From Fibrobacter sp. UWP2 (GTDB taxonomy: Bacteria; Fibrobacterota; Fibrobacteria; Fibrobacterales; Fibrobacteraceae), in NCBI RefSeq assembly GCF_900141705.1, contig NZ_FQYM01000006.1:1-64000 (forward strand): a stretch of DNA of 64,000 bases. The letters run 5' to 3'. Shown here piece after piece: positions 1 through 64,000 of this stretch (position 1 is its first letter; each line of letters starts with the position of its first letter). The notes beneath the pieces were generated by a model. That model was not told where the DNA came from. It saw only the letters and a program-made list of their open reading frames with translations, and searched no databases. The translations under genes were made by a program, and so were the position numbers.

Positions 1-123
1 AAAAGAGCATGAAACTACTTGACAATGAAGCGCTAATAGCCTAGATTTACACCAGTTGGAGACCTGGATTTTCAACTAAAAAAGGGACAAATTCGAAATT
101 TCAAGTATATTAACACATCTTAT

Positions 124-648
124 TTGCCAGTTGCGTTGTTTACGAAATGTTATACGGAAAGACCCACAATTCTTTTTATTGGAAGCTGTTACGATGACAA
201 TTCTTTACTTCAAGAAGACCCTGTTCTTTGTATGAAAAGCGGTGCTATATTCCCGTATGAAGAAAGATCTTATTTTGAAGAAAAAGAACGAATTAGAAGT
301 TTTTCTGGGAAAAGGGACGAAATGTTCATATCCAAGATTAAAATGCTCAAAAAAGATTGGTGGAAATATTTCTCTGGTTTTGTTGAATATTGGGATCAGG
401 TCTTTGATATTATAAATCCGCATATCGTTATTATTGAAGATAGTATTTTTGAAAATGTTTTGAATGAATTAGAAGTTTCTAATAATAAAATTTCCATTCT
501 TGGAATAGAGTATCCATATTATTTGTTAAGTGAATTAGATAATCGAAAAAAGGAAATTGAATGTTTGGCAAATAAACCATATAGAGGAAAACAACTTCTG
601 TTGATTCTAGATAAAGAAGACATTGAAAAGTGGTTGAAAATGCAATGA
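124..648 (+). CDS. Hypothetical protein, start uncertain
   Basis: I do not recognise this 174-residue protein. It is AT-rich, acidic and soluble-looking, with no signal peptide or membrane segment; a hydrophobic strand (ILFIGSCYDD) lies near the N-terminus. The only conventional start is TTG at 124, without a clear ribosome site. The frame stays open upstream to 40 and is blocked by tandem stops at 34-39, so the gene may be 5'-truncated or frameshifted. Its TGA overlaps the ATG of the next gene (ATGA), so the two are translationally coupled and probably work together. Base composition differs from the core genes, suggesting transfer. Confidence 0.5.
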   Translation: MPVALFTKCYTERPTILFIGSCYDDNSLLQEDPVLCMKSGAIFPYEERSYFEEKERIRSFSGKRDEMFISKIKMLKKDWWKYFSGFVEYWDQVFDIINPHIVIIEDSIFENVLNELEVSNNKISILGIEYPYYLLSELDNRKKEIECLANKPYRGKQLLLILDKEDIEKWLKMQ

Positions 649-1415
649 AAGAACTTCTCTCCATAGACTTGTCAAACTATTGTTCCAAGCGTTGCTCGTT
701 CTGCTATAACCACAGCAATCCTGAAGGTGCAATAATGTGGAAACCTGCGGAGGTAATTGATTTTGCCTCCGATTGTGTAAAAAATGGAATCAAGGCAGTT
801 TCTTTAGGTGGTGGGGAACCTTTTGAGTATGAAGGCATTTTTAAAATAATGGATGCTCTTTATCCAATAACCTATTTAAGTGTGACGTCAAATGGGCTTC
901 CGCTTTTGAAAAGGGATGTCTTTGAAAAATTGTTGAAGCATAGCCCCGATAAAATTCATTTGACGATACATAATCCAGATAATCAGAAAGAAGTGATTAG
1001 AGTGATTGAACAAGTCGTTGAATTGAGTAAAACAAAAATTAAGCCCGGTGTAAATCTTTTGGTTTCTTCGTATTGTATTGCGGAATGTCAAGAGGTTTAT
1101 GCAAAACTTTTAGAAACTCTGCAATCAAATCAAATTATTCTAATTCCGAAACGATTCGGTGATACTCCTACGGCAAAGCAAATGGCTTTTGTTGCAAATG
1201 GCAAACCATTCCAAAGTCCGTCTTGTTTGTTAAAATGCGAAATCCCTTCAAAATTTGTGTCGGTGTCTTGGGACAAGAAAGTCAATCACTGCAGCTATGC
1301 TGGTGGAAAAGAACCTTTGCGAACCCTTGATTATGCTGGGCTTGTAGACGCATTGAAACGGGTTGTTTTTAGCAACTGCTCTAAAAGAATTAATCTACAT
1401 AGCCAAACTGAATGA
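645..1415 (+). CDS. Radical SAM domain protein
   Basis: Radical SAM enzyme of about 256 residues. The cluster motif CSKRCSFC (CX3CX2C) lies near residues 13-20, followed by the SAM-binding GGGEP motif near residue 56. An N-terminal radical SAM barrel fits residues 5-190. The C-terminal part holds further cysteines (CLLKC, HCSYAGG, SNC) that could bind an auxiliary cluster. The start at 645 is chosen because it forms an ATGA overlap with the preceding stop; a GTG at 630 is possible. Substrate is unknown. A peptide- or nucleoside-modifying role is conceivable, but no precursor peptide can be firmly named. Confidence 0.75.
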   Translation: MKELLSIDLSNYCSKRCSFCYNHSNPEGAIMWKPAEVIDFASDCVKNGIKAVSLGGGEPFEYEGIFKIMDALYPITYLSVTSNGLPLLKRDVFEKLLKHSPDKIHLTIHNPDNQKEVIRVIEQVVELSKTKIKPGVNLLVSSYCIAECQEVYAKLLETLQSNQIILIPKRFGDTPTAKQMAFVANGKPFQSPSCLLKCEIPSKFVSVSWDKKVNHCSYAGGKEPLRTLDYAGLVDALKRVVFSNCSKRINLHSQTE

Positions 1416-1530
1416 GAAAAAGAGTTTTATCATTCTTTTAATGTAATTATATTGTATTATGTGGACGGAGAGTCCCTGTCAAAGATTCAGCGTTCTATGT
1501 CAAATCCGGCGCAACTTTTCATTTTAGAAT

Positions 1531-2388
1531 TTACACAACCAAATCTAAAGGCAAATCACTGATATCCTTCAGTCGCTTTCCTTTAATAAGTACATCCAAA
1601 AGTTCTTTGGAATCTTCAGCCCCACTTTTCTCAACGGCTTCGATTAACTCGTAGAGAGCGAAGTGATACATGCAATCAATATCGCCTGTGCCTAATGCAA
1701 GGGAAGCTAAACGCCCTGGCATCGGCTCGCCGGTGACGACCACAATATGTGGAAGATGTCCTTTTCTGTTTCTAATTAAACCTAGCGCTTCAGTTCTGCT
1801 ATTTTGCGCACGATCGCTTCTCATTGTCCATTTTGCAGAAATAGAAGCATGAAGAATCGGCAATCCTCCGGTTTCCTTTCTGATATAGGCCATTTTTGCA
1901 GTAGTATTGTCAACAATCAGCAGGTTTTTGTTGATTTCAGAATCGTCAATGGCATCTTGATAAATTACCACATCCGGCGCAACCATGTAGTCATTACCCA
2001 TGCTTGCTGCTAGTTTGGCGTCTTTCTCGGTCAATTCGCTGAGATATTCCAAATGCTCGTATTGGACAAAACTGCTTGTCTTTATAGAATTGCGATTTCC
2101 AAGCTTTATAATATGCCAATTCCCTGGTCGTAAATTCTGCAACTTCGGGAAAGTGGCTTCCAAGAATTCCATGTTTACGAGTTCAAACTTAGCACCCGCT
2201 GTTTGGCCGACTGCTTTTTCAGCCGTTTCCGCCATTAATGCCTGCGCTATTCCATTTGCAATGGTGATGGATAACTTGGAGGATTTGTCGGCATTGCTCG
2301 GGACGCCGTCTTTGTCAATGGTTAAAACGCCTTTCTCTAAAAGGGCCTTATGATACTTTTTTCGCTCGATAGCAAGCAACGCTTCCAT
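1531..2388 (-). CDS. NgoMIV-like type IIF restriction endonuclease
   Basis: Strong full-length resemblance to NgoMIV, a tetrameric type IIF enzyme that cuts GCCGGC. The 285 residues match NgoMIV in length and motif order: an acidic residue at E69, the metal-binding PD at 138-139, SISAK at 182-186 (catalytic K186), E200, the RNRKG/LPHIVVVTGEP block, and the near-identical C-terminus GKRLKDISDLPLDL. All expected catalytic residues are present, so it should be active. Recognition of GCCGGC is inferred from family. The start lies 41 bp inside the 3' end of the upstream methyltransferase gene, so the pair is co-transcribed with the methylase first, which protects the host. Confidence 0.93.
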   Translation of the reverse strand: MEALLAIERKKYHKALLEKGVLTIDKDGVPSNADKSSKLSITIANGIAQALMAETAEKAVGQTAGAKFELVNMEFLEATFPKLQNLRPGNWHIIKLGNRNSIKTSSFVQYEHLEYLSELTEKDAKLAASMGNDYMVAPDVVIYQDAIDDSEINKNLLIVDNTTAKMAYIRKETGGLPILHASISAKWTMRSDRAQNSRTEALGLIRNRKGHLPHIVVVTGEPMPGRLASLALGTGDIDCMYHFALYELIEAVEKSGAEDSKELLDVLIKGKRLKDISDLPLDLVV

Positions 2389-3367
2389 TTTCCAAAGTCT
2401 CCTTGATTTGTAGGCCTACCGCCATCGCTACCGGGGGTGGGAACGCATTTCCAATCATTCGACAAGCCGCCGTTTTCCTTGGACCGAAGTCCCAGTTGTC
2501 GGGAAAACCTTGTATGCGGGCGATCATTCGAGGGGTGAGTCGAGGCATTCCTTTGAAATCAGGCAACGGAGCTTCGTTCGCTACACTAATGCCGTCAACG
2601 CCTAACTCAGCCCATGCTCTGCGAGCGCGAGCGGGCCCCAAATCTGGACCGCCATGCTTTTTTGAACCACCGACGATGGTTGGAGCAATTGTATTGGCAT
2701 GCGAAATCCATTTGTCGGCATATTTCCATCCATTTGCCTTCATTAAGTCAGCAAGTGTTTGGCCTACACTAGAAGTTTTGTTTGGACATGGAGTTGGATA
2801 ATGAAATTCTGCTTCTATGTCGTTGCGTATGCCAACAATAATAATGCGCGGGCGCAATTGTGGGACTCCGTAATCAGAAGCGTTCAGGAGTTTTATTTGT
2901 ACATCGTACCCAAGAGCCCGGATTTTCCTTAAAATCGTTTTTCGATAATCATCGAATTTGGGATCCAAAAAACCTCGAACGTTTTCAAGCATGACTGCTT
3001 TGGGATTTATTTCCCTGATCAAACGCAGTGCTTCAGGGAACAAATCTCTTTCGTCGTTTTTTCCGAGTTGTTTTCCGGCTACGGAAAATGGGGGGCATGG
3101 AACGCCACCTGCGAGAAGGTCTATTTGGTTATGAAAAGGGATGCCTGAAAAATCCTTCACATCTGAACAGATGACATTCCAGTCTTTTCGATTATTTTTT
3201 AAAATGGAACAATAATCGCTTTCATATTCCACAAGGGCGACATGTTCAAAACCTGCCATCGACAAACCGAGAGCTTGTCCTCCCGCTCCTGCACAGATTT
3301 CTATACAATTCAAAGCGATATCTCCTGTTTCATGAAGGCCGATTGGTGTACTATCTATTTTAAGCAT
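2348..3367 (-). CDS. DNA (cytosine-5) methyltransferase of the R-M pair
   Basis: C5-cytosine methyltransferase of 339 residues. Motif I is EICAGAGGQALG near residue 23, motif IV carries the catalytic Cys in GGVPCPPFS near residue 95, motif VI is ENV, motif VIII contains QLRPRIIIVG, and the C-terminal motifs IX/X include GNAFPPPVA. The variable region between VIII and IX is the target-recognition domain. It transfers methyl from SAM to a cytosine in the site cut by its partner (GCCGGC by inference). It is AT-rich like the endonuclease, in keeping with horizontal acquisition. Confidence 0.93.
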   Translation of the reverse strand: MLKIDSTPIGLHETGDIALNCIEICAGAGGQALGLSMAGFEHVALVEYESDYCSILKNNRKDWNVICSDVKDFSGIPFHNQIDLLAGGVPCPPFSVAGKQLGKNDERDLFPEALRLIREINPKAVMLENVRGFLDPKFDDYRKTILRKIRALGYDVQIKLLNASDYGVPQLRPRIIIVGIRNDIEAEFHYPTPCPNKTSSVGQTLADLMKANGWKYADKWISHANTIAPTIVGGSKKHGGPDLGPARARRAWAELGVDGISVANEAPLPDFKGMPRLTPRMIARIQGFPDNWDFGPRKTAACRMIGNAFPPPVAMAVGLQIKETLENGSVACYRAKKVS

Positions 3368-3613
3368 ATAATATAATTCTTTTGTGAATGGAAGTGTGTG
3401 GGTAAAGTCAAAAAAAATTGATTCGTCCTCTAGATGCGGTTAAAAAGTGCCTGATTTGTAATATAACAAATCGTTTTGTCACAAAATGACATTTTGCAAA
3501 AAAGATAAAATTTTTCGCGTTAGGGATAGTGACCCCTTGGGGCGGCGCTGAGGCGCCGTTTTAGGAGGCGGGCGTCGAGCGAAGCGAATACGGCGCCCCT
3601 AAAATATAGCCCG
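3368..3613. other. Intergenic region upstream of the R-M operon, hairpin-rich
   Basis: No gene seen. The part nearest the methyltransferase is AT-rich and should hold the leftward R-M promoter. Composition switches abruptly to GC-rich near 3530, where a perfect 6-bp hairpin (CGGCGC, loop TGAG, GCGCCG) lies at 3543-3558. This marks the border between the AT-rich island and the thrS remnants. Confidence 0.5.
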
Positions 3614-4462
3614 ACCGCACATATATGTGTGGGAACGCCCAAAAGACCAATATGCGAAGTGGCTGACTTCTGCGCCCTCGTGAAGGAAAAGTGTGCAAGC
3701 CGAGTGTCGCGACAAAATGCTTGCATTTTGGCATGACCGAGGCGCAGCCGCGGACGCCAAAGGCGTCAAATCTACCACGACTTCGGTTTCGACGATATCG
3801 TGGTGAAGTTCTCCACCCGCCCGGAAAAGCGCGTGGGTTCTGACGAAATCTGGGACAAGGCTGAAGCCGCCCTCGCCGAAGCCACCAAGCTCGCTGGCCT
3901 CGACTACATTTTGAACCCGGGTGAAGGTGCCTTCTATGGCCCGAAGCTCGAATTCACGCTGAAGGATAGCCTCGGTCGTGACTGGCAGTGCGGTACCATC
4001 CAGGTGGACTTCAACCTCCCGCAGCGTCTGGGTGCCGAGTATGTCGGCAAGGACAACCAGAAGCACATTCCGGTGATGTTGCACCGCGCAGCAGTTGGTT
4101 CCATCGAACGCTTCCTCGGCATTTTGATTGAAGAATTCATGGGCGATTTCCCGCTGTGGCTCGCTCCGGTGCAGGCCCGCGTGCTCCCGATTTCCGAGAA
4201 GTTCGTCGACTACGCGAAGCAGGTCGAGAAGGAACTCGTGAACGCCGGCGTCCGCGTGGAAGTGGATGAGTCGAATGAGAAACTTGGCTACAAGATCCGC
4301 CAGTGCGAATTGCAGAAGATTCCGTACAAGATTATTGTAGGCGAAAAGGAACAGGCTGAAGGTCTCATCGCTGTCAACAAGAGAAAGGAAGGCGACAAGG
4401 GTCAGATGACTGTCGCCCAGTTCCTCGAAATGACCGCTGATGACAGAAAAGTCGTCCGCTAG
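3614..4462 (+). pseudogene. thrS: 3' fragment of threonyl-tRNA synthetase gene, interrupted
   Basis: Encodes the C-terminal third of ThrS. It begins with a weak match around AHI and EVADFCALVKE, is broken by an 81-bp repeat, and resumes at IYHDFGFDD. From there it runs through the class II motif 3 region (HRAAVGSIERFLGILIEEF) and the anticodon-binding domain to the stop. The N-terminal two thirds (TGS, editing domain, motifs 1 and 2) are absent and the inserted repeat carries an in-frame TGA, so it cannot make an active synthetase. An intact thrS must lie elsewhere. A Rho-independent terminator follows directly, as expected for the native gene end. Confidence 0.88.
3689..3769. repeat. 81-bp two-hairpin repeat element inside thrS fragment
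   Basis: The insertion splits the ThrS codons for VKE and IYHDF and is exactly 81 bp, so it preserves the frame although it now carries a TGA. It contains a perfect 18-nt palindrome CAAAATGCTTGCATTTTG at 3713-3730 and a second hairpin GACGCC-AAA-GGCGTC near the 3' end. The conserved parts AAGCCGAGYGTCGCGAC and GGCATGACCGAGGCG are shared with the element at 4540-4622, while the hairpin stems differ. Confidence 0.75.
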
Positions 4463-4484
4463 TCAATAACCGATACTATTTATT

Positions 4485-4517
4485 AACGTAGGTTCCTTTG
4501 AGCCTACGTTTTTTTGT
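4485..4517 (+). terminator. Rho-independent terminator of thrS fragment
   Basis: AACGTAGG pairs with GCCTACGTT across a short loop, followed by a run of seven T. It sits 23 bp after the thrS stop. The next bases already belong to a second thrS tail, so the 3' end of thrS has been duplicated in tandem. Confidence 0.85.
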
Positions 4518-4688
4518 GCGTAAGCGTAAGGAAGGCGATTACCGCCCAAGCCGAGCGTCGCGACGGGGTGCTTGCACACCGGCATGACCGAGGCGAGCGG
4601 GAAGGACTCCGTAGGAGTCCCCAAGGGTTCCATGAAGGTTGCCGACTTCCTCAAGATGACGGAAGAAGACCGCAAGGTTGTGCGGTAA
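4516..4688 (+). pseudogene. thrS: Second, shorter thrS 3'-end fragment
   Basis: Encodes RKRKEGD, then an inserted repeat, then KGSMKVADFLKMTEEDRKVVR and a stop. This matches the last residues of the first fragment (KRKEGDKGQMTVAQFLEMTADDRKVVR region) with many codon differences. The insertion of about 83 bp shifts the frame. Nothing functional can be made. The divergence suggests an ancestral duplicate or import of a foreign thrS tail, not a recent tandem copy. Confidence 0.8.
4540..4622. repeat. Two-hairpin repeat element, second copy
   Basis: Shares AAGCCGAGCGTCGCGAC and GGCATGACCGAGGCG with the element at 3689-3769. The first hairpin is CGGGGTGC-TT-GCACACCG (one mismatch) and the second is GGACTCC-GTA-GGAGTCC. 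Stem sequences differ from the other copy while the ability to pair is kept, indicating that the structure is what is conserved. Confidence 0.7.
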
Positions 4689-4696
4689 AGTTCACT

Positions 4697-4740
4697 GAGC
4701 TTGCCGAAGTGAGCGCCGATTCGGTCGGTTCGGCAGGCTC
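4697..4740. repeat. Inverted repeat element after thrS tail
   Basis: GAGCTTGCCGAA at 4697-4708 pairs with TTCGGCAGGCTC at 4729-4740 (one G-U pair). The sequence resembles the short REP-like units built on GAGCCTGTCGAA, one of which also lies inside the element at 60283-60396. Confidence 0.55.
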
Positions 4741-4759
4741 ACCGACCTTAAATTTTAAA

Positions 4760-4790
4760 ACGCAGACTCAAATGAGCCTGCGTTTTTTTA
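4760..4790 (+). terminator. Terminator after second thrS tail
   Basis: ACGCAGACTCA pairs with TGAGCCTGCGT (one mismatch) followed by seven T. It may also serve the convergent metalloprotease gene ending at 4806. Confidence 0.8.
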
Positions 4791-4805
4791 AACGGTCATA
4801 AAAAC

Positions 4806-6713
4806 TTACTTCACGACTTCCAGATAAATGCCTTTGGGCAGATTGGGCAATACGCCAGATTCCGAGCGCTTGCCTACGGGCTGGCCCAGCACATTGAAGA
4901 TGCGGCTACCGGGGCTGCCCATTTTCGCTTTCTGGAGATTCGTAATCAAGGTGGTTTTGCCGTCGCCGATTGTCACCGTGATTTCGAAGGTAACCTGTTT
5001 GTTGCCATAAACAACAGCCTGCCGAATGACGAAGGTATCGCCGTCCTTGACCTTGTTCGGCATGTGGCCGATTTTCGTGGTCATGGTCGTGAGATCCACA
5101 TTGGAGAATACTACGCTGGCGCCGTTCGGGTCCCAGGCGACGATTCCGCCGTCCTTGTCAAACCAATGCCCAGAGCCCTCACCGGTGGTTTCGCTGTTGA
5201 GGGCGCCATCGGGTTCCACTCCGTAGAACTGAACTTTGTCTGCAATCTCGCTTTGCTGGACGCCCAGCGCCTTGGCGACATCAGAAGCTTTCAAGTCGAG
5301 TGTCACGGGAGCATAGTTGTCGCTAATCGGGAGCGACACGGCAAGAGCCACCTTTTGCACCTGGACTTCGACACTGCTAGAGCTCGACGGAGGCACAACA
5401 GAACTTGATGACACGGGCAGTGCGGAGCAGTTCTCCCCAATGCAGAAGGTCACTGTTTCGCCGGGAGTCCCGACATCCGTGAGTTTCAATCCGGTTTTGT
5501 CGCCGTTGTACCAGCGGATAGCGGGGTACGCGTCATCCGAAAAACTCGAATAGGTCCCGCTTTTGAAGAAGGCGTTGGCATCGCTTCCCGGACTCGGCCA
5601 CTGATCGGCGACGTTATCGTTCGACTTGCCGGCGGAATTCGCATGCACGATTCTCAGCTCGAGTTTGTCCGAAGCGGAGTTGCCAGAAATTGAAAAATCG
5701 TAATGTTGCATCAGGAGTCCGCTTCCTTTGAGGACTTTGTTGCGCCCGGTGTTCCGCACATACGACCACACCAAACCTTCTTTGTCGGGCCTTGCGGGGT
5801 TCTTGTAGCGGTAGCAGAATTCGCCGGGCTTCGTGGTTTCGAGGCTCACGTCATCGCTAGTCACGTCCACAAACGGGATCCAGCCCTGGTCCGCACGGTA
5901 GAAGTCGTTTATTGCCACCGGGTTCAAATCGTTCGCGCGGTTCCCCATGGTGCAGTAGTCGCCGTACCAGTAAAGATCCGGCCAGCCAAAAATCATGTGT
6001 CCGGATTCATGTACAAAAACGTAAATGGAGAATTTGCCCGGCATATCCGTCATCTGGTGATGCGTGAGCTTGACGCCGTCACGCCTCTCGGAAGACCATC
6101 CGGAATGCGGCCAAAGCCCCTGCCCCCACGTTTGCCCGGCGCCGGCATACACGATGTTAATGGCCTCGGTAGTTCCGTCCTTGTCGTTGTCGTAGCGCGA
6201 GAAATCCACTTGCGGGTCAAAATACTCAAAGACTTCCTTCATGAGCACATCCGATCCCGAATAGCCTTCCTGGCTTTCGTACCAGGACTTGGGATGCTGC
6301 GCGCGGTACCAGCCATAGACTTCGTTTGTCAAATCCAGTTGCCCGTTGGAAACGTCCAAATAGTAGTCGCGGACGGAGCCGTTGCAACCGTCCCTGTTGA
6401 AGCCTTCCTTGTTCAGCCAGTCTTTGACCTCGTCTACGGTGACGGGCGCGGTCTTGTCCGAGAAATCCACGAGAAGCGTGAGGCTGTAGATTTTCCCCTT
6501 GGGGGCGGCAAAGTGGCTTTTCGTTTGCGTCGCCACCGTCCTGAAAAGGGTGTGCCCATTGCCTACGGGCACATTTCCGCGGCTATTGTCGAACGAGGGC
6601 ATCGCCTCGGCGGGCCAGGATTCCACACGTTTGCCTTGATATACGATGTCGGCAAAAAGCATGGTTGGGAGTAGCAAAAACAACAGGCTAAAAAGCCGAA
6701 TTCTAGATCTCAT
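4806..6713 (-). CDS. Secreted M6-family metalloprotease with C-terminal sorting-like module
   Basis: Secreted zinc protease of about 635 residues. A signal peptide (RIRLFSLLFLLLPTMLFA) is followed by the M6 catalytic domain with the zinc motif HESGH at about residues 235-239 and GWPDLY just after. A poly-serine/proline linker lies near residue 440, then a beta-rich module of about 120 residues. The C-terminal 40 residues (FNVLGQPVGKR...LPKGIYLEVV) resemble T9SS-type sorting tails. ATG at 6713 is preferred over 6725 because GGAG lies six bases upstream of it. It probably degrades extracellular protein or trims the cell surface. Monocistronic, with the thrS tail converging on it. Confidence 0.88.
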   Translation of the reverse strand: MRSRIRLFSLLFLLLPTMLFADIVYQGKRVESWPAEAMPSFDNSRGNVPVGNGHTLFRTVATQTKSHFAAPKGKIYSLTLLVDFSDKTAPVTVDEVKDWLNKEGFNRDGCNGSVRDYYLDVSNGQLDLTNEVYGWYRAQHPKSWYESQEGYSGSDVLMKEVFEYFDPQVDFSRYDNDKDGTTEAINIVYAGAGQTWGQGLWPHSGWSSERRDGVKLTHHQMTDMPGKFSIYVFVHESGHMIFGWPDLYWYGDYCTMGNRANDLNPVAINDFYRADQGWIPFVDVTSDDVSLETTKPGEFCYRYKNPARPDKEGLVWSYVRNTGRNKVLKGSGLLMQHYDFSISGNSASDKLELRIVHANSAGKSNDNVADQWPSPGSDANAFFKSGTYSSFSDDAYPAIRWYNGDKTGLKLTDVGTPGETVTFCIGENCSALPVSSSSVVPPSSSSSVEVQVQKVALAVSLPISDNYAPVTLDLKASDVAKALGVQQSEIADKVQFYGVEPDGALNSETTGEGSGHWFDKDGGIVAWDPNGASVVFSNVDLTTMTTKIGHMPNKVKDGDTFVIRQAVVYGNKQVTFEITVTIGDGKTTLITNLQKAKMGSPGSRIFNVLGQPVGKRSESGVLPNLPKGIYLEVVK

Positions 6714-6725
6714 ATCCAACTCCAT

Positions 6726-7014
6726 ACGTTTTCATCAGTAAAAATATACCGCCCGCCCCCAAAACACAACCTGCAACCCAAAGAATGTGTGTAAAAAACG
6801 TTTTTTTTCAAAAAAGTAGTTTGAAACCGAGGACATCTCCGATCAACCTCGAAATATGCTTTCCATAGCAAAATAGTAAGCATTTTCGTAAAAAAGTTCA
6901 GTTTTCTACCGTTTCTACTCTACGGGAAACCCCTAAAAATACCTACTTTGTACCCTATGAATTTTGCATAGGCAAGATTTTGCGAAACAGTTAAACAATA
7001 ACGCGTAAAAGAGT
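6726..7014. other. Divergent intergenic region (M6 protease / etfB)
   Basis: AT-rich, 289 bp, between divergently transcribed genes, so it must hold promoters for both. I see no unambiguous pair of -35/-10 boxes for etfB, only AT-rich candidates around 6940-6990, and no structured leader. Confidence 0.4.
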
Positions 7015-7896
7015 ATGAGTCTTAAAATCGTTGTGCTTGCTAAGCAAGTACCTGATACACGAAACGTGGGCCCCGATGCCATGACGGAGCAGGGAACCAT
7101 CAATCGTGCCGCATTGCCCGCGGTCTTCAACCCCGAAGACCTGAACGCCCTGGAGCAAGCCCTTCGTTTGAAGGACCAGTTCCCGGGTTCCACCATCTCT
7201 GTGCTGACGATGGGTCTCCCGAAGTCTGCCGAAGTCGTCCGCGAAGCTCTGTACCGCGGTGCCGACGAAGGTTTCGTGGTGACGGACCGCCCGCTCGGTG
7301 GTGCTGACACTCTCGCTACGAGCTACACGCTCGCCCAGGCCGTCAAGAAGATCGGCGACTACGACATCATTCTCGGTGGCCGCCAGGCTATCGACGGCGA
7401 TACCGCACAGGTCGGTCCGCAGATTGCAGAAAAGCTCGGCCTCACCCAGGTGACCTACGCCGAAGAAATTCTCTCCCTCGACGAAAAGGCCAAGAAGGTC
7501 GTGATCCGCCGCCACATCGACGGTGGCGTGGAAACGGTGGAAGCACCGCTCCCGCTGGTCGTGACCGTGAACGGAAGTGCGGCCCCGTGCCGTCCGCGCA
7601 ACGCAAAGCGCCTCATGAAGTTCAAGAACGCAACCGTGGTTGCCGAACGCAAGCCGGAAGACGCCGAAAAGTACGAAGCCCTCATCGCGAAGAAGCCCTA
7701 CCTGAACATTCCGCAGTGGGGTGCCGCCGACATCGACGCAGACCCTGCCCAAATCGGCAAGGCCGGTTCGCCGACGAACGTGAAGGCTGTCAAGAACATC
7801 GTGTTCAAGGCGAAGGAAAGCCGCACGCTCACCGCAAGCGACGCCGACGTCGAAGGACTTATCAAGGAACTTTTAGACGGGAAGATTATTGGCTAG
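7015..7896 (+). CDS. etfB: Electron transfer flavoprotein beta subunit
   Basis: Small subunit of the heterodimeric ETF that accepts electrons from acyl-CoA dehydrogenases; it carries AMP or a second FAD. The 293 residues show the family N-terminus (KIVVLAKQVPDT), the nucleotide-binding block GGADTLATSYTLAQA...ILGGRQAIDGDTAQVGPQIAE, and the loop ending RPRNAKRLMKFK. It is longer than mitochondrial EtfB, as in anaerobes. First gene of etfB-etfA-acyl-CoA dehydrogenase, with a 3-bp gap to etfA. Confidence 0.95.
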   Translation: MSLKIVVLAKQVPDTRNVGPDAMTEQGTINRAALPAVFNPEDLNALEQALRLKDQFPGSTISVLTMGLPKSAEVVREALYRGADEGFVVTDRPLGGADTLATSYTLAQAVKKIGDYDIILGGRQAIDGDTAQVGPQIAEKLGLTQVTYAEEILSLDEKAKKVVIRRHIDGGVETVEAPLPLVVTVNGSAAPCRPRNAKRLMKFKNATVVAERKPEDAEKYEALIAKKPYLNIPQWGAADIDADPAQIGKAGSPTNVKAVKNIVFKAKESRTLTASDADVEGLIKELLDGKIIG

Positions 7897-7899
7897 CCT

Positions 7900-8925
7900 A
7901 TGAATAACGTATTTGTATATTGCGAAATTGAGGGCACGACCGTTGTCGATGTTTCCCTCGAACTTTTGTCCAAGGGCCGCAAGCTCGCCAACACGCTCGG
8001 CGTTCAGCTCGAATGCATCTGCGCCGGCAAGGGCCTCGACGGAATTGAAAAGCAGGTGTTCCCCTACGGTGTGGACAAGGTCCATGTGTTCGATGCCGAA
8101 GGGCTCTTCCCCTACACCACCAACCCGCACGCGTCCCTCGTGGTGAACCTCTTCAAGGAAGAGCAGCCGCAGATTTGCCTGCTCGGTGCAACGGTGATTG
8201 GCCGTGACCTCGGCCCGCGCATCTCCAGCGCCATGCACAGCGGCCTTACCGCCGACTGTACCGAACTCGAAATCGACAGCTTCGAAATGAGCATCGGTGG
8301 CGTGAAGAAGTTCTACGAAAACCAGCTCTGCCAGATTCGCCCGGCGTTCGGCGGCAACATCGTCGCTACCATCGTGAACCCGGAACACCGCCCGCAGATG
8401 GCGACGGTGCGCGAAGGCGTGATGAAGAAGGAAATCGTGGACCCGAACTACAAGGGCGAAGTCATCAAGCACGACGTGGCCAAGTACGTGCCGGAAACGG
8501 AATACGTGGTCAAGGTGCTCGAACGCCATGTGGAAAAGGCCAAGCACAACCTCAAGGGCGCACCCATCGTGGTCGCCGGTGGTTACGGCATGGGCTCCAA
8601 GGAAAACTTCGACATGCTGTTCGAACTGGCGAAGGAACTCCACGCCGAAGTGGGCGCAAGCCGTGCCGCTATCGACGCGGGCTTTGCCGATCATGACCGC
8701 CAGATTGGCCAGACCGGCGTGACGGTTCGCCCGAAGGTGTATATCGCCTGCGGTATCTCCGGCCAGATCCAGCACCTCGCCGGCATGCAGGATTCAGGAA
8801 TCATCATCTCCGTGAACTCCGACCCCGACGCCCCGATCAACGCTATCGCTGACTACGTGATCAACGGCACCGTCGAAGAGGTCATCCCGAAGATGATCAA
8901 GTATTACAAGGCAAACAACAAGTAG
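7900..8925 (+). CDS. etfA: Electron transfer flavoprotein alpha subunit
   Basis: FAD-binding large subunit of ETF, 341 residues. The C-terminal FAD domain is clear: VVAGGYGMGSKENF, DHDRQIGQTGVTVRPKVYIA, then the signature GISGQIQHLAGMQDSGIIISVNSDPDAPI. It shuttles electrons between the dehydrogenase encoded next and the respiratory chain or ferredoxin. Whether the complex bifurcates electrons cannot be decided from the sequence alone. Only 5 bp separate it from the next gene. Confidence 0.96.
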   Translation: MNNVFVYCEIEGTTVVDVSLELLSKGRKLANTLGVQLECICAGKGLDGIEKQVFPYGVDKVHVFDAEGLFPYTTNPHASLVVNLFKEEQPQICLLGATVIGRDLGPRISSAMHSGLTADCTELEIDSFEMSIGGVKKFYENQLCQIRPAFGGNIVATIVNPEHRPQMATVREGVMKKEIVDPNYKGEVIKHDVAKYVPETEYVVKVLERHVEKAKHNLKGAPIVVAGGYGMGSKENFDMLFELAKELHAEVGASRAAIDAGFADHDRQIGQTGVTVRPKVYIACGISGQIQHLAGMQDSGIIISVNSDPDAPINAIADYVINGTVEEVIPKMIKYYKANNK

Positions 8926-8930
8926 GCGTT

Positions 8931-10733
8931 ATGGCGAATTTTTACACAGACCATCCAGAGATTAAGTTCAACCTTGAAAGCTCTCCTTTGATGCAGCGCA
9001 TCGTGGAGCTCAAGGAAAACGGCTACGCCGACAAGGACAGCTTTGACTATGCGCCGGAAGACTACGCCGACGCGATAGACAGCTACAACCGCGTGCTCGA
9101 AGTCGCGGGCGACATCACCGCAAACACCGTGTTCCCGAACTCGGAAGACGTGGACGCCGAAGGCCCCCACTGCGAAGACGGCCGCGTGCGTTACGCGAGC
9201 AAGACCTACGAGAACCTGGAAGCCACCCGCAAGGCTGGCCTCAATGGCGTGACCATGCCGCGCCGCTTCGGCGGTCTCAACTTCCCGATTACCGCCTACA
9301 CGGCCATCAACGAAATGATCGCCTCTGCAGACGCCGGTTTCGAGAACATCTGGTCCCTCCAGGACTGCATCGAGACGCTCTATGAATTTGGCGACGAAGA
9401 CCAGCGCTCCCGTTTCATTCCGCGCGTGTGCGCCGGCGAAACGATGTCCATGGACTTGACCGAACCCGATGCCGGTTCCGACCTGCAGCGCGTGATGCTC
9501 AAGGCCACCTACAGTGAGGCCGACAAGTGCTGGTACCTGAACGGCGTGAAGCGCTTCATCACGAACGGCGACAGCGACATCCACCTGGTGCTCGCCCGCT
9601 CCGAAGAAGGCACCCACGACGGCCGCGGCCTTTCGATGTTCATTTACGACAACCGTGAGCACAAAGCGACTCGTATTAACGAGTCGTGTGTGCGAGAGCG
9701 AGGCGAAACCATAGGTTCTTCTAGCGATGGAGCCGAGCGGTCGCAAAAAGACGGTGGCGTGAACGTGCGCCGCATCGAGAACAAGCTCGGCATCCACGGA
9801 AGCCCGACCTGCGAACTTGTCTACAAGAACGCGAAGGCTGAACTCTGTGGCCGCCGCAAGTTCGGCCTCATCAAGTACGTGATGGCCCTCATGAACGGTG
9901 CACGCCTCGGCATTGCCGCACAGTCCGTGGGCATCAGCCAGATGGCTTACAACGAAGCATTGGCATACGCCAAGGACCGCAAGCAGTTCGGCCAGGCCAT
10001 CGTGAACTTCCCCGCCGTCTATGAAATGATTTCCAACATCAAGGCACGCCTCGACGCAGGCCGCGCACTGTTGTACCAGACAGCCCGCTACGTGGATATC
10101 TACAAGGGCCTCGAGGACATCGAGCGCACCCGTAAGCTCACCGACGAGGAGAAGGCTGAACTCAAGCTGTACCAGAAGCTCGCCTCCGCTTGCACGCCTT
10201 TGGCCAAGGGCATGAACTCCGAATACGCCAACCTGAACGCCTACGACAGCATCCAGGTGCACGGCGGTTCCGGCTACATGCTCGAATACGCCTGCCAGCG
10301 CCTCTACCGCGACGCCCGTATTACTTCGATTTACGAAGGCACGACGCAGCTGCAGACCGTTGCCGCCCTCCCGCACATCACCACCGGCACCTACAGCCAG
10401 ATGCTCGAGGAACTGGAAGCGGGCGAAGTGGCCGCCGAATACGAGAGCCTCAAGGCCCGCGCGAAGGCCATGGACGCGAAGTTCAACGAAGCCATCGAAA
10501 CTGTGAAGGCCGCGAACAACAACGAGTTCACCGACCTTTGCAGCCGTCACTTGTACGAACTCGCCGCCAACTGCGTGATGAGCCAGTTGCTCCTCCGCGA
10601 CGCCACCAAGGCACCTGAACTGTTCGAAAAGAGCATGAAGGTGTACCTGAACCTCGCCGAAGCCGAAGTCGCCAAGCACTACAACTTCGTGAAGAACGTG
10701 GATGTGGAAGCGATGGAAAGCTACCGCAAGTAG
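8931..10733 (+). CDS. Acyl-CoA dehydrogenase with an inserted palindromic element
   Basis: FAD-dependent acyl-CoA dehydrogenase of the long (about 600-residue) class with an extra C-terminal helical domain. It has the mid-domain flavin motif (MDLTEPDAGSDLQ), the GIHGSPTCEL strand, and the catalytic glutamate in IYEGTTQLQT near residue 470. It passes electrons to the upstream EtfAB. A stretch of 31 residues between IYDNR and DGGVNVRR (residues about 243-273) interrupts a normally short loop and corresponds to a hairpin-bearing DNA element kept exactly in frame. The loop is at the surface of the beta domain in the family, so the enzyme may tolerate it. A terminator follows. Confidence 0.92.
   Translation: MANFYTDHPEIKFNLESSPLMQRIVELKENGYADKDSFDYAPEDYADAIDSYNRVLEVAGDITANTVFPNSEDVDAEGPHCEDGRVRYASKTYENLEATRKAGLNGVTMPRRFGGLNFPITAYTAINEMIASADAGFENIWSLQDCIETLYEFGDEDQRSRFIPRVCAGETMSMDLTEPDAGSDLQRVMLKATYSEADKCWYLNGVKRFITNGDSDIHLVLARSEEGTHDGRGLSMFIYDNREHKATRINESCVRERGETIGSSSDGAERSQKDGGVNVRRIENKLGIHGSPTCELVYKNAKAELCGRRKFGLIKYVMALMNGARLGIAAQSVGISQMAYNEALAYAKDRKQFGQAIVNFPAVYEMISNIKARLDAGRALLYQTARYVDIYKGLEDIERTRKLTDEEKAELKLYQKLASACTPLAKGMNSEYANLNAYDSIQVHGGSGYMLEYACQRLYRDARITSIYEGTTQLQTVAALPHITTGTYSQMLEELEAGEVAAEYESLKARAKAMDAKFNEAIETVKAANNNEFTDLCSRHLYELAANCVMSQLLLRDATKAPELFEKSMKVYLNLAEAEVAKHYNFVKNVDVEAMESYRK
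9657..9749. repeat. 93-bp in-frame palindromic insertion in acyl-CoA dehydrogenase gene
   Basis: Exactly 31 codons with no stop. It contains the perfect hairpin CGACTCGTATTAACGAGTCG at 9667-9686 and, on the opposite strand, GCTCGGC and AACC-TAT-GGTT segments. The layout (conserved flank, hairpin, GAGGCG, hairpin) resembles the elements in the thrS fragments, though the sequence match is only partial. Acyl-CoA dehydrogenases do not normally have residues here. Confidence 0.65.
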
Positions 10734-10764
10734 GAAGTAATTTTCGGTAACGCGAAAAGAAATT

Positions 10765-10790
10765 GCCCCGACTCAATTGCGAGCCGGGGC
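10765..10790 (+). terminator. Terminator of etfBA-acyl-CoA dehydrogenase operon
   Basis: GCCCCGACTC and GAGCCGGGGC pair with one mismatch around AATTGC. The following TTAATTAA is a poor T-run, so termination strength is uncertain. Confidence 0.65.
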
Positions 10791-10823
10791 TTAATTAACA
10801 ACAAAGTACCTACTATTGACAAA

Positions 10824-11687
10824 CTACATATAGAACGAAATGCCGGCAGTACCGGCGATGTGGTAGCCGTCAAAGTCCCCAAAGATGTGCGCCACGCCGC
10901 CGTGCAGCTCCATGCGATTGAACAGGTGCACACCAAGCGTCAAATATTGCGTAGCGACAAGGCTTGGTTTCTCGGCATTCTTTTCTTTTTTCAACCCATC
11001 CATCTCCTCGACCATAAGCCGGTACACATACGCATTGAAGGAGTACGTCAAGAAGGCCGGGCCAAAGAACGCGCTCGTATAGGCTCCAAAATCAACAGTC
11101 GGGTTTATTAGAGTTTCGTCCGATTCAAAATAGCTTGTACGCATAAAATACTCTTCGTCATCAATAAGACCTTTTTTTTCACAGGAGTACTTCGTCCCTG
11201 AATAAGTGATTTCTGACGCCAGAATCCATGCACCTAAATTGCCGCCAAATTCAAAATGTTCATAGTTGCCGCCAACTCCCATTCGTAAAATCAGGCCCCT
11301 GCTATAGCCTAGTCCAAAATTGGTCAGCAGGTGCCCACTTTTTGCCAGTCTCTCGATGGAACCGTCAATGTCAAAAGGGCTTATGCGAAGGTTCGCCTCC
11401 ATGGGGCCGTCCTTCCCCACCTTTTTACTCCCGCAACCTGCAAAATAGCAGCCCTCCTCCACGGTACTGTAACCGTCAAGTGCATAAGACTCGTCCTTCC
11501 CCACTTGAACATTCACATTGGCCCGCCATTCGGACTCGCCGTCTTGCATATAGCGGTTCGCCCCGTGCACATCGGGCGCAGCCAAAACCTTCGCATCAAA
11601 GGCTTCTATCCGGTTGGTAGATTTAACCGCACAGCCCGTAAAAAGGGAAACGAGCATCAGAACAAAAATAGGGCTTAACTTTCTCAT
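10824..11687 (-). CDS. Putative outer-membrane lipoprotein, beta-rich
   Basis: Unrecognised 287-residue lipoprotein. The signal peptide ends in the lipobox FTGC (Cys near residue 19). The mature part is rich in Gly and aromatic residues in alternating strands (YSRGLILRMGVGGNYEHFEFGGNLGAWI) and ends in an aromatic-Met (SFYM), suggesting a small outer-membrane barrel or a barrel-associated protein. Two close Cys pairs lie in the N-terminal half. It stands alone on the minus strand between convergent and divergent neighbours. Confidence 0.7.
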   Translation of the reverse strand: MRKLSPIFVLMLVSLFTGCAVKSTNRIEAFDAKVLAAPDVHGANRYMQDGESEWRANVNVQVGKDESYALDGYSTVEEGCYFAGCGSKKVGKDGPMEANLRISPFDIDGSIERLAKSGHLLTNFGLGYSRGLILRMGVGGNYEHFEFGGNLGAWILASEITYSGTKYSCEKKGLIDDEEYFMRTSYFESDETLINPTVDFGAYTSAFFGPAFLTYSFNAYVYRLMVEEMDGLKKEKNAEKPSLVATQYLTLGVHLFNRMELHGGVAHIFGDFDGYHIAGTAGISFYM

Positions 11688-11827
11688 ATTCGCAACTGAA
11701 TATAAATTATTTTTTAGTAAAAACGTTATTTTCTCAAATGGTCACGAAAATTTCCCAGACCGTAAAAAATCCCGGAATCATTTGCAAATTCAAAGATAGG
11801 GAAAAAACCTTTTTTGGCAACTCGGGC

Positions 11828-12151
11828 TCAAACGTCCTTGCCGCTGCGGGCCAAAAAGGCAAGCGCCAGGAACGCTCCGGCGATCATCCCGATGAGCGGC
11901 AGGTCGGCCTGGCTCCGCAGGAACATCTTGAGGAATCGCACCAGCTGCGACGACGCAAAAGCGTAACCGGCGCTGCACAGCAACACAAACAGAGCGAACC
12001 GCCCCACAAACGGGATGCTCTTGGTAATCTTTTTAAAGTACCCGTTGATTTTGCCGCCGTAAATAATGAGGAGCGTTGCCACCAACCCCACCGCAATGGA
12101 ATCCATGTGCAAACGCAAAAAGTCGGCGAATTGGTGTATATAGGGCTGCAT
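11828..12151 (-). CDS. Small membrane protein, DUF3392-like
   Basis: 107 residues with three hydrophobic segments (about 18-34, 47-66, 85-101), consistent with an inner-membrane protein. Size and the pattern around DSIAVGLVATLLIIYGGKIN resemble the uncharacterised DUF3392 family. Function unknown. It is divergent from the glycosyltransferase gene that follows. Confidence 0.65.
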   Translation of the reverse strand: MQPYIHQFADFLRLHMDSIAVGLVATLLIIYGGKINGYFKKITKSIPFVGRFALFVLLCSAGYAFASSQLVRFLKMFLRSQADLPLIGMIAGAFLALAFLARSGKDV

Positions 12152-12217
12152 GGCTCGAAATATAAAAAAGCAAAAACAGAATAATCTATATTATTGAAAA
12201 AATTCCCCGGATTTCAA

Positions 12218-13198
12218 ATGCTGCTCTCCATCATCATACCCGTCTACAATTCCGAGAAGTATGTGCGACATACGCTGGAGAGCATTTACGGGCAGCCCTT
12301 TGACCAAACCCTAGTCGAGGTCATTGTCGTGAACGACGGGACGCCCGACAACTCCATGCAAATCGTGAACGAGTTCGCAGCCAAGTCCGCCACACTCAAG
12401 GTCATTGAGCAAGAGAACCGCGGGCTGAGCGCCGCCCGCAACGCCGGGCTCGGCTTGGCGCAGGGCAAGTACATTTGGTTTGTCGACAGTGACGATTGGA
12501 TCGAAGACGGCTTTTTGCAAAAGGTGCTCCCCCTGCTCAAGGAGCGCAACGACGATGTATTCTTGTTCCGCACCCGCGAGTACTCTGAACAAACCGGGGA
12601 ACCTACCCTGGAGCGGCACCTTCTCTCGGACACCCAAATCGTGGAGACGGACTTGTACGAGATCATGTGCAAAGAAGTTTCTTTTTCGCCGCTCCAAATT
12701 TACCTCATCCGCCGTGACTTTTTGGAACAGAACCACCTGAGGCTCGTCGAGAGAATCATCCACGAAGACATGGAATTCGCCCCGCGCATGCTCGCCATGG
12801 CAAACAAAGTAACATGCGTCCCCTTGTTCCATTACAACTACCTCAGGCGGAACAGCGGGAGCATCACCAGTTCGCCAGCCAACCGCAAGTACCGTGTTGC
12901 AAGCCTCACGCGCATCATGGACCTGCACGACGACCTTTTAAAAACGCAGCTCCGTCCCAAAAGCAAAAAAGCCCTGGACATGGTGCAATTCTGGCTGTTC
13001 CGCAAGATTTTCAACTTCATTGATCCCGAAGAATTTCAGGAATGGGATGCAGAACTCGGACTCGGCAAACGTGCGAAGGCAGCAAAAAAACGGGTGTTAA
13101 AGCACCTGTTTTACCACTGCACCTCGCTCATGTTCTTACGTCGGCTCATGTTCATTGCCTCTCCCAAGTGGCTCAAGTCCAAAAGAAAGGGCATTTAG
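12218..13198 (+). CDS. Family 2 glycosyltransferase
   Basis: GT-A-fold glycosyltransferase of about 326 residues. The N-terminal strand SIIIPVYNSEKYV, the nucleotide-binding VVNDGTPDNS, and the metal-binding DSDD motif in WFVDSDDW (near residue 90) are all present. It transfers a sugar from a nucleotide donor to a glycan or lipid; donor and acceptor cannot be told. No transmembrane segment, so cytosolic or peripheral. The ATG at 12218 gives the canonical N-terminus; a TTG at 12194 would add eight residues. No sugar genes are adjacent. Confidence 0.88.
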   Translation: MLLSIIIPVYNSEKYVRHTLESIYGQPFDQTLVEVIVVNDGTPDNSMQIVNEFAAKSATLKVIEQENRGLSAARNAGLGLAQGKYIWFVDSDDWIEDGFLQKVLPLLKERNDDVFLFRTREYSEQTGEPTLERHLLSDTQIVETDLYEIMCKEVSFSPLQIYLIRRDFLEQNHLRLVERIIHEDMEFAPRMLAMANKVTCVPLFHYNYLRRNSGSITSSPANRKYRVASLTRIMDLHDDLLKTQLRPKSKKALDMVQFWLFRKIFNFIDPEEFQEWDAELGLGKRAKAAKKRVLKHLFYHCTSLMFLRRLMFIASPKWLKSKRKGI

Positions 13199-13346
13199 CC
13201 CTAAAATCGGGCTTTTGATAAAATCCGTAAACCTCTGGACACGGCAGTAAACACGCTGGTTTCTGCTGAAAACACTTTTTAAGGGTCCCCGTATACTAAA
13301 CTGGCGCTCCGGGATTTAGTTTTAGGGTATCAAAAGGAAGGTTCCA

Positions 13347-15236
13347 ATGTCTTTGAAAAACATTCTCCTTATTACCGCGAGTGCCGCAACAGCCCTGTTC
13401 GCCGCCACCGCTTACCAAAACCAGGTCGGATTCCTCACCAACGGCATCAAGCAGATGGCCGTTTTGGATGCAGCCGGTAAAGACATCGTTTTCAAGGACG
13501 CCCAGGGCGAAACCGTTTTGACGGTCACCGCCCCCGAGGCCCAAAAGTGGTCCCCCGCCGGCGAAAACGCCTCCCTGGTCGACTTCTCTGAACTCAAGAC
13601 CCCCGGAACCTACCAAGCCTACGTTGGCGACTCCGCCGTGGGCCACCCCATCGTGGTGAGCGACTCCGCCTTTGAAGGCGTCACCAAGGGCTCCCTCAAG
13701 TTCTTCTACTTCCAGCGTTCCTCCACGGCCCTCGAGGAGGAATACGCCGGCGAATACGCCCGCGAAATGGGCCACCCCGACACCGCCGTAAAATACCACT
13801 CCTCCACCGGCATCGAAGACGCCAGCGCCACGTTCAACGGCTCCAAGGGCTGGTACGACGCCGGCGACTACGGCAAGTACATTGTGAACTCGGGCATCAG
13901 CACCTACACCCTTTTGCAGCTCTACCAGCAGAACAAGGAATACTTCAAGAACCTCAACCTGAACATCCCCGAAAGCAAGAACGACGTGCCCGACATTCTT
14001 GACGAAATCCGCTGGAACCTGGATTGGATGATTACGATGCAAGACACCGATGGCGGCGTTTTCCACAAGCTCACCACCAAGCAGTTCGCCGGCATGGTGA
14101 TGCCCGCCAAGGCCACCGCCCAGCGTTTTGCCATTGGCAAGGGCGTCGAGGCCACCTGGAACTTTGCCGCCGTGATGGCTCTCGCCTCCGACATTTACGC
14201 CCCCTTTGACTCCGTGTTCGCCGACACCTGCGCCAAGGCGGCCGTAAAGGCACGCTGGTGGGCCTACACCCACCCGACCGCCATTTACACCCAGCCCAAG
14301 GACGTGGGCACGGGCTCGTACACCGACGCCGTCGCATGGACAGGCAAACTCTGGACCAACGCCGAACTCTTCCGCATTACCGGCGACAAGGTCTTTGCCG
14401 ACTCCATCCACACTCTTAAAATCAACCGCAAAAAGGCCAGCCTGCAAACCTGGAGCAACGACCTGATGCTCGAGGCCTTCACCATCGCGACCAACCCCGA
14501 CATTTTTGACGAAGCCGACGTGGACACCGCCGAGGCCATGATCTTTACGCTTGCCGACAGCTACATTGCCTCCCTCGAAGGCAACGGCTACGGCGTCGCC
14601 ATGACCGACAACGACTTTTTCTGGGGTTCCAACAGCGTCGCCGCCAACAAGGGCATGGTCCTGATCCACGCCTATATTCTCACCAAGGAGCAAAAGTACC
14701 TGGATGCGGCCATCGGCCTTGCCGACTACCTGCTGGGCAGAAACCCGCTCGACAAGTCTTACTTGACCGGATTCGGGGTGAACCAGGTTATGAACCCGCA
14801 CCACCGCCCAAGCCAAGCCGACGGCATTGAAGCCCCGGTACCGGGCATGCTCTCGGGCGGCCCCAACGCCTCGGCAAACGACATTGGCGCCTGCAAGAAC
14901 CATGATTACCGCGTCGCGGGAGCCCCGGCCAAGTCGTTCTACGACAACAGCTGCAGCTTTGCCAGCAACGAAGTCGCCATCAACTGGAACGCCCCCTTCG
15001 CCTACCTGGTCGGCAGCATCCAGGCCATCATGACCACCGGCAAGGCTTACGACGTCAAGTCCAAGGTGAGCAAGACTTACACCGACCTCGACGCCATCCG
15101 TGCCAACAAGGTCAACTACAAGCGTGCAAAATCCGGCAACCGCCTGGTGGTCCGCAACGGCGGCATCCAAGTCGAGATGACCAACACCGATGGCACCGTG
15201 CGCTACTTTAACCTGCGCGGCAAGTCCCTCAAGTAA
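13347..15236 (+). CDS. Secreted GH9 endoglucanase
   Basis: Cellulase of 629 residues that hydrolyses beta-1,4-glucan by inversion. A signal peptide covers residues 1-20. An N-terminal Ig-like domain (about 21-105) precedes the GH9 barrel, which carries the catalytic aspartates in GWYDAGDYGKY (D171, D174), the NPHHRPS substrate-binding motif, and the proton donor E542 in SNEVAINWNAP. The last 60 residues are basic and of the kind seen at Fibrobacter secreted enzymes. RBS AAGGAAGG lies upstream. Monocistronic, with terminator. Confidence 0.95.
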   Translation: MSLKNILLITASAATALFAATAYQNQVGFLTNGIKQMAVLDAAGKDIVFKDAQGETVLTVTAPEAQKWSPAGENASLVDFSELKTPGTYQAYVGDSAVGHPIVVSDSAFEGVTKGSLKFFYFQRSSTALEEEYAGEYAREMGHPDTAVKYHSSTGIEDASATFNGSKGWYDAGDYGKYIVNSGISTYTLLQLYQQNKEYFKNLNLNIPESKNDVPDILDEIRWNLDWMITMQDTDGGVFHKLTTKQFAGMVMPAKATAQRFAIGKGVEATWNFAAVMALASDIYAPFDSVFADTCAKAAVKARWWAYTHPTAIYTQPKDVGTGSYTDAVAWTGKLWTNAELFRITGDKVFADSIHTLKINRKKASLQTWSNDLMLEAFTIATNPDIFDEADVDTAEAMIFTLADSYIASLEGNGYGVAMTDNDFFWGSNSVAANKGMVLIHAYILTKEQKYLDAAIGLADYLLGRNPLDKSYLTGFGVNQVMNPHHRPSQADGIEAPVPGMLSGGPNASANDIGACKNHDYRVAGAPAKSFYDNSCSFASNEVAINWNAPFAYLVGSIQAIMTTGKAYDVKSKVSKTYTDLDAIRANKVNYKRAKSGNRLVVRNGGIQVEMTNTDGTVRYFNLRGKSLK

Positions 15237-15259
15237 AGAGATTCCTAAATACCACACCG

Positions 15260-15292
15260 GGTGGCGCCCTGAATAGGCGTCGCCTTTTTTTT
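15260..15292 (+). terminator. Terminator of GH9 gene
   Basis: Imperfect stem GGCG/CGCC with inner CCT/AGG pairs, followed by eight T. Confidence 0.7.
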
Positions 15293-15315
15293 GCAAAAAA
15301 AACTTAGAGGCTCGT

Positions 15316-15912
15316 TTAGAGGAGCGCGTCGAGCTGATTTTGGAGGGAAGCCACGTCGCCCTCATTCGTCAAGGTGCAGACAACTTTGCCTGTAAAGAAG
15401 TCAGCCTTGCAGGTTTCTCGCTGGTTCTCGATGCGGCGGCGGGCGTCGGCTGGTTCCAGACCCCGAGCAACCAGGCGACGCAAACGGGTGCTTTCGGGAG
15501 CGTCCACAATCCAGACCTCGTCCAGCATTTGGAGAATCCCGGGCGTCCGCGAAAGGAGCGCCGCTTCGACAAAACGCACTTGTTGGGCTTGGGGCGCGTT
15601 TTCGGGGACGCCCCCGTTCAAAAAACTACCTACCGAACGAGTCAAGTACGGGTAGACGATTCCCTCGAGCTTTTTGAGGGCAACGGCATCGTTAAAAACG
15701 AGGTCGGCCACGAACTTGCGGCTCACGCCATTGAGTGCAAGGCAGGCTTCGCCAAAGGCGGCGGCCAGCTCCGAACGGAGTTCCTGGTTGTCGCGGTAGA
15801 GTTCGTGCACTTCGCGGTCGGCGTCCATCACCATAAAACCGCGCTCCCGCAGCAGCGCCCCGACAAAGGACTTCCCAGAACCTATCGTGCCAGTGATTCC
15901 CACCCGCTTCAT
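15316..15912 (-). CDS. coaE: Dephospho-CoA kinase
   Basis: Last step of coenzyme A synthesis: phosphorylates the 3'-hydroxyl of dephospho-CoA with ATP. 198 residues with the P-loop GTIGSGKS (residues 8-15), the DAD motif after the second strand, and the lid arginines in RLRRLVARGLEPADARRRIENQ. ATG at 15912 is preferred over an upstream TTG because GGGAC lies in ribosome-site position and it gives the canonical KRVGITG start. It follows the EamA transporter gene by 22 bp and is probably co-transcribed with it. Confidence 0.94.
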   Translation of the reverse strand: MKRVGITGTIGSGKSFVGALLRERGFMVMDADREVHELYRDNQELRSELAAAFGEACLALNGVSRKFVADLVFNDAVALKKLEGIVYPYLTRSVGSFLNGGVPENAPQAQQVRFVEAALLSRTPGILQMLDEVWIVDAPESTRLRRLVARGLEPADARRRIENQRETCKADFFTGKVVCTLTNEGDVASLQNQLDALL

Positions 15913-15934
15913 TACACAGTCCCGCAAAAGAGGG

Positions 15935-16816
15935 TTAACCCTTCCCCAGCGATATCAAGCAAAGTCCAATGACAATGCCCAACAGAGCGAGGAACTTGAG
16001 TTTGCTCTTCCGCTCCTTGAAAATTAGTATTCCCGCAACAAAGCTCACAAACACGCTAGAACGGCGGAGCACCGTTATTACCGAAATCAAGGCATCCTGG
16101 TGGCTCACGGCCAAAAAATAGCAGCGGTCGGCAATAATCAAAAGCGCCGCCACCGCCAAAAAGGACCACCGAAACTGGAACGGCGTTGTCTTTTTACGTG
16201 TAGGTAGCCACGTGACCGCGGTCGTTATGAGTTGGACCGCCATCATGTAGATGCCGAACCAGACTTGGACCGTCAAAGGCTCGAAGTTCATGCGTTGCAA
16301 AATAAACTTGTCGTAAATGCTGCTGCAACTCGCAAGGATGGTCCCGATGACCATCGAGATGACCCAGCCGTTGCTAAAGAAGTGGCCCATCTCCTTGCGA
16401 CCCGCCATGCTGAGCCACACGTACGAAACAATGCAAACGGCAATGCCCAACCACTGCATGGCGAACGGCCTCTCGCCCATAAAACCCACCGCAATCATGA
16501 TGGTGAAGAGCGGCGAGAGCGCCCGGATGGTCGTCGAGATGCTGAGCGGCATGTGCGCAATGGCGTTGTAGGTAAAGAGCCAGCTGCCGCCGACAATCAC
16601 CGCCTTGCCCATCAGGTAAAGGTGGTCGTGGAGCGTGAGCGGTTCGCAGCGCCCCGTGAGGAGTATCGGGAGCATCAAAAGGGAGTAAAACGCGCTGCAG
16701 AGCAGCAAAACGGGGCGGACGGCGTTATTCTGGACAGACTTTTTTTTGGCTAAATCGTAAAAGCCTAAAAACAAAGCCGAACCGAACGCCAACAGTAACC
16801 ATGACATAGCGCACAC
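15935..16816 (-). CDS. EamA/DMT-family transporter
   Basis: Inner-membrane permease of 293 residues with about ten hydrophobic helices in two EamA repeats (roughly 5-135 and 150-290). The first repeat ends in ERPFAMQWLGIAVCIVSYVWL and the second in KERKSKLKFLALLGIVIGL, both typical of the drug/metabolite transporter superfamily. Substrate unknown. It lies upstream of coaE, but no functional link is evident. Confidence 0.88.
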   Translation of the reverse strand: MCAMSWLLLAFGSALFLGFYDLAKKKSVQNNAVRPVLLLCSAFYSLLMLPILLTGRCEPLTLHDHLYLMGKAVIVGGSWLFTYNAIAHMPLSISTTIRALSPLFTIMIAVGFMGERPFAMQWLGIAVCIVSYVWLSMAGRKEMGHFFSNGWVISMVIGTILASCSSIYDKFILQRMNFEPLTVQVWFGIYMMAVQLITTAVTWLPTRKKTTPFQFRWSFLAVAALLIIADRCYFLAVSHQDALISVITVLRRSSVFVSFVAGILIFKERKSKLKFLALLGIVIGLCLISLGKG

Positions 16817-16890
16817 AATTTAGAAATCCCTCTTGCCAACTTGTCGTTCTATGCTATTTTTTACTTAAAACATCAACATAAGGAGCCTCT

Positions 16891-17340
16891 ATGGGCATTA
16901 AAGGTAAAGCATCTTCCCTTTTGGAAGAATTCAAGGCCTTTGCATTCAAGGGCAACATCGTCGACATGGCCATCGGTGTGATCATCGGTGGTGCATTCGG
17001 TAAAATCGTAACCTCCTTCGTGAACGACATCGTGATGCCGTGTGTTACCGCCCTCATCGCCATGGGCGGCGCCAAGGACGCCGGCGAGGGCCTCAAGGCG
17101 CTCGCCTACACGACCGAAGCCGGCGTGGCCATCCCGTACGGCAGCTTCATTGGCGGCATTGTGGACTTCCTCATTGTCGCGATTGTCGTGTTCATTGTGA
17201 TGAAGAAGTTCCTCGGCTTTATGCAGAACATGCGCAAGGCCGAAGAAAAGACGGCTGAACCGCCTGCTCCGCCGGCACCTCCTGAACCGAGCGCCGAAGA
17301 GAAGCTCCTCACCGAGATCCGCGACTTGCTCAAGAAGTAG
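16891..17340 (+). CDS. mscL: Large-conductance mechanosensitive channel
   Basis: Pentameric channel that opens on hypo-osmotic shock. 149 residues with an N-terminal amphipathic helix (LLEEFKAFAFKGNIVDMAIGVIIGGAFGKIVTSFV), TM1, a periplasmic loop, TM2 (FLIVAIVVFIVMKKF) and the C-terminal helix bundle (LLTEIRDLLKK). An Ala/Pro-rich linker (EPPAPPAPPEP) separates TM2 from the bundle. RBS AAGGAG precedes the ATG. Confidence 0.97.
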   Translation: MGIKGKASSLLEEFKAFAFKGNIVDMAIGVIIGGAFGKIVTSFVNDIVMPCVTALIAMGGAKDAGEGLKALAYTTEAGVAIPYGSFIGGIVDFLIVAIVVFIVMKKFLGFMQNMRKAEEKTAEPPAPPAPPEPSAEEKLLTEIRDLLKK

Positions 17341-17351
17341 TCGCACCCTAC

Positions 17352-17380
17352 GGGCTAGTTACTAGTTAATAGTTTCTAGC
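17352..17380. repeat. Dispersed CTAGTTACTAGTTAATAG repeat, copy 1
   Basis: GGGCTAGTTACTAGTTAATAG followed by TTTCTAG just after the mscL stop. A near-identical stretch is at 55436-55465. It is an imperfect palindrome bounded by CTAG. Confidence 0.6.
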
Positions 17381-17395
17381 GACAAGAGCATTTAA

Positions 17396-17426
17396 AAGGC
17401 CGCCTTAACAAGCGGCCTTTTTTTTA
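17396..17426. terminator. Bidirectional terminator between mscL and recF
   Basis: AAGGCCGC and GCGGCCTT form a perfect 8-bp stem followed by eight T. The convergent recF ends 20 bp away. Confidence 0.88.
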
Positions 17427-17447
17427 CACTGTCAAAGAAGAACTACA

Positions 17448-18638
17448 CTACACATTCATTTTTATCGCCTTGTCCGCCGTAAAAGGCAGTTCCTCGGCCT
17501 GGGGGGTCGCAATCAGCACCTGGCAGGCTTTTTCGCGGATGAGGGCGGCCACGGCGTCGCGACGGTTGACATCGAGTTCGGCAAAAATATCGTCGAGCAA
17601 AAGAACCGGCTTGCTCACGTACTGCGACGCCACGTCGACCGCGGCAAAGCGCATGGCGACCGCCGCCGAGCGGCACTGCCCCTGCGACCCCACCGAGCGC
17701 ATCTCGTAATCCGAGGCGCAAATGCTCAGGTCGTCGCGGTGCGGGCCCGCAAGCGTCATGCCCATCACCTTCTCGGCGGTCTCCAAACTGTTTAGCTTGT
17801 GGATGAACGCCTTGCGGAACGTCGCCTCGTCCGGGACGTCACTCTCTTCTGCAACCTCTGGGGCCGCGTCGGCAATGGCGGCATCAATCTCGTCGTCGCT
17901 CATGGACTCGGCGAGGTCCAGCGCATCGAGCGCCTTTAAAATGGAACTCTTGTAGGTGCAGGTAATCTGGTCCACCCCACCCGAAAGCTTGCGGTAATAG
18001 TTCGTGATAATCTGCGAGACCTCACCCGAGAGCGACACGCGCGCCACCCAAAGCTTGGCGCCCAGCTCCACGAGCTGTTCCGTGAGCACACGGAACATGT
18101 CGTCGCCGCCCACCGCATAGCCATCGTGCTTGAACTGCCGCAGCCACTGGTTGCGCTGTTGCAGCACCCGGCGGTAACGCCTGAGCAGTTCCCCGTTCCC
18201 CGCCGACCTAAAGCACAGAATCTCGTCGAGCCAGTGCCTGCGCACCTCGGGCGCCCCACGCAAAAGCTCGATGTCGGAGGGTTGCATAATGACCGCGGGG
18301 CAAGTTCCAAAAAAAGCCGCCGGCGACCGCACCGCCTCGCCGTTCTCCTTGGCAACGGCCTTGCTTTTGCCCAGGCGCCTCACGCTCATGGCACGTACAG
18401 TTTCGCGCCCATCGTAATTAAAGGACCCGCGCAAAACCAGTTCGCCGGCATTCCACGAAACCATTTCCTTCAAGTCTTTTGCTCGGAACGAAAATCCCTG
18501 TGCCAGCAGGTGCACCGATTCCAAGACGGTTGTCTTGCCGCACCCATTGGGGCCGCATATCACGTTGATCCCGGGTTCGAACTCGTATTCAATCCCGTCT
18601 AAGCTGCGGACACACCCAATGGAGAGTTTCGAAATCAC
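17448..18638 (-). CDS. recF: DNA replication and repair protein RecF
   Basis: SMC-like ATPase that loads RecA at gaps with RecOR. 396 residues, with Walker A GPNGCGKTT near residue 29, the GPHRDDL motif, the signature SQGQCRSAAVA, and Walker B VLLLDDIFAELD. It is slightly longer than usual because of an acidic insert around DEIDAAIADAAPEVAEESD. The GTG start at 18638 overlaps the stop of the upstream gene as GTGA; longer readings run back through that gene. It is thus the last gene of an envelope operon and not beside dnaA-dnaN-gyrB, an unusual setting. Confidence 0.93.
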   Translation of the reverse strand: MISKLSIGCVRSLDGIEYEFEPGINVICGPNGCGKTTVLESVHLLAQGFSFRAKDLKEMVSWNAGELVLRGSFNYDGRETVRAMSVRRLGKSKAVAKENGEAVRSPAAFFGTCPAVIMQPSDIELLRGAPEVRRHWLDEILCFRSAGNGELLRRYRRVLQQRNQWLRQFKHDGYAVGGDDMFRVLTEQLVELGAKLWVARVSLSGEVSQIITNYYRKLSGGVDQITCTYKSSILKALDALDLAESMSDDEIDAAIADAAPEVAEESDVPDEATFRKAFIHKLNSLETAEKVMGMTLAGPHRDDLSICASDYEMRSVGSQGQCRSAAVAMRFAAVDVASQYVSKPVLLLDDIFAELDVNRRDAVAALIREKACQVLIATPQAEELPFTADKAIKMNV

Positions 18639-19681
18639 GGAATGTAACCCCGCACCCCAAAGCTCAGCGGGTTCCACAGGTCGGCACCCGATTCGTAGGT
18701 CAACGCGTAGTTCACGTCGAACAGGTATTTCTTTTTGCCGATGCGCACGCGGAACTTGTAACCAAGGCCGAGCATCGCGTCCAAGTCGTCCATGCCTATG
18801 CGAACCGTCCCATCGGGAATGATTTCGCATTCAAAGCCCACGCGGCCCGTCCACACATGAAGTTGCGGGTCAAACACCAAAAGCGTATCGGCCACCTGGT
18901 AATCAATCGCCTCCATCCAGGCGAACACGGGCTTGCCCATCACCTGGGAGCGGTAGCCGAGGCCCACCTGCAACACCTTGGGGCGCACGCCCTCGGTCGA
19001 AATTACCGAGTTGTCGGTGCTGGTATTCTTACTCCAGCGGGCAGAAAGGTTGTGGCTAAAACTCAGGTTGCGAACGACCACCGAGGTGCTCCAGTTCTTG
19101 TTCCACTGGCGAAGCCAGCTCAGGTTGATGGTCACCGGGCTCGTATAGCCGTCCACCAGTTCAATGTCGTCGTAGTAGTCCGAAACATCCATGTTGTCGT
19201 AGCTCATGGAGAGCGAAAGGCCAAAGGCGTCACGGCGCGTGGCCCTGTAGGCGAACCCCAAGTAGAGCATCGTAAAGTACGGCGTCGCCGTGCCCAACGT
19301 TTGGTCGTCCTCGTCAATCACGTCAAAGTCCAGGTCGCCGCGGTAGAGCATGGCAAAGCCCACGCCCATGCGCTTGCCCACCGGGCTCTCGAGGCCCAGG
19401 GATCCGCCCATGCGGTCCAGGTCACGCTTTTCGGCGTTGAGCGTGTAGCCAAAATCGTGGCGGAAACCGAGAATGGCAGGGTTCCAGTAAGCCGCGGGCA
19501 TGCTCGCCGTATCGGCGGAGCCCGTGTTGCCACGGCCCAGTTCCCGGGTGCCCGCGCCCATGCGTTCCACAAAGCCGTCAAAGCCGCCCAGGGCCGCCTT
19601 TTTATCGACGACGCCCGCCTGCGCCAAACCCGAGAGCGCTAGCATCAAAAGCAAAAACAGGGAAGCACTCGTCTTTTTCAT
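18635..19681 (-). CDS. PorV/FadL-like outer-membrane protein
   Basis: Exported 348-residue beta-barrel candidate. A signal peptide (residues 1-22) is followed by the family hallmark GRGNTGSADTASMPAAYWNPA, then repeated amphipathic strands to the C-terminus. PorV/PorQ-type proteins act in type IX secretion or as outer-membrane channels; which applies is not clear. TAATG overlap with the upstream gene and GTGA overlap with recF indicate tight coupling. Confidence 0.8.
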   Translation of the reverse strand: MKKTSASLFLLLMLALSGLAQAGVVDKKAALGGFDGFVERMGAGTRELGRGNTGSADTASMPAAYWNPAILGFRHDFGYTLNAEKRDLDRMGGSLGLESPVGKRMGVGFAMLYRGDLDFDVIDEDDQTLGTATPYFTMLYLGFAYRATRRDAFGLSLSMSYDNMDVSDYYDDIELVDGYTSPVTINLSWLRQWNKNWSTSVVVRNLSFSHNLSARWSKNTSTDNSVISTEGVRPKVLQVGLGYRSQVMGKPVFAWMEAIDYQVADTLLVFDPQLHVWTGRVGFECEIIPDGTVRIGMDDLDAMLGLGYKFRVRIGKKKYLFDVNYALTYESGADLWNPLSFGVRGYIP

Positions 19682-21318
19682 TACTTGTGCCCTCCCAGCG
19701 TCATCACCTTGCCCCAGCCCACATGGCCGTGGTTGTCCTTGACGCGAACATAATAGACGCCCATGGTGCAGGGCCTGCCGTAATCGTCCTTACCGTCCCA
19801 AACATCCTCTTTGGCGTTGGTGCTGCGCGAAGCGTCGGCAGAACGCGGAGCCGCCTTCACAATCTTGCGGACCTTTTTCATATCGTAGCTAAAGACCTCG
19901 ATGGTAATCTTGGAGTCCTTGCTTACCTTGTACGAAACTAGCGATTCGCTGCCCGCCACAATCACCGAGGGCACCATGCGAACGCTCCCCAGGTTGTCGC
20001 TCAGCTTGGCGCGGTTCAAAATCGGGGTCCAGGTCTTGCCCGTGTCGGCAGAGACCGAAATGCCGTTGCCGTAGGTCGCCACCGCCAGGCCGGTCACCTT
20101 CCCCGACATGGGGAACGCCGTCATCGAGGTGATGTTCACGTCGCGGTCCGTGACGCCCATGTTCGAGCCGTAAAGCCATTCACTGCCGTCATCGCCCTCG
20201 TAGGCGCGGGCGCCGAGCGTGTCGAGCCGCAAATAGCCGCTCACCGTCGTCGCCCCCACGGAGCCCACACAAACAAAAGCCTCGGCGCCTACAAACGCCA
20301 CATCGTTCACTGTGTAGTCGGCGTTGTCGTAAACGTCCTTTTTTAAGGCCTTGCCCGCAGTATCCAAAAAGTCGACCTTGGCAAAGTCCTTCGACTTGCC
20401 GTCAAACAGGCGCCACAGCGCGCCCTTCAAGGATTCCTTGACCTTGGCCGAAGTCTCTGCGACAACTTGGAGCGGCTTGCCGCCCATCCACACGCCCGTC
20501 ACGCGGGCCGACTCCAGCGCCTTCGAGGCGCTCTTCAAGGAGCCGTCTTCGTTACGGATCCACAAGCCCGATTCTGTTGCGAGCCACAGTTCCCCCGTTT
20601 CGGGGTGCAGCTTCACGTCAAAAACCGCCGTATACTTTTTGAAGTCCACCGAGGCGCTGGACTTGAGCGCCTCCAAAGCCTTCTCGGAAGTCTTGAAAAG
20701 GTAGATGGTCTCCTTGGGGGAGTTCACGCCCTTCGAGACGTCGTACTTTTCGAGCCCCAAAACGCCGCGGGCAATCCACAGCACGGAATTCGCGGAGTCA
20801 TAGGCAAAGCCGCCCACCGCATAGTCCATGGCCGATTCCAATTCCTCGACGGCGCCCGGCAACTCGAGCGGCGAACCAAAAATGCCGTTGCCGTTCAGGT
20901 TGCGAATAGAGAAAAACCCCTTGGGCACCAGGTAGTAGCCATCATCGTTCGCCTCGTACTGCGGATAAACCAGGCCAAGCCCGCCCGCCAAAACCGAGGG
21001 AATGCGGCGGTGCTCCGCCAGCTCGTCGCTAAACAGTCCATCTTGCACGGCGGTCTCCTCGGTCGAGACCACCTCCTGCCTGGAGTCCGTCACCTGCACC
21101 GTGCCGCCGTTGCCCGCCTTGAGCTTTAACAACGTGACGCCACTCGCCGTTTCCCCGCGTGAAAACACCCAGAGGGCGTCCTCGTTACCCGAGGCCGCCA
21201 CCGAAACGGACCAGTTGCTAAAGAGCGTCTCGGTCGCCGCAAACGCTTGCGACGCCAGCAAAAGAGCCGGCAAAAGCACGCCTGTGGGCAAAGCCGATTT
21301 AAACCTTTTAAAAAACAT
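19681..21318 (-). CDS. Secreted beta-propeller-like protein with FlgD-like C-terminus
   Basis: 545 residues from the ATG at 21318, which has AGGTAGCG upstream and yields a signal peptide ending SQAFA. The body has repeated strand motifs of propeller type (GELWLATESGLWI, GKVTGLAVATYGNGISVSADTGKTW). The last 75 residues form an Ig-like FlgD/T9SS-type module (DDYGRPCTMGVYYVRVKDNHGHVGWGKVMTLGG). Probably surface or periplasmic. It lies 2 bp after the LolA-like gene and overlaps the PorV-like gene by one base. Confidence 0.8.
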   Translation of the reverse strand: MFFKRFKSALPTGVLLPALLLASQAFAATETLFSNWSVSVAASGNEDALWVFSRGETASGVTLLKLKAGNGGTVQVTDSRQEVVSTEETAVQDGLFSDELAEHRRIPSVLAGGLGLVYPQYEANDDGYYLVPKGFFSIRNLNGNGIFGSPLELPGAVEELESAMDYAVGGFAYDSANSVLWIARGVLGLEKYDVSKGVNSPKETIYLFKTSEKALEALKSSASVDFKKYTAVFDVKLHPETGELWLATESGLWIRNEDGSLKSASKALESARVTGVWMGGKPLQVVAETSAKVKESLKGALWRLFDGKSKDFAKVDFLDTAGKALKKDVYDNADYTVNDVAFVGAEAFVCVGSVGATTVSGYLRLDTLGARAYEGDDGSEWLYGSNMGVTDRDVNITSMTAFPMSGKVTGLAVATYGNGISVSADTGKTWTPILNRAKLSDNLGSVRMVPSVIVAGSESLVSYKVSKDSKITIEVFSYDMKKVRKIVKAAPRSADASRSTNAKEDVWDGKDDYGRPCTMGVYYVRVKDNHGHVGWGKVMTLGGHK

Positions 21319-21320
21319 CG

Positions 21321-21959
21321 CTACCTCATGTCGATCTCGTCGACACCCTGGATCGTTTTGTACTTGAACTCGTCGGGCGACACCTTTTTGACCACCTTCA
21401 ACTTGATGATGTTGTACCAGGAGGAGTTCCCCGTCGGGTCCACCGTGTACAGGCGCACCGGAGAAAAGTCCTTTTTGTTCAGCCACACTTCCATCTTGGT
21501 GAACTGGCCCGCGTACTTGGACGGATCCAGCTTGAGCACCCACAGCTTTTGGCCGTTGTAGTCGCCCTCGCCCAGCTCCAGCGCCTTGCAGTTGAGGTAC
21601 TTGAACAATAGTTCCGAGGGGTGCAGCGAGCTCGAGAGGTCCTCGACCGCCTTGATGAGCACCTGCTTTTGTTCCACATTGTACTGCCAAAGGCTCTCGC
21701 CGTCGCTGTAGAACTTGATGCCCGCGACATCCAGCTTAAAGCGGTCGCCGTCGGCCACCAGCAGGCTCCCCTGCTGGCTCGCCACGTCGGGGGATTCCGC
21801 ATAAAATACTTGCAACTTAAAGGAGAGGTCCCAAGCCTTGCCCGACTTGAACCAGTTCTGCGACTTGGAGAGCGCCTCCTGCGCCGTCAACGCAAAGGCC
21901 GCAGACCACGACATAAGGCCCGCAACCATACAGACAATAAAAGTCTTGCTCAACTTCAT
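21321..21959 (-). CDS. LolA-like lipoprotein carrier
   Basis: Periplasmic LolA-fold protein of 212 residues. The signal peptide ends near SAAFA; the mature part has the concave half-barrel strand pattern (LSFKLQVFYAE...QGSLLVADGDRFKLDVAGIKFYSDGESLWQYNVEQKQVLIK). LolA proteins carry lipoproteins from the inner to the outer membrane. The ATG at 21959 has GGGAG at good spacing. First gene of the four-gene operon ending in recF, which suits delivery of the outer-membrane products encoded next. Confidence 0.82.
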   Translation of the reverse strand: MKLSKTFIVCMVAGLMSWSAAFALTAQEALSKSQNWFKSGKAWDLSFKLQVFYAESPDVASQQGSLLVADGDRFKLDVAGIKFYSDGESLWQYNVEQKQVLIKAVEDLSSSLHPSELLFKYLNCKALELGEGDYNGQKLWVLKLDPSKYAGQFTKMEVWLNKKDFSPVRLYTVDPTGNSSWYNIIKLKVVKKVSPDEFKYKTIQGVDEIDMR

Positions 21960-22064
21960 AAAGCTCCCGTAATATGCACAAAAATACAAAATACGGCAAC
22001 TGGATTTGGTTTTTGAACCGATATATTTCTATCTTTAGCCTCGAAACTTTTTTGGAAGGATTTT

Positions 22065-23180
22065 ATGCGCAAACTGATTTTGCCCATCGCCTTGGCATCG
22101 GCCACTTTTGGCCTTGCCGCCGAGATAGAACTCCACGGTGCGGTCAACGCCGACTACGCCAGCTATTTCGATAGTGATTTTGACCCCACGAACGCAGCGA
22201 ACCAGGACATTGACCTCGCTGTGACCGCCCGCATGGACGAGAACGTCTCCGTGACGGTCATGGGCAACACCCACAGCACCTACGTGGACAGCAACGGCAC
22301 CTACGCCTCCGAGACGCACCGCCACTACTACGCCCACAGCACCGCCATGGGCGACGGCGGCCGCTTTACCGAGTTCAACTTTGACGGCGTGCAGTTCCGC
22401 TGGGACGTGACCCACGACGTGGGCTTCATCTTTGGCGACCTCACCTACAGCGCAGGCGCCTTCAACTACTTCTACTGGCGCGACCCTTCCCGCTACGCCG
22501 TGATTGTCCGCGAACAGAACCTCCGTGGCGTTGGCGCCGAGTTCGGCACCGCCAAGTACGGCGGCGGCAAGGTCTACTTGGGCGCTTCCGAGAACACCGT
22601 GCACACCATGGCGCTCTTTGGCACCTACAGCCTCCCGCTGTTGAACCACGTGGACGAGCACTTGGTGCTCACCCCGAGCATCGACTGGCTGTTTGGCGAC
22701 GAGATTGGCCGCAGCCACACCTACTCCCTCGGTACCGAGGTCGACTACTCCAAGAGCTTTGAGCGGTTCAACTGGGGCATTTACGCCGTGTGGGGCCTCC
22801 ACCCGTACCAGGGCAAGGGCGTTCACTCCTTCTTGCTCGAACCCAGCATGAACTACGCCTTCTTCAACCTCGGCTTCACCTACTTTATCGCCCTCACCGA
22901 CGAGGACGAACCCGCCGAGCCGCAGATCTTTACCGAAGACCAGTTGCTCTTTGCCATTGAACCCAGCTTCAACCTCCACAAAAAGCTGACCATGGGCGTG
23001 ACCTACGAATACCACGACAAGGACACCAACAAGGGCGACGACGACTACAACTTTGGCGGTCTCAACTTCTACCTGTACCCCACCATGAAGACCGAGGTCG
23101 TGTTCTGGTTCGGCTATAACTTTAGCGACAACATCGACACCGACTTCGCCATGGGCATCAGCGCCCAGGCCAACTTCTAA
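22065..23180 (+). CDS. Putative outer-membrane porin
   Basis: 371-residue exported protein. The signal peptide is MRKLILPIALASATFGLAA and the rest is a regular series of amphipathic strands rich in Tyr, Phe and Gly, ending in Phe (ISAQANF), the usual barrel end. An acidic external-type loop (TDEDEPAEPQ) lies near residue 275. Substrate unknown. Followed by the opgC-like gene after 23 bp on the same strand. Confidence 0.75.
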   Translation: MRKLILPIALASATFGLAAEIELHGAVNADYASYFDSDFDPTNAANQDIDLAVTARMDENVSVTVMGNTHSTYVDSNGTYASETHRHYYAHSTAMGDGGRFTEFNFDGVQFRWDVTHDVGFIFGDLTYSAGAFNYFYWRDPSRYAVIVREQNLRGVGAEFGTAKYGGGKVYLGASENTVHTMALFGTYSLPLLNHVDEHLVLTPSIDWLFGDEIGRSHTYSLGTEVDYSKSFERFNWGIYAVWGLHPYQGKGVHSFLLEPSMNYAFFNLGFTYFIALTDEDEPAEPQIFTEDQLLFAIEPSFNLHKKLTMGVTYEYHDKDTNKGDDDYNFGGLNFYLYPTMKTEVVFWFGYNFSDNIDTDFAMGISAQANF

Positions 23181-23203
23181 GGGGCAGCCCACCAAGGTTC
23201 CCC

Positions 23204-24259
23204 GTGAGGATTCGGGCACTAGATTCCATCCGCGGGCTTCTGCTTTTGCAGATGACCTTGGACCATTTTGGCAAGCCCATATCGCATTACCTTTACCAGT
23301 GCTTCGGCTTCTTTAGTGCGGCCGAAGGTTTTTTCTTTTTGTCGGGGTTCGTCGGGATGCTTGCCGCCACGAGCAAGAGCGGCAAGGACCCTCACCAGAG
23401 CTGGATGCGCTGGAGGGCCTTTAAAACCTGGCGCTACCACATGGCGACCCTCGCCATCGTCTGCATTGCCGCGGCGACTCTCCTCCCCCGCATATCGCAC
23501 TTTTTTGACCCGCTCTACCAGCACCCCGTAACAGGGAGCCTGTGGAGCCTCGCCCTGGTGAACACACCCGAGTGGCTCGACGTGCTGCCGCTCTACGTGC
23601 TCTTTTTGTTCATCGGCTCCTTTGTGTTCCCGTGGTTTGTGCGGGCAAAAAAACTCCGCACCGTCTTTGCGTTGTGGCTCCCTTTTTTGGCGATTTGGGG
23701 AGCAGCGCAGTTCGGCTTGCGCGGCGCCATCAACAGCCTGTTCCCGGGCTGGCTCACCCACGGCGACTTTGACCCGTTCGCCTGGCAGTGCGTGTATTTT
23801 ACCGGCGCCGCCGTAGCCGCCTGGTGGACTCGCGCCAAGACCGTCCCCGGTTGCAAGGCCACCCAGATCGTCGAGCGCCTGACCCCGACCGTCATGGTCG
23901 CCCTCGTGTTCTGCTTCTTGTGGTCGCACCAGTTCATCCCGCTGGCCTTGCCGGGGGATCTGCTTACCAGCAAGGTGCACGTGGGGGCGCTCCGCTTTGC
24001 GAACTTCTTTGCGTTCATGATGCTCGTTTGCTGGATTGTGCGCACCTGGCCGAGCGCCCTCGACTTCCGCCCCACCAACGTGATGGGCAGGCACAGCCTG
24101 GACGTTTATACCGCGCACAACTTTGTCATCTACCTGTGGATGGCGCTGCCCGGGAGCATCCGTTACCACGGGCCGTGGAACGTGCTCGCCCCGGTTCTTG
24201 CCTGTGTTGCCCTGTGGGGCCTTGCCCGAGTGCGGGAGCCCAAACCCGCGGCTAAATAA
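23204..24259 (+). CDS. opgC: OpgC-like membrane acyltransferase
   Basis: Inner-membrane protein of 351 residues with about ten transmembrane helices, related to OpgC, which adds succinyl groups to periplasmic glucans. The family N-terminus RALDSIRGLLLLQMTLDH and the EGFFFLSGFVGM segment are clear, as is the MGRHSLDVYTAHNF motif near the C-terminus. GTG start at 23204. An OpgB-like phosphoglycerol transferase gene occurs 8 kb downstream, so surface-glycan decoration may be a shared theme; no opgG or opgH is present here. Confidence 0.82.
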   Translation: MRIRALDSIRGLLLLQMTLDHFGKPISHYLYQCFGFFSAAEGFFFLSGFVGMLAATSKSGKDPHQSWMRWRAFKTWRYHMATLAIVCIAAATLLPRISHFFDPLYQHPVTGSLWSLALVNTPEWLDVLPLYVLFLFIGSFVFPWFVRAKKLRTVFALWLPFLAIWGAAQFGLRGAINSLFPGWLTHGDFDPFAWQCVYFTGAAVAAWWTRAKTVPGCKATQIVERLTPTVMVALVFCFLWSHQFIPLALPGDLLTSKVHVGALRFANFFAFMMLVCWIVRTWPSALDFRPTNVMGRHSLDVYTAHNFVIYLWMALPGSIRYHGPWNVLAPVLACVALWGLARVREPKPAAK

Positions 24260-24266
24260 AAAAAAA

Positions 24267-24287
24267 GACCCGCGAGGCGGGCCTTTT
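24267..24287. terminator. Terminator after opgC
   Basis: CCCGC-GAG-GCGGG hairpin flanked by A8 and T5, so it can work for opgC and for the convergent lipoprotein gene. Confidence 0.8.
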
Positions 24288-24309
24288 TAAGCTTTTCGGG
24301 AAGTACGGA

Positions 24310-25368
24310 TTAGTAACCCAGGTACTTTTTGCCGATGCCGAATTCGTCCTTGTACTGCACGTAGTCGGGCACAAAGTCCTTGCCGTAAGAGAAGCTCACG
24401 TTCAGGGAGCACTGGAACTCGTTCATGAGCTTGCCCTTGGTGCCGGCCTTGATGGCCTGCTTCTTCTTTTCGATCTTTTCGTCGCCCTTCTTGCCTACGA
24501 GCACTTCGGCTTCGCACCAGCCACCGGAGGCCTTTGCCACAACGGATTCGCCAGTCGTCGAGACGAGGGTGATCTTGCTCGGGTCAAGCTCGGTGTTGTT
24601 GCCGGTCGAGGCCCAGAACTGGAGTTCGCCAGAGAGGCTACCCGGAGCGATCTTGATGGTCGGGAAGGCCATCACGTAGCCCCACTTGTCGATGCGGCGG
24701 TTGACCGGTTCACCGATCTGTTCGCCAAAGATGAGGAAGTAACCGCGGGTGCCCTTGCGGCTCTTGTTGAGGGCCGCCTTCACGTCGGCGTTCTCGGGAG
24801 CCATTTCGGCAAGCTTCATAATCTGGTATTCGCTCACCACCGGGTCGGATTCGCCCACGGCGTCGGCGAGGTTCTTGGAAACGTAGGCGTTTTCGGCCTC
24901 GGTACGGATGGCCTTCACGGTGCCTTCGCCAATGTGACGGGCCTGTGCGGTAGCGAGGGCGGTGTCGATCTTGGCAAACGCGTTAATCACGGTGTTGTAG
25001 TCCACGCCCTCCTGGGTGGCCTGCTGCTTGCCGAGGGTGGCGAGCTTGGTCACGTATTCCTCGACCACCTCGTCTTTTTTGACTTCGGGCATGTTCACGC
25101 TGGCCTTGCCATAGTAGTTGTCCAAAAGTTCGCTGTTCAGGTCCTTCTTGGCTTCCATTTCGGCGGCACGGACAAGCGCCAACGTAAAGTTGTCGTAGAA
25201 CTCGTCAGACATGCTGCCCTTCTTCTTGGCATCCAGGTAAGAGTTGATGGCATTGCGGAAACGGCCTTCTTTAAGATGTTCGTCACCGCGCTTCTCGTTG
25301 GTTCCCTTACAGCCGGTCATGGAGAGCGCCACGCCCACGGCCAAAGCTGCGATAAAGAGTTTTCTCAT
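24310..25368 (-). CDS. Lipoprotein with TPR-like N-terminal region
   Basis: 352-residue lipoprotein, lipobox SMTGC (Cys near residue 20). The segment after it (RGDEHLKEGRFRNAINSYLDAKKKG) looks like a TPR helix pair, followed by an alpha-helical region to about residue 200 and a beta-rich domain (GYFLIFGEQIGEPVNRRIDKWGYVMAFPTIKIAP). Function unknown. Monocistronic, read towards the shared terminator. Confidence 0.72.
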   Translation of the reverse strand: MRKLFIAALAVGVALSMTGCKGTNEKRGDEHLKEGRFRNAINSYLDAKKKGSMSDEFYDNFTLALVRAAEMEAKKDLNSELLDNYYGKASVNMPEVKKDEVVEEYVTKLATLGKQQATQEGVDYNTVINAFAKIDTALATAQARHIGEGTVKAIRTEAENAYVSKNLADAVGESDPVVSEYQIMKLAEMAPENADVKAALNKSRKGTRGYFLIFGEQIGEPVNRRIDKWGYVMAFPTIKIAPGSLSGELQFWASTGNNTELDPSKITLVSTTGESVVAKASGGWCEAEVLVGKKGDEKIEKKKQAIKAGTKGKLMNEFQCSLNVSFSYGKDFVPDYVQYKDEFGIGKKYLGY

Positions 25369-25511
25369 TTTAGTCCTCTATGGTTTATTCTAAAAAAGAC
25401 CAATTTCCCCGCCCATTCGGGAGTCCTAGTCTACCGCAAACTAATTTAATTAAATAAATTTGTCTTTACTCGCCTTTTAGGTAAAATTTTATTAGTGGAG
25501 AAGGTGTTTAG

Positions 25512-26942
25512 ATGGATATTTTAGTTGTCAGCCCTGAAGCCGGCAACTGGGAAGCCCCCAGCCCGCTGGTGACCGCGGTGAACCGAATGACGGATGCATT
25601 CGGCAGGGCCGGTGCTAACGTCTTGACCTGCTCCCCCTTCTACAAAGACCACCTGATGCACGTCGAGAACTACGAGTGCATTTTCCAGGGGGTCGAGCGC
25701 CTGCAGGGCAAGCCCTTCGAGGTCTGGAAGTCCAAGTCGGACCCCCTGCACACCTACATTTTTAACGAAGACTACTTTGGAAGGCCCCACGTTTACGGGC
25801 CGCCGCACAGCGTCCCCTACGGCGACAACCACCGCCGTTTCGCCTTCCTCGCCTCGGCGGCACTGAGCTACGCCATCGAGACCAAGGTCAACTACACCGC
25901 CATCCTCGGCCACGAGTGGGGCGGCGCCCTCGCCGGCGCCCTCACGCACACCGTGTACCAAAACGAGTTCGGCAACGTCCCGTTCTTCTTCACCATCCAC
26001 AACATCACCTACGACTTCCACGTGGGGTCCGGCGAAATTGACGCCATCGGCCTCCCCCGCGAAGACTACAACATGGATGGCTACGAGTTCTGGGGCAAGG
26101 TGAGCCTCCTCAAGGCGGGCATTTGCTACGCCCACAAGGTGCTGTTCCCCTCGCCCGGCTACCGCGACGCCATGCTCAACACCAACCTGCCCGGCGGCCT
26201 CAGCGGCTTTTTGAGCCACAACGCCGACAAGCTCATTGGCGTGCAGTTCGGCGTGAGCTACCAGGTGTGGGACTTTAACGCCCAGGACAAGCTCCCCATC
26301 AAGGAAGCCAAGCACAAGGCAAAGGAGACACTCGCCAAAAAGCTGGGCTCGAACTTTGGCAACAAGCTGGTGCTGTACGTGCACCTGGACGAAGAAGCGG
26401 GCAACACCTCCGAGACCCTCGCGACCGTGCTCTCCGACATCACCAAGCTCGACGTGTTCATTGTGGTGGGGCTCTCGCCCGAGCACCCCGAGTGGAACTA
26501 CTTTAACGACGTCTCCAAGCAGTACCCCGACACCATGAAGGTGCTGGAGCTCACCCCCAACTTCGAGAGCATCTCCACGCTGCGCGGCGCCCTGGCAGGC
26601 TCCGACGTGCTGTTCGCCGCCAACCTGCGCGAGCCCTCGTCGTCCATCATCTTGAAGGCGCTCGCCTGCGGGACGCTCCCCCTCACCGGGTTCAACGTGG
26701 GCGTGGCCAGCAGCCTGGACGACTACGCCCCCGAGACCGCCGGCAACGCGAACGCGTTTTTGGTCGAGGACGCCAACGCGCCGCACCTGATGCTGCGCCG
26801 GCTCAAGGACGCGCTCCACGTGTACCAGAACGAAGTCGCCGACTGGGACAAGGCGGTGGTGAACGCCTACAGCGGGTTCCACTACGAGTGGGACCGCACG
26901 ATTTCGAAATATTTGCTAATATTGGGCGAGCTGGGACTTTAG
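25512..26942 (+). CDS. Degenerate glycogen synthase-like (GT5) protein
   Basis: GT-B-fold protein of 476 residues, the length of GlgA, with recognisable GT5 segments: a Rossmann N-terminus (MDILVVSPEAG), the LGHEWGGALAGAL and TIHNITYD motifs, and a C-terminal lobe (DVLFAANLREPSSSIILKALACGTLPL) retaining the Glu of the FEPCGL position. The N-terminal KTGGL donor-binding motif and the C-terminal STGGLxDTV motif are absent (replaced around PSPLVTAVNRM and VASSLDDYAP). It may have changed donor or be a non-catalytic partner. Its last codons overlap the tRNA gene by 10 bp. Confidence 0.75.
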   Translation: MDILVVSPEAGNWEAPSPLVTAVNRMTDAFGRAGANVLTCSPFYKDHLMHVENYECIFQGVERLQGKPFEVWKSKSDPLHTYIFNEDYFGRPHVYGPPHSVPYGDNHRRFAFLASAALSYAIETKVNYTAILGHEWGGALAGALTHTVYQNEFGNVPFFFTIHNITYDFHVGSGEIDAIGLPREDYNMDGYEFWGKVSLLKAGICYAHKVLFPSPGYRDAMLNTNLPGGLSGFLSHNADKLIGVQFGVSYQVWDFNAQDKLPIKEAKHKAKETLAKKLGSNFGNKLVLYVHLDEEAGNTSETLATVLSDITKLDVFIVVGLSPEHPEWNYFNDVSKQYPDTMKVLELTPNFESISTLRGALAGSDVLFAANLREPSSSIILKALACGTLPLTGFNVGVASSLDDYAPETAGNANAFLVEDANAPHLMLRRLKDALHVYQNEVADWDKAVVNAYSGFHYEWDRTISKYLLILGELGL

Positions 26943-27006
26943 CTCAATTGGTTAGAGCCGCGGACTCATAACCCGCTGGTTCCCGGTTCAAGTCCGGGAG
27001 GTCCCA
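26933..27006 (+). tRNA. tRNA with CAU anticodon (Ile2 or elongator Met)
   Basis: Full cloverleaf of 74 nt: acceptor GGGACTT/AGGTCCC, D arm GCTC/GAGC, anticodon loop CTCATAA, T arm CCCGG-TTCAAGT-CCGGG, discriminator A, no encoded CCA. The top of the anticodon stem has one A-C mismatch. The CAU anticodon fits tRNA-Ile2 (lysidine-modified) or elongator Met; not initiator, since the first pair is G-C and there is no GGG/CCC anticodon stem. I lean to Ile2. The first ten bases overlap the preceding CDS. Confidence 0.9.
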
Positions 27007-27011
27007 CGAGA

Positions 27012-27046
27012 AAGCGCTCTCCGCAAAGGAGGGCGCTTGCTTTTTT
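27012..27046 (+). terminator. Terminator of the tRNA gene
   Basis: AAGCGCTCTCC pairs with GGAGGGCGCTT (one G-U) around GCAAA, then six T. Confidence 0.88.
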
Positions 27047-27068
27047 AAATGGGGCACCGACAAAGACG

Positions 27069-27130
27069 ACCTCGGGGGTGTTCTCGAAACTTGCGTCGGG
27101 GCGGCAATCATCATCTGCGGCTTAACGGTC
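27069..27130 (+). pseudogene. Deletion scar of the SMR-type transporter gene
   Basis: The first half (GGGGGTGTTCTCGAAACTTG region) is identical to codons for GVFSKLAS in the SMR genes at 28568 and 31398. It then jumps, at a shared CGTCG, to bases encoding VGAAIIICGLTV, the C-terminal end of the same family. About 230 bp of the gene centre are missing. It seems to preserve the original 3' end that the copy at 28568 has lost. Confidence 0.7.
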
Positions 27131-27719
27131 AAACCCCCGTCAAATCCAGTATTTCTTTAGCGCAGTCAAGAACCTGCGGCAACGTTATCCCTTTAGCAAA
27201 CGGATTCTTGGCAACAAATCTTTTCCAAAAGTCATTTTGAACCAAATCCACTTTAATCGATTCTAGGATTTGCGGATATCCTTCCAAAGTTTCGAACGTA
27301 TTCCGCCGGCGAGAAGTCGCTTCAAGAGCAATCCTTAGCGTTTTGAAGTTTATTTCATCTTTCTTCAATGCATAAAGCATATACACATCGTAGAAATCTC
27401 TAGTTCGTGTATTAGCCGCACCTCTCGAAACAATTGTATCAAGTTTTTCCGCAAAAACATTCTCTAGCGGATAAGCCAAAACCGGAATCTCCTTATCGTC
27501 AAACACGCACTTATACATATATTCTATTTCATGGGGAATGATGGTATCTCCAGTTGTAAGATCTACAGTCAAAGGAAGTTTGCGGAACCTAGAAGCAGCA
27601 ATTCTGTCCAGCAAGCGTTCGAGGCAATACATTTGCAAGGTTGCTTGAGGCGTGATTCCAAATTTTACAGACAGGCCCTTCAGTAATGCCTTTAGCTTCA
27701 TCTCGTTATTCGTAATCAC
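27129..27719 (-). CDS. AbiEii-family toxin with internal deletion of the catalytic core
   Basis: Member of the AbiEii nucleotidyltransferase toxins. The N-terminal part (ITPQATLQMYCLERLLDRIAASRF) and the C-terminal part (LTVDLTTGDTIIPHEIEYMYK...LAYPLENVFAEKLDTIVSRGAANTRTRDFYDVYML) are well conserved. The intervening 70-80 residues with the catalytic GG...DLD-type motif are missing without a frame break, giving 196 residues instead of roughly 280-300. It is therefore probably inactive as a toxin. ATGA overlap with the antitoxin gene. Confidence 0.85.
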   Translation of the reverse strand: MITNNEMKLKALLKGLSVKFGITPQATLQMYCLERLLDRIAASRFRKLPLTVDLTTGDTIIPHEIEYMYKCVFDDKEIPVLAYPLENVFAEKLDTIVSRGAANTRTRDFYDVYMLYALKKDEINFKTLRIALEATSRRRNTFETLEGYPQILESIKVDLVQNDFWKRFVAKNPFAKGITLPQVLDCAKEILDLTGV

Positions 27720-28318
27720 AGCAACACCTCTAAATACGTCCTGAGTTTTTTTTCTACATGAAAAGTCTTTGCGAGTTGCAACAATTTCGGAATATTCTTT
27801 TCTTTACGGCTGGCGTACGTTTTAATTGCATAGGTTATTGTCTGGATATCGGCCGCAACTTTGGCCGTCATGATTTCGCACAAGGTCCTTTCGGCAGAAT
27901 AGGCACGCACAACGTTACCTAAGGGCGTTTTGACTTCTACAATTTCAAGAGGATAAAGATTCTTCGAAGAATGCTTTACCACAATTCCATTTTTTGCTAG
28001 AGAGGGCGAATGGTAGAACCCCTTAAACGTCATGGTCCACATAAACGGCGCGCGTTCTGTCAGAGAATGCAAGAACAAAGCCGTTTCGCACGAGAATACG
28101 CCCGTCGGGCAACGATGCTGCAAATTCAGGAGTTCGTCCTCTTGTGCCGATTCCAACTGATACACTCCGCGCGCAACCCTTACGATTTTCCCGACATCGG
28201 AAAGCTGTTTCAGGATCATCCTGTGGATACCTGCAAGCGAAGCCTGCTTCGCAGTAATCCGCCCGCCCTTTTCCAAGAGAAGGTTCATTAGTGTCTTTTC
28301 TTTATTATTGACATTCAT
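27716..28318 (-). CDS. AbiEi-family antitoxin / transcriptional regulator
   Basis: 200 residues. The N-terminal winged helix (LLLEKGGRITAKQASLAGIHRMILKQLSDVGKIVRVARGVYQL) is the AbiEi_4 DNA-binding part; the C-terminal domain (YSAERTLCEIMTAKVAADIQTITYAIKTYA) is typical of AbiEi. It neutralises AbiEii and represses its own operon in known systems. The ATG at 28318 is chosen because a perfectly spaced promoter ends seven bases upstream; a longer frame back to 28372 would run through that promoter. Confidence 0.88.
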   Translation of the reverse strand: MNVNNKEKTLMNLLLEKGGRITAKQASLAGIHRMILKQLSDVGKIVRVARGVYQLESAQEDELLNLQHRCPTGVFSCETALFLHSLTERAPFMWTMTFKGFYHSPSLAKNGIVVKHSSKNLYPLEIVEVKTPLGNVVRAYSAERTLCEIMTAKVAADIQTITYAIKTYASRKEKNIPKLLQLAKTFHVEKKLRTYLEVLL

Positions 28319-28354
28319 ACTAATAAATATACAAGATATTAGTACAAATGTCAA
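28318..28354 (-). promoter_or_regulatory. abiE promoter with embedded operator
   Basis: Minus-strand -35 TTGACA (28349-28354), 17-bp spacer, -10 TATATT (28326-28331). Only seven bases separate the -10 box from the ATG, so the transcript is probably leaderless. An 8-bp inverted repeat TACTAATA (28318-28325) / TATTAGTA (28337-28344) brackets the -10 box, a good site for autorepression by AbiEi. Confidence 0.75.
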
Positions 28355-28387
28355 TACCTTCAGTTCGTTCATTTTTCTCTTCTCTCC

Positions 28388-28441
28388 GCTTACATGCTTG
28401 AAAAGGCGGGGCTAAAATGGCACTTCTGCACACTTGTGCAC
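28388..28441. promoter_or_regulatory. Shared upstream element of defence modules, copy 1
   Basis: Contains TACATGCTT, a C/G-rich pairing block (CCGC...GCGG) and the palindrome TGCACA-CT-TGTGCA at 28427-28440. The same ordered blocks recur at 31203-31260 upstream of the ATPase module, so they belong to the duplicated cassette border. Confidence 0.6.
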
Positions 28442-28550
28442 TACAAATATAAATTCACCAATGCCATTTGTCAATACCTAGAATAGTTTTTTGAATATTC
28501 CGCATTCCCGCCCGTTTTCCCGTTTCCGCCTGTTGCGGCAGGGCGTATTA

Positions 28551-28753
28551 TCTATATTCCCCGCTAGATGCTCACAGTCCTTAAATACATCGCCCTGATC
28601 GGCACGTTCTTCATCTACACCTCGTCGGGGGTGTTCTCGAAACTTGCGTCGCAGCGGGAGTTCCTGTCGCCGGGGTACATCGCATTCCTCGCCTGCACGG
28701 TGGGCGTGCTGGGAATCTACGCGGTGCTGTGGCAGCAGATTATCAAGCGGATG
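28551..28753. repeat. 203-bp direct repeat, copy 1 (SMR 5' half)
   Basis: By eye identical to 31381-31583 except five substitutions. It starts 18 bp before the SMR start codon and ends after the codons for QIIKRM. Downstream of this point the two SMR copies share only protein-level similarity. Confidence 0.9.
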
Positions 28754-28879
28754 GACGTGAGCCTGGCCTACATGTTCAAGGGCACGGGCGTGGTGTTCGG
28801 GCTACTGCTTGCGCACTTCGTGTTTGGCGAGGCCATCACCACGAAGAATATCGTCGGGGCGGCAATCATCTACAGTTAG
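28568..28879 (+). CDS. SMR-family membrane protein, C-terminally truncated
   Basis: 104-residue small multidrug-resistance/DMT-type protein with four hydrophobic helices, ending prematurely at VGAAIIYS. The full-length paralogue at 31398 continues for about nine more residues of the last helix. GC-rich throughout, like the core genome. Probably a relic left by insertion of the ATPase/nuclease module. Confidence 0.72.
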   Translation: MLTVLKYIALIGTFFIYTSSGVFSKLASQREFLSPGYIAFLACTVGVLGIYAVLWQQIIKRMDVSLAYMFKGTGVVFGLLLAHFVFGEAITTKNIVGAAIIYS

Positions 28880-29081
28880 TAAGGATTCCTTACATACTGA
28901 ACTCTAGGACGCGCAACCACAACCCGAACATTCGCGTACACTTTACAACACCGAATAAGCATAAAAGTTCATTCAATACTAATACGGCCACCAAAGTGGT
29001 CGAATTTGACCACTTTGGTTTATCCGAGTACCACTCTGCAGCGCCCACCCCTAACGCAATGCAGATCCAAAGACAATTCAC
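28880..29081. other. Intergenic, cassette junction
   Basis: About 200 bp between the truncated SMR gene and the end of the nuclease gene. It includes a perfect hairpin AAAGTGGTC-GAATTT-GACCACTTT near 28993-29016. Not followed by a clear T-run in either direction. No coding signal. Confidence 0.5.
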
Positions 29082-29750
29082 TCAAGAGTATCTAAATTTC
29101 TTGACAAACTCTCTGTCGAATTGATCTGCACTATATACATCAGCAGATTTAAACACGTAAGATTCTAATTTTCTAAGAAAGCGACAAGAGTCCGGCATCG
29201 TCATTTTTGCTTTTTTCGCCTCGCGAATCCTATTCAGCTCATTGTCAACCTTATCTTTCCCTATCACCAAAATAAACTTGCAATATTTTTTCACAAATTC
29301 AAACGGAGAGATTTCTGTCGTACAGGAACTATAAGCGTCGAATGAAAAAAGTTGTTTCCTTTGCATTTCATCAAGAATTTTAAACAGCCAAAAGACATTT
29401 GCATAAGATTTCTTCACGCAATCCTCTTTCACTTTTTTACTACTTATATATTGATTTTTAAACTCAATAAAATACCAATAACCATTTGAATCTATCAAAA
29501 ACGAATCTACCGATGCTGGGGCAACATCTTTCCGAGGCGGGCCACCAAAATGAATTCTAGCAACAACATTTTGTGCAATCGAATCCATTGAAATTGAGTT
29601 CAAATCCTTATACTCAGACGTAAAAACATTTACCGAATTCGCATCATCCAAAGACAATTCATGCAATGTTTTTTCAATCTGTATCGGATAACCCGCTTGA
29701 TTACAGTACGTATTCAGCAGGTTCACAAACTTCTCATACATGCTCATCAT
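29082..29750 (-). CDS. Putative PD-(D/E)xK-type nuclease partner of the AAA ATPase
   Basis: 222 residues, unrecognised overall. A PD-(D/E)xK-like core is visible: VDSFLIDSNGYWYFIEFKNQ, with D82 or D87 followed by E96-x-K98, and a helix after it. That arrangement is typical of defence and restriction nucleases. Its ATGA overlap with the upstream ATPase gene implies equimolar production. I infer a two-component anti-phage or anti-plasmid effector; no named system is assigned. AT-rich, likely transferred. Confidence 0.62.
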   Translation of the reverse strand: MMSMYEKFVNLLNTYCNQAGYPIQIEKTLHELSLDDANSVNVFTSEYKDLNSISMDSIAQNVVARIHFGGPPRKDVAPASVDSFLIDSNGYWYFIEFKNQYISSKKVKEDCVKKSYANVFWLFKILDEMQRKQLFSFDAYSSCTTEISPFEFVKKYCKFILVIGKDKVDNELNRIREAKKAKMTMPDSCRFLRKLESYVFKSADVYSADQFDREFVKKFRYS

Positions 29751-31105
29751 TCAACCCCGTACTTTTCTTTGATTTCGTCAATAAGAAAACTCGGTTGAAC
29801 GAGATTACTGTAAATCTTTTCCAATTGTCCCGTTACATTTTCAAACGAGACTAAATCAGAATTCTGAATGCAAGAAGCAAAGTAGTATGAGCAGACATCA
29901 CTTGTCTTGTGGATTTTAGAATACAAATCCAAGGCTTCCAAAAAATGGGAACTATGCGTCGTCACAACAACAGTCAAATTGAACGTTTTCTGAAGAAGAA
30001 CGATGATTTCTGCATACTTCAGCTGCCATTTAGGATGCAAATGCACTTCCGGCTCGTCCAAAATAAGAACATCCCTTTCTTTCAAGCCTTGATTCAAGAG
30101 GAGGCGTTTGATAATTGCGAAAGCTTTTAAACCCGTTGACAAGGAATTGACGGATAAGGCTTTTCCGCTTTTTTCCCGCCTGTACAAATATCCATCATGA
30201 GTGTTATCAATAGAACCAGGAGCTACTTCATCCAGTTCATCAAGAATCTTTTGCAAGCCTTCGCTAACAATCATTCTTGAAAGCGCTTCGTCCTCTAAGG
30301 CTTCATTCTTTTTCTTCTCATTTAACGAAATGAGCTTATTTGTTAAATTTCTTACCCACGGAGCCTCCCTATTCTCATAAATCGTCAATTGGTTCAATCT
30401 ATCCAACACGAACGGATTGTCTATATACGTAGCAGAATTAACCAAAGAAATTTCTCTACGCATAGACTCTAGAGAATCGTCACGAAATACTAATTCAATT
30501 GGTCTATTTTTCACCAACAACCCGACGGTAGCATCGGCATCCGGATTGTCAATGTTATTAATTCGTTCATTGAAAATCTTTTGGAAAGCCAGCGAAACAA
30601 CCGATTGCGCCACTTTTTCGTCTGGAATAGACAGAACTTTCCTTATCGACTCGGTAATTTGCGTTTTCAAGTCTTCATTGTATGTAATTTCAAACTCTTT
30701 TTGTCTTTCTTCAAGATTCCGTAGATACGCATCAAGCGCATCCGTTTTATTTTCCGAAACAACCAAATCATCAATAAATTCTCGCGTATATCTAAATGCA
30801 CTTTGAGATATACTTCCGTGCGAATTCAGGTTATTCTGATGAAGAAGCGAATTGAGTTCTTGCTGAATGCTACGCTTCTTCGCCAGCACAACTGATTTGT
30901 CAATATTGGCTATGGCGCTAAACATCCCATACAAAATTTTCCCCACGGTACTTTTCCCAGTATCGTTCAAACCGGCAATCGCAGTTATGCCGTCCAACTT
31001 AATACTGGCAGTCTTTATTTTTGCAAAATTTTCAATGCTTAATTCCATTGGCGTTTTCTCGTGGAAATTTTGATCATTCTCATTCCCCTCAAATCTAATT
31101 AACAT
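29747..31105 (-). CDS. AAA/SMC-like ATPase (OLD-type ATPase domain without TOPRIM)
   Basis: 452 residues. Walker A GLNDTGKST lies near residue 45, followed by a long helical/coiled middle (about 80-300), an ABC-type signature region (SVNSLSTGLKAFAI), Walker B DVLILDEPEVHLHPKWQ and the TTHSSHFLEAL motif. No TOPRIM domain follows, unlike full OLD nucleases, so nuclease activity must come from the partner gene. The ATG at 31105 has GGGGGAA at good spacing. The defence role is inferred from architecture and island context. Confidence 0.85.
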   Translation of the reverse strand: MLIRFEGNENDQNFHEKTPMELSIENFAKIKTASIKLDGITAIAGLNDTGKSTVGKILYGMFSAIANIDKSVVLAKKRSIQQELNSLLHQNNLNSHGSISQSAFRYTREFIDDLVVSENKTDALDAYLRNLEERQKEFEITYNEDLKTQITESIRKVLSIPDEKVAQSVVSLAFQKIFNERINNIDNPDADATVGLLVKNRPIELVFRDDSLESMRREISLVNSATYIDNPFVLDRLNQLTIYENREAPWVRNLTNKLISLNEKKKNEALEDEALSRMIVSEGLQKILDELDEVAPGSIDNTHDGYLYRREKSGKALSVNSLSTGLKAFAIIKRLLLNQGLKERDVLILDEPEVHLHPKWQLKYAEIIVLLQKTFNLTVVVTTHSSHFLEALDLYSKIHKTSDVCSYYFASCIQNSDLVSFENVTGQLEKIYSNLVQPSFLIDEIKEKYGVE

Positions 31106-31202
31106 AAGTTCCCCCGTCAGCCACACGACAATCTAGGATAACCCATCGGTCTCTCAAAATCAGCGTTTTGTCTTCGACATCTTTCATCTTTCACTCCTTC
31201 CC

Positions 31203-31260
31203 CCGCCTACATGCTTAAAAAAAACGGGGCGAAAACAGCATTTGATGCACATTTGTGCAC
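31203..31260. promoter_or_regulatory. Shared upstream element of defence modules, copy 2
   Basis: CCCCG...CGGGG pairing block around TACATGCTT, then the perfect palindrome TGCACA-TT-TGTGCA at 31246-31259. Same order as 28388-28441. It lies upstream of the ATPase gene and may be its operator. Confidence 0.6.
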
Positions 31261-31380
31261 TACAATTTAATTTCATGGACGCCCCCTGTCAAGAGGTTTA
31301 CGGAAAATTTTCAAAAAATTTCTCATCGCTCCCGAAACAACTCAGATATCCTCGCATCCAAGCCATCTCCCACATATAAA

Positions 31381-31583
31381 TCTATATTCCCCGCTAGATG
31401 CTCACCGTCCTTAAATACATCGCCCTGATCGGCACGTTCTTCATTTACACCTCGTCGGGGGTGTTCTCGAAGCTTGCGTCGCAGCGGGAGTTCCTCTCGC
31501 CGGGGTACATCGCGTTCCTCGCCTGCACGGTGGGCGTGCTGGGAATCTACGCGGTGCTGTGGCAGCAGATTATCAAGCGGATG
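31381..31583. repeat. 203-bp direct repeat, copy 2 (SMR 5' half)
   Basis: Partner of 28551-28753, five mismatches by my reading. The pair flanks the ATPase/nuclease module directly, so homologous recombination between them would delete it. Confidence 0.9.
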
Positions 31584-31733
31584 CACATAAGCAAAGCATA
31601 TATGTTCAAAGGTTTGACTGCAATCTTTGGATTGCTCTTTGCAAATCTCATCTTCGGCGAAATAATCACACTAAAAAACGCCATTGGTACCGTTTTTATC
31701 ATCAGCGGCATAACACTGTTCGCAAGGGCGTAA
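31398..31733 (+). CDS. SMR/EamA-like small transporter, chimeric gene
   Basis: 111 residues, four hydrophobic helices, family of EmrE/ArnE-type proteins. The first 62 codons are GC-rich and nearly identical to the copy at 28568; the rest is AT-rich (MHISKAYMFKGLTAIFGLLFANLIFGEIITLKNAIG). The gene is a recombinant with its border at about 31583. It is 1 bp from a second SMR gene, and the two likely form a heterodimer. With the GT2 nearby, an ArnEF-like flippase for a polyprenyl-linked sugar is plausible. Confidence 0.82.
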   Translation: MLTVLKYIALIGTFFIYTSSGVFSKLASQREFLSPGYIAFLACTVGVLGIYAVLWQQIIKRMHISKAYMFKGLTAIFGLLFANLIFGEIITLKNAIGTVFIISGITLFARA

Positions 31734-31734
31734 A

Positions 31735-32070
31735 ATGTTCTACGTTCTCGTGTTATTCAATATCTTTGTTGCCGGGGTGGCTCAAATGCTACTGAAGAAA
31801 TCGGCAGCAACCAAACACGCATCGTTCATTCGGGAATACCTGAATCCATGGGTCATCGGCGGCTATTCACTAATGATGTTCTCATTGGTTTCCAATATAT
31901 TTGCAATGAACCACGGTGTTCTTTTGAAGGAACTTGGCACTCTTGAAGCCTGCGGGTATTTGTTCGTCCCAGTACTCAGCTACTTCTTTTTCAAAGAAAA
32001 AATCAATCTTCAGAAGGTTATCGCAATCGTACTCGTGCTAACAGGCGTTGTCGTATTCTTTTGGGAGTGA
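31735..32070 (+). CDS. Second SMR-family protein, probable heterodimer partner
   Basis: 111 residues with four membrane helices (about 1-20, 38-55, 70-88, 92-110). It has the FFFKEKINLQKVIAIVLVLTGVVVFF ending of EamA/SMR proteins. It directly follows the other SMR gene and overlaps the next start (GTGA), so flippase and phosphoglycerol transferase-like enzyme appear to be one operon. Substrate unproven; ArnE/ArnF-like export of an undecaprenyl-phosphate sugar is my inference. Confidence 0.82.
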   Translation: MFYVLVLFNIFVAGVAQMLLKKSAATKHASFIREYLNPWVIGGYSLMMFSLVSNIFAMNHGVLLKELGTLEACGYLFVPVLSYFFFKEKINLQKVIAIVLVLTGVVVFFWE

Positions 32071-33863
32071 GCATAGCAATTGCGGATTTGAAGATGGACT
32101 CCTATAGCATCAACTTCTTTGTAGCATCAGCAGTAGCAGCTATCTTGGCCGTTTTCCTAACTCGTCGCAAACGATTCAGCCTGACGGCGTTATTCATTGT
32201 TCCTGTACTGCATTATGTGCTGTTCTACAACTACGACAGCGGACTTGTTGGCGGCATTTCTCCTTTTCTGGTGCCCTATGCGGGAGCAATCTACGCAGCA
32301 ATTCTCTTTGCATTTTTTCTCTCATATAAAGCAGTCTCTAGCCAACAGATTTCTGGGCGCAAGCAATCCGTTGTCCGCATAGTCCTTGCATGCATCGTAC
32401 TTTTTTTGCTTATCCTGTATTCGCAGGCAATCCCCTGGGGCATAGACACGTTCCCTCTCTCAAACGTTGAGGTAATCCTTTTCACGGTCTTTGCCGGAGC
32501 CAACGAAGGTTCCGAAGAATTCGTCATATCAACATTCATATCAGATGCGCTCCGCTCAGCTTCTTACCTGTTCGCGTGTTTAGTAGCCCTACTAGTCACC
32601 CTTTCCGCATTTTTGTCAAAATGGAATACCAAAGTTGCTTTTCATTTTTGGAAACTGAAACTTATACTTGCTGAAAGGGAGTTCTTAGAAATTCTTGGAC
32701 ATCTCGAAAAATTTTCTCTTGTTGCCGTAGCCGCATACTGCCTCGTAATCTCCCTTGTTATTCCAGGAATCGTGACTAGTGCCCCATTACACGTTCTTTT
32801 CCAAAAGCCCGTCGACTCGAAGTTGTACCGAGAACATTATGCAAATCCTGATTCCGTCAAGATAACTATTCCGCAACAGCCCAAAAATCTCATCGTCATT
32901 TTCCTTGAATCGATGGAAACGAACTTTGCCCGATATACCCCCGAGATTGACAGTCTCTTTAAGCAATGGGGCTTTGCCCCCGGTGGCGTGAATGTATCGG
33001 GCACCAGCTGGACCATTGCGGGAATTACGGGCAAGCTCTGCGGTATCCCGCTGAACATGCCCATGGGCATCGACGAATACCACGGCAAGCTACCCACCTA
33101 CCTGCCACACGCTAGTTGCCTCATGAATGTTCTAGCAAATCAGGGCTACGAGCAGGTCTACGTGCAGGGGTCGAGTGGCGACTTTACGCAAAAGCGCGAC
33201 TTTTGGAAAGTACATGGAAATGTCGCCATCCACGACATCGAATATTTCAAGGAAGCCGGAAAGATTCCGCAGGACTACAAGGTGTTCTGGGGATTCGAGG
33301 ACCGCAAGTTATATGGGTTCGTCAAGGAAGAGCTGGACAGCCTCGCCGAACGCGGCAAGCCGTTTGCGCTCTACATGCTTACCGTTGACACGCACCAGCC
33401 TTTCGGCTACACCGATGAATTGTGTCAGGAGAATGTTACTGACAAGGAAGGGAAATTTCCGCAAGCCTTACGTTGTGCATCGATGCAATTGAGCGAATTT
33501 CTCGACTGGGCCAGCAAACAGCCCTGGTTTACAAACACAGTCATCTCAGTCATGGGCGACCACACGATGGACATGCTTTCTGCAAAGGCGAATGTTCCGC
33601 CGCATGAGCAACTGTACTGGACAAACTTCATTCTGAATTCTACGTTACCGCTTCCCCAAAAAGCGTGCCAGTATTCATCACTTGACATGTTCCCCACGCT
33701 ACTTGAGTCAATGGGTTTCTCGCTCGAAAATCGCGCTATGGGGTTGGGCAAATCCCTGTATTCGAATGAGCCAACCCTACTTGAGCGTTATGGTCAAAAA
33801 ACACTGGACAGTCTCCTACGGGAAAGAAGCATCCAATACGACTATTTTTTGATGGGAAAATGA
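32067..33863 (+). CDS. OpgB/MdoB-like phosphoglycerol transferase (LTA synthase family)
   Basis: About 598 residues. N-terminal membrane helices (to about residue 250) carry a periplasmic alkaline-phosphatase-fold domain. The metal/nucleophile region is FLESMETNFARYTPEID then GTSWTIAGITGKLCGIPL, with the catalytic Thr as in E. coli OpgB; the distal metal motif is VMGDHTMDM. OpgB moves phosphoglycerol from phosphatidylglycerol to periplasmic glucans; here the acceptor may be a surface glycan. The GTG at 32067 overlaps the SMR stop; ATG at 32094 is the alternative. The 3' end overlaps the convergent GT2 gene by 22 bp. Confidence 0.87.
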   Translation: MSIAIADLKMDSYSINFFVASAVAAILAVFLTRRKRFSLTALFIVPVLHYVLFYNYDSGLVGGISPFLVPYAGAIYAAILFAFFLSYKAVSSQQISGRKQSVVRIVLACIVLFLLILYSQAIPWGIDTFPLSNVEVILFTVFAGANEGSEEFVISTFISDALRSASYLFACLVALLVTLSAFLSKWNTKVAFHFWKLKLILAEREFLEILGHLEKFSLVAVAAYCLVISLVIPGIVTSAPLHVLFQKPVDSKLYREHYANPDSVKITIPQQPKNLIVIFLESMETNFARYTPEIDSLFKQWGFAPGGVNVSGTSWTIAGITGKLCGIPLNMPMGIDEYHGKLPTYLPHASCLMNVLANQGYEQVYVQGSSGDFTQKRDFWKVHGNVAIHDIEYFKEAGKIPQDYKVFWGFEDRKLYGFVKEELDSLAERGKPFALYMLTVDTHQPFGYTDELCQENVTDKEGKFPQALRCASMQLSEFLDWASKQPWFTNTVISVMGDHTMDMLSAKANVPPHEQLYWTNFILNSTLPLPQKACQYSSLDMFPTLLESMGFSLENRAMGLGKSLYSNEPTLLERYGQKTLDSLLRERSIQYDYFLMGK

Positions 33864-34798
33864 TTTGGGAGTGAACCCTTTATTTCTTTAATCACATACT
33901 GCGGTGAATTGTTGATGCATATATAAATGCGACCAACATATTCGCCGATAAGACCGAGCATCATCAAGATGCAGCCACCGATTATAAGCATCAGAGCAAT
34001 AATCGAACTCCAACCAGCCACGCCAATCACACCAAGGCATTTCTGCACCACAATCACGATAGCGTATATAAAACCAACAATAGCAAAGAAAAATCCCAAA
34101 AATGTACTTACGCGCAGAGGCTTCACCGAAAATGCCGTGAAACCGTTGAGCCAAAGCCCTAGCAAACGAACAAACGAATACCCTGATGTTCCTTCAAGAC
34201 GAGAGCGATGATTCGTTGCAACATATCCAATCTTACGCGTGGTGCGAAGAACAAGACCAACAAGGTACGGGTATGAATTTTTGTAATTGCACATCTCGCG
34301 AATTACAAAACTGCGAGCTATATAAAAGCTACTACCAACAAAGTCCTTTGGTGGCTCCAACATAAATTTGCCCATGAGCCCTGCCATCCAGGAGCCAAAA
34401 CGACGGAACAGGTTCTGCTTGACAGCGCGATAGTAGGCATACACAACATCGAAACCTTCTTCCAGTTTAGTGATTAGGTCATTCAAAGAATCCAACGGAG
34501 CCTGGCCATCGTCATCCAGCGAAACCACGAACTCGCCAGAACACTTACCGTAGCCCGCCATCAAGGCGGAATGCTGCCCAAAATTTTTAGCGAGATTGAT
34601 GCCGATAACGTTGTTTTCCGTTTCGGCAAGTTTCTCGATAACATTCCACACGCCATCGGGGCTGCAGTCGTTTACCAGTACGATCTCGTAGTCATCGCCC
34701 GGACGCTTGGCGGCCATTTCGCTCTTGATTTCTTCGACCACAGTGGTGATGGTCTTTTCGGAACGGTAACACGGAATTACAAATGAAAACTTAGGCAT
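33842..34798 (-). CDS. ArnC/GtrB-like polyprenyl-phosphate glycosyltransferase
   Basis: GT2 enzyme of 318 residues with two C-terminal membrane helices (about 228-255 and 262-290). Motifs: FVIPCYRSEKTI, LVNDCSPDG, SLDDDGQAP (metal-binding DDD) and an FVGSSFYI segment. This is the DPM1/ArnC/GtrB type that loads a sugar from a nucleotide donor onto undecaprenyl phosphate on the cytosolic face. ATG at 34798 has AAGG eight bases upstream. Last gene of the leftward sugar cluster that starts with a WecE aminotransferase, so its donor may be an acylated TDP-4-amino sugar. Confidence 0.9.
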   Translation of the reverse strand: MPKFSFVIPCYRSEKTITTVVEEIKSEMAAKRPGDDYEIVLVNDCSPDGVWNVIEKLAETENNVIGINLAKNFGQHSALMAGYGKCSGEFVVSLDDDGQAPLDSLNDLITKLEEGFDVVYAYYRAVKQNLFRRFGSWMAGLMGKFMLEPPKDFVGSSFYIARSFVIREMCNYKNSYPYLVGLVLRTTRKIGYVATNHRSRLEGTSGYSFVRLLGLWLNGFTAFSVKPLRVSTFLGFFFAIVGFIYAIVIVVQKCLGVIGVAGWSSIIALMLIIGGCILMMLGLIGEYVGRIYICINNSPQYVIKEIKGSLPNHFPIKK

Positions 34799-34812
34799 AG
34801 GCAAGACCTTCT

Positions 34813-35874
34813 TCAAATTTCCACAATATCGCTAATTTTACAATCAACAAAGGGAACAATCGCCGTAGACCAAGCCATTCCCACACCAAAAGCGTTTAAC
34901 AACAATCTATGAGTTCCGCTCAATTTTCCTTTCAACTCACTCACAATTGTTAGAGGAATAGAAACTGAGGCTGTATTGCCGTATTTTGAAATTGTCCAAG
35001 GAATCTTTTCTGGATTAAGATTCATCTTTTTTATAAGATATTTATTTATGAACATATTTGCCTGATGAAATACATAATAATCCAGATTTTCAACATTTTC
35101 GCCAACCGTTCCCAAAAGGTTTCTAATATCTTTGGGCACTTCTTCTATAACAAAATTAAAAACATCATTTCCATTCATGGTTCCTTGTTCGTCAGATCGA
35201 ACATTACCATATTCATCAACAATTTTTTCGGTCAGCGTCTCTATCGAGCTTCTGTTGCGATATCCGCCAGCAGGAATCATTATCAAATCACCTCGGGACC
35301 CGTCTGAATTATTAGAAAAATAACTCGCTCCAAATTTTTCCTTCCGTTCAACTATAGCAGCGACTCCTGCATCACCAAAAATAAAGGCTTCTCGGCGATC
35401 TTTTGCTGAATATACTTTCGAATTCGTCTCTCCATCTAAAATCAGCGCCTTTCGAAAACCTCTTTTTTCCATCATAGCATAGACAATGTTCAATACAGGA
35501 ATAAAACCAGAGCATCCCAAATTAACATCAAATGCAAGGGTTGATTTAGATAGTTTTAAACGATCTTGAAGTAAAATTGATGTAGATGGCATTCGATAAT
35601 CAGAAGTCTGAGAAAGAAAGACCAACAACTCAATATCATCACGATTTATGTTGTTATCTGCAATTGTTTTTTCTGCTGCAAAGAAACACAAATCGGAAGA
35701 GCAAGTTTTTTCATCCGCAAAGCGACGTTCGTAAACACCTATTTTATCAACTATCTTTTTTATTTCCTGCTTAGACCATAAATCTAATCCATAGTTATAG
35801 TTATCTATAACCCTTTTTGGAACACAAGCAGCCATTGCTGTTATTCCGACATTTTTGTATGATGTTATTGGCAT
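34813..35874 (-). CDS. 3-oxoacyl-ACP synthase III family protein (KASIII-1)
   Basis: FabH-like thiolase-fold enzyme, 353 residues. The triad is visible: Cys121 in NLGCSGF, His in FHQAN near residue 271, Asn in YGNTASVSIP near residue 301. Such enzymes condense acyl-CoA with malonyl-ACP. It is AT-rich, 4 bp after the SDR gene, in a set with a dedicated ACP and a second KASIII, so it serves a pathway-specific acyl group and not housekeeping fatty acid synthesis (inference). Confidence 0.9.
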   Translation of the reverse strand: MPITSYKNVGITAMAACVPKRVIDNYNYGLDLWSKQEIKKIVDKIGVYERRFADEKTCSSDLCFFAAEKTIADNNINRDDIELLVFLSQTSDYRMPSTSILLQDRLKLSKSTLAFDVNLGCSGFIPVLNIVYAMMEKRGFRKALILDGETNSKVYSAKDRREAFIFGDAGVAAIVERKEKFGASYFSNNSDGSRGDLIMIPAGGYRNRSSIETLTEKIVDEYGNVRSDEQGTMNGNDVFNFVIEEVPKDIRNLLGTVGENVENLDYYVFHQANMFINKYLIKKMNLNPEKIPWTISKYGNTASVSIPLTIVSELKGKLSGTHRLLLNAFGVGMAWSTAIVPFVDCKISDIVEI

Positions 35875-35878
35875 GATG

Positions 35879-36625
35879 TTATTTCAATTTTCTTCCGCCA
35901 TCAATAATCAATTCCAAGCCCGTAACCCAACTGCTAGCGTTGCTAAGCAAAAAAACAACGCCTAAAGCAACATCAACAGGACGTCCATAACGTCCAAGTG
36001 GATACAATTCTAAATCAGCTCGTTTACTCGCATCCGTATACGTGCCATCATTAATCAGTTTGGTTTCAACCATTCCTGGCAAAACGGCATTGCACCGAAT
36101 ATTTTTTGGTCCTAATTCTATTGCGCAGGTTCTCATATAGGCGCTCACCGCAGCCTTTGATGACGCATAAACGGCAAGGCCTGCTGCCGTCATATAAGAA
36201 GACAAAGAAGACGTAAAAACAATGGACCCGCCTTTGCTAATCTTCTTGCCTTTCAAAAGCATCTTGGTAAGCATGATTACACCAAAGACATTCGTCTGAT
36301 AGACATCCTGCAAATCCTGACGTTTAACAAAATTTACGGGTTTGCACAAACCTCGACCAGCATTATTCACCAAGCCATCAAGTACTGGGCTCTCTATAGC
36401 AAGTTTTTCAATGTCGGCGTCATTATTCAAGTCTGCGGCAATCATTACATGGCCTTCGCCATCAAGCTGATCAAATGTTTCCTTTAAGCGTTCTTGATTT
36501 CGCCCAGTAATCACCACCTTAGCACCCATTTTGGAGCATTCAATGGCTATTCCCTGGCCTATGCCCGAAGATGCTCCTGTAATAAGGATTGTTTTTCCTT
36601 CTAGTGAAAATGGGTTATACAACAT
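35879..36625 (-). CDS. SDR-family 3-oxoacyl-ACP reductase-like protein
   Basis: Short-chain dehydrogenase of about 248 residues, FabG type. NADPH-binding TGASSGIGQG near the N-terminus, NNAG, catalytic Ser in SSLSSY and YxxxK as YASSK, and a C-terminal SSWVTGLELIIDGG. It probably reduces a 3-oxoacyl-ACP to the 3-hydroxyacyl form. Start uncertain: ATG at 36625 or 36634, both inside the end of the upstream KASIII gene and after an AGGAGG. Confidence 0.87.
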   Translation of the reverse strand: MLYNPFSLEGKTILITGASSGIGQGIAIECSKMGAKVVITGRNQERLKETFDQLDGEGHVMIAADLNNDADIEKLAIESPVLDGLVNNAGRGLCKPVNFVKRQDLQDVYQTNVFGVIMLTKMLLKGKKISKGGSIVFTSSLSSYMTAAGLAVYASSKAAVSAYMRTCAIELGPKNIRCNAVLPGMVETKLINDGTYTDASKRADLELYPLGRYGRPVDVALGVVFLLSNASSWVTGLELIIDGGRKLK

Positions 36626-37706
36626 ACTTCTCATCAGCCTCCTCATCTGCAACTTCTACGAGTTGCGAAACAACGACATCATTCGTATCAAAAACAACCG
36701 TTCCCCAAGAAAGGCCAACACCAAAACCACAGCAAATGAACCTGGTTGACTCATTTTCAAATTTGCCCTTCAGCTGGGAAACAATTGTAAGCGGAATACT
36801 AGCTGAAGAGGTATTGCCAAACTTATACATACAAGTGGGGACTTTCTCTGCAGGCAACTTCAACTTTTTTGCAATCATATCATTCATTTTCATATTCGCT
36901 TGATGGAAAATGAAATAATCAGCCGAACCATAATCGAAGTCATAATGTTCGGCGAGTTTTTTTACGGATTTAGGAGCAACTGAAATTCCAAACGAGAACA
37001 CATCCATACCTTTCATTCTAGTTTGCAAACGGCACAAATGTTTTCCATTAATATTTTCTTGCACAAAGGATTTATCTGTATACGGACTGCGACTACCCCC
37101 ATCTGGAGTAATAATGGCATCAAAGCCACTACCATCTGTACCAAAATGGAAATCAAAACCTTTGTCACCTTCCATATATTCAACAGCTGTTGCAGTTCCC
37201 GCGCTGCCAAACAAAGGATCACGTAATAAATTAGTGGTTCTAAAACGACTTTTAGCATCTCCGCAAAGTAAAAGTGCTTTTTTTATCATACCAGAGGTCA
37301 AAAGTGATGCCACGGAGCTTAAACCATACACCCAACCAGAGCAACCCAAAGACATATCCGTTGCATAACAATCTTTTGACAATCCCAAGCGATCCTGCAA
37401 AATACACGCCGTTGCAGGCAGTATATAATCAGGTGTTTGAGATACAAAAATAATAGCCCCAATCTCCTTTTTGTCCCAACCCAAATCAGCAATAAGTTGT
37501 TCTGCAGCAGCATAGCTCAAATCTGACGTTGTTAGGATCGTGGAGACTCGGCGTTCCAAAACACCCGTCGTTTTCACATAGTCTTCAGGAGAATATTCAC
37601 TAGACATCACGTCATCCTCTGTTGGATGAAGATTGCTAGCAATATTTTGTGGAACACCGGCAGCAAATCCAGCTATCCGAACATTTGGAAACGACAGGAA
37701 AGCCAT
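36615..37706 (-). CDS. 3-oxoacyl-ACP synthase III family protein (KASIII-2)
   Basis: 363 residues, diverged paralogue of KASIII-1. Cys122 in SLGCSGWVYG, His in FHQANMK and Asn in FGNTSSASIP form the thiolase-type triad. TAATG overlap with the ACP gene and overlap with the SDR gene show an operon. Two KASIII enzymes beside one ACP suggest either two condensation steps or one acting as an acyl transferase. Confidence 0.9.
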   Translation of the reverse strand: MAFLSFPNVRIAGFAAGVPQNIASNLHPTEDDVMSSEYSPEDYVKTTGVLERRVSTILTTSDLSYAAAEQLIADLGWDKKEIGAIIFVSQTPDYILPATACILQDRLGLSKDCYATDMSLGCSGWVYGLSSVASLLTSGMIKKALLLCGDAKSRFRTTNLLRDPLFGSAGTATAVEYMEGDKGFDFHFGTDGSGFDAIITPDGGSRSPYTDKSFVQENINGKHLCRLQTRMKGMDVFSFGISVAPKSVKKLAEHYDFDYGSADYFIFHQANMKMNDMIAKKLKLPAEKVPTCMYKFGNTSSASIPLTIVSQLKGKFENESTRFICCGFGVGLSWGTVVFDTNDVVVSQLVEVADEEADEKYVV

Positions 37707-37936
37707 TATATTCTTCCTTTTACAATATTGAAAAGGTCTTCAATGGTGACAGAACCCTCGACATCAGCCCCTTTGAGCGCAACATCATATTCCTCATCAA
37801 CCATAGCGATGACATTTAAAGCCGTTAGGGATGACCACTCTTCTAAATCATGAAAGTTGGTATCAGCTTTAAATTCAGCAGCATCAGTGTCTTCGAACTG
37901 TTCTGCAAAATGCTTGACGAATTCATTAATATCCAT
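37706..37936 (-). CDS. Acyl carrier protein, pathway-specific
   Basis: 76-residue acidic ACP. The phosphopantetheine serine is Ser36 in EWSSLTALNVI (the usual DSL is SSL), with downstream helix III TIEDLFNIV. Unlike AcpP it sits among sugar genes. It probably carries a short acyl group made by the adjacent KASIII and SDR enzymes and hands it to the acetyltransferase-like GNAT encoded upstream. Confidence 0.9.
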   Translation of the reverse strand: MDINEFVKHFAEQFEDTDAAEFKADTNFHDLEEWSSLTALNVIAMVDEEYDVALKGADVEGSVTIEDLFNIVKGRI

Positions 37937-37949
37937 TTTAACTCCTTTT

Positions 37950-38516
37950 CTATAATTTTAGAACGTTCTTATGTTTTTTATATAGCCTTTCCAGTGTTTG
38001 TCTCACCTTTTGGGCTCCAGAAGTCTCTATACGCAAATCTTGTTCAAAATAACATGCGCTTCGCCCCCCCCTTTCTATTGTACGGATAAAGACTCCTCCT
38101 CTCTTTTGCGCATTATTTATATTGCCTACATTGTTCGCATATATTACATAGCTTATCCTATTTATGTGTAAAGTCTGTACACAGAAGCAAGCCATTAAAT
38201 ATCCTATTTCCATCCGTTCAGCAGGTTCACCTATATTCACCTCTCGTCCAAATTCTCCCATATCACCATGAATATCATATATACCAACTAGCCCAATCCG
38301 CTCGCCCTTCTTGTTCAGCACCACAAAATAATAGTCATTTGGCTCTTGCATTTGCCAGCGGATAAAATCCTTCTGGGCTTCGAGTGACGGAGCCAGTTGC
38401 CCTACGGTGTCGCGGTTTCGCTTGTCGGCACGGATATTGTACGAAAACTCGGCATCATCGAGCGTGATGCTTCGCAAATCGACAAACATTCCATGTATCA
38501 CTTCAGGGTAAACCAT
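37950..38516 (-). CDS. GNAT-family N-acyltransferase
   Basis: 188 residues with RimJ/RimL-type GNAT fold (VDLRSITLDDAEFSYNIRADKRN, then RIGLVGIYDIHGDMGEFGREVNIGEPAERMEIGYLMAC, then NRISYVIYANNVGNINNAQKRGGVF). Position between WecE and the ACP suggests it acylates the 4-amino group of the TDP-sugar, the role WecD plays with acetyl-CoA, here possibly from acyl-ACP. Its 13-bp gap to the ACP gene supports one operon. Confidence 0.8.
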   Translation of the reverse strand: MVYPEVIHGMFVDLRSITLDDAEFSYNIRADKRNRDTVGQLAPSLEAQKDFIRWQMQEPNDYYFVVLNKKGERIGLVGIYDIHGDMGEFGREVNIGEPAERMEIGYLMACFCVQTLHINRISYVIYANNVGNINNAQKRGGVFIRTIERGGRSACYFEQDLRIETSGAQKVRQTLERLYKKHKNVLKL

Positions 38517-38575
38517 ACAACGCCTACTATTTTGTAATATAAGTTATTTTAGAGACGCAAGGAGCATTTAGACCA

Positions 38576-39712
38576 TTACACCCCAAAAAACTCATACACC
38601 TTTTCGCAGACATACTCAATTTCTTCTGTTTTCAGCCCGTAGAACATGGGCAAACGGAGCAATCGGTTACTTTCATTGGTAGTGAACTTGTCTTCACCGT
38701 GGAACCTGCCGAAACGCATGCCTGCGGGCGACGAATGCAGAGGCACATAGTGGAACACCGCGAGAATGCCGTTATACACCAAATGCTTCAAAAGCGCAGT
38801 ACGCGTCTGCAGGTCTTCAACCTTCAGGTAGAACATGTGCGCATTGTGTTTGCAATGTTCCGGAATATACGGCAACTCGACCAGGCCCTTTTCGGCAAGC
38901 GGGGCAAGCCTTTCTCGGTAAGCATTCCAACTAGCCATGCGGGCATCATTAATAATATCGGCACATTCCAGTTCGGCATAAAGATAGGCTGCATTCAATT
39001 CGCTGGGCAAGTAGCTAGAGCCGAGTTCAACCCAGGTGTACTTATCGACTTCGCCACGGTGGAACTGACAGCGATTCGTGCCCTTTTCACGGATGATTTC
39101 AGCGCGGTCGTTATACTTGGAGTCGTTGATGAGCAGTGCTCCTCCTTCACCCATGCTGTAGTTCTTTGTCTCGTGGTAGCTGTAGCAACCGAAATCGCCC
39201 ATAGATCCGAGAGCACGGCCCTTGTAGGTCGCCATCATGCCCTGGGCAGCATCTTCGACCACAAATAAATTATGTCGTTTCGCGATTTCGTTTATCACAT
39301 CCATTTCGCAAGCGACACCCGCATAGTGGACCGGCACAATCGCCTTGGTCTTTTCGGTTATGGCGTCTTCGACAAGCTTTTCATCAAGGTTCATCGTATC
39401 GGGGCGGATATCCACGAACACGCTTTTTGCCCCTTGCGACACGAACGCATCAGCGGTGCTAACGAACGTGAACGACGGCATAATGACCTCGTCGCCGGGA
39501 GCAATATTGCAGAGACGGGCAGACATTTCGAGAGCGTGGGTGCAGCTGGTAGTAAGGAGCGCCTTTGCGGCCCCCGTATGTTTTTCAAGCCATTCATGAC
39601 AACGCAGATTGAATGTCCCGTCACCACAAATGCGACCGCTCTCCACGGCCTGCTTCACGTAGTCAAATTCCATTCCTACAAAGGGAGGCTTATTAAAAGG
39701 AATTTTTGTCAT
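38576..39712 (-). CDS. wecE: TDP-4-keto-6-deoxy-D-glucose aminotransferase
   Basis: PLP enzyme of the DegT/DnrJ/EryC1/StrS family, 378 residues, with near full-length similarity to enterobacterial WecE (RffA). Shared blocks: IPFNKPP, GEVIMPSFTFVSTADAFV-type region, AIVPVHYAGVACEMD, VVEDAAQG, the PLP lysine K183 in YHETKNY, EIIREKGTNR and VFHYVPLHSSPAG. It makes TDP-4-amino-4,6-dideoxygalactose (TDP-Fuc4N). It is less AT-rich than its downstream neighbours. No rmlA or rmlB in the window, so the keto-sugar is supplied from elsewhere. Confidence 0.93.
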   Translation of the reverse strand: MTKIPFNKPPFVGMEFDYVKQAVESGRICGDGTFNLRCHEWLEKHTGAAKALLTTSCTHALEMSARLCNIAPGDEVIMPSFTFVSTADAFVSQGAKSVFVDIRPDTMNLDEKLVEDAITEKTKAIVPVHYAGVACEMDVINEIAKRHNLFVVEDAAQGMMATYKGRALGSMGDFGCYSYHETKNYSMGEGGALLINDSKYNDRAEIIREKGTNRCQFHRGEVDKYTWVELGSSYLPSELNAAYLYAELECADIINDARMASWNAYRERLAPLAEKGLVELPYIPEHCKHNAHMFYLKVEDLQTRTALLKHLVYNGILAVFHYVPLHSSPAGMRFGRFHGEDKFTTNESNRLLRLPMFYGLKTEEIEYVCEKVYEFFGV

Positions 39713-39751
39713 ATCGGAAATATAAACTTTATTTTACTCTTTGGATTTCAC

Positions 39752-40459
39752 CTACCGGTCAATAGACTGTTCCAAATTGCAATTGATAAAAACCACAGGT
39801 ACCCACGGGGCAAGATACTTGCGCCGAGTTTCAGGCGTACCGAGGATGGGCCTGTGCGTCCCCTGAACAACAAATTGAACGTCGGGATGCCTGGACGCCA
39901 CAGCAGAAATATCCCTTAGCAGTTTATGGAGTTTACCCCGGTCTCCCTCGCGGGTACCACGTGCCATCCAGGCAATTTTGTTCCACGAACCTTCCAAAAT
40001 AAGGGAATCTATTTTAGCGCATCCCATAGAATCATTGCTGTCAATAACAACCCCATCCTTAAAGCTGCTACCGTATTCTATTGATTCCGCATAGGATGTC
40101 GTTTGGAACGGCCTCTTGTGAACGGCATAGGAAACGTTTTTCCCGCCAATCATCTGAAAGTCCGCTTCTAGGAGACCTTCGTCATAGGGAACTCCCCAAC
40201 CGTCAACGAGAATCATGACCAACGGCTTAGCTGAATCCTGCAAAAGGCTCGCTAGCGGCTTTTCGTCCAGCACCTGATAGCGGTCTTTGTAATGTTGGGA
40301 TAGTGAATCTGCGCCGAATGGAACAAGATGCCATGGTCCCTGGCTCCAGCCGGCTCGTATAGAAATTCCCTTGTCCAGGTGCAAAATTGGCACGGAGATG
40401 AGCAACGCAAGGAACGCGGAGAATAGCAGAAGATTAATGTTGAGTTTGTTCATCTTCAT
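39752..40459 (-). CDS. Membrane-anchored protein with alkaline-phosphatase-like start
   Basis: 235 residues. One N-terminal membrane anchor (about 6-25), then a periplasmic domain. The strand PLVMILVDGWGVP resembles the metal-site strand of the alkaline phosphatase superfamily, and FVVQGTHRPILG may be a second site, but the protein is short for that family, so function is uncertain. It overlaps the 3' end of the GT-C-like gene by 26 bp and precedes wecE. Confidence 0.6.
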   Translation of the reverse strand: MKMNKLNINLLLFSAFLALLISVPILHLDKGISIRAGWSQGPWHLVPFGADSLSQHYKDRYQVLDEKPLASLLQDSAKPLVMILVDGWGVPYDEGLLEADFQMIGGKNVSYAVHKRPFQTTSYAESIEYGSSFKDGVVIDSNDSMGCAKIDSLILEGSWNKIAWMARGTREGDRGKLHKLLRDISAVASRHPDVQFVVQGTHRPILGTPETRRKYLAPWVPVVFINCNLEQSIDR

Positions 40460-42146
40460 TCTCCAAAGCGCGGTACTTGAGCAGTTTGATGTTCCCGAAA
40501 CTCATCAGCGTATCCGTTTTCAATCGTGTGTGATAATGAATCTTATAGAAAGGCGCAAGGGACAATGCAGTCGCTTCGGAAATCATATAGACATTGTCCT
40601 TTGTCACATCCTTGATTAGGTTTGTCACGCCCCTCTTTTCCAGTTCCCGCTCTATCGCGGGCAAATACATGTTCCAGTAGCCTGTGGAGTGAATGTTGTT
40701 CCAACTGCCCGGTTCAACGGTGATGAAAACATTATTGAATTTTTTTGAGAATTCTTTGTAGCGTTCAAATGGCAAAAGGAATACATCATCGGGGTGCTCT
40801 TTTGCGTAAGAGGAGAATGCCAACCAGTCTTCCTGCGTTCCAGATGTGGGGCGTGCCGCTTTTGTAGCCGTCGCCATTCTGTCAAAATAGATATTTACGC
40901 CCAAAATAATAAGACTAGAAATACCGACGATTGTGGCCGTTTTCAAGAAAAGTTTTGTTTGTTTCTTGTCAAGAATATCGTCTTTTTCCATAAAAAACAG
41001 GACAAATACAATAGCCAACGCCCACACCCCAACCTCTACGTGGTCGACAACTCTACTCACCAAAAGTAAGTATGTGTAAGGAATTGCAACAAGGCCAATG
41101 GACACCCAAGGGACCCACCAATTGCGCTTGTTGGAAAAGAAAATTAGAGCCAAGCACAGAAGCGCCCAGCACCATGTACTTCCACGCATCAAGGAGTCCG
41201 AAAATACGAGTACAAGCGCAGCCGGAAACTTCGCATAATTCGGCTCATAGCGATGTCTATCTGCGATTTCAATCAAATGCCTCATGCTATCCAGCGAAAA
41301 GACGTTCTTGTCGTAAAAGTACCATGCCTGTAGGTAAGTGAGGTCAAGGCTGTTCAAGCCCCGCTCATCCAATTCAGCTTCAAAAGATTTGTCATCGTAA
41401 AAAGCGCCGTCACCAAAATAGGCGCGGGGGCCCTGATACGCGGCATAGAATTCGTAATCCCCCTTGTAATGTTCGGAGTCAAACTTGCCAAGCGCTACAT
41501 AGGCAGAGGCGAGAACGACCAAAGCGATTAACGATGATTTCCAGATTGTTTTTAACCGTATGAATGTGAAGAAAAGGAGCGCTGCGAGGGTAGGCATCCC
41601 TAGTAGGAACATCTCCTTCCGGAACACGAACCCGGCAAGCATTAATACGATTCCGCAGATTAAATGGTTGCGCTTCTTTTCTGCATTGCCAATGGCGAAA
41701 AGCAGTATGCCTGCTGCGGTCGCGATGCCCGCGCATTGGGTAAACGCCACATGCAAATAGAAATCGGGCGAGACACAGGCCAGCAACAAAAAGGCCAATA
41801 CACTGCCAGTCCTTTTGCCAAACCTTTCCAGAACTACATAGCATAGTGCCGTGAAAGATGCAAAAACAGTAAAGTACTGAAACACGGAGTACCAGCTTAC
41901 GCTAGGCAGTACGGCATAGAATGGGCGCAGGAAATATCCGTAAACGACATTGACGAAATACATGTGCACATCGTATTCTCCACCATAGGCGCCCGTCAAT
42001 ACAGCGGACATGAAAAAGTCGTCTAGCGAAGAAAATTTTCCATCGCCAATAGCAAAGAAAATTGCAAAAGCAAAAATGTTCAAGCAGACTGCAAAAAAAA
42101 GCGACGAACGGCACAGCTTGTTTATGGCAGGAATGTCCTTGAGCAT
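40434..42146 (-). CDS. Polytopic membrane protein, GT-C glycosyltransferase-like
   Basis: 570 residues with about ten to twelve membrane helices and a soluble C-terminal part of about 130 residues. The first external loop holds an acidic pair (FSSLDDFFMSAVLTGAYGGEYD), the place where GT-C transferases keep their catalytic Asp. No family name can be given from sequence reading alone. In context (GtrB-like GT2, SMR pair, amino-sugar genes) it would fit the third component of a Gtr-type system, moving the sugar from undecaprenyl phosphate to a periplasmic acceptor. First gene of the leftward cluster. Confidence 0.6.
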   Translation of the reverse strand: MLKDIPAINKLCRSSLFFAVCLNIFAFAIFFAIGDGKFSSLDDFFMSAVLTGAYGGEYDVHMYFVNVVYGYFLRPFYAVLPSVSWYSVFQYFTVFASFTALCYVVLERFGKRTGSVLAFLLLACVSPDFYLHVAFTQCAGIATAAGILLFAIGNAEKKRNHLICGIVLMLAGFVFRKEMFLLGMPTLAALLFFTFIRLKTIWKSSLIALVVLASAYVALGKFDSEHYKGDYEFYAAYQGPRAYFGDGAFYDDKSFEAELDERGLNSLDLTYLQAWYFYDKNVFSLDSMRHLIEIADRHRYEPNYAKFPAALVLVFSDSLMRGSTWCWALLCLALIFFSNKRNWWVPWVSIGLVAIPYTYLLLVSRVVDHVEVGVWALAIVFVLFFMEKDDILDKKQTKLFLKTATIVGISSLIILGVNIYFDRMATATKAARPTSGTQEDWLAFSSYAKEHPDDVFLLPFERYKEFSKKFNNVFITVEPGSWNNIHSTGYWNMYLPAIERELEKRGVTNLIKDVTKDNVYMISEATALSLAPFYKIHYHTRLKTDTLMSFGNIKLLKYRALENEDEQTQH

Positions 42147-42178
42147 ATCACTAATATAAATTTTTTCCCGTATGCAGG

Positions 42179-43012
42179 CTAAAGCTTGTTAAACTTTCTC
42201 ATTTCTTTGTCCAGGAACGGATCCACGAATTTTGCATAAATCAACGTTGTTTCCAGATTCCGGTGGCCGAGCAGCTTGCTTGTAGCGGGGAGCGGGATTC
42301 CAAGTGTTATGCAGGTCGTGGCGAAGGTGTGCCGAGCCAAGTGGCAGTGGATGTACTTGCTGTGTCCGAGTTTTTGTGCCGCGCTGCGCAACGACCTGTT
42401 GAAGTAGGAGTTCTCGACCACCCTGAAAACTGGGCCGTTTGTCATTTTTTCGGGCAACAACAGGCGCGCCTGCACCGGAATGGGAATGTACACCGGGTCG
42501 CCCGTCTTGTGCATCTGCTTGCGGATTTTCCAGTCGAAAATCTCGTTGCCGTTTAACGTTTTCAAATCGCTGTAACGCAATCCGGTAAAGCAACTGAACA
42601 AAAAGACCCGCATGGTGTCCTGTTCTGTTTGCGTCAGGAACCTCCTCTTTTCTTCAAAACTCAGATAAAGGCTTTTGAGTTCGCGTTTTGTCAAGAAGCC
42701 TCTCCGAGTGTAAACCCGTCCAATCTTGATTTTGTCAAACGGGTTAACCTTCAATAGTCCGTCTTGAAACATCCGGTTTGTAAAATTCCTGAAAACGGAA
42801 AGGGCTTTGTTTATGGTACTCTGCTTGTTGCCTTGCTGAATCAGGTAAGTCTTGTATTCCTGTACCAGTTCGGTGGTTACGTATTCGCACTCCAAATCTG
42901 GGCAAAAATTTGAAATTTTCTTCAAATTCCAGTAATAGGCCCGCACCGAAAGCGGCGCAAGATTGTATTTTTCCTTGTCCAAATACTGCATTGCGGTATC
43001 AAAAAAGAGCAT
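42179..43012 (-). CDS. Tyrosine recombinase (phage integrase family)
   Basis: 277 residues. N-terminal SAM-like core-binding domain (about 1-100), then the catalytic domain with R146 (TGLRYSDL), H224/R227 (HLARH), H250 (LLGHRN) and nucleophile Y259 (LIYAK). All key residues are present, so it should be active. ATG at 43012 has AAGGA six bases upstream. It is read away from the truncated pilin cassette whose 48-bp repeat begins 75 bp from its start. No excisionase, phage or transposon genes are nearby, which favours a dedicated invertase role over element mobility (inference). Bacteroidetes use similar recombinases for local inversions. Confidence 0.9.
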   Translation of the reverse strand: MLFFDTAMQYLDKEKYNLAPLSVRAYYWNLKKISNFCPDLECEYVTTELVQEYKTYLIQQGNKQSTINKALSVFRNFTNRMFQDGLLKVNPFDKIKIGRVYTRRGFLTKRELKSLYLSFEEKRRFLTQTEQDTMRVFLFSCFTGLRYSDLKTLNGNEIFDWKIRKQMHKTGDPVYIPIPVQARLLLPEKMTNGPVFRVVENSYFNRSLRSAAQKLGHSKYIHCHLARHTFATTCITLGIPLPATSKLLGHRNLETTLIYAKFVDPFLDKEMRKFNKL

Positions 43013-43086
43013 AGGGATTCCTTTTTTTGTTCCGGACCATCCAGAAACAGGGGACAAAGTTAGGACTATTACTCAGAGTGCGTTTT

Positions 43087-43134
43087 GCAGGAACCTACGT
43101 GCATATGCAGGATGCTTACTTCGTGGACCAGCAG
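43087..43134. repeat. 48-bp inverted repeat, left copy (candidate recombination site)
   Basis: Starts GCAGGAACCTACGTGCATAT and ends GTGGACCAGCAG; inverse copy at 46451-46498 with one mismatch. It contains the 10-bp palindrome TGCATATGCA at 43100-43109. It encodes AGTYVHMQDAYFVDQQ in the same phase in both pilin loci. Sequence upstream of it is unrelated in the two places; downstream similarity drops to protein level. Confidence 0.88.
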
Positions 43135-43380
43135 TCAATCGGAACCTGGACGCAAATTGGCTACGAGTCGCCCACCTCCAAAAATTTTGCTTACGACGCA
43201 TCTAATGGTTATGAATGGTATGCTAACGCCTCTTTTGATCTTCCGGATGGCTGCACTAATGGGTGGTATGTTGATGTGGATGAAATAACAGTTGATAACG
43301 TCAAAACGGTCAAATACCAGGCAAGCGACAACTGCTCTCCTCTCACTCCGAACTTCAAGAACATCGGTACTTCCTCGTAA
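43087..43380 (+). pseudogene. Silent pilin cassette lacking promoter and N-terminal half
   Basis: Encodes about 97 residues homologous to the C-terminal part of the pilin at 46205-46630 (GTYVHMQDAYFVDQQ...SDNCSPLTPNFKNIGTSS). The leader, the prepilin cleavage site and the hydrophobic helix are absent. The frame stays open to 43027 but has no ribosome site or pilin sequence there. I interpret it as an unexpressed alternative C-terminal half, intact and ready to be joined to the N-terminal half by inversion, not as decay: no internal stop or frameshift exists. A terminator follows. Confidence 0.85.
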
Positions 43381-43401
43381 CCTCTATCTTGAACTAACTA
43401 T

Positions 43402-43440
43402 GGCCCGCCAAAGTCCTTGTGACGAGGCGGGCTTTTTTTA
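43402..43440 (+). terminator. Terminator after silent pilin cassette
   Basis: GCCCGCC and GGCGGGC stem followed by seven T, directly upstream of the pilin A promoter. An inverted copy is at 46146-46184. Confidence 0.85.
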
Positions 43441-43498
43441 AGGATTCTATTATTAACAGCCGTTATAACTATATTTTGAACGAGAGGGGCATGGCGAA

Positions 43499-43921
43499 AT
43501 GAAGCGCGGATTTACACTTATCGAACTCATGGTCGTGATCGTAATCATGGGCATCTTGGCGGCGATTGCTGTGCCAAAGCTCTTTTCGATGATTGCAAAA
43601 TCCAAGGCGGCCGAAGTCGGCCCTGCCGCCGGTTCGTATGTACACCGGCAGGATGTGTATATTGCAGAAATGCATGCCGTTGGCGATTTTAAAGCTATCG
43701 GCTACGATGTTCCGTCAAGTACAGTCTTCTCCTACACCGAGACTTACACCGCCAAGACTAAGGAAGTCTGGAAGGCAACTCCAAAGGCAGGCCTTTCCGA
43801 GTGCTCGTCCGGCACTTGGACTGTGACATCCGAGATGGATTCGCACGGAGGCAAGCATGTCGCAGAGACGGACTGCACGAACCTGACTCCAAACTTTACC
43901 GCTATTGGATCCGGGTCGTGA
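43499..43921 (+). CDS. Type IV pilin-like protein A
   Basis: 140-residue prepilin-like protein. The leader is very short (MKRG), cleaved before FTLIELMVVIVIMGILAAIAVPKLFSMI, the methylated Phe/Glu5 helix of type IV pilins and pseudopilins. The globular part ends LTPNFTAIGSGS. Two Cys near residues 102 and 131 could form the disulfide loop. RBS GAGAGGGG. Nearly identical upstream DNA and about 85% identical codons occur in inverted orientation in pilin B (45664-46086). Whether it is a true pilus subunit or a pseudopilin cannot be told. Confidence 0.88.
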   Translation: MKRGFTLIELMVVIVIMGILAAIAVPKLFSMIAKSKAAEVGPAAGSYVHRQDVYIAEMHAVGDFKAIGYDVPSSTVFSYTETYTAKTKEVWKATPKAGLSECSSGTWTVTSEMDSHGGKHVAETDCTNLTPNFTAIGSGS

Positions 43922-44025
43922 TTGCGTTTGTCTCTTGCGAGAGAGCTTTTTATTGATTCTCGACAGATTTTGAACATGGTTATGTATAACCGTCGTAAAA
44001 AGGCGGATTATAGCAAAATTTTGTT

Positions 44026-44051
44026 ATAATCGTTGTTTTTATGACGATTAT
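44026..44051. promoter_or_regulatory. Probable HipB operator
   Basis: Inverted repeat ATAATCGT (44026-44033) and ACGATTAT (44044-44051) with a 10-bp spacer, 18 bp upstream of hipB, in the place where HipB-type repressors bind. Confidence 0.6.
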
Positions 44052-44068
44052 TATGTATATTTCTAACC

Positions 44069-44374
44069 ATGTGGAACGAAATGACGACCCCCTCTATCTT
44101 GAAGGAAATGGGTTCAAGGCTCAAGGAATACCGCCTGCGTAAAGGGCTCATGCAGTCCGAACTGGCGGAATCTGCCGGTGTTGGTGTTGGTACGATTGCC
44201 AAGATGGAGCGCGGGGGCGCCGTGTCAGTACAAATTCTGTTGAGCGTTCTGCGTTCCCTCGGCATGCTCGAGAATATAGAGCAGCTCCTGCCGGAACCTC
44301 CCGTGAGCCCGCTCCTTTTGCGCAGGCTACAGGGAGGCAAGATCCAACGCATAAAACGGAGCAAGGCCAAATGA
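44069..44374 (+). CDS. hipB: HipB-like XRE-family antitoxin/repressor
   Basis: 101 residues. The helix-turn-helix (MGSRLKEYRLRKGLMQSELAESAGVGVGTIAKMERGG) occupies residues 14-51; the basic C-terminal tail (RRLQGGKIQRIKRSKAK) may contact HipA or DNA. It overlaps hipA by ATGA. Antitoxins of this family bind HipA and repress the operon. It lies inside the inverted-repeat pilin segment. Confidence 0.9.
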   Translation: MWNEMTTPSILKEMGSRLKEYRLRKGLMQSELAESAGVGVGTIAKMERGGAVSVQILLSVLRSLGMLENIEQLLPEPPVSPLLLRRLQGGKIQRIKRSKAK

Positions 44375-45657
44375 GCGAACTTGTCGTAAACGTGCGATTG
44401 TGGGGCAAGCCTGTCGGAGCGTTGTCGTGGGATACTTCGCGGGGTGTCGCCTATTTCGAATACGAGCCCGCCTTTGTTCGTAATCCGTTGCCGGTATCAC
44501 CCATAAAGATGCCCGTGGAGAAGGGCGTTTTCTCTTTTGCCGAGAACCGGAACAACTGTTTTCGCGGACTCCCGGGACTCATTGCGGATTCTCTGCCGGA
44601 CAAATTCGGTGACCAGATTATTTCGGAATGGTTTCAGACCATGGGCCGCCCGCTAGAGACAGTGACTCCGCTGGAACGCTTGTGCTATGTCGGTAAGCGC
44701 TCTATGGGCGCACTGGAGTTTGAGCCCAGTTTGTCTACACCGGGGCTTGACGAGTCTACGGAAATTCTTGTGGACGACCTCGTCAAGTTGGCCGAGAGCG
44801 TTTTCCGCGACCGCGAAAAGTTCAGGGAGAAGCTTGTCCAGCAGGATAAGACCTTGTACGACATCTTGCGAGTCGGCACTTCTGCCGGGGGCGCAAAGCC
44901 CAAAGCGATTATCGCCTATAACGAATCTACGGGCGAAGTGCGCAGTGGCCAGGTTCCTGCGCCAAAGGGGTTCGGCTATTGGCTGCTCAAGTTCGACGGC
45001 GTAAGCTACCGCGAGCACGACAGCATTACCGAAATACCCCGCGGGATAGGCAACGTGGAATACGCCTACTACAAGATGGCTTTGCAGGCTGGGATTTGCA
45101 TGAGCGAGTGCCGCATTCTGGAAGATAGCAGCGGTTGCCATTTTATGACTAGGCGTTTCGACAGAAAAACTGACGGGGCCAAACTGCACATGCAGACACT
45201 TGCGGCCTTGGCACACCTGGACCGCGACGTGCGCCATTCCTACGAAGACTCCTTTGCCGTGATGCGCAAGCTCGGGCTCGACGCCAAAGCAGACGAGGAC
45301 GTGTTCCGCTGCATGGTCTTCAATGTGTTTGCAAAAAACAATGACGACCACACCAAGAACATTTCTTTCTTGATGGACGAGACCGGAACCTGGAAACTGG
45401 CGCCCGCATACGATTTGTGCTACGCCAACGATCCGAGGAGTCGCTGGATAAAACGCCACCAGATGTCGGTGAACATGAAACAGGAAAATATCACACGCGA
45501 AGACCTCAAGGCGGTGGCGGAACGCGTCGGAATCCGCAAATACGCGGCCATCATGGACCAGGTCGAAAATGCGGTCGCCTGCTGGAACGAGATTGCGAAG
45601 GACTGCGGCGTTCGCGAAAACCACCGTGAGGAGATTTCGCGGGAACTGCTTAAATAA
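44371..45657 (+). CDS. hipA: HipA-family serine/threonine kinase toxin
   Basis: 428 residues, full length for HipA. Hallmarks: N-terminal domain (VRLWGKPVGALSWD), the glycine-rich loop VGTSAGGAKPKA, the catalytic loop NVFAKNNDDHTKNISFLMD and the metal-binding LAPAYDLCYA. E. coli HipA phosphorylates glutamyl-tRNA synthetase and causes persistence; targets differ among relatives. All catalytic residues are intact. It may help retain the segment between the pilin repeats, since its loss would free the toxin (inference). Confidence 0.92.
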   Translation: MSELVVNVRLWGKPVGALSWDTSRGVAYFEYEPAFVRNPLPVSPIKMPVEKGVFSFAENRNNCFRGLPGLIADSLPDKFGDQIISEWFQTMGRPLETVTPLERLCYVGKRSMGALEFEPSLSTPGLDESTEILVDDLVKLAESVFRDREKFREKLVQQDKTLYDILRVGTSAGGAKPKAIIAYNESTGEVRSGQVPAPKGFGYWLLKFDGVSYREHDSITEIPRGIGNVEYAYYKMALQAGICMSECRILEDSSGCHFMTRRFDRKTDGAKLHMQTLAALAHLDRDVRHSYEDSFAVMRKLGLDAKADEDVFRCMVFNVFAKNNDDHTKNISFLMDETGTWKLAPAYDLCYANDPRSRWIKRHQMSVNMKQENITREDLKAVAERVGIRKYAAIMDQVENAVACWNEIAKDCGVRENHREEISRELLK

Positions 45658-45663
45658 ACGCTA

Positions 45664-46086
45664 TCACGGTCCGGCTCCAATGGCCGTGAAATTTGGAGTC
45701 AGCGAAGTGCAGTTAGTTGCGGCGACATGCTTGCCGCGGCTAGATTTTATTTCAGATGTCACAGTCCAGGTGTCGGAAGAACATTCGGGGAGCCCAGCCT
45801 TTGGAGTGGCAGTCCAGACCTCCTTGGTTTGGGCTGTATAGGTCTCGGTGTAGGAGAAGACTGTGCTTGACGGAACATCGTAGCCGATAGCTTTAAAATC
45901 GCCAACTTCAAACTTTTCGGCGATATACACGTCCTGCCGGTGTACATACGAACCGGCGGCAGGGCCGACTTCGGCCGCCTTGGATTTTGCAATCATCGCG
46001 AAGAGTTTCGGTACGGCGACTGCCGCCAATATGCCCATGATAACAATCACGACCATCAGTTCGATAAGTGTAAATCCGCGCTTCAT
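45664..46086 (-). CDS. Type IV pilin-like protein B (inverted paralogue of A)
   Basis: 140 residues, MKRGFTLIELMVVIVIMGILAAVAVPKLFAMI N-terminus and LTPNFTAIGAGP end. Differences from pilin A cluster in the exposed middle and C-terminal regions (EKFEVGDF, SEIKSSRGKHVAATNCTS), while the upstream 110 bp are virtually identical. It has the same terminator-promoter-gene layout as A but on the opposite strand, 6 bp from the end of hipA. Confidence 0.88.
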   Translation of the reverse strand: MKRGFTLIELMVVIVIMGILAAVAVPKLFAMIAKSKAAEVGPAAGSYVHRQDVYIAEKFEVGDFKAIGYDVPSSTVFSYTETYTAQTKEVWTATPKAGLPECSSDTWTVTSEIKSSRGKHVAATNCTSLTPNFTAIGAGP

Positions 46087-46145
46087 TTCGCCATGCCCCT
46101 CTCGTTCAAAATATAGTTATAACGGCTGTTAATAATAGAATCCTT

Positions 46146-46184
46146 AAAAAAAGCCCGCCTCGTCACAGGGACTTTGGCGGGCCA
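46146..46184 (-). terminator. Terminator after pilin C
   Basis: Inverted copy of the terminator at 43402-43440; stem GCCCGCC/GGCGGGC and seven T on the minus strand, 20 bp after the pilin C stop and just upstream of pilin B. Confidence 0.85.
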
Positions 46185-46204
46185 TATTTAACTCAAGACT
46201 ATTG

Positions 46205-46630
46205 TTACGAGGATGAACCGATGCTCTTGAAGTTCGGAGTCAGCGCCGGGCAGTTGTCGCTTGCCGTGTAGCTGATTGATTTGCTAGTTGGGTTCACAGT
46301 AATTGACCATTCATCACTAGTGCACTTGCCGTCGGTGTTAAATTTAGCTGTAGCAGTCCATGTCTTTCCCGACGTTGCATCCTTGCCTTCGTATTTGAAG
46401 TTTGAGGAGGAAGGAGCCGTGTAGCCAATAGCGTTCCAATTTCCCACCTGCTGCTGGTCCACGAAGTAAGCATCCTGCATATGCACGTAGGATCCTGCTG
46501 CCGGACCGGCTTCAGAGGCCTTGGACTTGGCGATCATCGCGAACAGCTTCGGCACTGCGACAGCGGCCAGGATGCCCATGATCACGATCACGACCATCAA
46601 CTCAATGAGGGTAAAACCTTGTTTCTTCAT
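46205..46630 (-). CDS. Type IV pilin-like protein C (expressed partner of the silent cassette)
   Basis: 141 residues. Prepilin leader MKKQG, then FTLIELMVVIVIMGILAAVAVPKLFAMIAKSKASEAGPAAGSYVHMQDAYF. ATG at 46630 has AAGGAG at ideal spacing and a good promoter upstream. The 48-bp inverted repeat covers about codons 45-60, immediately after the conserved helix. The remaining 80 residues (CTSDEWSITVNPTSKSISYTASDNCPALTPNFKSIGSSS) are the part that would be exchanged. Of the four pilin units here it alone has its own independent promoter and long leader. Confidence 0.9.
   Translation of the reverse strand: MKKQGFTLIELMVVIVIMGILAAVAVPKLFAMIAKSKASEAGPAAGSYVHMQDAYFVDQQQVGNWNAIGYTAPSSSNFKYEGKDATSGKTWTATAKFNTDGKCTSDEWSITVNPTSKSISYTASDNCPALTPNFKSIGSSS
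46451..46498. repeat. 48-bp inverted repeat, right copy (candidate recombination site)
   Basis: Inverse of 43087-43134 with one mismatch, inside pilin C. Crossover here and at the left copy would flip about 3.3 kb and keep the pilin reading frame. Confidence 0.88.
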
Positions 46631-46709
46631 AGTGTACTCCTTGTTGTTTGTGACACACTTGTTTGAGCCTCCGGCCCGTTGGTGGGCGTTCGACTCGTTT
46701 ACATCCACT

Positions 46710-46738
46710 AATATACACACTTTCTTTTGAAAAAGCAA
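46710..46738 (-). promoter_or_regulatory. Pilin C promoter
   Basis: Minus-strand -35 TTGCTT (46733-46738), 17-bp spacer, -10 TATATT (46710-46715). Predicted leader about 70 nt to the ATG at 46630. This promoter lies outside the candidate invertible segment, so it would stay fixed. Confidence 0.65.
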
Positions 46739-47040
46739 TAGTTTTGTCAAACTTTTGTCACATTTGTGTCATAACAACACAGAGTAGACCAAATTTTGCT
46801 TTTTTTACTCAAAAACGCCACATCAGGGGTGTTTTGGATGCTTACAATTATAGATTTTTATTTACAAAAAGGGGGCTTTTTGTGAAAATTTATAGTCCAA
46901 TGTGTAATAAATCACACCCCGTTGCAAGCTTTTTGTGACAAAAACAAGACAAAAGAGGGGTCGCCTGGACGGCGACCCTTCGTGTTTAGCGACAACTTTA
47001 GTTTGTCTACAATTCGCAATGACGCTGGATGATGCACGCC
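46739..47040. other. AT-rich intergenic region upstream of pilin C
   Basis: About 300 bp without a gene. It holds several TGTGACA/TGTCACA motifs (for example 46755-46770 and 46934-46940) that could bind a CRP-type regulator, a CAAAAAG-GGGG-CTTTTTG hairpin near 46865, and the terminator of the convergent-side lipoprotein gene. Confidence 0.4.
46951..46980 (-). terminator. Terminator of LamG lipoprotein gene
   Basis: GGGTCGCC and GGCGACCC form a perfect 8-bp stem (46958-46965/46971-46978), followed on the minus strand by CTCTTTTG. Confidence 0.65.
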
Positions 47041-48651
47041 TTAGCGTTCCTGGAGCCTGGGCCACGCGAATTCGGGGCTCTGGTTCAAATAAGTGGCGAG
47101 CGTCCAATCGTCGGTGCGGAAGGAGCCGCCCAAAAAGAACTCGTCCACGGCGCCGTCAAAACCGCCCAGCACCAGTGCGGTACTGCTGTCGCGCTTGCCG
47201 GCCCAGGGTTCCTTTTGCTTGAGTATAGACAACTTAACGCCGTCCACAAAGGCGCTCACGGCGCCGTTGTAGTTGAACGCCACGAACATCCACTCGCCCG
47301 CCTTTACCACGGAATCGCCCGTAGCCAAATACATGCGGTAGCTGGCGGTGTCGTTTGTCACATTGCCTGCGGAGTCGAGTACAGGGGCCTCCGCCTCGTG
47401 GTACACGCTGAAAACGAGCCCGCTATCGGGTGCGTACACCAGGCTGAACTGGGTCTTGCCCTTGGTCAAAATGCCTTGGCGCTTGCCCAGGCTGTTGAGC
47501 TTGACCCACATGGAGATCGATACGTTTACGCCCGTGAGGGAGTCGGCAGCCTCGACACGGCTCCCTTCCCCGCTAAACTGCGCCGCAGGGCCTAGCACAC
47601 CTTCGGTCACTTTCACGTTGGTAGCCTCTCCTGGGGTGCGAGCCTTTTCGGCATCGTCCTCGACAAGGTCAACCCCACTGTAAAAATGCCACACGGCGTT
47701 GTACACCCTATTGGTGGGGAACACGTCCTGTGCGGAGCGCGGCGGTTTCGCGGTGTTGAGGAGGAATTCCACGGAGTCGGCCACGTTGAGAGAATCGAGA
47801 CGCACCCAGAACAGCGCCTGCTTGGCAACGGTGTCAAAGTAAGCGGGCGTCACGGGGAGCACCTTGCTGCGGGAGCCATCGGCGCTAATGCGGGCGGCTT
47901 CCCAAAGTCCGGGGAGTCTGGCGACAGCGTCAAAGTCGCAATTCGAGGAATCGAGGCGCAAGGCGAGCGGCAAGTCGGTACTCATGCCGGGCAGGGAGTC
48001 GTAACCCTCGGGGAGGGCAAGCGGCGCCACAAAGCGGAGCACCAGGGTATCGCCAGCCACGGCGGTATCGCCGGGTTCCACATTCAGAACAAATTCAACG
48101 GGTTCCCCCTCGTCCACGAACACGAGCAGGTCGAGGGAATCGGAAGGCAGGCTGTCGACCACGACGGCGCCGTTCTTCACGGCCACCCTGCGGAGGATGG
48201 TAGTGCCATAGACGGTCGCGACTCCCTCGGCTCCTTCGCTGAACTCGCCGGGCACCAAAAGCCTTGCCGCGCCGACCTCGGTCAAAACGCCGTCGCGGTT
48301 GAGGCTGTCGTTTTCAGTCAGCTCGAGGCCCTGCACCAGCAGGCGCTTGCCGCTCTCGCGGTGGACCGCCTCGAGCGAGTATCTGCCGGCGGGGATGGAA
48401 TCGAGTGCATAGCGGCCGTTGGAGTCGGTGGTGGTGGTAAAGGCCTCGGGGAGGGAATCTTCGCGGGCGTCAAAGCCCTGGGGCACGCACTGCACGTCGG
48501 CAAACCCGGCGGGGTCGCCGTTATCCAACGTCAAAATACCCGCCAGTTCGGGGGAACCGGTTTCGGCGCTGTTGCCAGCCACCTCGCCCGAATCGTCGGA
48601 GCAGGCGGCCAAAAACAGCGCAAGGAGTATCGCGTAAGCCCATTTCACCAT
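47041..48651 (-). CDS. Surface lipoprotein with LamG-like domain
   Basis: 536 residues from the ATG at 48651. Signal peptide with lipobox LAAC (Cys near 17). A carboxypeptidase-regulatory-like repeat (DPAGFADVQCVPQ...DSNGRYALDSIPAGRYSLEAVH) lies near 35-110. The C-terminal 200 residues form a concanavalin-like LamG domain (NAVWHFYSGVDL...VSISMWVKLNSLGKRQGILTKG...GEWMFVAFNYNGAVSAFVDGVKL). This layout is typical of Fibrobacter surface proteins thought to bind carbohydrate; ligand unknown. Confidence 0.85.
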   Translation of the reverse strand: MVKWAYAILLALFLAACSDDSGEVAGNSAETGSPELAGILTLDNGDPAGFADVQCVPQGFDAREDSLPEAFTTTTDSNGRYALDSIPAGRYSLEAVHRESGKRLLVQGLELTENDSLNRDGVLTEVGAARLLVPGEFSEGAEGVATVYGTTILRRVAVKNGAVVVDSLPSDSLDLLVFVDEGEPVEFVLNVEPGDTAVAGDTLVLRFVAPLALPEGYDSLPGMSTDLPLALRLDSSNCDFDAVARLPGLWEAARISADGSRSKVLPVTPAYFDTVAKQALFWVRLDSLNVADSVEFLLNTAKPPRSAQDVFPTNRVYNAVWHFYSGVDLVEDDAEKARTPGEATNVKVTEGVLGPAAQFSGEGSRVEAADSLTGVNVSISMWVKLNSLGKRQGILTKGKTQFSLVYAPDSGLVFSVYHEAEAPVLDSAGNVTNDTASYRMYLATGDSVVKAGEWMFVAFNYNGAVSAFVDGVKLSILKQKEPWAGKRDSSTALVLGGFDGAVDEFFLGGSFRTDDWTLATYLNQSPEFAWPRLQER

Positions 48652-48792
48652 ACCTAATATAAATATAATTCCTTGGGGCACTTTCCAGACAACGATAAAC
48701 AACAAAGGCGTTGCCCGCAGACAACGGCATTTTTTGTGTTTTTTAGCATAAAAACGCAACTTTTACGCCAAACTTGTATATATATTGTTTTT

Positions 48793-50571
48793 ATGCAACC
48801 GCAACCGCTAAGACTTTCTGAGATTACCATATCGAACCTGCGCTCCATACAGAGGCAGACTTTCCCGTTGAGTGGCTTCACGGCGCTGATCGGCTACAAC
48901 AACGCCGGCAAGACGAACATTTTGATGGGGATCCGCTGGTTGCTTTCGCGCTTTTCGCTCGACATCTCGTACTTTGACGACCCCAACCGCCCCGTGGAGG
49001 TGGAAGGCGTTTTTGACGGCATCACCGAGACGGTACTGAACCGCCTGGGCGAAGAAAAGGCCGCCGAGGTCAAGCCGTTCCTCGCAGGCGACATGCTCAA
49101 AATCAAAAAAGTGCAGCGCGTGCCGGGCGAAGTGCCCGAGAACGTGGAGCTGTGGGCGTTTGTGCCGCCCAACCGCCGCAAAGACAAGCGCCAGGAGTGG
49201 GAGCGCATGGGCGACGCCTTCCGCCACGCCTTTAGCCGCATGTTCCCCCAGAGCATCGCCATTTGGGACTTTGAGGGCAACGAGGCGTTCACCAAGCTTT
49301 TGCACGAGATTTTTAAGCCGCTGGAACGCCGGTTTGGCGGCGAGTTCAACGACATCATCAACAAGTTCAGCGACATGCTGAGCCCGGGCGGCGAGAACCA
49401 GGCCGCCGAAATCCAGAGCTTTGACAGGGACGTGAACGAAAAGCTGCACCCGCTGTTCCCCAGCGTGCGCGTGGAGCTCGACATCCCCATCCCTACCCTC
49501 GAGACGTTCCTCAAAAAGGCGACGCTCAAGGTGATTGACGAAGACGACGGCTTTGAACGCGACATAAACCGCATGGGCGCGGGTTCGCAGCGCGCCATCC
49601 AGATGGCGCTCATCCGCTACCTCTCCGAGGTCAAAAAGCACCACAACAACCACTACCTGAGCCGCACCCTGCTGCTCATTGACTCGCCCGAGCTCTACCT
49701 GCACCCGCAGGCGGTGGAACTGGTGCGCGTGGCGCTCAAGAACCTCTCGAACGAGGGTTACCAGGTGGTGTTCGCGACACACAGCGCCCAGATGGTCACA
49801 AGCGAAGACGTGAGCACCTCGCTGCTCATCCGCAAGAACAAGGAACGCGGCACCTTTATGCGCAAACGAATGGAAGACGCCGTGCACCAGGTGGTGCAAG
49901 ACGCCCCGAGCCAGCTGCAAATGCTCTTTAGTCTCTCGAACAGCAACGAGCTCCTGTTTGCCGACTACGTGCTTTTGACCGAGGGCAAAACCGAGTGGCG
50001 CGTGCTGCCGGCGCTGTTCGAACGCATCACGGGCCAAAGCTTTGCGCTCATCAAGTGCGCCCTGGTACGCCAGGGCGGCGTGAGCAACACCCGCAAGAGC
50101 ATGCAGGTGCTCGACGCGATGGACATGCCGGTGCGCGCGATTGTGGACCTCGACTACGCCTTCACCACTGCCACCCGCGACGGCTTTTTGGAGGCGAACG
50201 ACCCCGACATCAAGTTCTGCCGCAACCTGTTCCGCGAACTCGCGTTCCACCAGCATTTGCGCCTGGTGAACGGGCTCCCGGTGAACAAGCACAGCAACAT
50301 TAGCGCCTCTAGGGCGTACGCCATGATGGCCGAGATGCCCGAGGCCGAGAAGGCCATCCGCAGCATCCACGCCAAGCTCCGCAGCCAGGGAATTTGGGTG
50401 TGGACCCGCGGCGCCATCGAAGAGCACCTGGGCCTGGAAGCCAAGAACGAGGCGGCCTGGAGCAATTTTATTGAACGGAGCAAGTCCAGGAACTTTATCC
50501 AAAATTTGCCGGACTACGACGGCATTGTGGAACTGTGCAACTGGATTATTGACGGCAGTAGAGATGCCTAG
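48793..50571 (+). CDS. OLD-family ATP-dependent endonuclease (AAA + TOPRIM)
   Basis: 592 residues. Walker A GYNNAGKTN near residue 33, a long insertion with helical arms, the signature-like GAGSQRAIQMALIRYL, Walker B LLLIDSPELYLHPQAVELV, the ATHSAQMV motif, then a TOPRIM domain starting LLTEGKTEWRVLPALF with DLDYAF as the metal-binding pair. OLD proteins act in phage exclusion; Gabija GajA is a relative, but no GajB-like helicase gene is adjacent. Codon use is GC-rich as in core genes. Divergent from the lipoprotein gene. Confidence 0.9.
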   Translation: MQPQPLRLSEITISNLRSIQRQTFPLSGFTALIGYNNAGKTNILMGIRWLLSRFSLDISYFDDPNRPVEVEGVFDGITETVLNRLGEEKAAEVKPFLAGDMLKIKKVQRVPGEVPENVELWAFVPPNRRKDKRQEWERMGDAFRHAFSRMFPQSIAIWDFEGNEAFTKLLHEIFKPLERRFGGEFNDIINKFSDMLSPGGENQAAEIQSFDRDVNEKLHPLFPSVRVELDIPIPTLETFLKKATLKVIDEDDGFERDINRMGAGSQRAIQMALIRYLSEVKKHHNNHYLSRTLLLIDSPELYLHPQAVELVRVALKNLSNEGYQVVFATHSAQMVTSEDVSTSLLIRKNKERGTFMRKRMEDAVHQVVQDAPSQLQMLFSLSNSNELLFADYVLLTEGKTEWRVLPALFERITGQSFALIKCALVRQGGVSNTRKSMQVLDAMDMPVRAIVDLDYAFTTATRDGFLEANDPDIKFCRNLFRELAFHQHLRLVNGLPVNKHSNISASRAYAMMAEMPEAEKAIRSIHAKLRSQGIWVWTRGAIEEHLGLEAKNEAAWSNFIERSKSRNFIQNLPDYDGIVELCNWIIDGSRDA

Positions 50572-50594
50572 CGCGGGTTAGAATTGCGCGCGGT

Positions 50595-51533
50595 TTAGGA
50601 ACGCGCCCTGTAACTCACAAAACGGATATTGCCGCAATAGTCCTTGTGGCTCGCGACAAATTCCAGCCACGGGTAGTTGGCAGCCTCGGCCTCCAGCACG
50701 GCGGCCTGTTCTGAACCGATTTCCAAAAGGATGGGAGCAGCGGGTGCCATGCGGCCCTCGGTCTGCTTCAAAAGCTTGCGCACCAGGTCCAGGCCGTCGG
50801 CACCGCCAAACAGGGCGAGCGCCGGGTCGAACTTGGCGACCTCGGGCTGGAGGTTCTCTTTTTCGCCGTCGGGGATGTACGGGAGATTCGCAATGAGGCA
50901 GTCGATTTTTTGTGTACTTGGCGGGAGCGCCTGCAACAAGTCGCCCTCGTAAAAAGACAACCCGTTGGCGAGAGACGTTTGGTTTGTACCGCCCGCGGAG
51001 TCAGCCGTTTTGGGGCCGTCCGCAAGTTCGTTCGCCGCGGCGTTTTCGCGGGCAAGCGCGAGCGCGTCGGCGGAGACGTCGGTGGCAATCACGCGGGAGC
51101 CCTCGATCTCTTTTGCGCAGGCAATGGCGATGGCACCGGTGCCCGTACCCACATCCACAATGAGCGGATTCACGTTGCCCTCCAAAAGCTTTTTCGCCAT
51201 GTCGACGAGTTCCTCGGTTTCGGGGCGCGGGATGAGGGCACGGGTGTCGCACTTGATGACGAACCCGCGGAAGCTGGTGTCGCCCACAATGTGCTGCAGC
51301 GGTTCGCGGTTGGCGCGGCGGGCCACCAGCGGGCGGAGCGTGTCGAGTTCCGCCGGCGTGAGCGGCTTCTCGAAATTCAGGTAGAGGTCCATGCGGCTCT
51401 TCATGCCGAGCCCGTGGCTAATGATGTACTGCGCGTCGAGCAGAGGGTCGGGCACGCCTTTTTTTTCGAAGAACGCCTTGGTGCGGTTCAAAATCTCGAG
51501 AACCGTCATGGGCTTGTTGCTTGCGTTAGTCAC
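50595..51533 (-). CDS. prmC: Release factor glutamine methyltransferase
   Basis: Methylates the Gln of the GGQ motif in release factors. 312 residues: N-terminal helical domain, SAM-binding VDVGTGTGAIAIACAK, and the catalytic tetrapeptide as NLPY (usual NPPY) in IANLPYIPDGE. An insertion (ADGPKTADSAGGTNQTSLANG) lies before the DLLQAL strand. It directly follows prfA, its substrate gene, 15 bp apart. Confidence 0.93.
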   Translation of the reverse strand: MTNASNKPMTVLEILNRTKAFFEKKGVPDPLLDAQYIISHGLGMKSRMDLYLNFEKPLTPAELDTLRPLVARRANREPLQHIVGDTSFRGFVIKCDTRALIPRPETEELVDMAKKLLEGNVNPLIVDVGTGTGAIAIACAKEIEGSRVIATDVSADALALARENAAANELADGPKTADSAGGTNQTSLANGLSFYEGDLLQALPPSTQKIDCLIANLPYIPDGEKENLQPEVAKFDPALALFGGADGLDLVRKLLKQTEGRMAPAAPILLEIGSEQAAVLEAEAANYPWLEFVASHKDYCGNIRFVSYRARS

Positions 51534-51548
51534 TGCGACACCTGCCTG

Positions 51549-52616
51549 TTATGCGCTGAACTTGCCGAGTTTCTCTTGGGCGTTTGCCATTTGCAAGCCA
51601 GAGATAATCTCGTCCAAGTCGCCGGTCACGACCTTGTCGAGGTTGTAGACCGTGAGGCCAATGCGGTGGTCGGTCACGCGGTTTTGCGGGTAATTGTACG
51701 TACGGATTTTGGCGCTACGGTCGCCGGTGCCCACCAACGCCTTGCGGCTAGCGGCTTCTTCTTTTTCTTTTTTCGCGATGACCTCGTCCAAAATTTTGGA
51801 GCGGAGCATTTCCATGGCGTGCAGGCGGTTTTGCAGCTGGCTACGTTCGGTTTGGCAGCTCACTACCACGCCCGTCGGGATATGCGTGAGTCGCACGGCG
51901 GAGTCTGTTTTGTTGATGTACTGGCCACCGGCGCCGCTACTGCGGTAGGTGTCCATGTGGATGTCGGCTTCGCGGATCTCCACGTCCACTTCTTCGGCCT
52001 CGGGGAGTATGGCCACAGTGGCGGCAGAGGTGTGCACGCGGCCCTGCGCCTCAGTTTCGGGCACACGCTGTACGCGGTGCACGCCGCTCTCGAACTTAAG
52101 CGTGCCATAGACGCTGTCGCCCTCAATAAACACGCGGATTTCCTTGTAACCGCCCACGGTGCCTTCGCTGGCATCTTGAACCGTCATCTTCCAGCCCATC
52201 TTTTCGCAGTAGCCGCGGTACATGCGGAACAGGTCGCCCGCAAACAGCGCCGACTCGTCGCCGCCCGTGCCGCCGCGAATTTCAAGGGTAGCATTGCGGT
52301 AATCCCACGGGTCCTTGGGCACCATGAGGATCTGCAGTTCGTCGGTGACGGCGGGGAGCTTTTTCTCAATTTCCGAGATTTCTTCCTTGGCCATCGCCAC
52401 AATGTCGGGATCACTATCGCCGAGGGCGGCTTTGCATTCCTCAAGGTCGTTTGTCATCTTCAAAAACTCTTTCGCCTTGAGGACCGCCTTCTCGATACCC
52501 TTGTACTGCTTGTGAATCTTGTTATAACGGGCCTGGTCCGCCAAAACGTCGGGATTGCCGAGTTCGGATTCCAGTTCCTCGTACTTTTCGATTAATTTGC
52601 GCGCTTTGTCTTTCAT
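51549..52616 (-). CDS. prfA: Peptide chain release factor 1
   Basis: Recognises UAA and UAG and releases the peptide. 355 residues. GGQ in SSGAGGQYINKTDSAVRLTH and the codon-reading PxT-type motif as PET in RVPETEAQGRVHTSAATVA. The helical N-terminal domain and C-terminal NRVTDHRIGLTVYNLDKV are normal. Operon prfA-prmC. Confidence 0.97.
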   Translation of the reverse strand: MKDKARKLIEKYEELESELGNPDVLADQARYNKIHKQYKGIEKAVLKAKEFLKMTNDLEECKAALGDSDPDIVAMAKEEISEIEKKLPAVTDELQILMVPKDPWDYRNATLEIRGGTGGDESALFAGDLFRMYRGYCEKMGWKMTVQDASEGTVGGYKEIRVFIEGDSVYGTLKFESGVHRVQRVPETEAQGRVHTSAATVAILPEAEEVDVEIREADIHMDTYRSSGAGGQYINKTDSAVRLTHIPTGVVVSCQTERSQLQNRLHAMEMLRSKILDEVIAKKEKEEAASRKALVGTGDRSAKIRTYNYPQNRVTDHRIGLTVYNLDKVVTGDLDEIISGLQMANAQEKLGKFSA

Positions 52617-52721
52617 CGCGCCGAAATTTAGAAAAAACGTAGTGGGGAATGCAAAAAAGGCCGGCGATTGCCAGTGAAAACGGCGCGCACTTTACGATGG
52701 TCATGGTCATTGGCCTGTGAA

Positions 52722-52913
52722 TCACATGCCCACGGAGCAGCCGAGGGCGCTCAACACGTAGGTTTCGCTCTCGCCCATGCGGTAAAAGGGCAGCAAATCG
52801 GCGTCATCGACAGCCCCCTCGCCAAACCCATTAAGTTGCAGTTGTTCGTCTATACGGCGTTTGAACACGTTAAAACCGGATTCCCAGGGACTTTTTTCAT
52901 AAAGCTTTTTCAT
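52722..52913 (-). CDS. Small hypothetical protein
   Basis: 63 residues (MKKLYEKSPWESGFNVFKRRIDEQ... ending ALGCSVGM), acidic in the middle, no membrane segment. RBS AGAGG six bases before the ATG. A strong hairpin lies just upstream in the leader. No family recognised. Real because of the ribosome site and the isolated position. Confidence 0.6.
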   Translation of the reverse strand: MKKLYEKSPWESGFNVFKRRIDEQLQLNGFGEGAVDDADLLPFYRMGESETYVLSALGCSVGM

Positions 52914-52928
52914 ATTGACCTCTTTTTT

Positions 52929-52960
52929 AAAAAGGCACACAAACAAGAAAGTGCCTTTTT
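52929..52960. terminator. Hairpin between rlpA and the small gene
   Basis: AAAAAGGCAC and GTGCCTTTTT form a perfect 10-bp stem. On the minus strand it is followed by T-rich sequence and then the RBS of the 63-residue gene 11 bp later. It can terminate rlpA transcripts or act as a leader attenuator for the small gene. Confidence 0.65.
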
Positions 52961-53038
52961 GTACACTCAAATATAAGAAAGAGGTGTGTCAAAATATGAC
53001 AGAACGACGTGATGCAGGGAGGGGATGACTGCGAAGGG

Positions 53039-53467
53039 CTAGTCTATCACGGTGGCGACGACTTCGGCGTGGCCCACCTTATCGAGACCCAGTTTTTTGC
53101 CGGCGGCGACGCTCAAGTCGAGGATACGTCCGTCCACATAGGGGCCGCGGTCGTTCACGCGAACCACCACGCTCTTGCCGTTGTCTTTGCGCACCACCTT
53201 GAGCTTGGTACCAAAGGGCAAGCTCTTGTGGGCGCAGGTCATATCGTCCTGGTCAAAAATCTCGCCGCTCGCCGTTTTTTTGCCGTCGAATCCGGGGCCG
53301 TAGTAACTCGCCTGCCCCGTAATTTTAGTGCCGACCTCGGCTTTTTCTTTGGAGGCGTAATGCTTTTCGGGGTTGCGCACAAAGCCCTTGCGCGCCGAGA
53401 TGCTCGCCTTGCCGGCACAACCGGCGAGGAGCAACGAAACCATTATAACCGCAACAAGCCTAACCAT
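53039..53467 (-). CDS. rlpA: RlpA-like double-psi beta-barrel lipoprotein
   Basis: 142-residue lipoprotein with lipobox LAGC. The RlpA core is clear: GQASYYGPGFDGKKTASGEIFDQDDMTCAHKSLPFGTKLKVV and VRVNDRGPYVDGRILDLSVAAGKKLG. RlpA proteins cleave or bind denuded peptidoglycan at septa. No SPOR domain, so it is the short form. It follows the TPR lipoprotein gene by 15 bp. Confidence 0.93.
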   Translation of the reverse strand: MVRLVAVIMVSLLLAGCAGKASISARKGFVRNPEKHYASKEKAEVGTKITGQASYYGPGFDGKKTASGEIFDQDDMTCAHKSLPFGTKLKVVRKDNGKSVVVRVNDRGPYVDGRILDLSVAAGKKLGLDKVGHAEVVATVID

Positions 53468-53482
53468 ATAAAAACGACATCA

Positions 53483-55405
53483 TTACTCGAAGTCATACAT
53501 GCTGTTGTACGTATTCTCGAGGACTTCGTCCTCCTTGCTCTTGACTTCGGCCTTCTTTTCTTCGGGCTTCTTGCTCAACGACTCGTAGTACTGCGCCGAG
53601 AGCTTGTCGATGTGTTCCTGGCTCTGCTGGACGCGTTTGCGTAGGCGTTCCAATTCTTGGTCGGTATTGCTGCGCCGGTTGTTCAAAACCACCGAAGCCT
53701 GCTTGCCCCACGGGGTATTCCAGTACTTTTGCTGCAACACCTTGTAGGCGGCCTTCGCGCTATCCAGCAATTCGGGATTCATTTGGAAATAGACGGCCTT
53801 CATGTAAAGCGCCTGCGCCCCCGCCTCGGTCTCGGGGTATTCCTGGTACAGGCTGTCAAAGGCGGCAAAGGCGGTCGCATACGCAGAGTCCACCTGCTCC
53901 ATTTGATCGAGCGGCGTCTCGGCGGCAATAGTCCAAAGGCTCTCGGCCTGCATGTAGCGTTCCTTCGCCTTGTCTTCGGGCGTCTGGACGGTCACGCGCA
54001 TGCCCAAGTTGATTTGAGCCTGCTTGGCGTACTCGGTATTGGGGTACTTCTCGATAACCTCTTTGTACAGTTCCTCGGCCTTGTCCTCGTCGCCCTTGAA
54101 CTCGTCGTAAATAAAGGCGCGCGCATAGGTGGCCCGCAGCACCTTCACAGAATCGCCAGATTTGTCGATGACCTCGTCCAGGCGCTTGATGGCACTGTCG
54201 ACTTCCGAAAGTTTGAACAAGAAGAGTTCGGCAATGCGGAATTCGTTGCTAAAGAAGCTGTTGAGGTTGGGGATGGAATCTTTTTTGAGGTCGGCGTCGT
54301 TCGCGCTGCGCATGGCGAGCAACTGCTTTAAGGCTTCGCGGCGTTCGCGGCTCATGCGGCCGTATTCGCTGATGGAGCGCGAAATAAAGCTGCTGTCGTA
54401 ATAGATGACCGCCTGCTCGTAGTTCATGGTCTTGGTCTGTTCGTAGTCACCCAGGTTAAAGTAACTGCGGCTCGCCACCGTCGAGCGCGGGTAGTCGGAA
54501 TTCACCTTTTGGAACACGATGAACGCGTCGGCAACGCGTCCCGCCATCATAGTGATTTCACCTATGCGTACCAGGTACTCGGGATGTTGTTTTTCAAACT
54601 CTTCGTTTTTAAAGAGCGCCTTGTACTCGTCGGCGGCCTTCAAATATTCCTTGCGGTTCACCAGGCACTCGGCGGCCTGCTCGGCTGCGGTCTGGCGTTC
54701 GCGCACATTCAACAGCTTGATTTCTTCGGCGGTGTAATGCTCCCTGGACTTGTCCCAGTTCTCCTTTTTATAATAGAGGCCCGCCAAGCGGAAATGCGCC
54801 TTGCCGCGCATAAACGGAGTGCCCGAGGTATCGGCCAGCACGGCCTCCAAGGCGGCAATGGCCTGGTCCGGGAATTCGCCCTGTTCGTCCAAAAGCGAAA
54901 GCAGGTTCAAGCCCTGGAAGTAATACGGGTGCGACTTGTCCGAAATGACAGGTTCCAACGCAAAACGGCTGATATTGTATTCGAGGTTGCGGTAAAGGCA
55001 GTAGGCGCGCTGGTACTCGACCGCCCGCATGGAGTCGTAGTCGGCAAAGTAACGTTCGTATTCGTCGTACTTGGTAATGGCCTTCGCCCACTCGCCCTTG
55101 TGGCGGAACGATTCGCCAATGAGGAACACGGCCTCGGCGGTGCGCTTTTTGTTTTTGGGGAAGCGTTCCAGAACGCGGCTTCCCTTCTCGATCACCTTGT
55201 CGTACTTCATCCGCTCTTCGCTGCTCGGGGTCGAGGCGGTTTCGTCGGGAACGCTATCGAGCCTGGCGGTACGGAGTTCGCCCGCCTCGTCGTAAAGGCG
55301 CTCGGCATTGAACATGTGGTTCAGGTACGCACAGCAAGTGCAGCCCTCGAACAGGAAGGCGGCTAAAACGAGCAAGGCATACACCATGTAGCGGGCGCGG
55401 AACAT
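53483..55405 (-). CDS. Large TPR lipoprotein
   Basis: 640 residues. Signal sequence ending in FEGC, so probably lipid-anchored; two further Cys follow. At least eight TPR-like helix pairs spread over residues 65-560 (for example AEAVFLIGESFRHKGEWAKAITKYDEYERYF), and a charged coiled-coil end (LERLRKRVQQSQEHIDKLSAQYYESLSKKPEEKKAEVKSKEDE). Similar proteins scaffold outer-membrane or cell-division complexes. Probably co-transcribed with rlpA. Confidence 0.82.
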   Translation of the reverse strand: MFRARYMVYALLVLAAFLFEGCTCCAYLNHMFNAERLYDEAGELRTARLDSVPDETASTPSSEERMKYDKVIEKGSRVLERFPKNKKRTAEAVFLIGESFRHKGEWAKAITKYDEYERYFADYDSMRAVEYQRAYCLYRNLEYNISRFALEPVISDKSHPYYFQGLNLLSLLDEQGEFPDQAIAALEAVLADTSGTPFMRGKAHFRLAGLYYKKENWDKSREHYTAEEIKLLNVRERQTAAEQAAECLVNRKEYLKAADEYKALFKNEEFEKQHPEYLVRIGEITMMAGRVADAFIVFQKVNSDYPRSTVASRSYFNLGDYEQTKTMNYEQAVIYYDSSFISRSISEYGRMSRERREALKQLLAMRSANDADLKKDSIPNLNSFFSNEFRIAELFLFKLSEVDSAIKRLDEVIDKSGDSVKVLRATYARAFIYDEFKGDEDKAEELYKEVIEKYPNTEYAKQAQINLGMRVTVQTPEDKAKERYMQAESLWTIAAETPLDQMEQVDSAYATAFAAFDSLYQEYPETEAGAQALYMKAVYFQMNPELLDSAKAAYKVLQQKYWNTPWGKQASVVLNNRRSNTDQELERLRKRVQQSQEHIDKLSAQYYESLSKKPEEKKAEVKSKEDEVLENTYNSMYDFE

Positions 55406-55435
55406 GTGAATAAAGATACAAAATAGTTACGCCCT

Positions 55436-55465
55436 GGGGCTAGTTACTGGTTAATAGTTACTAGG
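55436..55465. repeat. Dispersed CTAGTTACTAGTTAATAG repeat, copy 2
   Basis: GGGGCTAGTTACTGGTTAATAG then TTACTAG, matching 17352-17380. It lies between the start of one TPR gene and the end of the other. Confidence 0.6.
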
Positions 55466-55507
55466 AACTCAGAACTAGCCATCTTGATAAACGCGATACC
55501 ACGACGC

Positions 55508-57223
55508 CTAGTACTCGTTCAAGTAGGGGATATAATCGCAAAGTTTGAGGCCTGCAGGGAGCGCTTCCTTGTCGAAGCGGACCATGCGGACTTCGGCGGG
55601 CTTGCCCACAAAACGCGCCAGGATCTCGAAATTGTCCTGAGTTTCCCAGACGGCGGCGTCAATCACGTTGCCGTCGCCACAGTCGGTTTCGCCCGTGCTG
55701 TTGCCAATGCCCGAAATGCGGGAGTTCTGCTTGAGCAGGCGCGTAAAGATTTCGGGGGCAACTCCCAGGTGGTGCGAACCCGAGGACGAATCAAAAACCG
55801 ACACGTGTACCTCGCGGAAGTGATTGAGCGAATCGAACACGACCGTGTAGGTGTGCTTGTACGGGTCGACGTAGAAGGATTCTTGCCAAACGTTTGTTTT
55901 GACCGGGCGGAAGTTGCCCACGGCATAGCTCTTGAAAAATTCGCCCGGGGTCGCACCATAACGAACAAGGTAATGCCCGAGCATGGTGGTAAAGTCGTGC
56001 TTGGTCGCAGGACCCATGGCAACGCGGAGGCTGTCGACCGCGCGGTTCAGGTCGTCGGCCAGGCCGTTGTTCTTGGCAACAGGGACAGGCTTGGTGACGC
56101 TCGCCTCTTGAATGCGCTGCTGAATATCGGGATAGTCGGGATCGCGGGCGGCGATTTCGCGGAACTGCGTGCGGGCGCGTTCAAAATCACGGCCCTTCAT
56201 GTAGGCAAGCCCAAGGGCTTCGCGAAGCGGCATGTTCTCGGGGTATTTTTCGACCAGCGGTTCCAAAATTTCGCAAGCCACCTGGGCTCGGTCCCGCGGG
56301 GATAACGCCACCCCGGTGCCCGGACCCGGAGGCGACTTTTCGCCCAGCGACGCCACAGCAGCATTCGCCTTTTCAAAATCGGGGCGGAACGCCAAAATAC
56401 GACGGTAGATTTTTTCGGCGGCGTCAAAGCGACCCTGGTACTCCATGAGGAAGCCCTGCAGCAAAAGCAGTTCGGCATCGGCCGGGTACTGCGAGAGCGC
56501 GTATTCTACAAGAGCCGTGCAGCTATCGATGACGCCCTGGTCGTGGTACAGCTGCGCCAGCAGTTCGTAAGCCCGCGGGTCGGAACCCGCCGAGAGGCTC
56601 ACCGCCGTGCGGCACTCCGCCGAGGCCTGCGCCAAGCGGGAATTGGCAAAAAGGAGCTTTGCATACCAGAGGCGCGTCTCGTAAAGGACGGGAGCCTTTT
56701 CGCTCGCGATGCGCGCCATTTCTAAAGCCGACGAGGAATTGCCCGAGAGGTAAGCCTTGCGGCTGTCAAGGTAAACCGAGAGCCCGGAATTGGGGAACAA
56801 CCCTTGGAGCTTGCCCACCAAGAGCGCGAGGCGTTCGCGCTGCAAATCGTCGAGGTCGGGAATTTCGAACAAAGTATTCACCTCGCCCCACATGGCCATG
56901 GGAACATCGGGGTAAACCAGCACAATGGCGTCAAAAATCTCGTAGGCGGCCTGGGCGTTGCCACCACGGGCAAGTTCTACCGCCCGTCGCAGTTCAGCCT
57001 GCGTTTGTACCGGGAGTTTCACCACACCGGCATCCAGGTCGGGGGCATCGCCGCGCTGCACGGAGCTCCCCGCCGGGAGTCCAAAGGGAATAGCCTCCAC
57101 CGAAATCTTGGCCGGACCAAATTCCTCGTAAAGGCGGAATGCGCCAAAAGCGATGAGCGCTCCCACACAGAGTGTCAAGAACAGGTAGGCAGCCTTGCGC
57201 GCCACGACCGTAGAGGTAGCCAT
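55508..57223 (-). CDS. Membrane-anchored TPR protein
   Basis: 571 residues. One N-terminal membrane helix (about 10-28), then TPR repeats over residues 70-370 (AQAAYEIFDAIVLVYPDVPMAMWGEVNTLFEIP, DAELLLLQGFLMEYQGRFDAAEKIYRRIL) and a C-terminal domain of about 190 residues with a DNVID-rich beta pattern. Function unknown. Its ATG overlaps the stop of the sigma factor gene by one base (TAATG), so synthesis is coupled to it. Confidence 0.8.
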   Translation of the reverse strand: MATSTVVARKAAYLFLTLCVGALIAFGAFRLYEEFGPAKISVEAIPFGLPAGSSVQRGDAPDLDAGVVKLPVQTQAELRRAVELARGGNAQAAYEIFDAIVLVYPDVPMAMWGEVNTLFEIPDLDDLQRERLALLVGKLQGLFPNSGLSVYLDSRKAYLSGNSSSALEMARIASEKAPVLYETRLWYAKLLFANSRLAQASAECRTAVSLSAGSDPRAYELLAQLYHDQGVIDSCTALVEYALSQYPADAELLLLQGFLMEYQGRFDAAEKIYRRILAFRPDFEKANAAVASLGEKSPPGPGTGVALSPRDRAQVACEILEPLVEKYPENMPLREALGLAYMKGRDFERARTQFREIAARDPDYPDIQQRIQEASVTKPVPVAKNNGLADDLNRAVDSLRVAMGPATKHDFTTMLGHYLVRYGATPGEFFKSYAVGNFRPVKTNVWQESFYVDPYKHTYTVVFDSLNHFREVHVSVFDSSSGSHHLGVAPEIFTRLLKQNSRISGIGNSTGETDCGDGNVIDAAVWETQDNFEILARFVGKPAEVRMVRFDKEALPAGLKLCDYIPYLNEY

Positions 57224-58068
57224 TAGAGCTCCAAAAAGTCAGAGAGTTTTTCTTTGTGTTCCTTGCTCTTTTGCAAGCGACGTAAAGTCTTGTTCTTAAT
57301 CTGGCGCACGCGTTCACGGCTCAGGCGCAAGTCTTCGCCAATATCCTTGAGCGTGGTATCTTCGACCGTGTCCAGTCCGTAGAACATGCGGAGGATTTCC
57401 TCTTCGCGGCGAGGGAGCGAGGCCAAGGTCTCTTGGATGAGTTTTTTGCGTTCCTCTTTCTCCATGTCGTCGTCCTGGTTGCCGTCGGAGCCGAGCACGT
57501 CCATGAGGGTGCTCACGGAGTCGGCGGAACTGCCGGCGTCGTCGCCAATGGGGGCATCCAGGGAGATGTCCACAATCTTTTCCATCACCTCCACGATGTC
57601 TTTTTCGTAGGGGGCGAATTCTTCCATCGAGATGGTCTTGTCGTAATCGCCGCCGTTGAGCATGAGGGCTCTTTTAAAGCGGTTGACCAGGGCGAGCTTG
57701 TTGGGCGGGATGCGGACCGCCCCCACCTGTTCAAACAGGGCCTTTTGAATGGACTGGCGAATCCACCACACGGCGTAGCTAATGAACTTGACGTCTTTGT
57801 CCATGTCAAAGCGTTTTGCCGCCTTGAAAAGTCCAAGGTTGCCCTCGTTGATCAAATCGAGCAAGGCGAGGCCGCGGCCCTGGTACTTGCGCGCAACGCT
57901 CACCACAAAGCGGAGGTTGCCGCGGATCAGGCGCTGGAGAGCCGATTTACGAATTTCTTCGGTTTCGCCCTTTTTGATAATCGTCAACAACGCCGACTCC
58001 TCTTGCGGGGACAGAGTCGGGTAACGATTCAAGTCGCGAAAATAAAGTGCTTCGTTAAAATCACTCAT
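57223..58068 (-). CDS. RpoD-family sigma factor (group 2-like)
   Basis: 281-residue sigma-70 lacking region 1.1. It starts at region 1.2 (ALYFRDLNRYPTLSPQEE), with 2.1-2.4 complete (GNLRFVVSVARKYQGRGLALLDLINEGNLGLFKAAKRFD, FISYAVWWIRQSI), region 3, and 4.2 (TLKDIGEDLRLSRERVRQIKNKTLRRL). The size fits a housekeeping factor of compact type or an RpoS-like alternative. An acidic loop (DDAGSSADSVSTLMDVLGSDGNQDDDMEKE) separates regions 3 and 4. Confidence 0.93.
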   Translation of the reverse strand: MSDFNEALYFRDLNRYPTLSPQEESALLTIIKKGETEEIRKSALQRLIRGNLRFVVSVARKYQGRGLALLDLINEGNLGLFKAAKRFDMDKDVKFISYAVWWIRQSIQKALFEQVGAVRIPPNKLALVNRFKRALMLNGGDYDKTISMEEFAPYEKDIVEVMEKIVDISLDAPIGDDAGSSADSVSTLMDVLGSDGNQDDDMEKEERKKLIQETLASLPRREEEILRMFYGLDTVEDTTLKDIGEDLRLSRERVRQIKNKTLRRLQKSKEHKEKLSDFLEL

Positions 58069-58127
58069 ACCTTTCCTACACCTTTCAATACCATCGGGAT
58101 ATCCTAAAGTTTCACAAATATGGTTTT

Positions 58128-58424
58128 TTATGCCGTTTCCGTCAATTCCTTGAGTTTATCGTACGGGTAAATTCCCGAGCCATGCCCGTCGCTAAAGGCA
58201 AGCGACACCGCATAGCGCCCAACCGATTGGATTCGTTCCAGTTTCACATCCATGGGCACCGTGGAATCGTCCAATAGTTTTTCGCCGGTATGCTCATCGA
58301 CGCACAATGCACACGGGCATGCGAGCCTGAGCGTGCGGACATCGCAAGCACCGCGCGTTCCATCGTTCCACTCAACGCCCAACTTGCCGCTGGGAGTCCT
58401 AAAAACTTTCTTGGGCTGAATCAT
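58128..58424 (-). CDS. DUF971-family protein (GBBH-like N-terminal domain)
   Basis: 98 residues. Family features LGVEWNDGTRGACDVRTLRLACPCALCVDE and GRYAVSLAFSDGHGSGIYPYDKLKEL are clear. The CPCALC cysteines could bind a metal or Fe-S cluster. It is often near Mrp, as here: ATGA overlap with mrp, which points to Fe-S protein maturation. Confidence 0.88.
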   Translation of the reverse strand: MIQPKKVFRTPSGKLGVEWNDGTRGACDVRTLRLACPCALCVDEHTGEKLLDDSTVPMDVKLERIQSVGRYAVSLAFSDGHGSGIYPYDKLKELTETA

Positions 58425-59548
58425 GCTTCCTCCACCGGCAGTTGTTCAAATTCGTAGTTGAAGTTCTTGAGCACGCCGTCGCCCTCGGCATCGAACACAG
58501 CGAGCGCCCTCACCACCGTGTCGGCGGTTTGCATAAAGACCTTCGCCGATTCGGAGTTCGGGTAGCGCAGCACCGCCGGAGCCCCCTCGTCGCCACAGCC
58601 CGCCACCGCAGGTTCCATGGGGATTTTGCCAATGAGGGGCACGCCCCACTTTTGGGCAATGCGTTCGCCGCCGCCCGCGGGGAATATGTTGTGGCGCTTG
58701 CCGCAACCGTCGCAAATAAAGTAACTCATGTTCTCGACGACGCCAATCACGGGGACTCCCACCGAGTCGAACATGGCGATTCCCTTGCGGCAGTCGGCAA
58801 GTGCGACCTCTTGCGGGGTCGTCACCACCACGGCGCCCGCCATGGGGCAGTTTTGCGTGAGCGTAAGCTGGATGTCGCCCGTTCCTGGAGGGAAGTCGAC
58901 CAGCAGGTAGTCGAGTTTGCCCCAACGCACGTGATGGATAAAGTGCTGGATCATTTGGCTCACCATGGGGCCGCGCCAGATGGTCGCCTTGTCGCTATCG
59001 GCAAACATGCACATAGAGACAATGCTAATGCCGCCCTTCGCCTCGACCGGCGAAATGGAGTTGTCGTCATGGACCACGGGTGCCTTGTCGATGCCGAACA
59101 TGAGACCCATGCTGGGGCCGTAAATGTCGGCGTCCAAAATGCCCACGCGCGCCCCCGAAAGGCTCAAGGCCATGGCGAGGTTCGCGGTCACAGTCGACTT
59201 GCCCACGCCGCCCTTGCCGCTGGCCACCGCCACCACATGCGCGACTTCGCCAATGTGGGAATTTTGCGGAGCCTTGGTCGCCGCGTTCTCGTCGCCAACC
59301 CGGCCTTGACTGCTGGTGAGCGTTACCACCACCTCGGTCGCCCCCAAGGACTTTACAATCGCAATGCTCTGGTCCTTGAAGCGATCGCGAATAGGGCAAG
59401 CCGGGGTCGTAAGTTTGAGTTCAAACGAAACGCAGGTTCCCTCGATTTTCATATTCTGCACAAAGCCAAGCTCCACAATGTTCTTGTGGAGGTCCGGATC
59501 CTGCACAGCAGAGAGCGCCTTCAAAATGGTTTGTTCGTTCAGCGTCAT
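58421..59548 (-). CDS. mrp: Mrp/ApbC-type Fe-S cluster carrier ATPase
   Basis: 375 residues. N-terminal DUF59/MIP18 domain (about 1-85, ALSAVQDPDLHKNIVELGFV), then the P-loop with the deviant Walker A SGKGGVGKST, DADIYGPS, DFPPGTGDIQLT and the cluster-binding CDGCG. It assembles or transfers Fe-S clusters. Gene pair with the DUF971 gene. Confidence 0.95.
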   Translation of the reverse strand: MTLNEQTILKALSAVQDPDLHKNIVELGFVQNMKIEGTCVSFELKLTTPACPIRDRFKDQSIAIVKSLGATEVVVTLTSSQGRVGDENAATKAPQNSHIGEVAHVVAVASGKGGVGKSTVTANLAMALSLSGARVGILDADIYGPSMGLMFGIDKAPVVHDDNSISPVEAKGGISIVSMCMFADSDKATIWRGPMVSQMIQHFIHHVRWGKLDYLLVDFPPGTGDIQLTLTQNCPMAGAVVVTTPQEVALADCRKGIAMFDSVGVPVIGVVENMSYFICDGCGKRHNIFPAGGGERIAQKWGVPLIGKIPMEPAVAGCGDEGAPAVLRYPNSESAKVFMQTADTVVRALAVFDAEGDGVLKNFNYEFEQLPVEEA

Positions 59549-59591
59549 AAAATCCTCATCAAGATCACCCTAGGAATTACACACAAATTAA

Positions 59592-61112
59592 CTACACGCC
59601 CGCCGTAGATGGGCTGTCGAGCGAAAACTTGGGCATGCGCAGCAAGTGCGTAATGCAGGGAGGCCATTCCTCTTCGTAGTGGCTCACCAAAATAATGGTC
59701 GTCTCTTTTGAGAGCAAGTCCAACAGGTGGAAAATTTTTTCGCGGTATTCGCCCTTGAGACCCTGGGAAGGTTCGTCAAGCAAAAGCACTTTGGGCGGGC
59801 GGATAGCGGCTCGCGCCATGAGCACCAGGCGCTTGTCGATGGGAGAGAGCTTGCGCACGTTCACCGTGGGGTCATCAAAACCCAAGTAGCTGAGCCACTC
59901 GCGGGCCTTCGCTTTCTCTTCCCAAGTGATGTTCTCGGCTCGGCAAAGGTTGGGCGTGAACCCCGTACAAAGCACGTCGAGCAGTTCGAGGTCCTCGCGA
60001 TACTGCAGCGCGAGTTCCGGGGAAAAGTAACCGAGTTTTGCCTTGTGTTCCCAAATGTTGAGACCATGGCCCGGGCGCTCGCCCAAAAGGGTGATGTCGT
60101 TGCAATACATTTGCGGGTGGTCCGCGGTAAGCAAGCCGAGGAGCGTGCTTTTGCCGGCGCCGTTTTCGCCCATCACCGCCCAATGCTCGCCCTCGCGCAC
60201 CGTCCAGTTGAGGTTCTTGAGCACAATTGTGTCACCGAACCGCACGTTCACGTTTTTCAGGTCGAAGAGAACTTTGTCCTCAGTGTCATTCTGAGCCCGT
60301 TCGACAGGCTCAGGGTAAACTCCGCCGTTAGGCGAAGTCGAAGAATCTAACGAGCCTTGAGATCCTTCGACGCACTTCGTTTGCTCAGGATGACACTTTC
60401 GTGTCAGTTTCACAATCTCGTAGTCCTTCAGTTCCGCCTTCGTAAACTTAGGCTTTGCGACTTCAGAAGGCAACTCGCCCGCATACTGCATGAAGGTCTT
60501 GTTCGCATACACAAACGCAGGGATCCCTGGGAACAGTTCGTCTTCGCGAGCAAGGCGCACCACCAGGTTGACCTGGCCTGCACCGTCATGGGCATCATGA
60601 GCAAGTTCAGCCACGCGCTCGGCCAAATGCACGCGGTATTCTGGGTCGAGCCCGCCAAACAAATCGTTAAAGTAAATCCACTTGGGCGATTCCATCCATA
60701 TGCGAGCCAAAAGCACGCGGCGCAGCTCGCCATTCGAGAGGCTCAAAAGCTTGCGGTTCAAAATGCTCTCGCTCAGGTCGGCAATTTCCAGAGCCCGAGG
60801 GAGTTTTGCCGGGTCGGTAAGCGGGAACGGGACATCGTCAATGTAGCGGTCCGTCTGCAAAAAGAACTTCTTGTTCAAAAGCAGGTTCCGCACCAGCGGG
60901 GCTTCTTCGTCGTGAAGGCTAATAAAACGCTGTTGCCAAAATGGGGCCAGTGCGTGTTGTATTTTACGCTGGATTGCCTCCGACATCACGGAGACGTTTT
61001 CGCGCTGGTTCAAAAAATGCATAATGACGCGATCTAGGTCCTCGCCCTCGGTGCTAAAGATTTGCACCTGCGGGAACTTCTCAATCAACGCCTCGAATCT
61101 TTTAAATTCCAT
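59592..61112 (-). CDS. ModF-like double ABC ATPase carrying an in-frame repeat
   Basis: About 506 residues with two ABC domains, no membrane domain. The C-terminal domain is complete (MGENGAGKSTLLGLL, signature-like LSPIDKRLVLMARA, Walker B VLLLDEPSQGL, switch His in LVSHYEEEW). The N-terminal domain keeps a signature (LSNGELRRVLLARIW) and FNDLFGGLD but lacks Walker A. Between the domains lie 38 residues (HPEQTKCVEGSQG...YPEPVERAQND) encoded by a mobile-looking repeat. ATG at 61112 is preferred over an upstream start. Role unknown; ModF-like proteins link to molybdate or stress. Confidence 0.85.
   Translation of the reverse strand: MEFKRFEALIEKFPQVQIFSTEGEDLDRVIMHFLNQRENVSVMSEAIQRKIQHALAPFWQQRFISLHDEEAPLVRNLLLNKKFFLQTDRYIDDVPFPLTDPAKLPRALEIADLSESILNRKLLSLSNGELRRVLLARIWMESPKWIYFNDLFGGLDPEYRVHLAERVAELAHDAHDGAGQVNLVVRLAREDELFPGIPAFVYANKTFMQYAGELPSEVAKPKFTKAELKDYEIVKLTRKCHPEQTKCVEGSQGSLDSSTSPNGGVYPEPVERAQNDTEDKVLFDLKNVNVRFGDTIVLKNLNWTVREGEHWAVMGENGAGKSTLLGLLTADHPQMYCNDITLLGERPGHGLNIWEHKAKLGYFSPELALQYREDLELLDVLCTGFTPNLCRAENITWEEKAKAREWLSYLGFDDPTVNVRKLSPIDKRLVLMARAAIRPPKVLLLDEPSQGLKGEYREKIFHLLDLLSKETTIILVSHYEEEWPPCITHLLRMPKFSLDSPSTAGV
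60283..60396. repeat. 114-bp element with 14-bp terminal inverted repeats, inside ABC gene
   Basis: Ends are GTGTCATTCTGAGC and GCTCAGGATGACAC, inverse of each other with one mismatch. Inside are GTTCGACAGGCTCAGG and CCTTCGACGCACTTCG units of the common TTCGACAGGCTCAG type. Length is exactly 38 codons with no stop in the gene frame. Confidence 0.85.
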
Positions 61113-61140
61113 GCCCGTAAATGTAGAAAAACGCACATAC

Positions 61141-61171
61141 AAAAAAATCCCCCGGGTTTTTCACCGAGGGA
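61141..61171 (-). terminator. Terminator of CE1 esterase gene
   Basis: Minus strand: TCCCTCGG and CCGGGGGA-type stem with GTGAAAAAC loop, then seven T. Lies 40 bp after the stop. Confidence 0.75.
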
Positions 61172-61209
61172 CTTCCGTTATTTTGAGAGAATTTTATGAA
61201 AGAATCACA

Positions 61210-62637
61210 TTAGAACTTGTTGAAGAAATCCCATGTGGCCTGCGGAACCCAGGACTTGTTCTGGCCAGGATCCTTGTGGTCCCAGATGTGGCCGCCGTTC
61301 TGCGTGCACCAGCGGACCGGGAAACGTTCTTCAACTGTCGTGTAATCGTAGCAGACGTGCGGACCGTTGCCGCTGTATTCCTGGGCGCGTTCGTTTTTCG
61401 CCTTGCCGCCTTCGGAGTTGAGTTCCAAGATGATATCGCGAGCAGCGCGACCCATTGTCGGAGTGCAGAGGTTGTCTTGCAGGCCGAGCACGCCCATCCA
61501 GCCGATGCCCTTGTTCTGGCGCTGCGGGAGCCAAATGTTGCGTTCGGCGGTTTCGTAGACGGCAACGGCGCGGAGCACGTCCTGGTGGTTCCAAGAAAGC
61601 CCATTACTGAACATGGAGCCGTAGCTGAAACCGGTGGAGAACACGCGGCTCGAGTCAATACAATAATTAGATTCCATAAAAGCCAAAAGTTCATCGAACA
61701 ACGTGTAATCATCTTGACCCCACGGAGCCTGATTGCCGTTGCCCTCCGGAGCAATGAAGATGGCCGTTTTTTCGGTATCAAGCGGTTTCAAACCATAATA
61801 GCCTTCTTGCTGCACGCCGCCGGCCCAGCCACCCATGCAATGCATGCCGAACACGAGCTTGTAGGGCTTATTGTTGTCGTAATTGTCGGGAATGTCAATA
61901 CGAACGGTGCGTTTGCCCTTGCTCCACTGGAAGTCCCAGCTACCACTCTTGGGGATGTTTCCCGGAGCAGCCTTGCCACAACCACGAGTCGGAACGGGGT
62001 CGTTCTTGAGGCCCCATCCGTAGGCGTATTCGGGCTCGGCGCCCTTGGGCTTGGTGAGCGTCAAGGCGAGGTTGGTATCGAGGTTCGTGAGCGCCACGTT
62101 CAAGGTGTCAAAGCCCTCGGCCACCACCTGCAGGTTTTCGCCGCCTTCCTTAGCGAGGCTACGCACCACAGGCTTCCCAAAAGAGGAACCGTAGCTGCCG
62201 TTGGCAGTAAACTTGATGTTTTGCATAGCGGAGCCCATGCGCACGCGGGCAAAGTAAGTGCCCTCGGCCTTTACAAAGCCGCGCAGGTCCACCGAACCGG
62301 AACCCGCAAAGACCTTGTTCAAAACGCGGTTGCCCACAGCGTCAAAAATCTGCACCTGCACCGGGTCAGAACTCGCCTGCAGGTACGAGAGCACGCCGTT
62401 TTTCACGTTGACGAATCCCGGGACGAAGGCCGCGTTAAGCGCCATAATCTCAGTATCGCGGAGCGTAAACGCCCCCACGCCATCGGTTTTTGTCGAAAGA
62501 TTGAGCCCGGTCAGGCTGACCGATGCGCCCTTGACGGCAGTTCCTTTTTCGTCCGACACTTTGCCGGTCAAAATAAATGCGTTAGCGGCAGTCGCCAAAA
62601 TGGCGACAGATAATCCCATACAGAAAGAATATTTCAT
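61210..62637 (-). CDS. Secreted CE1-type esterase with N-terminal regulatory-like domain
   Basis: 475 residues from the ATG at 62637 (RBS GGGAGG). Signal peptide to about 20. Residues 21-85 form a carboxypeptidase-regulatory-like fold (LTGKVSDEKGTAVKGASVSLTGL). The esterase domain (about 235-475) has the nucleophile Ser in GFSYGSM, an oxyanion region GMHCMGGWAGG and His in NGGHIWDHKDPG. CE1 enzymes remove acetyl or feruloyl groups from xylan; which is unclear. Four to six Cys suggest disulfides. It complements the GH9 cellulase. Confidence 0.88.
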   Translation of the reverse strand: MKYSFCMGLSVAILATAANAFILTGKVSDEKGTAVKGASVSLTGLNLSTKTDGVGAFTLRDTEIMALNAAFVPGFVNVKNGVLSYLQASSDPVQVQIFDAVGNRVLNKVFAGSGSVDLRGFVKAEGTYFARVRMGSAMQNIKFTANGSYGSSFGKPVVRSLAKEGGENLQVVAEGFDTLNVALTNLDTNLALTLTKPKGAEPEYAYGWGLKNDPVPTRGCGKAAPGNIPKSGSWDFQWSKGKRTVRIDIPDNYDNNKPYKLVFGMHCMGGWAGGVQQEGYYGLKPLDTEKTAIFIAPEGNGNQAPWGQDDYTLFDELLAFMESNYCIDSSRVFSTGFSYGSMFSNGLSWNHQDVLRAVAVYETAERNIWLPQRQNKGIGWMGVLGLQDNLCTPTMGRAARDIILELNSEGGKAKNERAQEYSGNGPHVCYDYTTVEERFPVRWCTQNGGHIWDHKDPGQNKSWVPQATWDFFNKF

Positions 62638-62772
62638 AAAACCTCCCTTATATTCCTTCATCATATAAAATATTCCCAAAACCCTTTTTCCCTTCTTTTG
62701 CCGAGCCGTTTTCCGTGGACAATTCGTCCACAACACGGCCTCTTTTTCAAAATTTTTTTTACATTAAAACGC

Positions 62773-63810
62773 ATGGATTCCCTTTTGCAAAAAGTCGTTG
62801 ACGGCGAAGCCCGCCTGACCTCCGCCAAAGCCCTGGACTTGCTCAAAAAAGCCCCGTGGACCGAGGTCGCCGAAGCGGCCCACGCCATGCGCCAAAAGCG
62901 CCTCCCCGGAGGGCGCGTGGGCTATACCGCCTTCCGCATTGTGAACTACACGAACGTTTGCGAAGTCACTTGCAGTTTTTGCAGTTTTTGCCGCCCCGCC
63001 AAAAGCGCCGACGCCTACGTGCTTAGTTTGGACGAAATCCGGCAAAAGACAATCGAAGCGAAGGCGAAGGGCGCCGACCAGATTTTTTTGCAGGGCGGCG
63101 TCAACCGCGAGATTCCGCTCGGCTACTACACCGATGTGCTGAAAATGCTCACGCAAGAGATGGGCGTCAAGGTACGCGGTTTTTCGCCGGTGGAACTTGT
63201 TCGCATTGCGGAATTCAACCAAATGCCACTCGAACAATTGTTGGACCTTTTCAAGGGAGCGGGCCTCTCGAGCGTCCCAGGGGCCGGAGCCGAGATTCTC
63301 TCGGACCGCATGCGTGAATTCTTGAGCCCCCAAAAGCTCTCGGCAAAGGAATGGTGCGCCGCCATGGCCGCCTGCCACAAAAAGGGCCTCCCCGGCAGCG
63401 CAAACATCGTGTTCGGGAGCATCGAGACGCCCGAAGAAATCGTGGAGCACCTGGAATACGTGCGCTCCACGCAAGATATCGCGGGCGGTTTCAAGAGTTT
63501 TGTGGTGTGGACGTTCCAGCCGCAAACCAACAAGTTCCCCATCCGCCACGTGCGCGGCGATGAGTACCTCAAACTGCTCGCGCTCAGCCGCCTCTACCTC
63601 GACAACGTGCCGCACATCGAAGTCTCGCTCCTCGGCATGGGACTCTCCCTGGGCGAACTCGGGCTCCATGCGGGCGCCGACGACATCAACAGCATTGTGA
63701 TCGAGGAGAACGTGCTCAAAAACCACGGGGTCACCACCATCGAAGAGGCGGAATCGTTCATCAAGAACGCCGGGTTCACCCCCTACCGACGCTCCCTCAA
63801 CTTTGATTGA
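62773..63810 (+). CDS. mqnC: Cyclic dehypoxanthinyl futalosine synthase
   Basis: Radical SAM enzyme of the futalosine route to menaquinone. 345 residues from the ATG at 62773. Cluster motif CEVTCSFC within NYTNVCEVTCSFCSFCR, then QGGVNREIPLGYYTDVLKML, AGLSSVPGAGAEILSDRMR and ETPEEIVEHLEYVRSTQDIAGGFKSFVVWTFQPQTN, which fit MqnC better than MqnE. No other mqn gene is adjacent. Divergent from the esterase gene. Confidence 0.9.
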   Translation: MDSLLQKVVDGEARLTSAKALDLLKKAPWTEVAEAAHAMRQKRLPGGRVGYTAFRIVNYTNVCEVTCSFCSFCRPAKSADAYVLSLDEIRQKTIEAKAKGADQIFLQGGVNREIPLGYYTDVLKMLTQEMGVKVRGFSPVELVRIAEFNQMPLEQLLDLFKGAGLSSVPGAGAEILSDRMREFLSPQKLSAKEWCAAMAACHKKGLPGSANIVFGSIETPEEIVEHLEYVRSTQDIAGGFKSFVVWTFQPQTNKFPIRHVRGDEYLKLLALSRLYLDNVPHIEVSLLGMGLSLGELGLHAGADDINSIVIEENVLKNHGVTTIEEAESFIKNAGFTPYRRSLNFD

Positions 63811-63824
63811 CGCCGCAGGCATAA

Positions 63825-63857
63825 AAAAAACGCCCCGGTTTTCGCCGAGGTGTTTTG
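63825..63857. terminator. Bidirectional terminator after mqnC
   Basis: CGCCCCGG and CCGAGGTG stem with TTTTCG loop, flanked by A8 on the left and TTTT on the right. It can end mqnC on one strand and the small gene at 63876 on the other. Confidence 0.75.
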
Positions 63858-63875
63858 AGAGAGTTAGAAAAATGA

Positions 63876-63941
63876 TTACTTGTATTGCTTAGCGTATTTT
63901 TTGAAGCCCTTGACCAAGAGGGCGGCGAGGATGCAGTACAT
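63876..63941 (-). CDS. 21-residue membrane-active-like small protein
   Basis: Encodes a 21-residue peptide starting MYCILAALLVKGFKKYAKQ. A strong ribosome site (AAGGAG) lies seven bases before the ATG, and a terminator follows within 20 bp, so the unit looks complete. The first half is hydrophobic, the second basic and amphipathic, as in type I toxins or small membrane regulators. No family recognised. Confidence 0.45.
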   Translation of the reverse strand: MYCILAALLVKGFKKYAKQYK

Positions 63942-64000
63942 TAAAGACTCCTTTTTTTTTCGTAAAATGACTTTTTATCGTCGTTTTTTTGCGTTTTTTC

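Follow-up and report, generated by a model that had tools for sequence, protein, structure and literature searches.

How does a small gene come to consist of two halves with different relatives, and why does its first half recur nearby between defence-type modules? Both questions are raised by SMR1, a gene of Fibrobacter sp. UWP2 that lies in the 64,000-nucleotide stretch analyzed here (contig NZ_FQYM01000006.1, positions 1 to 64,000), which we refer to as the window. They bear on a wider problem, since the growth of defence islands without recombinases is poorly understood. Throughout, R denotes the 671-bp unit formed by SMR1 and its partner SMR2, with the intact pair of another Fibrobacter genome, G070, as the reference.

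The recombinant SMR1 gene and its neighbors

The gene and the features on its right-hand side are as follows.

31398-31733, plus strand: hybrid SMR1 gene, intact, 111 aa
31380..31583, plus strand: ordinary GC-rich part of the third R block, consisting of 18 bp of upstream sequence and SMR1 bases 1-186
31584..31733, plus strand: AT-rich, divergent 3' part of the hybrid SMR1, recognized by sequence comparison
31735-32070, plus strand: divergent SMR2 partner, 111 aa, 69-76% protein identity to full-length relatives
32061..33863, plus strand: sulfatase-fold membrane enzyme resembling phosphoglycerol transferase I (Pfam, NCBIfam)
33842..34816, minus strand: family 2 glycosyltransferase resembling ArnC (Pfam, NCBIfam)

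SMR1 at 31398-31733 is an in-frame recombinant, and the chimera is well supported. Its first 186 bases differ at five positions from the SMR1 copy that starts at 28568 (181/186 identical, 97.3%). The GC content is 59.1% on the 5' side of the border versus 40.0% on the 3' side, and the GC3 values are 90% versus 49%. There is no such drop in the intact G070 copy, which is GC-rich throughout, and the 28568 copy keeps a GC3 of 87%. When a two-rate change-point model was fitted to comparisons with seven intact relatives, the border came out after base 182 or 186 (support intervals between 173 and 189), and two rates beat one rate by 25.7-44.1 log-likelihood units. Identity to these relatives is 92-97% 5' of the border and 57-61% 3' of it. 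The border is at codon 62, at the end of the motif WQQIIKRM, which is common even to relatives from Bacteroidota, Bacillota and Actinomycetota. The product passes the gathering cut-off of the EamA family (Pfam PF00892; 35.8 bits vs 28.2).

Protein trees were built separately from codons 1-62 and codons 63-111 of 31 sequences, omitting G051b, which has an early stop, and loci that were too short or fragmentary. In the 5'-half tree the window protein, which does not differ from the 28568 copy there, lies inside the Fibrobacter clade (support 97/97), whereas in the 3'-half tree it lies outside that clade, which is coherent without it (97/93). Its identity to nine Fibrobacter copies is 94-100% before the border and 53-55% after it, and the 3' half is about equally near to two Bacteroidales proteins (57%). 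The two halves therefore have different nearest relatives on either side of a defined border, as expected of a recombinant gene. However, a placement of the 3' half as the sister of the Fibrobacter clade is not rejected by the AU test (p 0.257, 49 columns), and the 3' half accordingly counts as a highly divergent relative, not necessarily a foreign one.

Most of what the first-pass annotation had said about this gene agrees with these results, namely that about 185 GC-rich bp are some 97% like the 28568 copy, that the gene is AT-rich from 31584 and matches that copy only as protein, that the border is in frame inside the shared codons QIIKRM, and that the halves would give different phylogenies (with the reservation that the 3' half may be a distant sister). 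Its claim of recombination is borne out by the different nearest relatives of each half and by the sharp in-frame border, and a full-length gene does stand just upstream of its partner. That recombination rebuilt such a gene does not follow, because an incoming 5' end replacing that of an intact divergent gene would give the same structure. Nor is the closeness to the 28568 copy special; a copy in G091 (G091:C25:2804) is equally near to the hybrid 5' part, at 97.3%, and the donor may have been a copy other than that at 28568. The annotation also overlooked the array to which both window copies belong, with its third relic and its intervening modules, and the recurrence of such arrays in other Fibrobacter genomes.

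The divergence does not end with SMR1. The gene order SMR1-SMR2-sulfatase is also present in G050, and identity between the window and G050 is 97% in 31440-31559, drops to 57-80% in the 60-bp steps of 31560-32159, and is then 70-92% as far as 33839 in the sulfatase gene. This profile indicates that the divergent stretch consists of the SMR1 3' half plus SMR2. Protein searches of 80 genomes of the genus gave an SMR1 match in 13 and an SMR2 match in 14, and the full-length matches elsewhere in the genus are 76-79% (SMR1) and 69-76% (SMR2) identical. Since these matches are no closer than this, these searches found no second AT-rich SMR pair, as donor or as recipient allele, in the 80 genomes.

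The pair is perhaps a lipid-carrier sugar flippase, judging from its sequence and neighbors. Like the ArnE/ArnF flippase and paired SMR pumps such as EbrA/EbrB, it consists of two adjacent short EamA/SMR proteins, and the likeness to ArnE/ArnF extends to neighbors that resemble ArnC and phosphoglycerol transferases. Unlike those systems, the NCBIfam scores are all far below the curated cut-offs: SMR1 is weakly ArnE-like (24.8 bits vs the NF011625 cut-off of 92), the glycosyltransferase ArnC-like and the sulfatase phosphoglycerol-transferase-like. SMR2 is also below the EamA gathering cut-off (24.5 bits vs 28.2).

Direct repeats of R and the modules between them

A DNA search of the 80 Fibrobacter genomes with 28365-28879 as the query found SMR1 sequence in at least 15 of them. 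The window itself has three R blocks, a relic at 27066-27127, a second block at 28550-28879 and the hybrid from 31380, and these alternate with modules as listed here.

26933..27007, plus strand: tRNA-Met (CAT), end of the glgA-tRNA block and start of the variable region
27066..27127, plus strand: R relic, R52-90 joined to R286-318 by an internal deletion (mapping onto R)
27129..27719, minus strand: AbiEii-like toxin gene, 196 aa (Pfam AbiEii, E 1.3e-18; PADLOC AbiEii)
27716..28372, minus strand: AbiEi-like antitoxin gene, 218 aa (Pfam, PADLOC)
28370..28454, minus strand: leader of the AbiEi gene, comprising a promoter and a hairpin (covariance model, E 8.4e-16)
28550..28879, plus strand: second R block (the 28568 SMR1 copy), SMR1 bases 1-303 with a stop soon after, 103 aa
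29082..29750, minus strand: 222-aa ATPase partner with no family match; 63% identical homologue in G042
29747..31126, minus strand: AAA_15/AAA_21 ATPase, defence-like (Pfam, PADLOC); 88% identical homologue in G042
31187..31272, minus strand: second leader, preceding the ATPase module (covariance model, E 3.2e-12)

Mapping the G070 R unit onto 15 loci gave 35 blocks, which were grouped by eye; pieces parted only by an internal gap were taken as one block, and two single weak matches away from arrays (G016 R542-561 and G003 R299-323) were left out. Twenty-four of the 35 blocks begin at R base 1. Half of these 24 end early at differing points; the other half, which includes the window hybrid, extends to the end of SMR2, in some cases with internal gaps. 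Nine of the 15 genomes (G000, G016, G091, G051, G056, G041, G044, G003 and G019) have at least two blocks that are 33 bp or longer, and G070 and G084 would join them if pieces of 17-21 bp were counted; many of the genus genomes are metagenome assemblies, in which repeats can be misjoined. Both strands were searched, and all of the blocks within a locus are direct, in the same orientation. The R arrays thus have the long direct repeats that characterize insertion with long target duplication. Exact R and leader patterns, sought as a sign of viral carriage, had no match in viral_contigs, exact matching being a weak test. Searches of open PubMed Central papers listed no description of arrays of this kind in Fibrobacter.

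Selected module ORFs from the locus list and the window were scanned against Pfam, ten per scan in four scans, and the matches include AbiEi/AbiEii of two types, RhuM-like proteins, AAA_14/DUF4143 ATPases, AAA_21 with RloB, HicB-like proteins, a CopG-type antitoxin, NYN, zeta-toxin-like proteins, DUF3990, putAbiC, a HigB-like protein with a peptidase M78 protein, and AAA_15 ATPases, while several ORFs matched no family. Among the module proteins scanned there was no member of a methyltransferase or restriction family, as would mark a restriction-modification system. Most module genes are antiparallel to R and some are parallel. The window AbiE module is 86-97% identical in five of 14 genomes, and three others have only short weak matches. 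G042, which has the same ATPase module (88% and 63%), has no SMR1 match.

A few details of the window modules deserve mention. AbiEii has 196 aa in the window versus 281 aa in G016 and G091, and the loss of a stretch in the N-terminal half means that the toxin may be dead. The true start of the ATPase may be the ATG at 31105; a 30-codon frame that runs from 31187 to 31095 after the second leader overlaps this likely start, and so the two may be translationally coupled. A 30-bp palindrome (93%) occupies 28990-29019, between the second R block and the gene for the 222-aa protein, and a similar stretch follows an R relic in G051. To the right of the array, the window also encodes a HipA-like protein (44371-45657) and an OLD-like ATPase with a TOPRIM domain (48673-50571).

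Many unrelated modules, of toxin-antitoxin or putative defence type, stand behind a leader that was seen in no other genus. This leader combines a TTGACA/TATATT-like promoter with a TGCACA-type palindrome and with a hairpin whose conserved loop is TTTCAAGCATGT; the hairpin lies just upstream of the ribosome-binding site. In an alignment of 16 leader sequences, 97.9% of the cells pair. Changes on both sides occur in seven cells, compared with a shuffled mean of 1.4, a type of count that kinship inflates; the number of pairs with such changes is two, which 151 of 500 shuffles reached. The covariance model, built from the 28370..28454 sequence among others, finds eight copies in this genome and has matches in 27 of 37 genus genomes, some of which supplied model sequences, and in none of 23 genomes outside the genus. 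By motif search, the hairpin was present in 19 of 37 loci, and an open frame behind it was reported in 13 of these 19. The genes behind the leader include AbiEi, RhuM, ORF6N, PDDEXK_2, a DUF4160 pair and AAA_15. An Rfam search for known RNA families in 26900-32200, at E up to 1, returned the tRNA and one sub-threshold match elsewhere. If the leader is truly regulatory, many unrelated modules would be under one control.

How the arrays may have grown

R differs far less between species than a core gene does. The first 186 bases are 87-97% identical between genomes. A comparison of third codon positions in one set of 21 genome pairs gave identities of 84% for SMR1, 75% for SMR2 and 52% for glgA, SMR1 being above glgA in all 21 pairs and SMR2 in 20; glgA is the single core gene used as the baseline, and R, with its high GC3, would agree by chance more often at these positions. 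The glgA gene is 72-79% identical, compared with 86-97% for the AbiE module in the five genomes mentioned above, and it is in pieces in G002 and G017, one of 106 bp at 88%. The end of one module can also join R at different points in different genomes. The end of the RhuM module meets R84/85 in two genomes and R272/273 in three, that of the AbiEii module meets R317/318 in four genomes, and that of the AAA_14/DUF4143 module meets R671 in four. A comparison of G017 with G084 is also informative: their aminotransferase genes are 90% and their R units 92% identical, and the gap between the two is 6 bp in one genome and about 1.1 kb with a RhuM module in the other. The far side of this module has only a 21-bp piece of R.

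Given the observed chimera, repeats, modules and excess similarity of R, we consider it probable that an R-module-R segment recombined into a divergent resident SMR pair and that the hybrid is the right-hand crossover. Since R flanks modules on both sides and is 87-97% alike between species, R-module-R DNA can enter by homologous recombination. Incoming DNA of this type would recombine within R in the ordinary way and duplicate it, and older R copies would then lose internal parts and 3' ends. The right-hand crossover in the window would have fallen in the conserved codons around codon 62 of a divergent resident SMR1, leaving the hybrid in front of the resident SMR2. The route, order and direction of these events, and host recombination as their agent, are what we infer; apparently, the arrays gain genes without a dedicated enzyme.

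An alternative is homology-facilitated illegitimate recombination, in which R would anchor one end and the other joint would be random, so that every event would bring in a module and truncate an older R at its 3' end. The blocks described above, 24 of 35 with a start at R base 1 and half of those 24 ending early at differing points, are what this route would give, and in the portions of PMC5361080 that deal with it, Kirchberger et al. propose it for T6SS immunity gene arrays. The same portions describe it as rare, however, and identical cut points recur in several genomes, which fits formed joints spreading by homologous recombination. We therefore regard it as a rather unlikely explanation of the arrays as a whole, but it could have made the first joints and is compatible with their homologous spread.

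Gene conversion within the genome would need no incoming DNA: the 28568 copy would have overwritten the first 186 bases of a neighboring divergent SMR1. The two window copies, 2.8 kb apart and 97.3% identical over those 186 bases, are suitably placed for this. However, the G091 copy is just as near, and pairs within a genome (91.9-97.3%, six pairs) are no closer than pairs between genomes (87.1-97.3%). Conversion also leaves the modules between the copies unexplained, and on balance it is unlikely.

The array, the glycan genes and a recombinase might instead be one integrase-borne island at tRNA-Met. Synteny with G070, G056 and G016 does stop at 27007-27012, the 3' end of the tRNA, and a tyrosine recombinase gene of the phage-integrase family is present at 42179-43057, 11 kb from the array, with a 75% identical homologue near the G070 array. 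This explanation is improbable, because the tRNA 3' end has no exact downstream repeat of at least 12 bases in the window, none of the 14 other array loci has a tRNA, and the recombinase is in only two of 15 array loci. Moreover, such an island would not account for the repeated R blocks. Finally, an assembly chimera in the window contig is very improbable: repeats are easily joined wrongly, and this genome has 72 contigs, but the hybrid is in frame and precedes an SMR2 of equal divergence, the G050 gene order continues through the sulfatase, and arrays are present in many separate assemblies.

Entry of R-module-R segments by homologous recombination leads to a broader suggestion, which we offer only tentatively. 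The Fibrobacter arrays could be an integrase-free cassette system, in which the flippase-like pair serves as portable homology arms for adding defence modules to arrays and exchanging them between arrays, many of the modules having a common promoter-hairpin leader; the hybrid would then be the scar of an exchange. Because relics, joints and hybrid genes at one type of locus keep the steps across species, the order of events can be read.

Comparison with known systems

Integron cassette arrays are strings of accessory modules, often toxin-antitoxin systems, and the Fibrobacter arrays share this property. Unlike in integrons, the repeated element in Fibrobacter is a gene pair of 671 bp, and a fixed site of recombination was not seen. 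A search with the window recombinase found no integrase common to the arrays, this recombinase or its homologue being present in the two of 15 loci mentioned above.

Integron arrays are also compared with T6SS immunity arrays in the sections of PMC5361080 on this subject. The latter arrays, from Vibrio cholerae, resemble those described here in that accretion is anchored in a conserved stretch and old pieces remain. According to these sections, immunity genes pile up behind effectors in V. cholerae, whereas in Fibrobacter it is the anchor that recurs, and the modules have no relation to it. Another likeness is to transformation merodiploids of Streptococcus pneumoniae, in which, in the results that concern us from PMC3784515, recombination between repeats leaves a hybrid repeat at the junction. 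Those are experimental large duplications between insertion sequences, whereas the Fibrobacter modules are small and accessory.

The last comparison is with insertion with long target duplication in Helicobacter pylori (Nobusato et al. 2000, as cited in PMC3031569 and PMC1643837). As outlined in excerpts of these two papers, restriction-modification systems are known with long direct repeats around them, and in both organisms defence-type genes lie between long direct repeats of chromosomal sequence. The genes are restriction-modification genes in H. pylori, on the evidence of those excerpts, and toxin-antitoxin and ATPase modules in Fibrobacter. The Fibrobacter arrays further differ from the H. 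pylori case, as it is outlined there, in three ways: one locus goes through many rounds, the repeat encodes a pair of proteins, and exchange crosses species borders.

Follow-up and report, generated by a model that had tools for sequence, protein, structure and literature searches.

A leaderless pilin cassette in Fibrobacter sp. UWP2 as the probable silent head of a site-specific inversion switch

Organisation of the pilin locus

The window, that is, the whole 64,000-nucleotide stretch of Fibrobacter sp. UWP2 that was analysed (contig NZ_FQYM01000006.1, positions 1 to 64,000), comes from a genome whose nearest named relatives are UBA4375, RUG11387, and UBA7003. Its pilin locus contains, from left to right, a tyrosine recombinase gene (minus strand), a leaderless pilin cassette designated D (plus), the full-length pilin A (plus), a hipB-hipA pair (plus), and the full-length pilins B and C (both minus). 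The left flank (36615-42146) carries surface-polysaccharide-type genes, such as those for a ketoacyl synthase III, a DegT/DnrJ aminotransferase, a short-chain dehydrogenase, and a large membrane protein, and an OLD-like ATPase ORF lies to the right of the locus (48673-50571). The features of the locus are as follows:

42179-43015, minus strand: tyrosine recombinase, predicted inverter, adjoining D (PF13102 and PF00589; co-occurs with the sites)
43087-43380, plus strand: silent pilin cassette D, the C-terminal 97 codons of a pilin, with neither leader nor start (sequence, domain, and homology comparison, and AlphaFold head model)
43095-43112, plus strand: recombination site copy 1, 18 bp, CTACGTGCATATGCAGGA, at the start of D
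43104-46481, no strand: predicted invertible segment, 3378 bp (in silico, cut set mid-site)
about 43401-43439, plus strand: intrinsic terminator after D, GCCCGCC...GGCGGGC hairpin and T-run
43499-43921, plus strand: pilin A, full length, after D; second gene once the segment is inverted
44069-44374, plus strand: hipB-like antitoxin, within the invertible segment (PF01381)
44371-45657, plus strand: hipA-like toxin kinase, within the invertible segment (PF07804, E = 1.5e-48); inverted relative to the flanks in the sister genome G044
45664-46086, minus strand: pilin B, full length, after C; its C-terminal part is 83% identical to that of A
46205-46630, minus strand: pilin C, full length, predicted expressed copy, with N_methyl leader
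46473-46490, minus strand: recombination site copy 2, inverted, inside pilin C
46631-46912, minus strand: upstream region of C, presumed to hold its promoter and 5' UTR; sister species conserve this region along with the leader

The 97-residue product of D corresponds to residues 45-141 of pilin C (57% identity, E = 1.6e-27), and its frame contains no stop between 43015 and the TAA at 43378-43380. The prepilin leader (Pfam N_methyl) was detected by domain search in all three full pilins and not in D, for which no plausible start codon was found either. The terminal motif SDNCSPLTPNF of D has its counterpart in SDNCPALTPNF of the full pilin, and the terminator following D is nearly identical to one following C (about 46184-46146, minus strand). 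These comparisons bear out the sequence-only reading of this region, which had described an intact C-terminal pilin half with no leader or start, a frame open to its natural stop, a conserved terminal motif, and a terminator at its 3' end. That reading had also claimed that D has no transcription signal, and this part stands only in so far as no sigma-70-like match lies upstream on the plus strand, a weak negative from a scan whose matches were no more frequent than in shuffled sequence.

The homology between D and C begins abruptly: the first 48 nt of D (43087-43134) equal 46498-46451 at 47 of 48 positions, and the sequences upstream of the two stretches are unrelated. The arrangement of D and A mirrors that of C and B, giving two pairs of inverted repeats, 43302-43929/45656-46283 (85%) and 43087-43196/46389-46498 (76%). 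The AlphaFold2 model of pilin C is that of a type IV pilin (pLDDT 86.9) with four strands and a helix at residues 8-59; among solved structures it is closest to gonococcal pilin 1ay2 (TM 0.62), and the Myxococcus pilus 8tj2 is among the top matches. Pilin C has the features of type IV pilins, namely a class III signal with GFTLIE, a long N-terminal helix, and a beta-sheet head. In the model of D (pLDDT 88.5) the head is the same but the helix lacks its first half; the structure matches of D itself are weak. According to these models, the switch point would fall in the middle of the long helix, so that the membrane and polymerisation part would be constant and the exposed head exchanged.

Recombination site, cassettes, and recombinase in relatives

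The 18-bp sequence CTACGTGCATATGCAGGA is found twice in the window, at the start of D and, inverted, within the full pilin C, where it occupies approximately codons 47-52. The commoner form of the site is TACGTGAAGTTGCAG, with TACGTGCATATGCAG in the clade of the window and TACGTAAAGTTGCA in one sister genus. An IUPAC search for the site across 80 genomes of the genus returned 61 matches, against one for the reversed control pattern. The cassettes match the leader gene at ~25% beyond position -11, at > 90% over the first 15 bases of the site, and at ~50% by base 40. The window site contains TGCATATGCA, a 10-bp palindrome, and no strong dyad was seen in the common form. Variant sites, CGTGCATGACCAGG and CATCAATCTCCAGG, were observed in loci L118 (G050; 6258-7340) and L039 (G016); their restriction to certain leader/cassette pairs suggests that the system may comprise several site classes.

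The codons of the site are nearly fixed among relatives: Y is TAC in 62/62, V is GTG in 61/62, K is AAG in 53/53, L is TTG in 52/56, and Q is CAG in 60/61 cases. The codons that follow vary (GAT 31 and GAC 14; GCT 24, GCA 24, GCC 7, and GCG 6; TAT 24 and TAC 23), and in general usage TTG accounts for 23% of the Leu codons in the window, GTG for 34% of Val, and AAG for 52% of Lys. Because five site codons are nearly fixed, the next three are free, and the fixed codons are not specially favoured, the constraint on the site is selection on the DNA and not on the protein.

The same architecture was found in about 25 Fibrobacter genomes, each with one leader-bearing pilin containing the site and one to seven leaderless cassettes, on both strands and all initiated by the site. 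In G158, a closed sister-genus genome, 14 kb accommodate one leader pilin, nine leaderless cassettes, and ten sites around a central recombinase gene, and other sister-genus genomes hold one leader with seven cassettes (G153) or one with three. The pilin heads are highly diverse between sister species, and because of this the head repertoire must turn over fast.

The sequence-only reading had taken the open frame to suggest periodic expression, and stops or frameshifts proved uncommon in relatives: 60 of 65 leaderless cassettes of related genomes are open for at least 83-85 codons from the site, the remaining five or so being broken, decayed, or ended by a contig edge. For pairs of relatives' cassettes with dS > 0.3, dN/dS ranged from 0.06 to 0.57, with a value of about 1 in one very recent pair; D itself, whose nearest pilin is 57% identical with dS saturated, lies outside these pairs.

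The recombinase adjoining D is a tyrosine recombinase whose catalytic residues (R-K-HxxR-H-Y), all present in the window copy, are invariant in 35 orthologues. It is present in 18/18 genomes with at least two sites, in 5/8 with one, and in 13/54 with none (Fisher 5e-9 for at least two sites versus no site, with genomes that are not phylogenetically independent). Its gene sits directly beside or inside the array in the window and in G044, G091, G050, G046, G005, G006, G020, G042, G066, G070, G083, and others, and orthologues lie away from the cassettes in G004, G014, G045, G069, G072, and G073, where they would need to act in trans. Stand-alone recombinase loci were seen in G014, G004, G001, G072, G069, and G073 (L147-L152), that of G014 beside GGDEF and radical-SAM genes; these enzymes may serve the pilin array in trans or another switch. 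Within the phylum, the recombinase was found in this family only, in four genera. A recombinase fragment 100% identical to that of the window, with the break inside the gene, occurs on a contig binned as a Bacteroidales MAG (L166, JAEEUY010000212.1), which is probably a misbinned Fibrobacter contig. R64 Rci was rejected as the nearest relative of the enzyme (24% identity over 178 aa, E = 0.002). An integron was likewise rejected, as the integrase_gron score was 41.7 against a cut-off of 265 and the cassettes lie on both strands and are fixed to one gene.

Proposed inversion of the segment and competing explanations

In silico inversion of 43104-46481 yields an in-frame fusion of the C leader to the D head, 141 aa in length, followed by pilin A instead of B; inversion would therefore swap the downstream pilin too, and two pilins would change together. 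Comparison of the window with G044 showed collinear left (39773-43184, 90%) and right (46390-46912, 76%) flanks around a reversed hipBA. Ordinary homologous recombination across the 628-bp inverted repeat made up of pilins A and B (85%) could also flip hipBA, and because of this route the difference in hipBA orientation alone is no proof of site-specific inversion. Collinear flanks with a reversed interior of ~2.4 kb were also found between G073 and G045, and the same pattern of inverted interiors in the comparisons G001/G073 and G072/G073.

The assembly of the relative G069, in nine contigs, includes one contig of 7908 bp with a site at both ends, and the leader contig and a flank contig each share exactly 95 nt with one of its ends (contigs at the junctions: C4, C7, and C1; L126-L128, L169, and L170). 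The two cassettes concerned have only their first 41 nt in common, and because the 95-nt overlaps exceed this shared stretch, the reads would have contained alternative junctions, with leader and flank each connected to either cassette, at which a de Bruijn assembly (k = 95, deduced from the overlap length) breaks. The structure of this assembly suggests that mixed orientations were present in the sequenced culture, which comes closest to a direct sign of a mixed population and stems from a relative and not from the window genome. In G069, four of five sites lie within 100 bp of a contig end (chance about 3e-13), and contigs of G009 and G043 likewise end within the site.

These observations make it very probable that D is a silent cassette in a switch that inverts pilin DNA, a two-headed shufflon in the window, operated at ~18-bp sites by the neighbouring recombinase. 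The tyrosine recombinase at 42179-43015, predicted to be the inverting enzyme, would recombine the two inverted sites and flip 43104-46481, joining the promoter, leader, and polymerising helix of C either to head C, with pilin B following, or to head D, with pilin A following. Both states would occur in the window strain, and the head left unjoined would be silent; periodic expression, and the selection that comes with it, is proposed to keep it intact. Two features speak against this reading: in several genomes the recombinase orthologue is distant from the cassettes, and the commoner form of the site has no strong dyad.

Neisseria pilS/pilE vary by RecA-dependent one-way gene conversion, and the Fibrobacter locus resembles them in having silent leaderless pilin copies as sequence donors. 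A RecA-type conversion, in which D would be a pilS-like donor overwriting parts of C with no inversion, fits the near-identical 5' (48 nt) and 3' ends of D and C around a divergent middle, and two G044 cassettes that are 95.6% identical over 365 nt indicate that conversion or duplication does occur at times. However, the cassettes and the expressed gene have an invariant site of ~15 bp in common and nothing upstream of it, a dedicated recombinase co-occurs, and inverted interiors are found, which conversion does not yield. Because of the sites, the recombinase, and the inverted interiors, which set the system apart from Neisseria, reciprocal inversion is favoured, and gene conversion is an improbable account of D. 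A silent pilin copy expressed after recombination, as the sequence-only reading had proposed, is the best-supported interpretation, with site-specific inversion as the probable route, unlike the conversion of Neisseria pilS. That reading had named no mechanism, nor had it mentioned the recombinase next to D, the mirrored order of D-A and C-B, or the site common to D and C.

Somewhat less probable still is that D is a dead remnant, cut off by an old duplication-inversion or by the insertion of an element carrying an integrase, and too young to have decayed. An integrase-family gene does abut the truncation point and a few cassettes of relatives are broken, but the pilin gene is cut at one identical base in about 80 cassettes from more than 25 genomes, most of them open; D carries neither stop nor frameshift despite a 43% protein difference from C; and dN/dS stays under 0.6 in every diverged pair. 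Truncation through insertion of such an element in particular was rejected, since dozens of cassettes have the identical cut point. Least probable of all is an invertible segment whose repertoire mainly serves hipBA or other toxin-antitoxin cargo, with incidental pilins: such genes are common between sites (HipA_C in 10 of 80 interior ORFs), but the cargo varies by genome, several loci have none, and the constant element is the leader pilin with its cassettes.

Relation to known switches and biological meaning

The inversion switch proposed here can be compared with the shufflon of the IncI plasmids R64, R721, and TP114 (pilV, sfx, Rci), in which a constant N-terminus is combined with partial C-terminal ORFs, often in convergent pairs, and whose sfx sites have a conserved 7-bp core and 12-bp right arm and a left arm that is not conserved (PMC9045228). 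The Fibrobacter system shares the constant N-terminal gene, the partial C-terminal ORFs in both orientations, each initiated by a site (the window having one silent head only), the tyrosine recombinase beside the array, and a one-sided conservation of the site, the asymmetric layout being compared from the description in PMC9045228. However, it is chromosomal and spread over a bacterial family, whereas the IncI shufflon is a plasmid system, and it swaps the globular head of a pilin of ~141-170 aa at codon ~47 instead of the tip adhesin domain of PilV; the target in the window, a chromosomal 141-aa pilin with no long adhesin part, is not of the pilV type. In addition, the Fibrobacter recombinase has a PF13102 N-domain, absent from Rci, to which its identity is as low as given above, and toxin-antitoxin genes, among others, lie between the Fibrobacter cassettes.

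In Moraxella bovis and M. lacunata, according to the account of Marrs (1988) as relayed in PMC4073114 and PMC11868660, inversion places one of two alternative C-terminal pilin parts behind a single promoter and N-terminus. Similarly, the Fibrobacter locus has an inverted site inside the pilin gene, common to the expressed copy and a silent headless copy, and the window holds exactly two heads. The Moraxella recombinase Piv is a DEDD enzyme of the IS110/IS492 type, whereas the Fibrobacter enzyme is of the PF00589 tyrosine type with R-K-HxxR-H-Y, and relatives of the window genome hold up to nine silent heads. Because its recombinase is neither Rci nor a DEDD Piv, the Fibrobacter system is best called a new chromosomal variant of the pilin shufflon, a member of neither the R64 nor the Moraxella family. 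No earlier description of pilin inversion, a shufflon, or phase variation in Fibrobacter was found in the open-access literature searched.

Genes resembling toxin-antitoxin modules (HipA, AbiEii, DUF3990, PIN, AAA/DUF4143) recur between pilin sites in different genomes, at 44069-45657 in the window, at L116:4954-6595, and at L175:847-11998. Among 80 interior ORFs between sites, HipA_C was detected in 10, DUF3990 in 10, AbiEii in 5, and PIN in 3, while HipA_C was found in at most 2 of 131 flanking ORFs among the matches listed (Fisher 0.0013, with ORFs that are not independent). Toxin-antitoxin cassettes stabilise large integrons (PMC11023631), and by analogy those between pilin sites may guard against deletion between directly repeated sites, which is a lead and not a result. 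A wider proposal, of a family-wide chromosomal shufflon in Fibrobacteraceae whose HipBA, AbiE-like, DUF3990, and PIN modules would be addiction guards of the silent heads and whose head mixture would set the fibres or phages bound, is speculative and rather unlikely to hold as a whole.

In the rumen, Fibrobacter species rank among the leading degraders of cellulose. Published work connects their type IV pilins with cellulose adhesion (PMC3079729, PMC4704652), and we infer that the benefit of switching would be a changed pilus surface, affecting adhesion to plant fibre or escape from phages or protists. If true, recombinase-driven exchange of the exposed pilin half would let cells of one clone differ in adhesion and could account for spontaneous adhesion variants. 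The system would then represent, beyond the Proteobacteria, a multi-cassette pilin shufflon that is located on the chromosome and has a recombinase and a site of its own. Short 'headless' pilin ORFs, which are easily taken for pseudogenes, would in that case be functional reserve parts.
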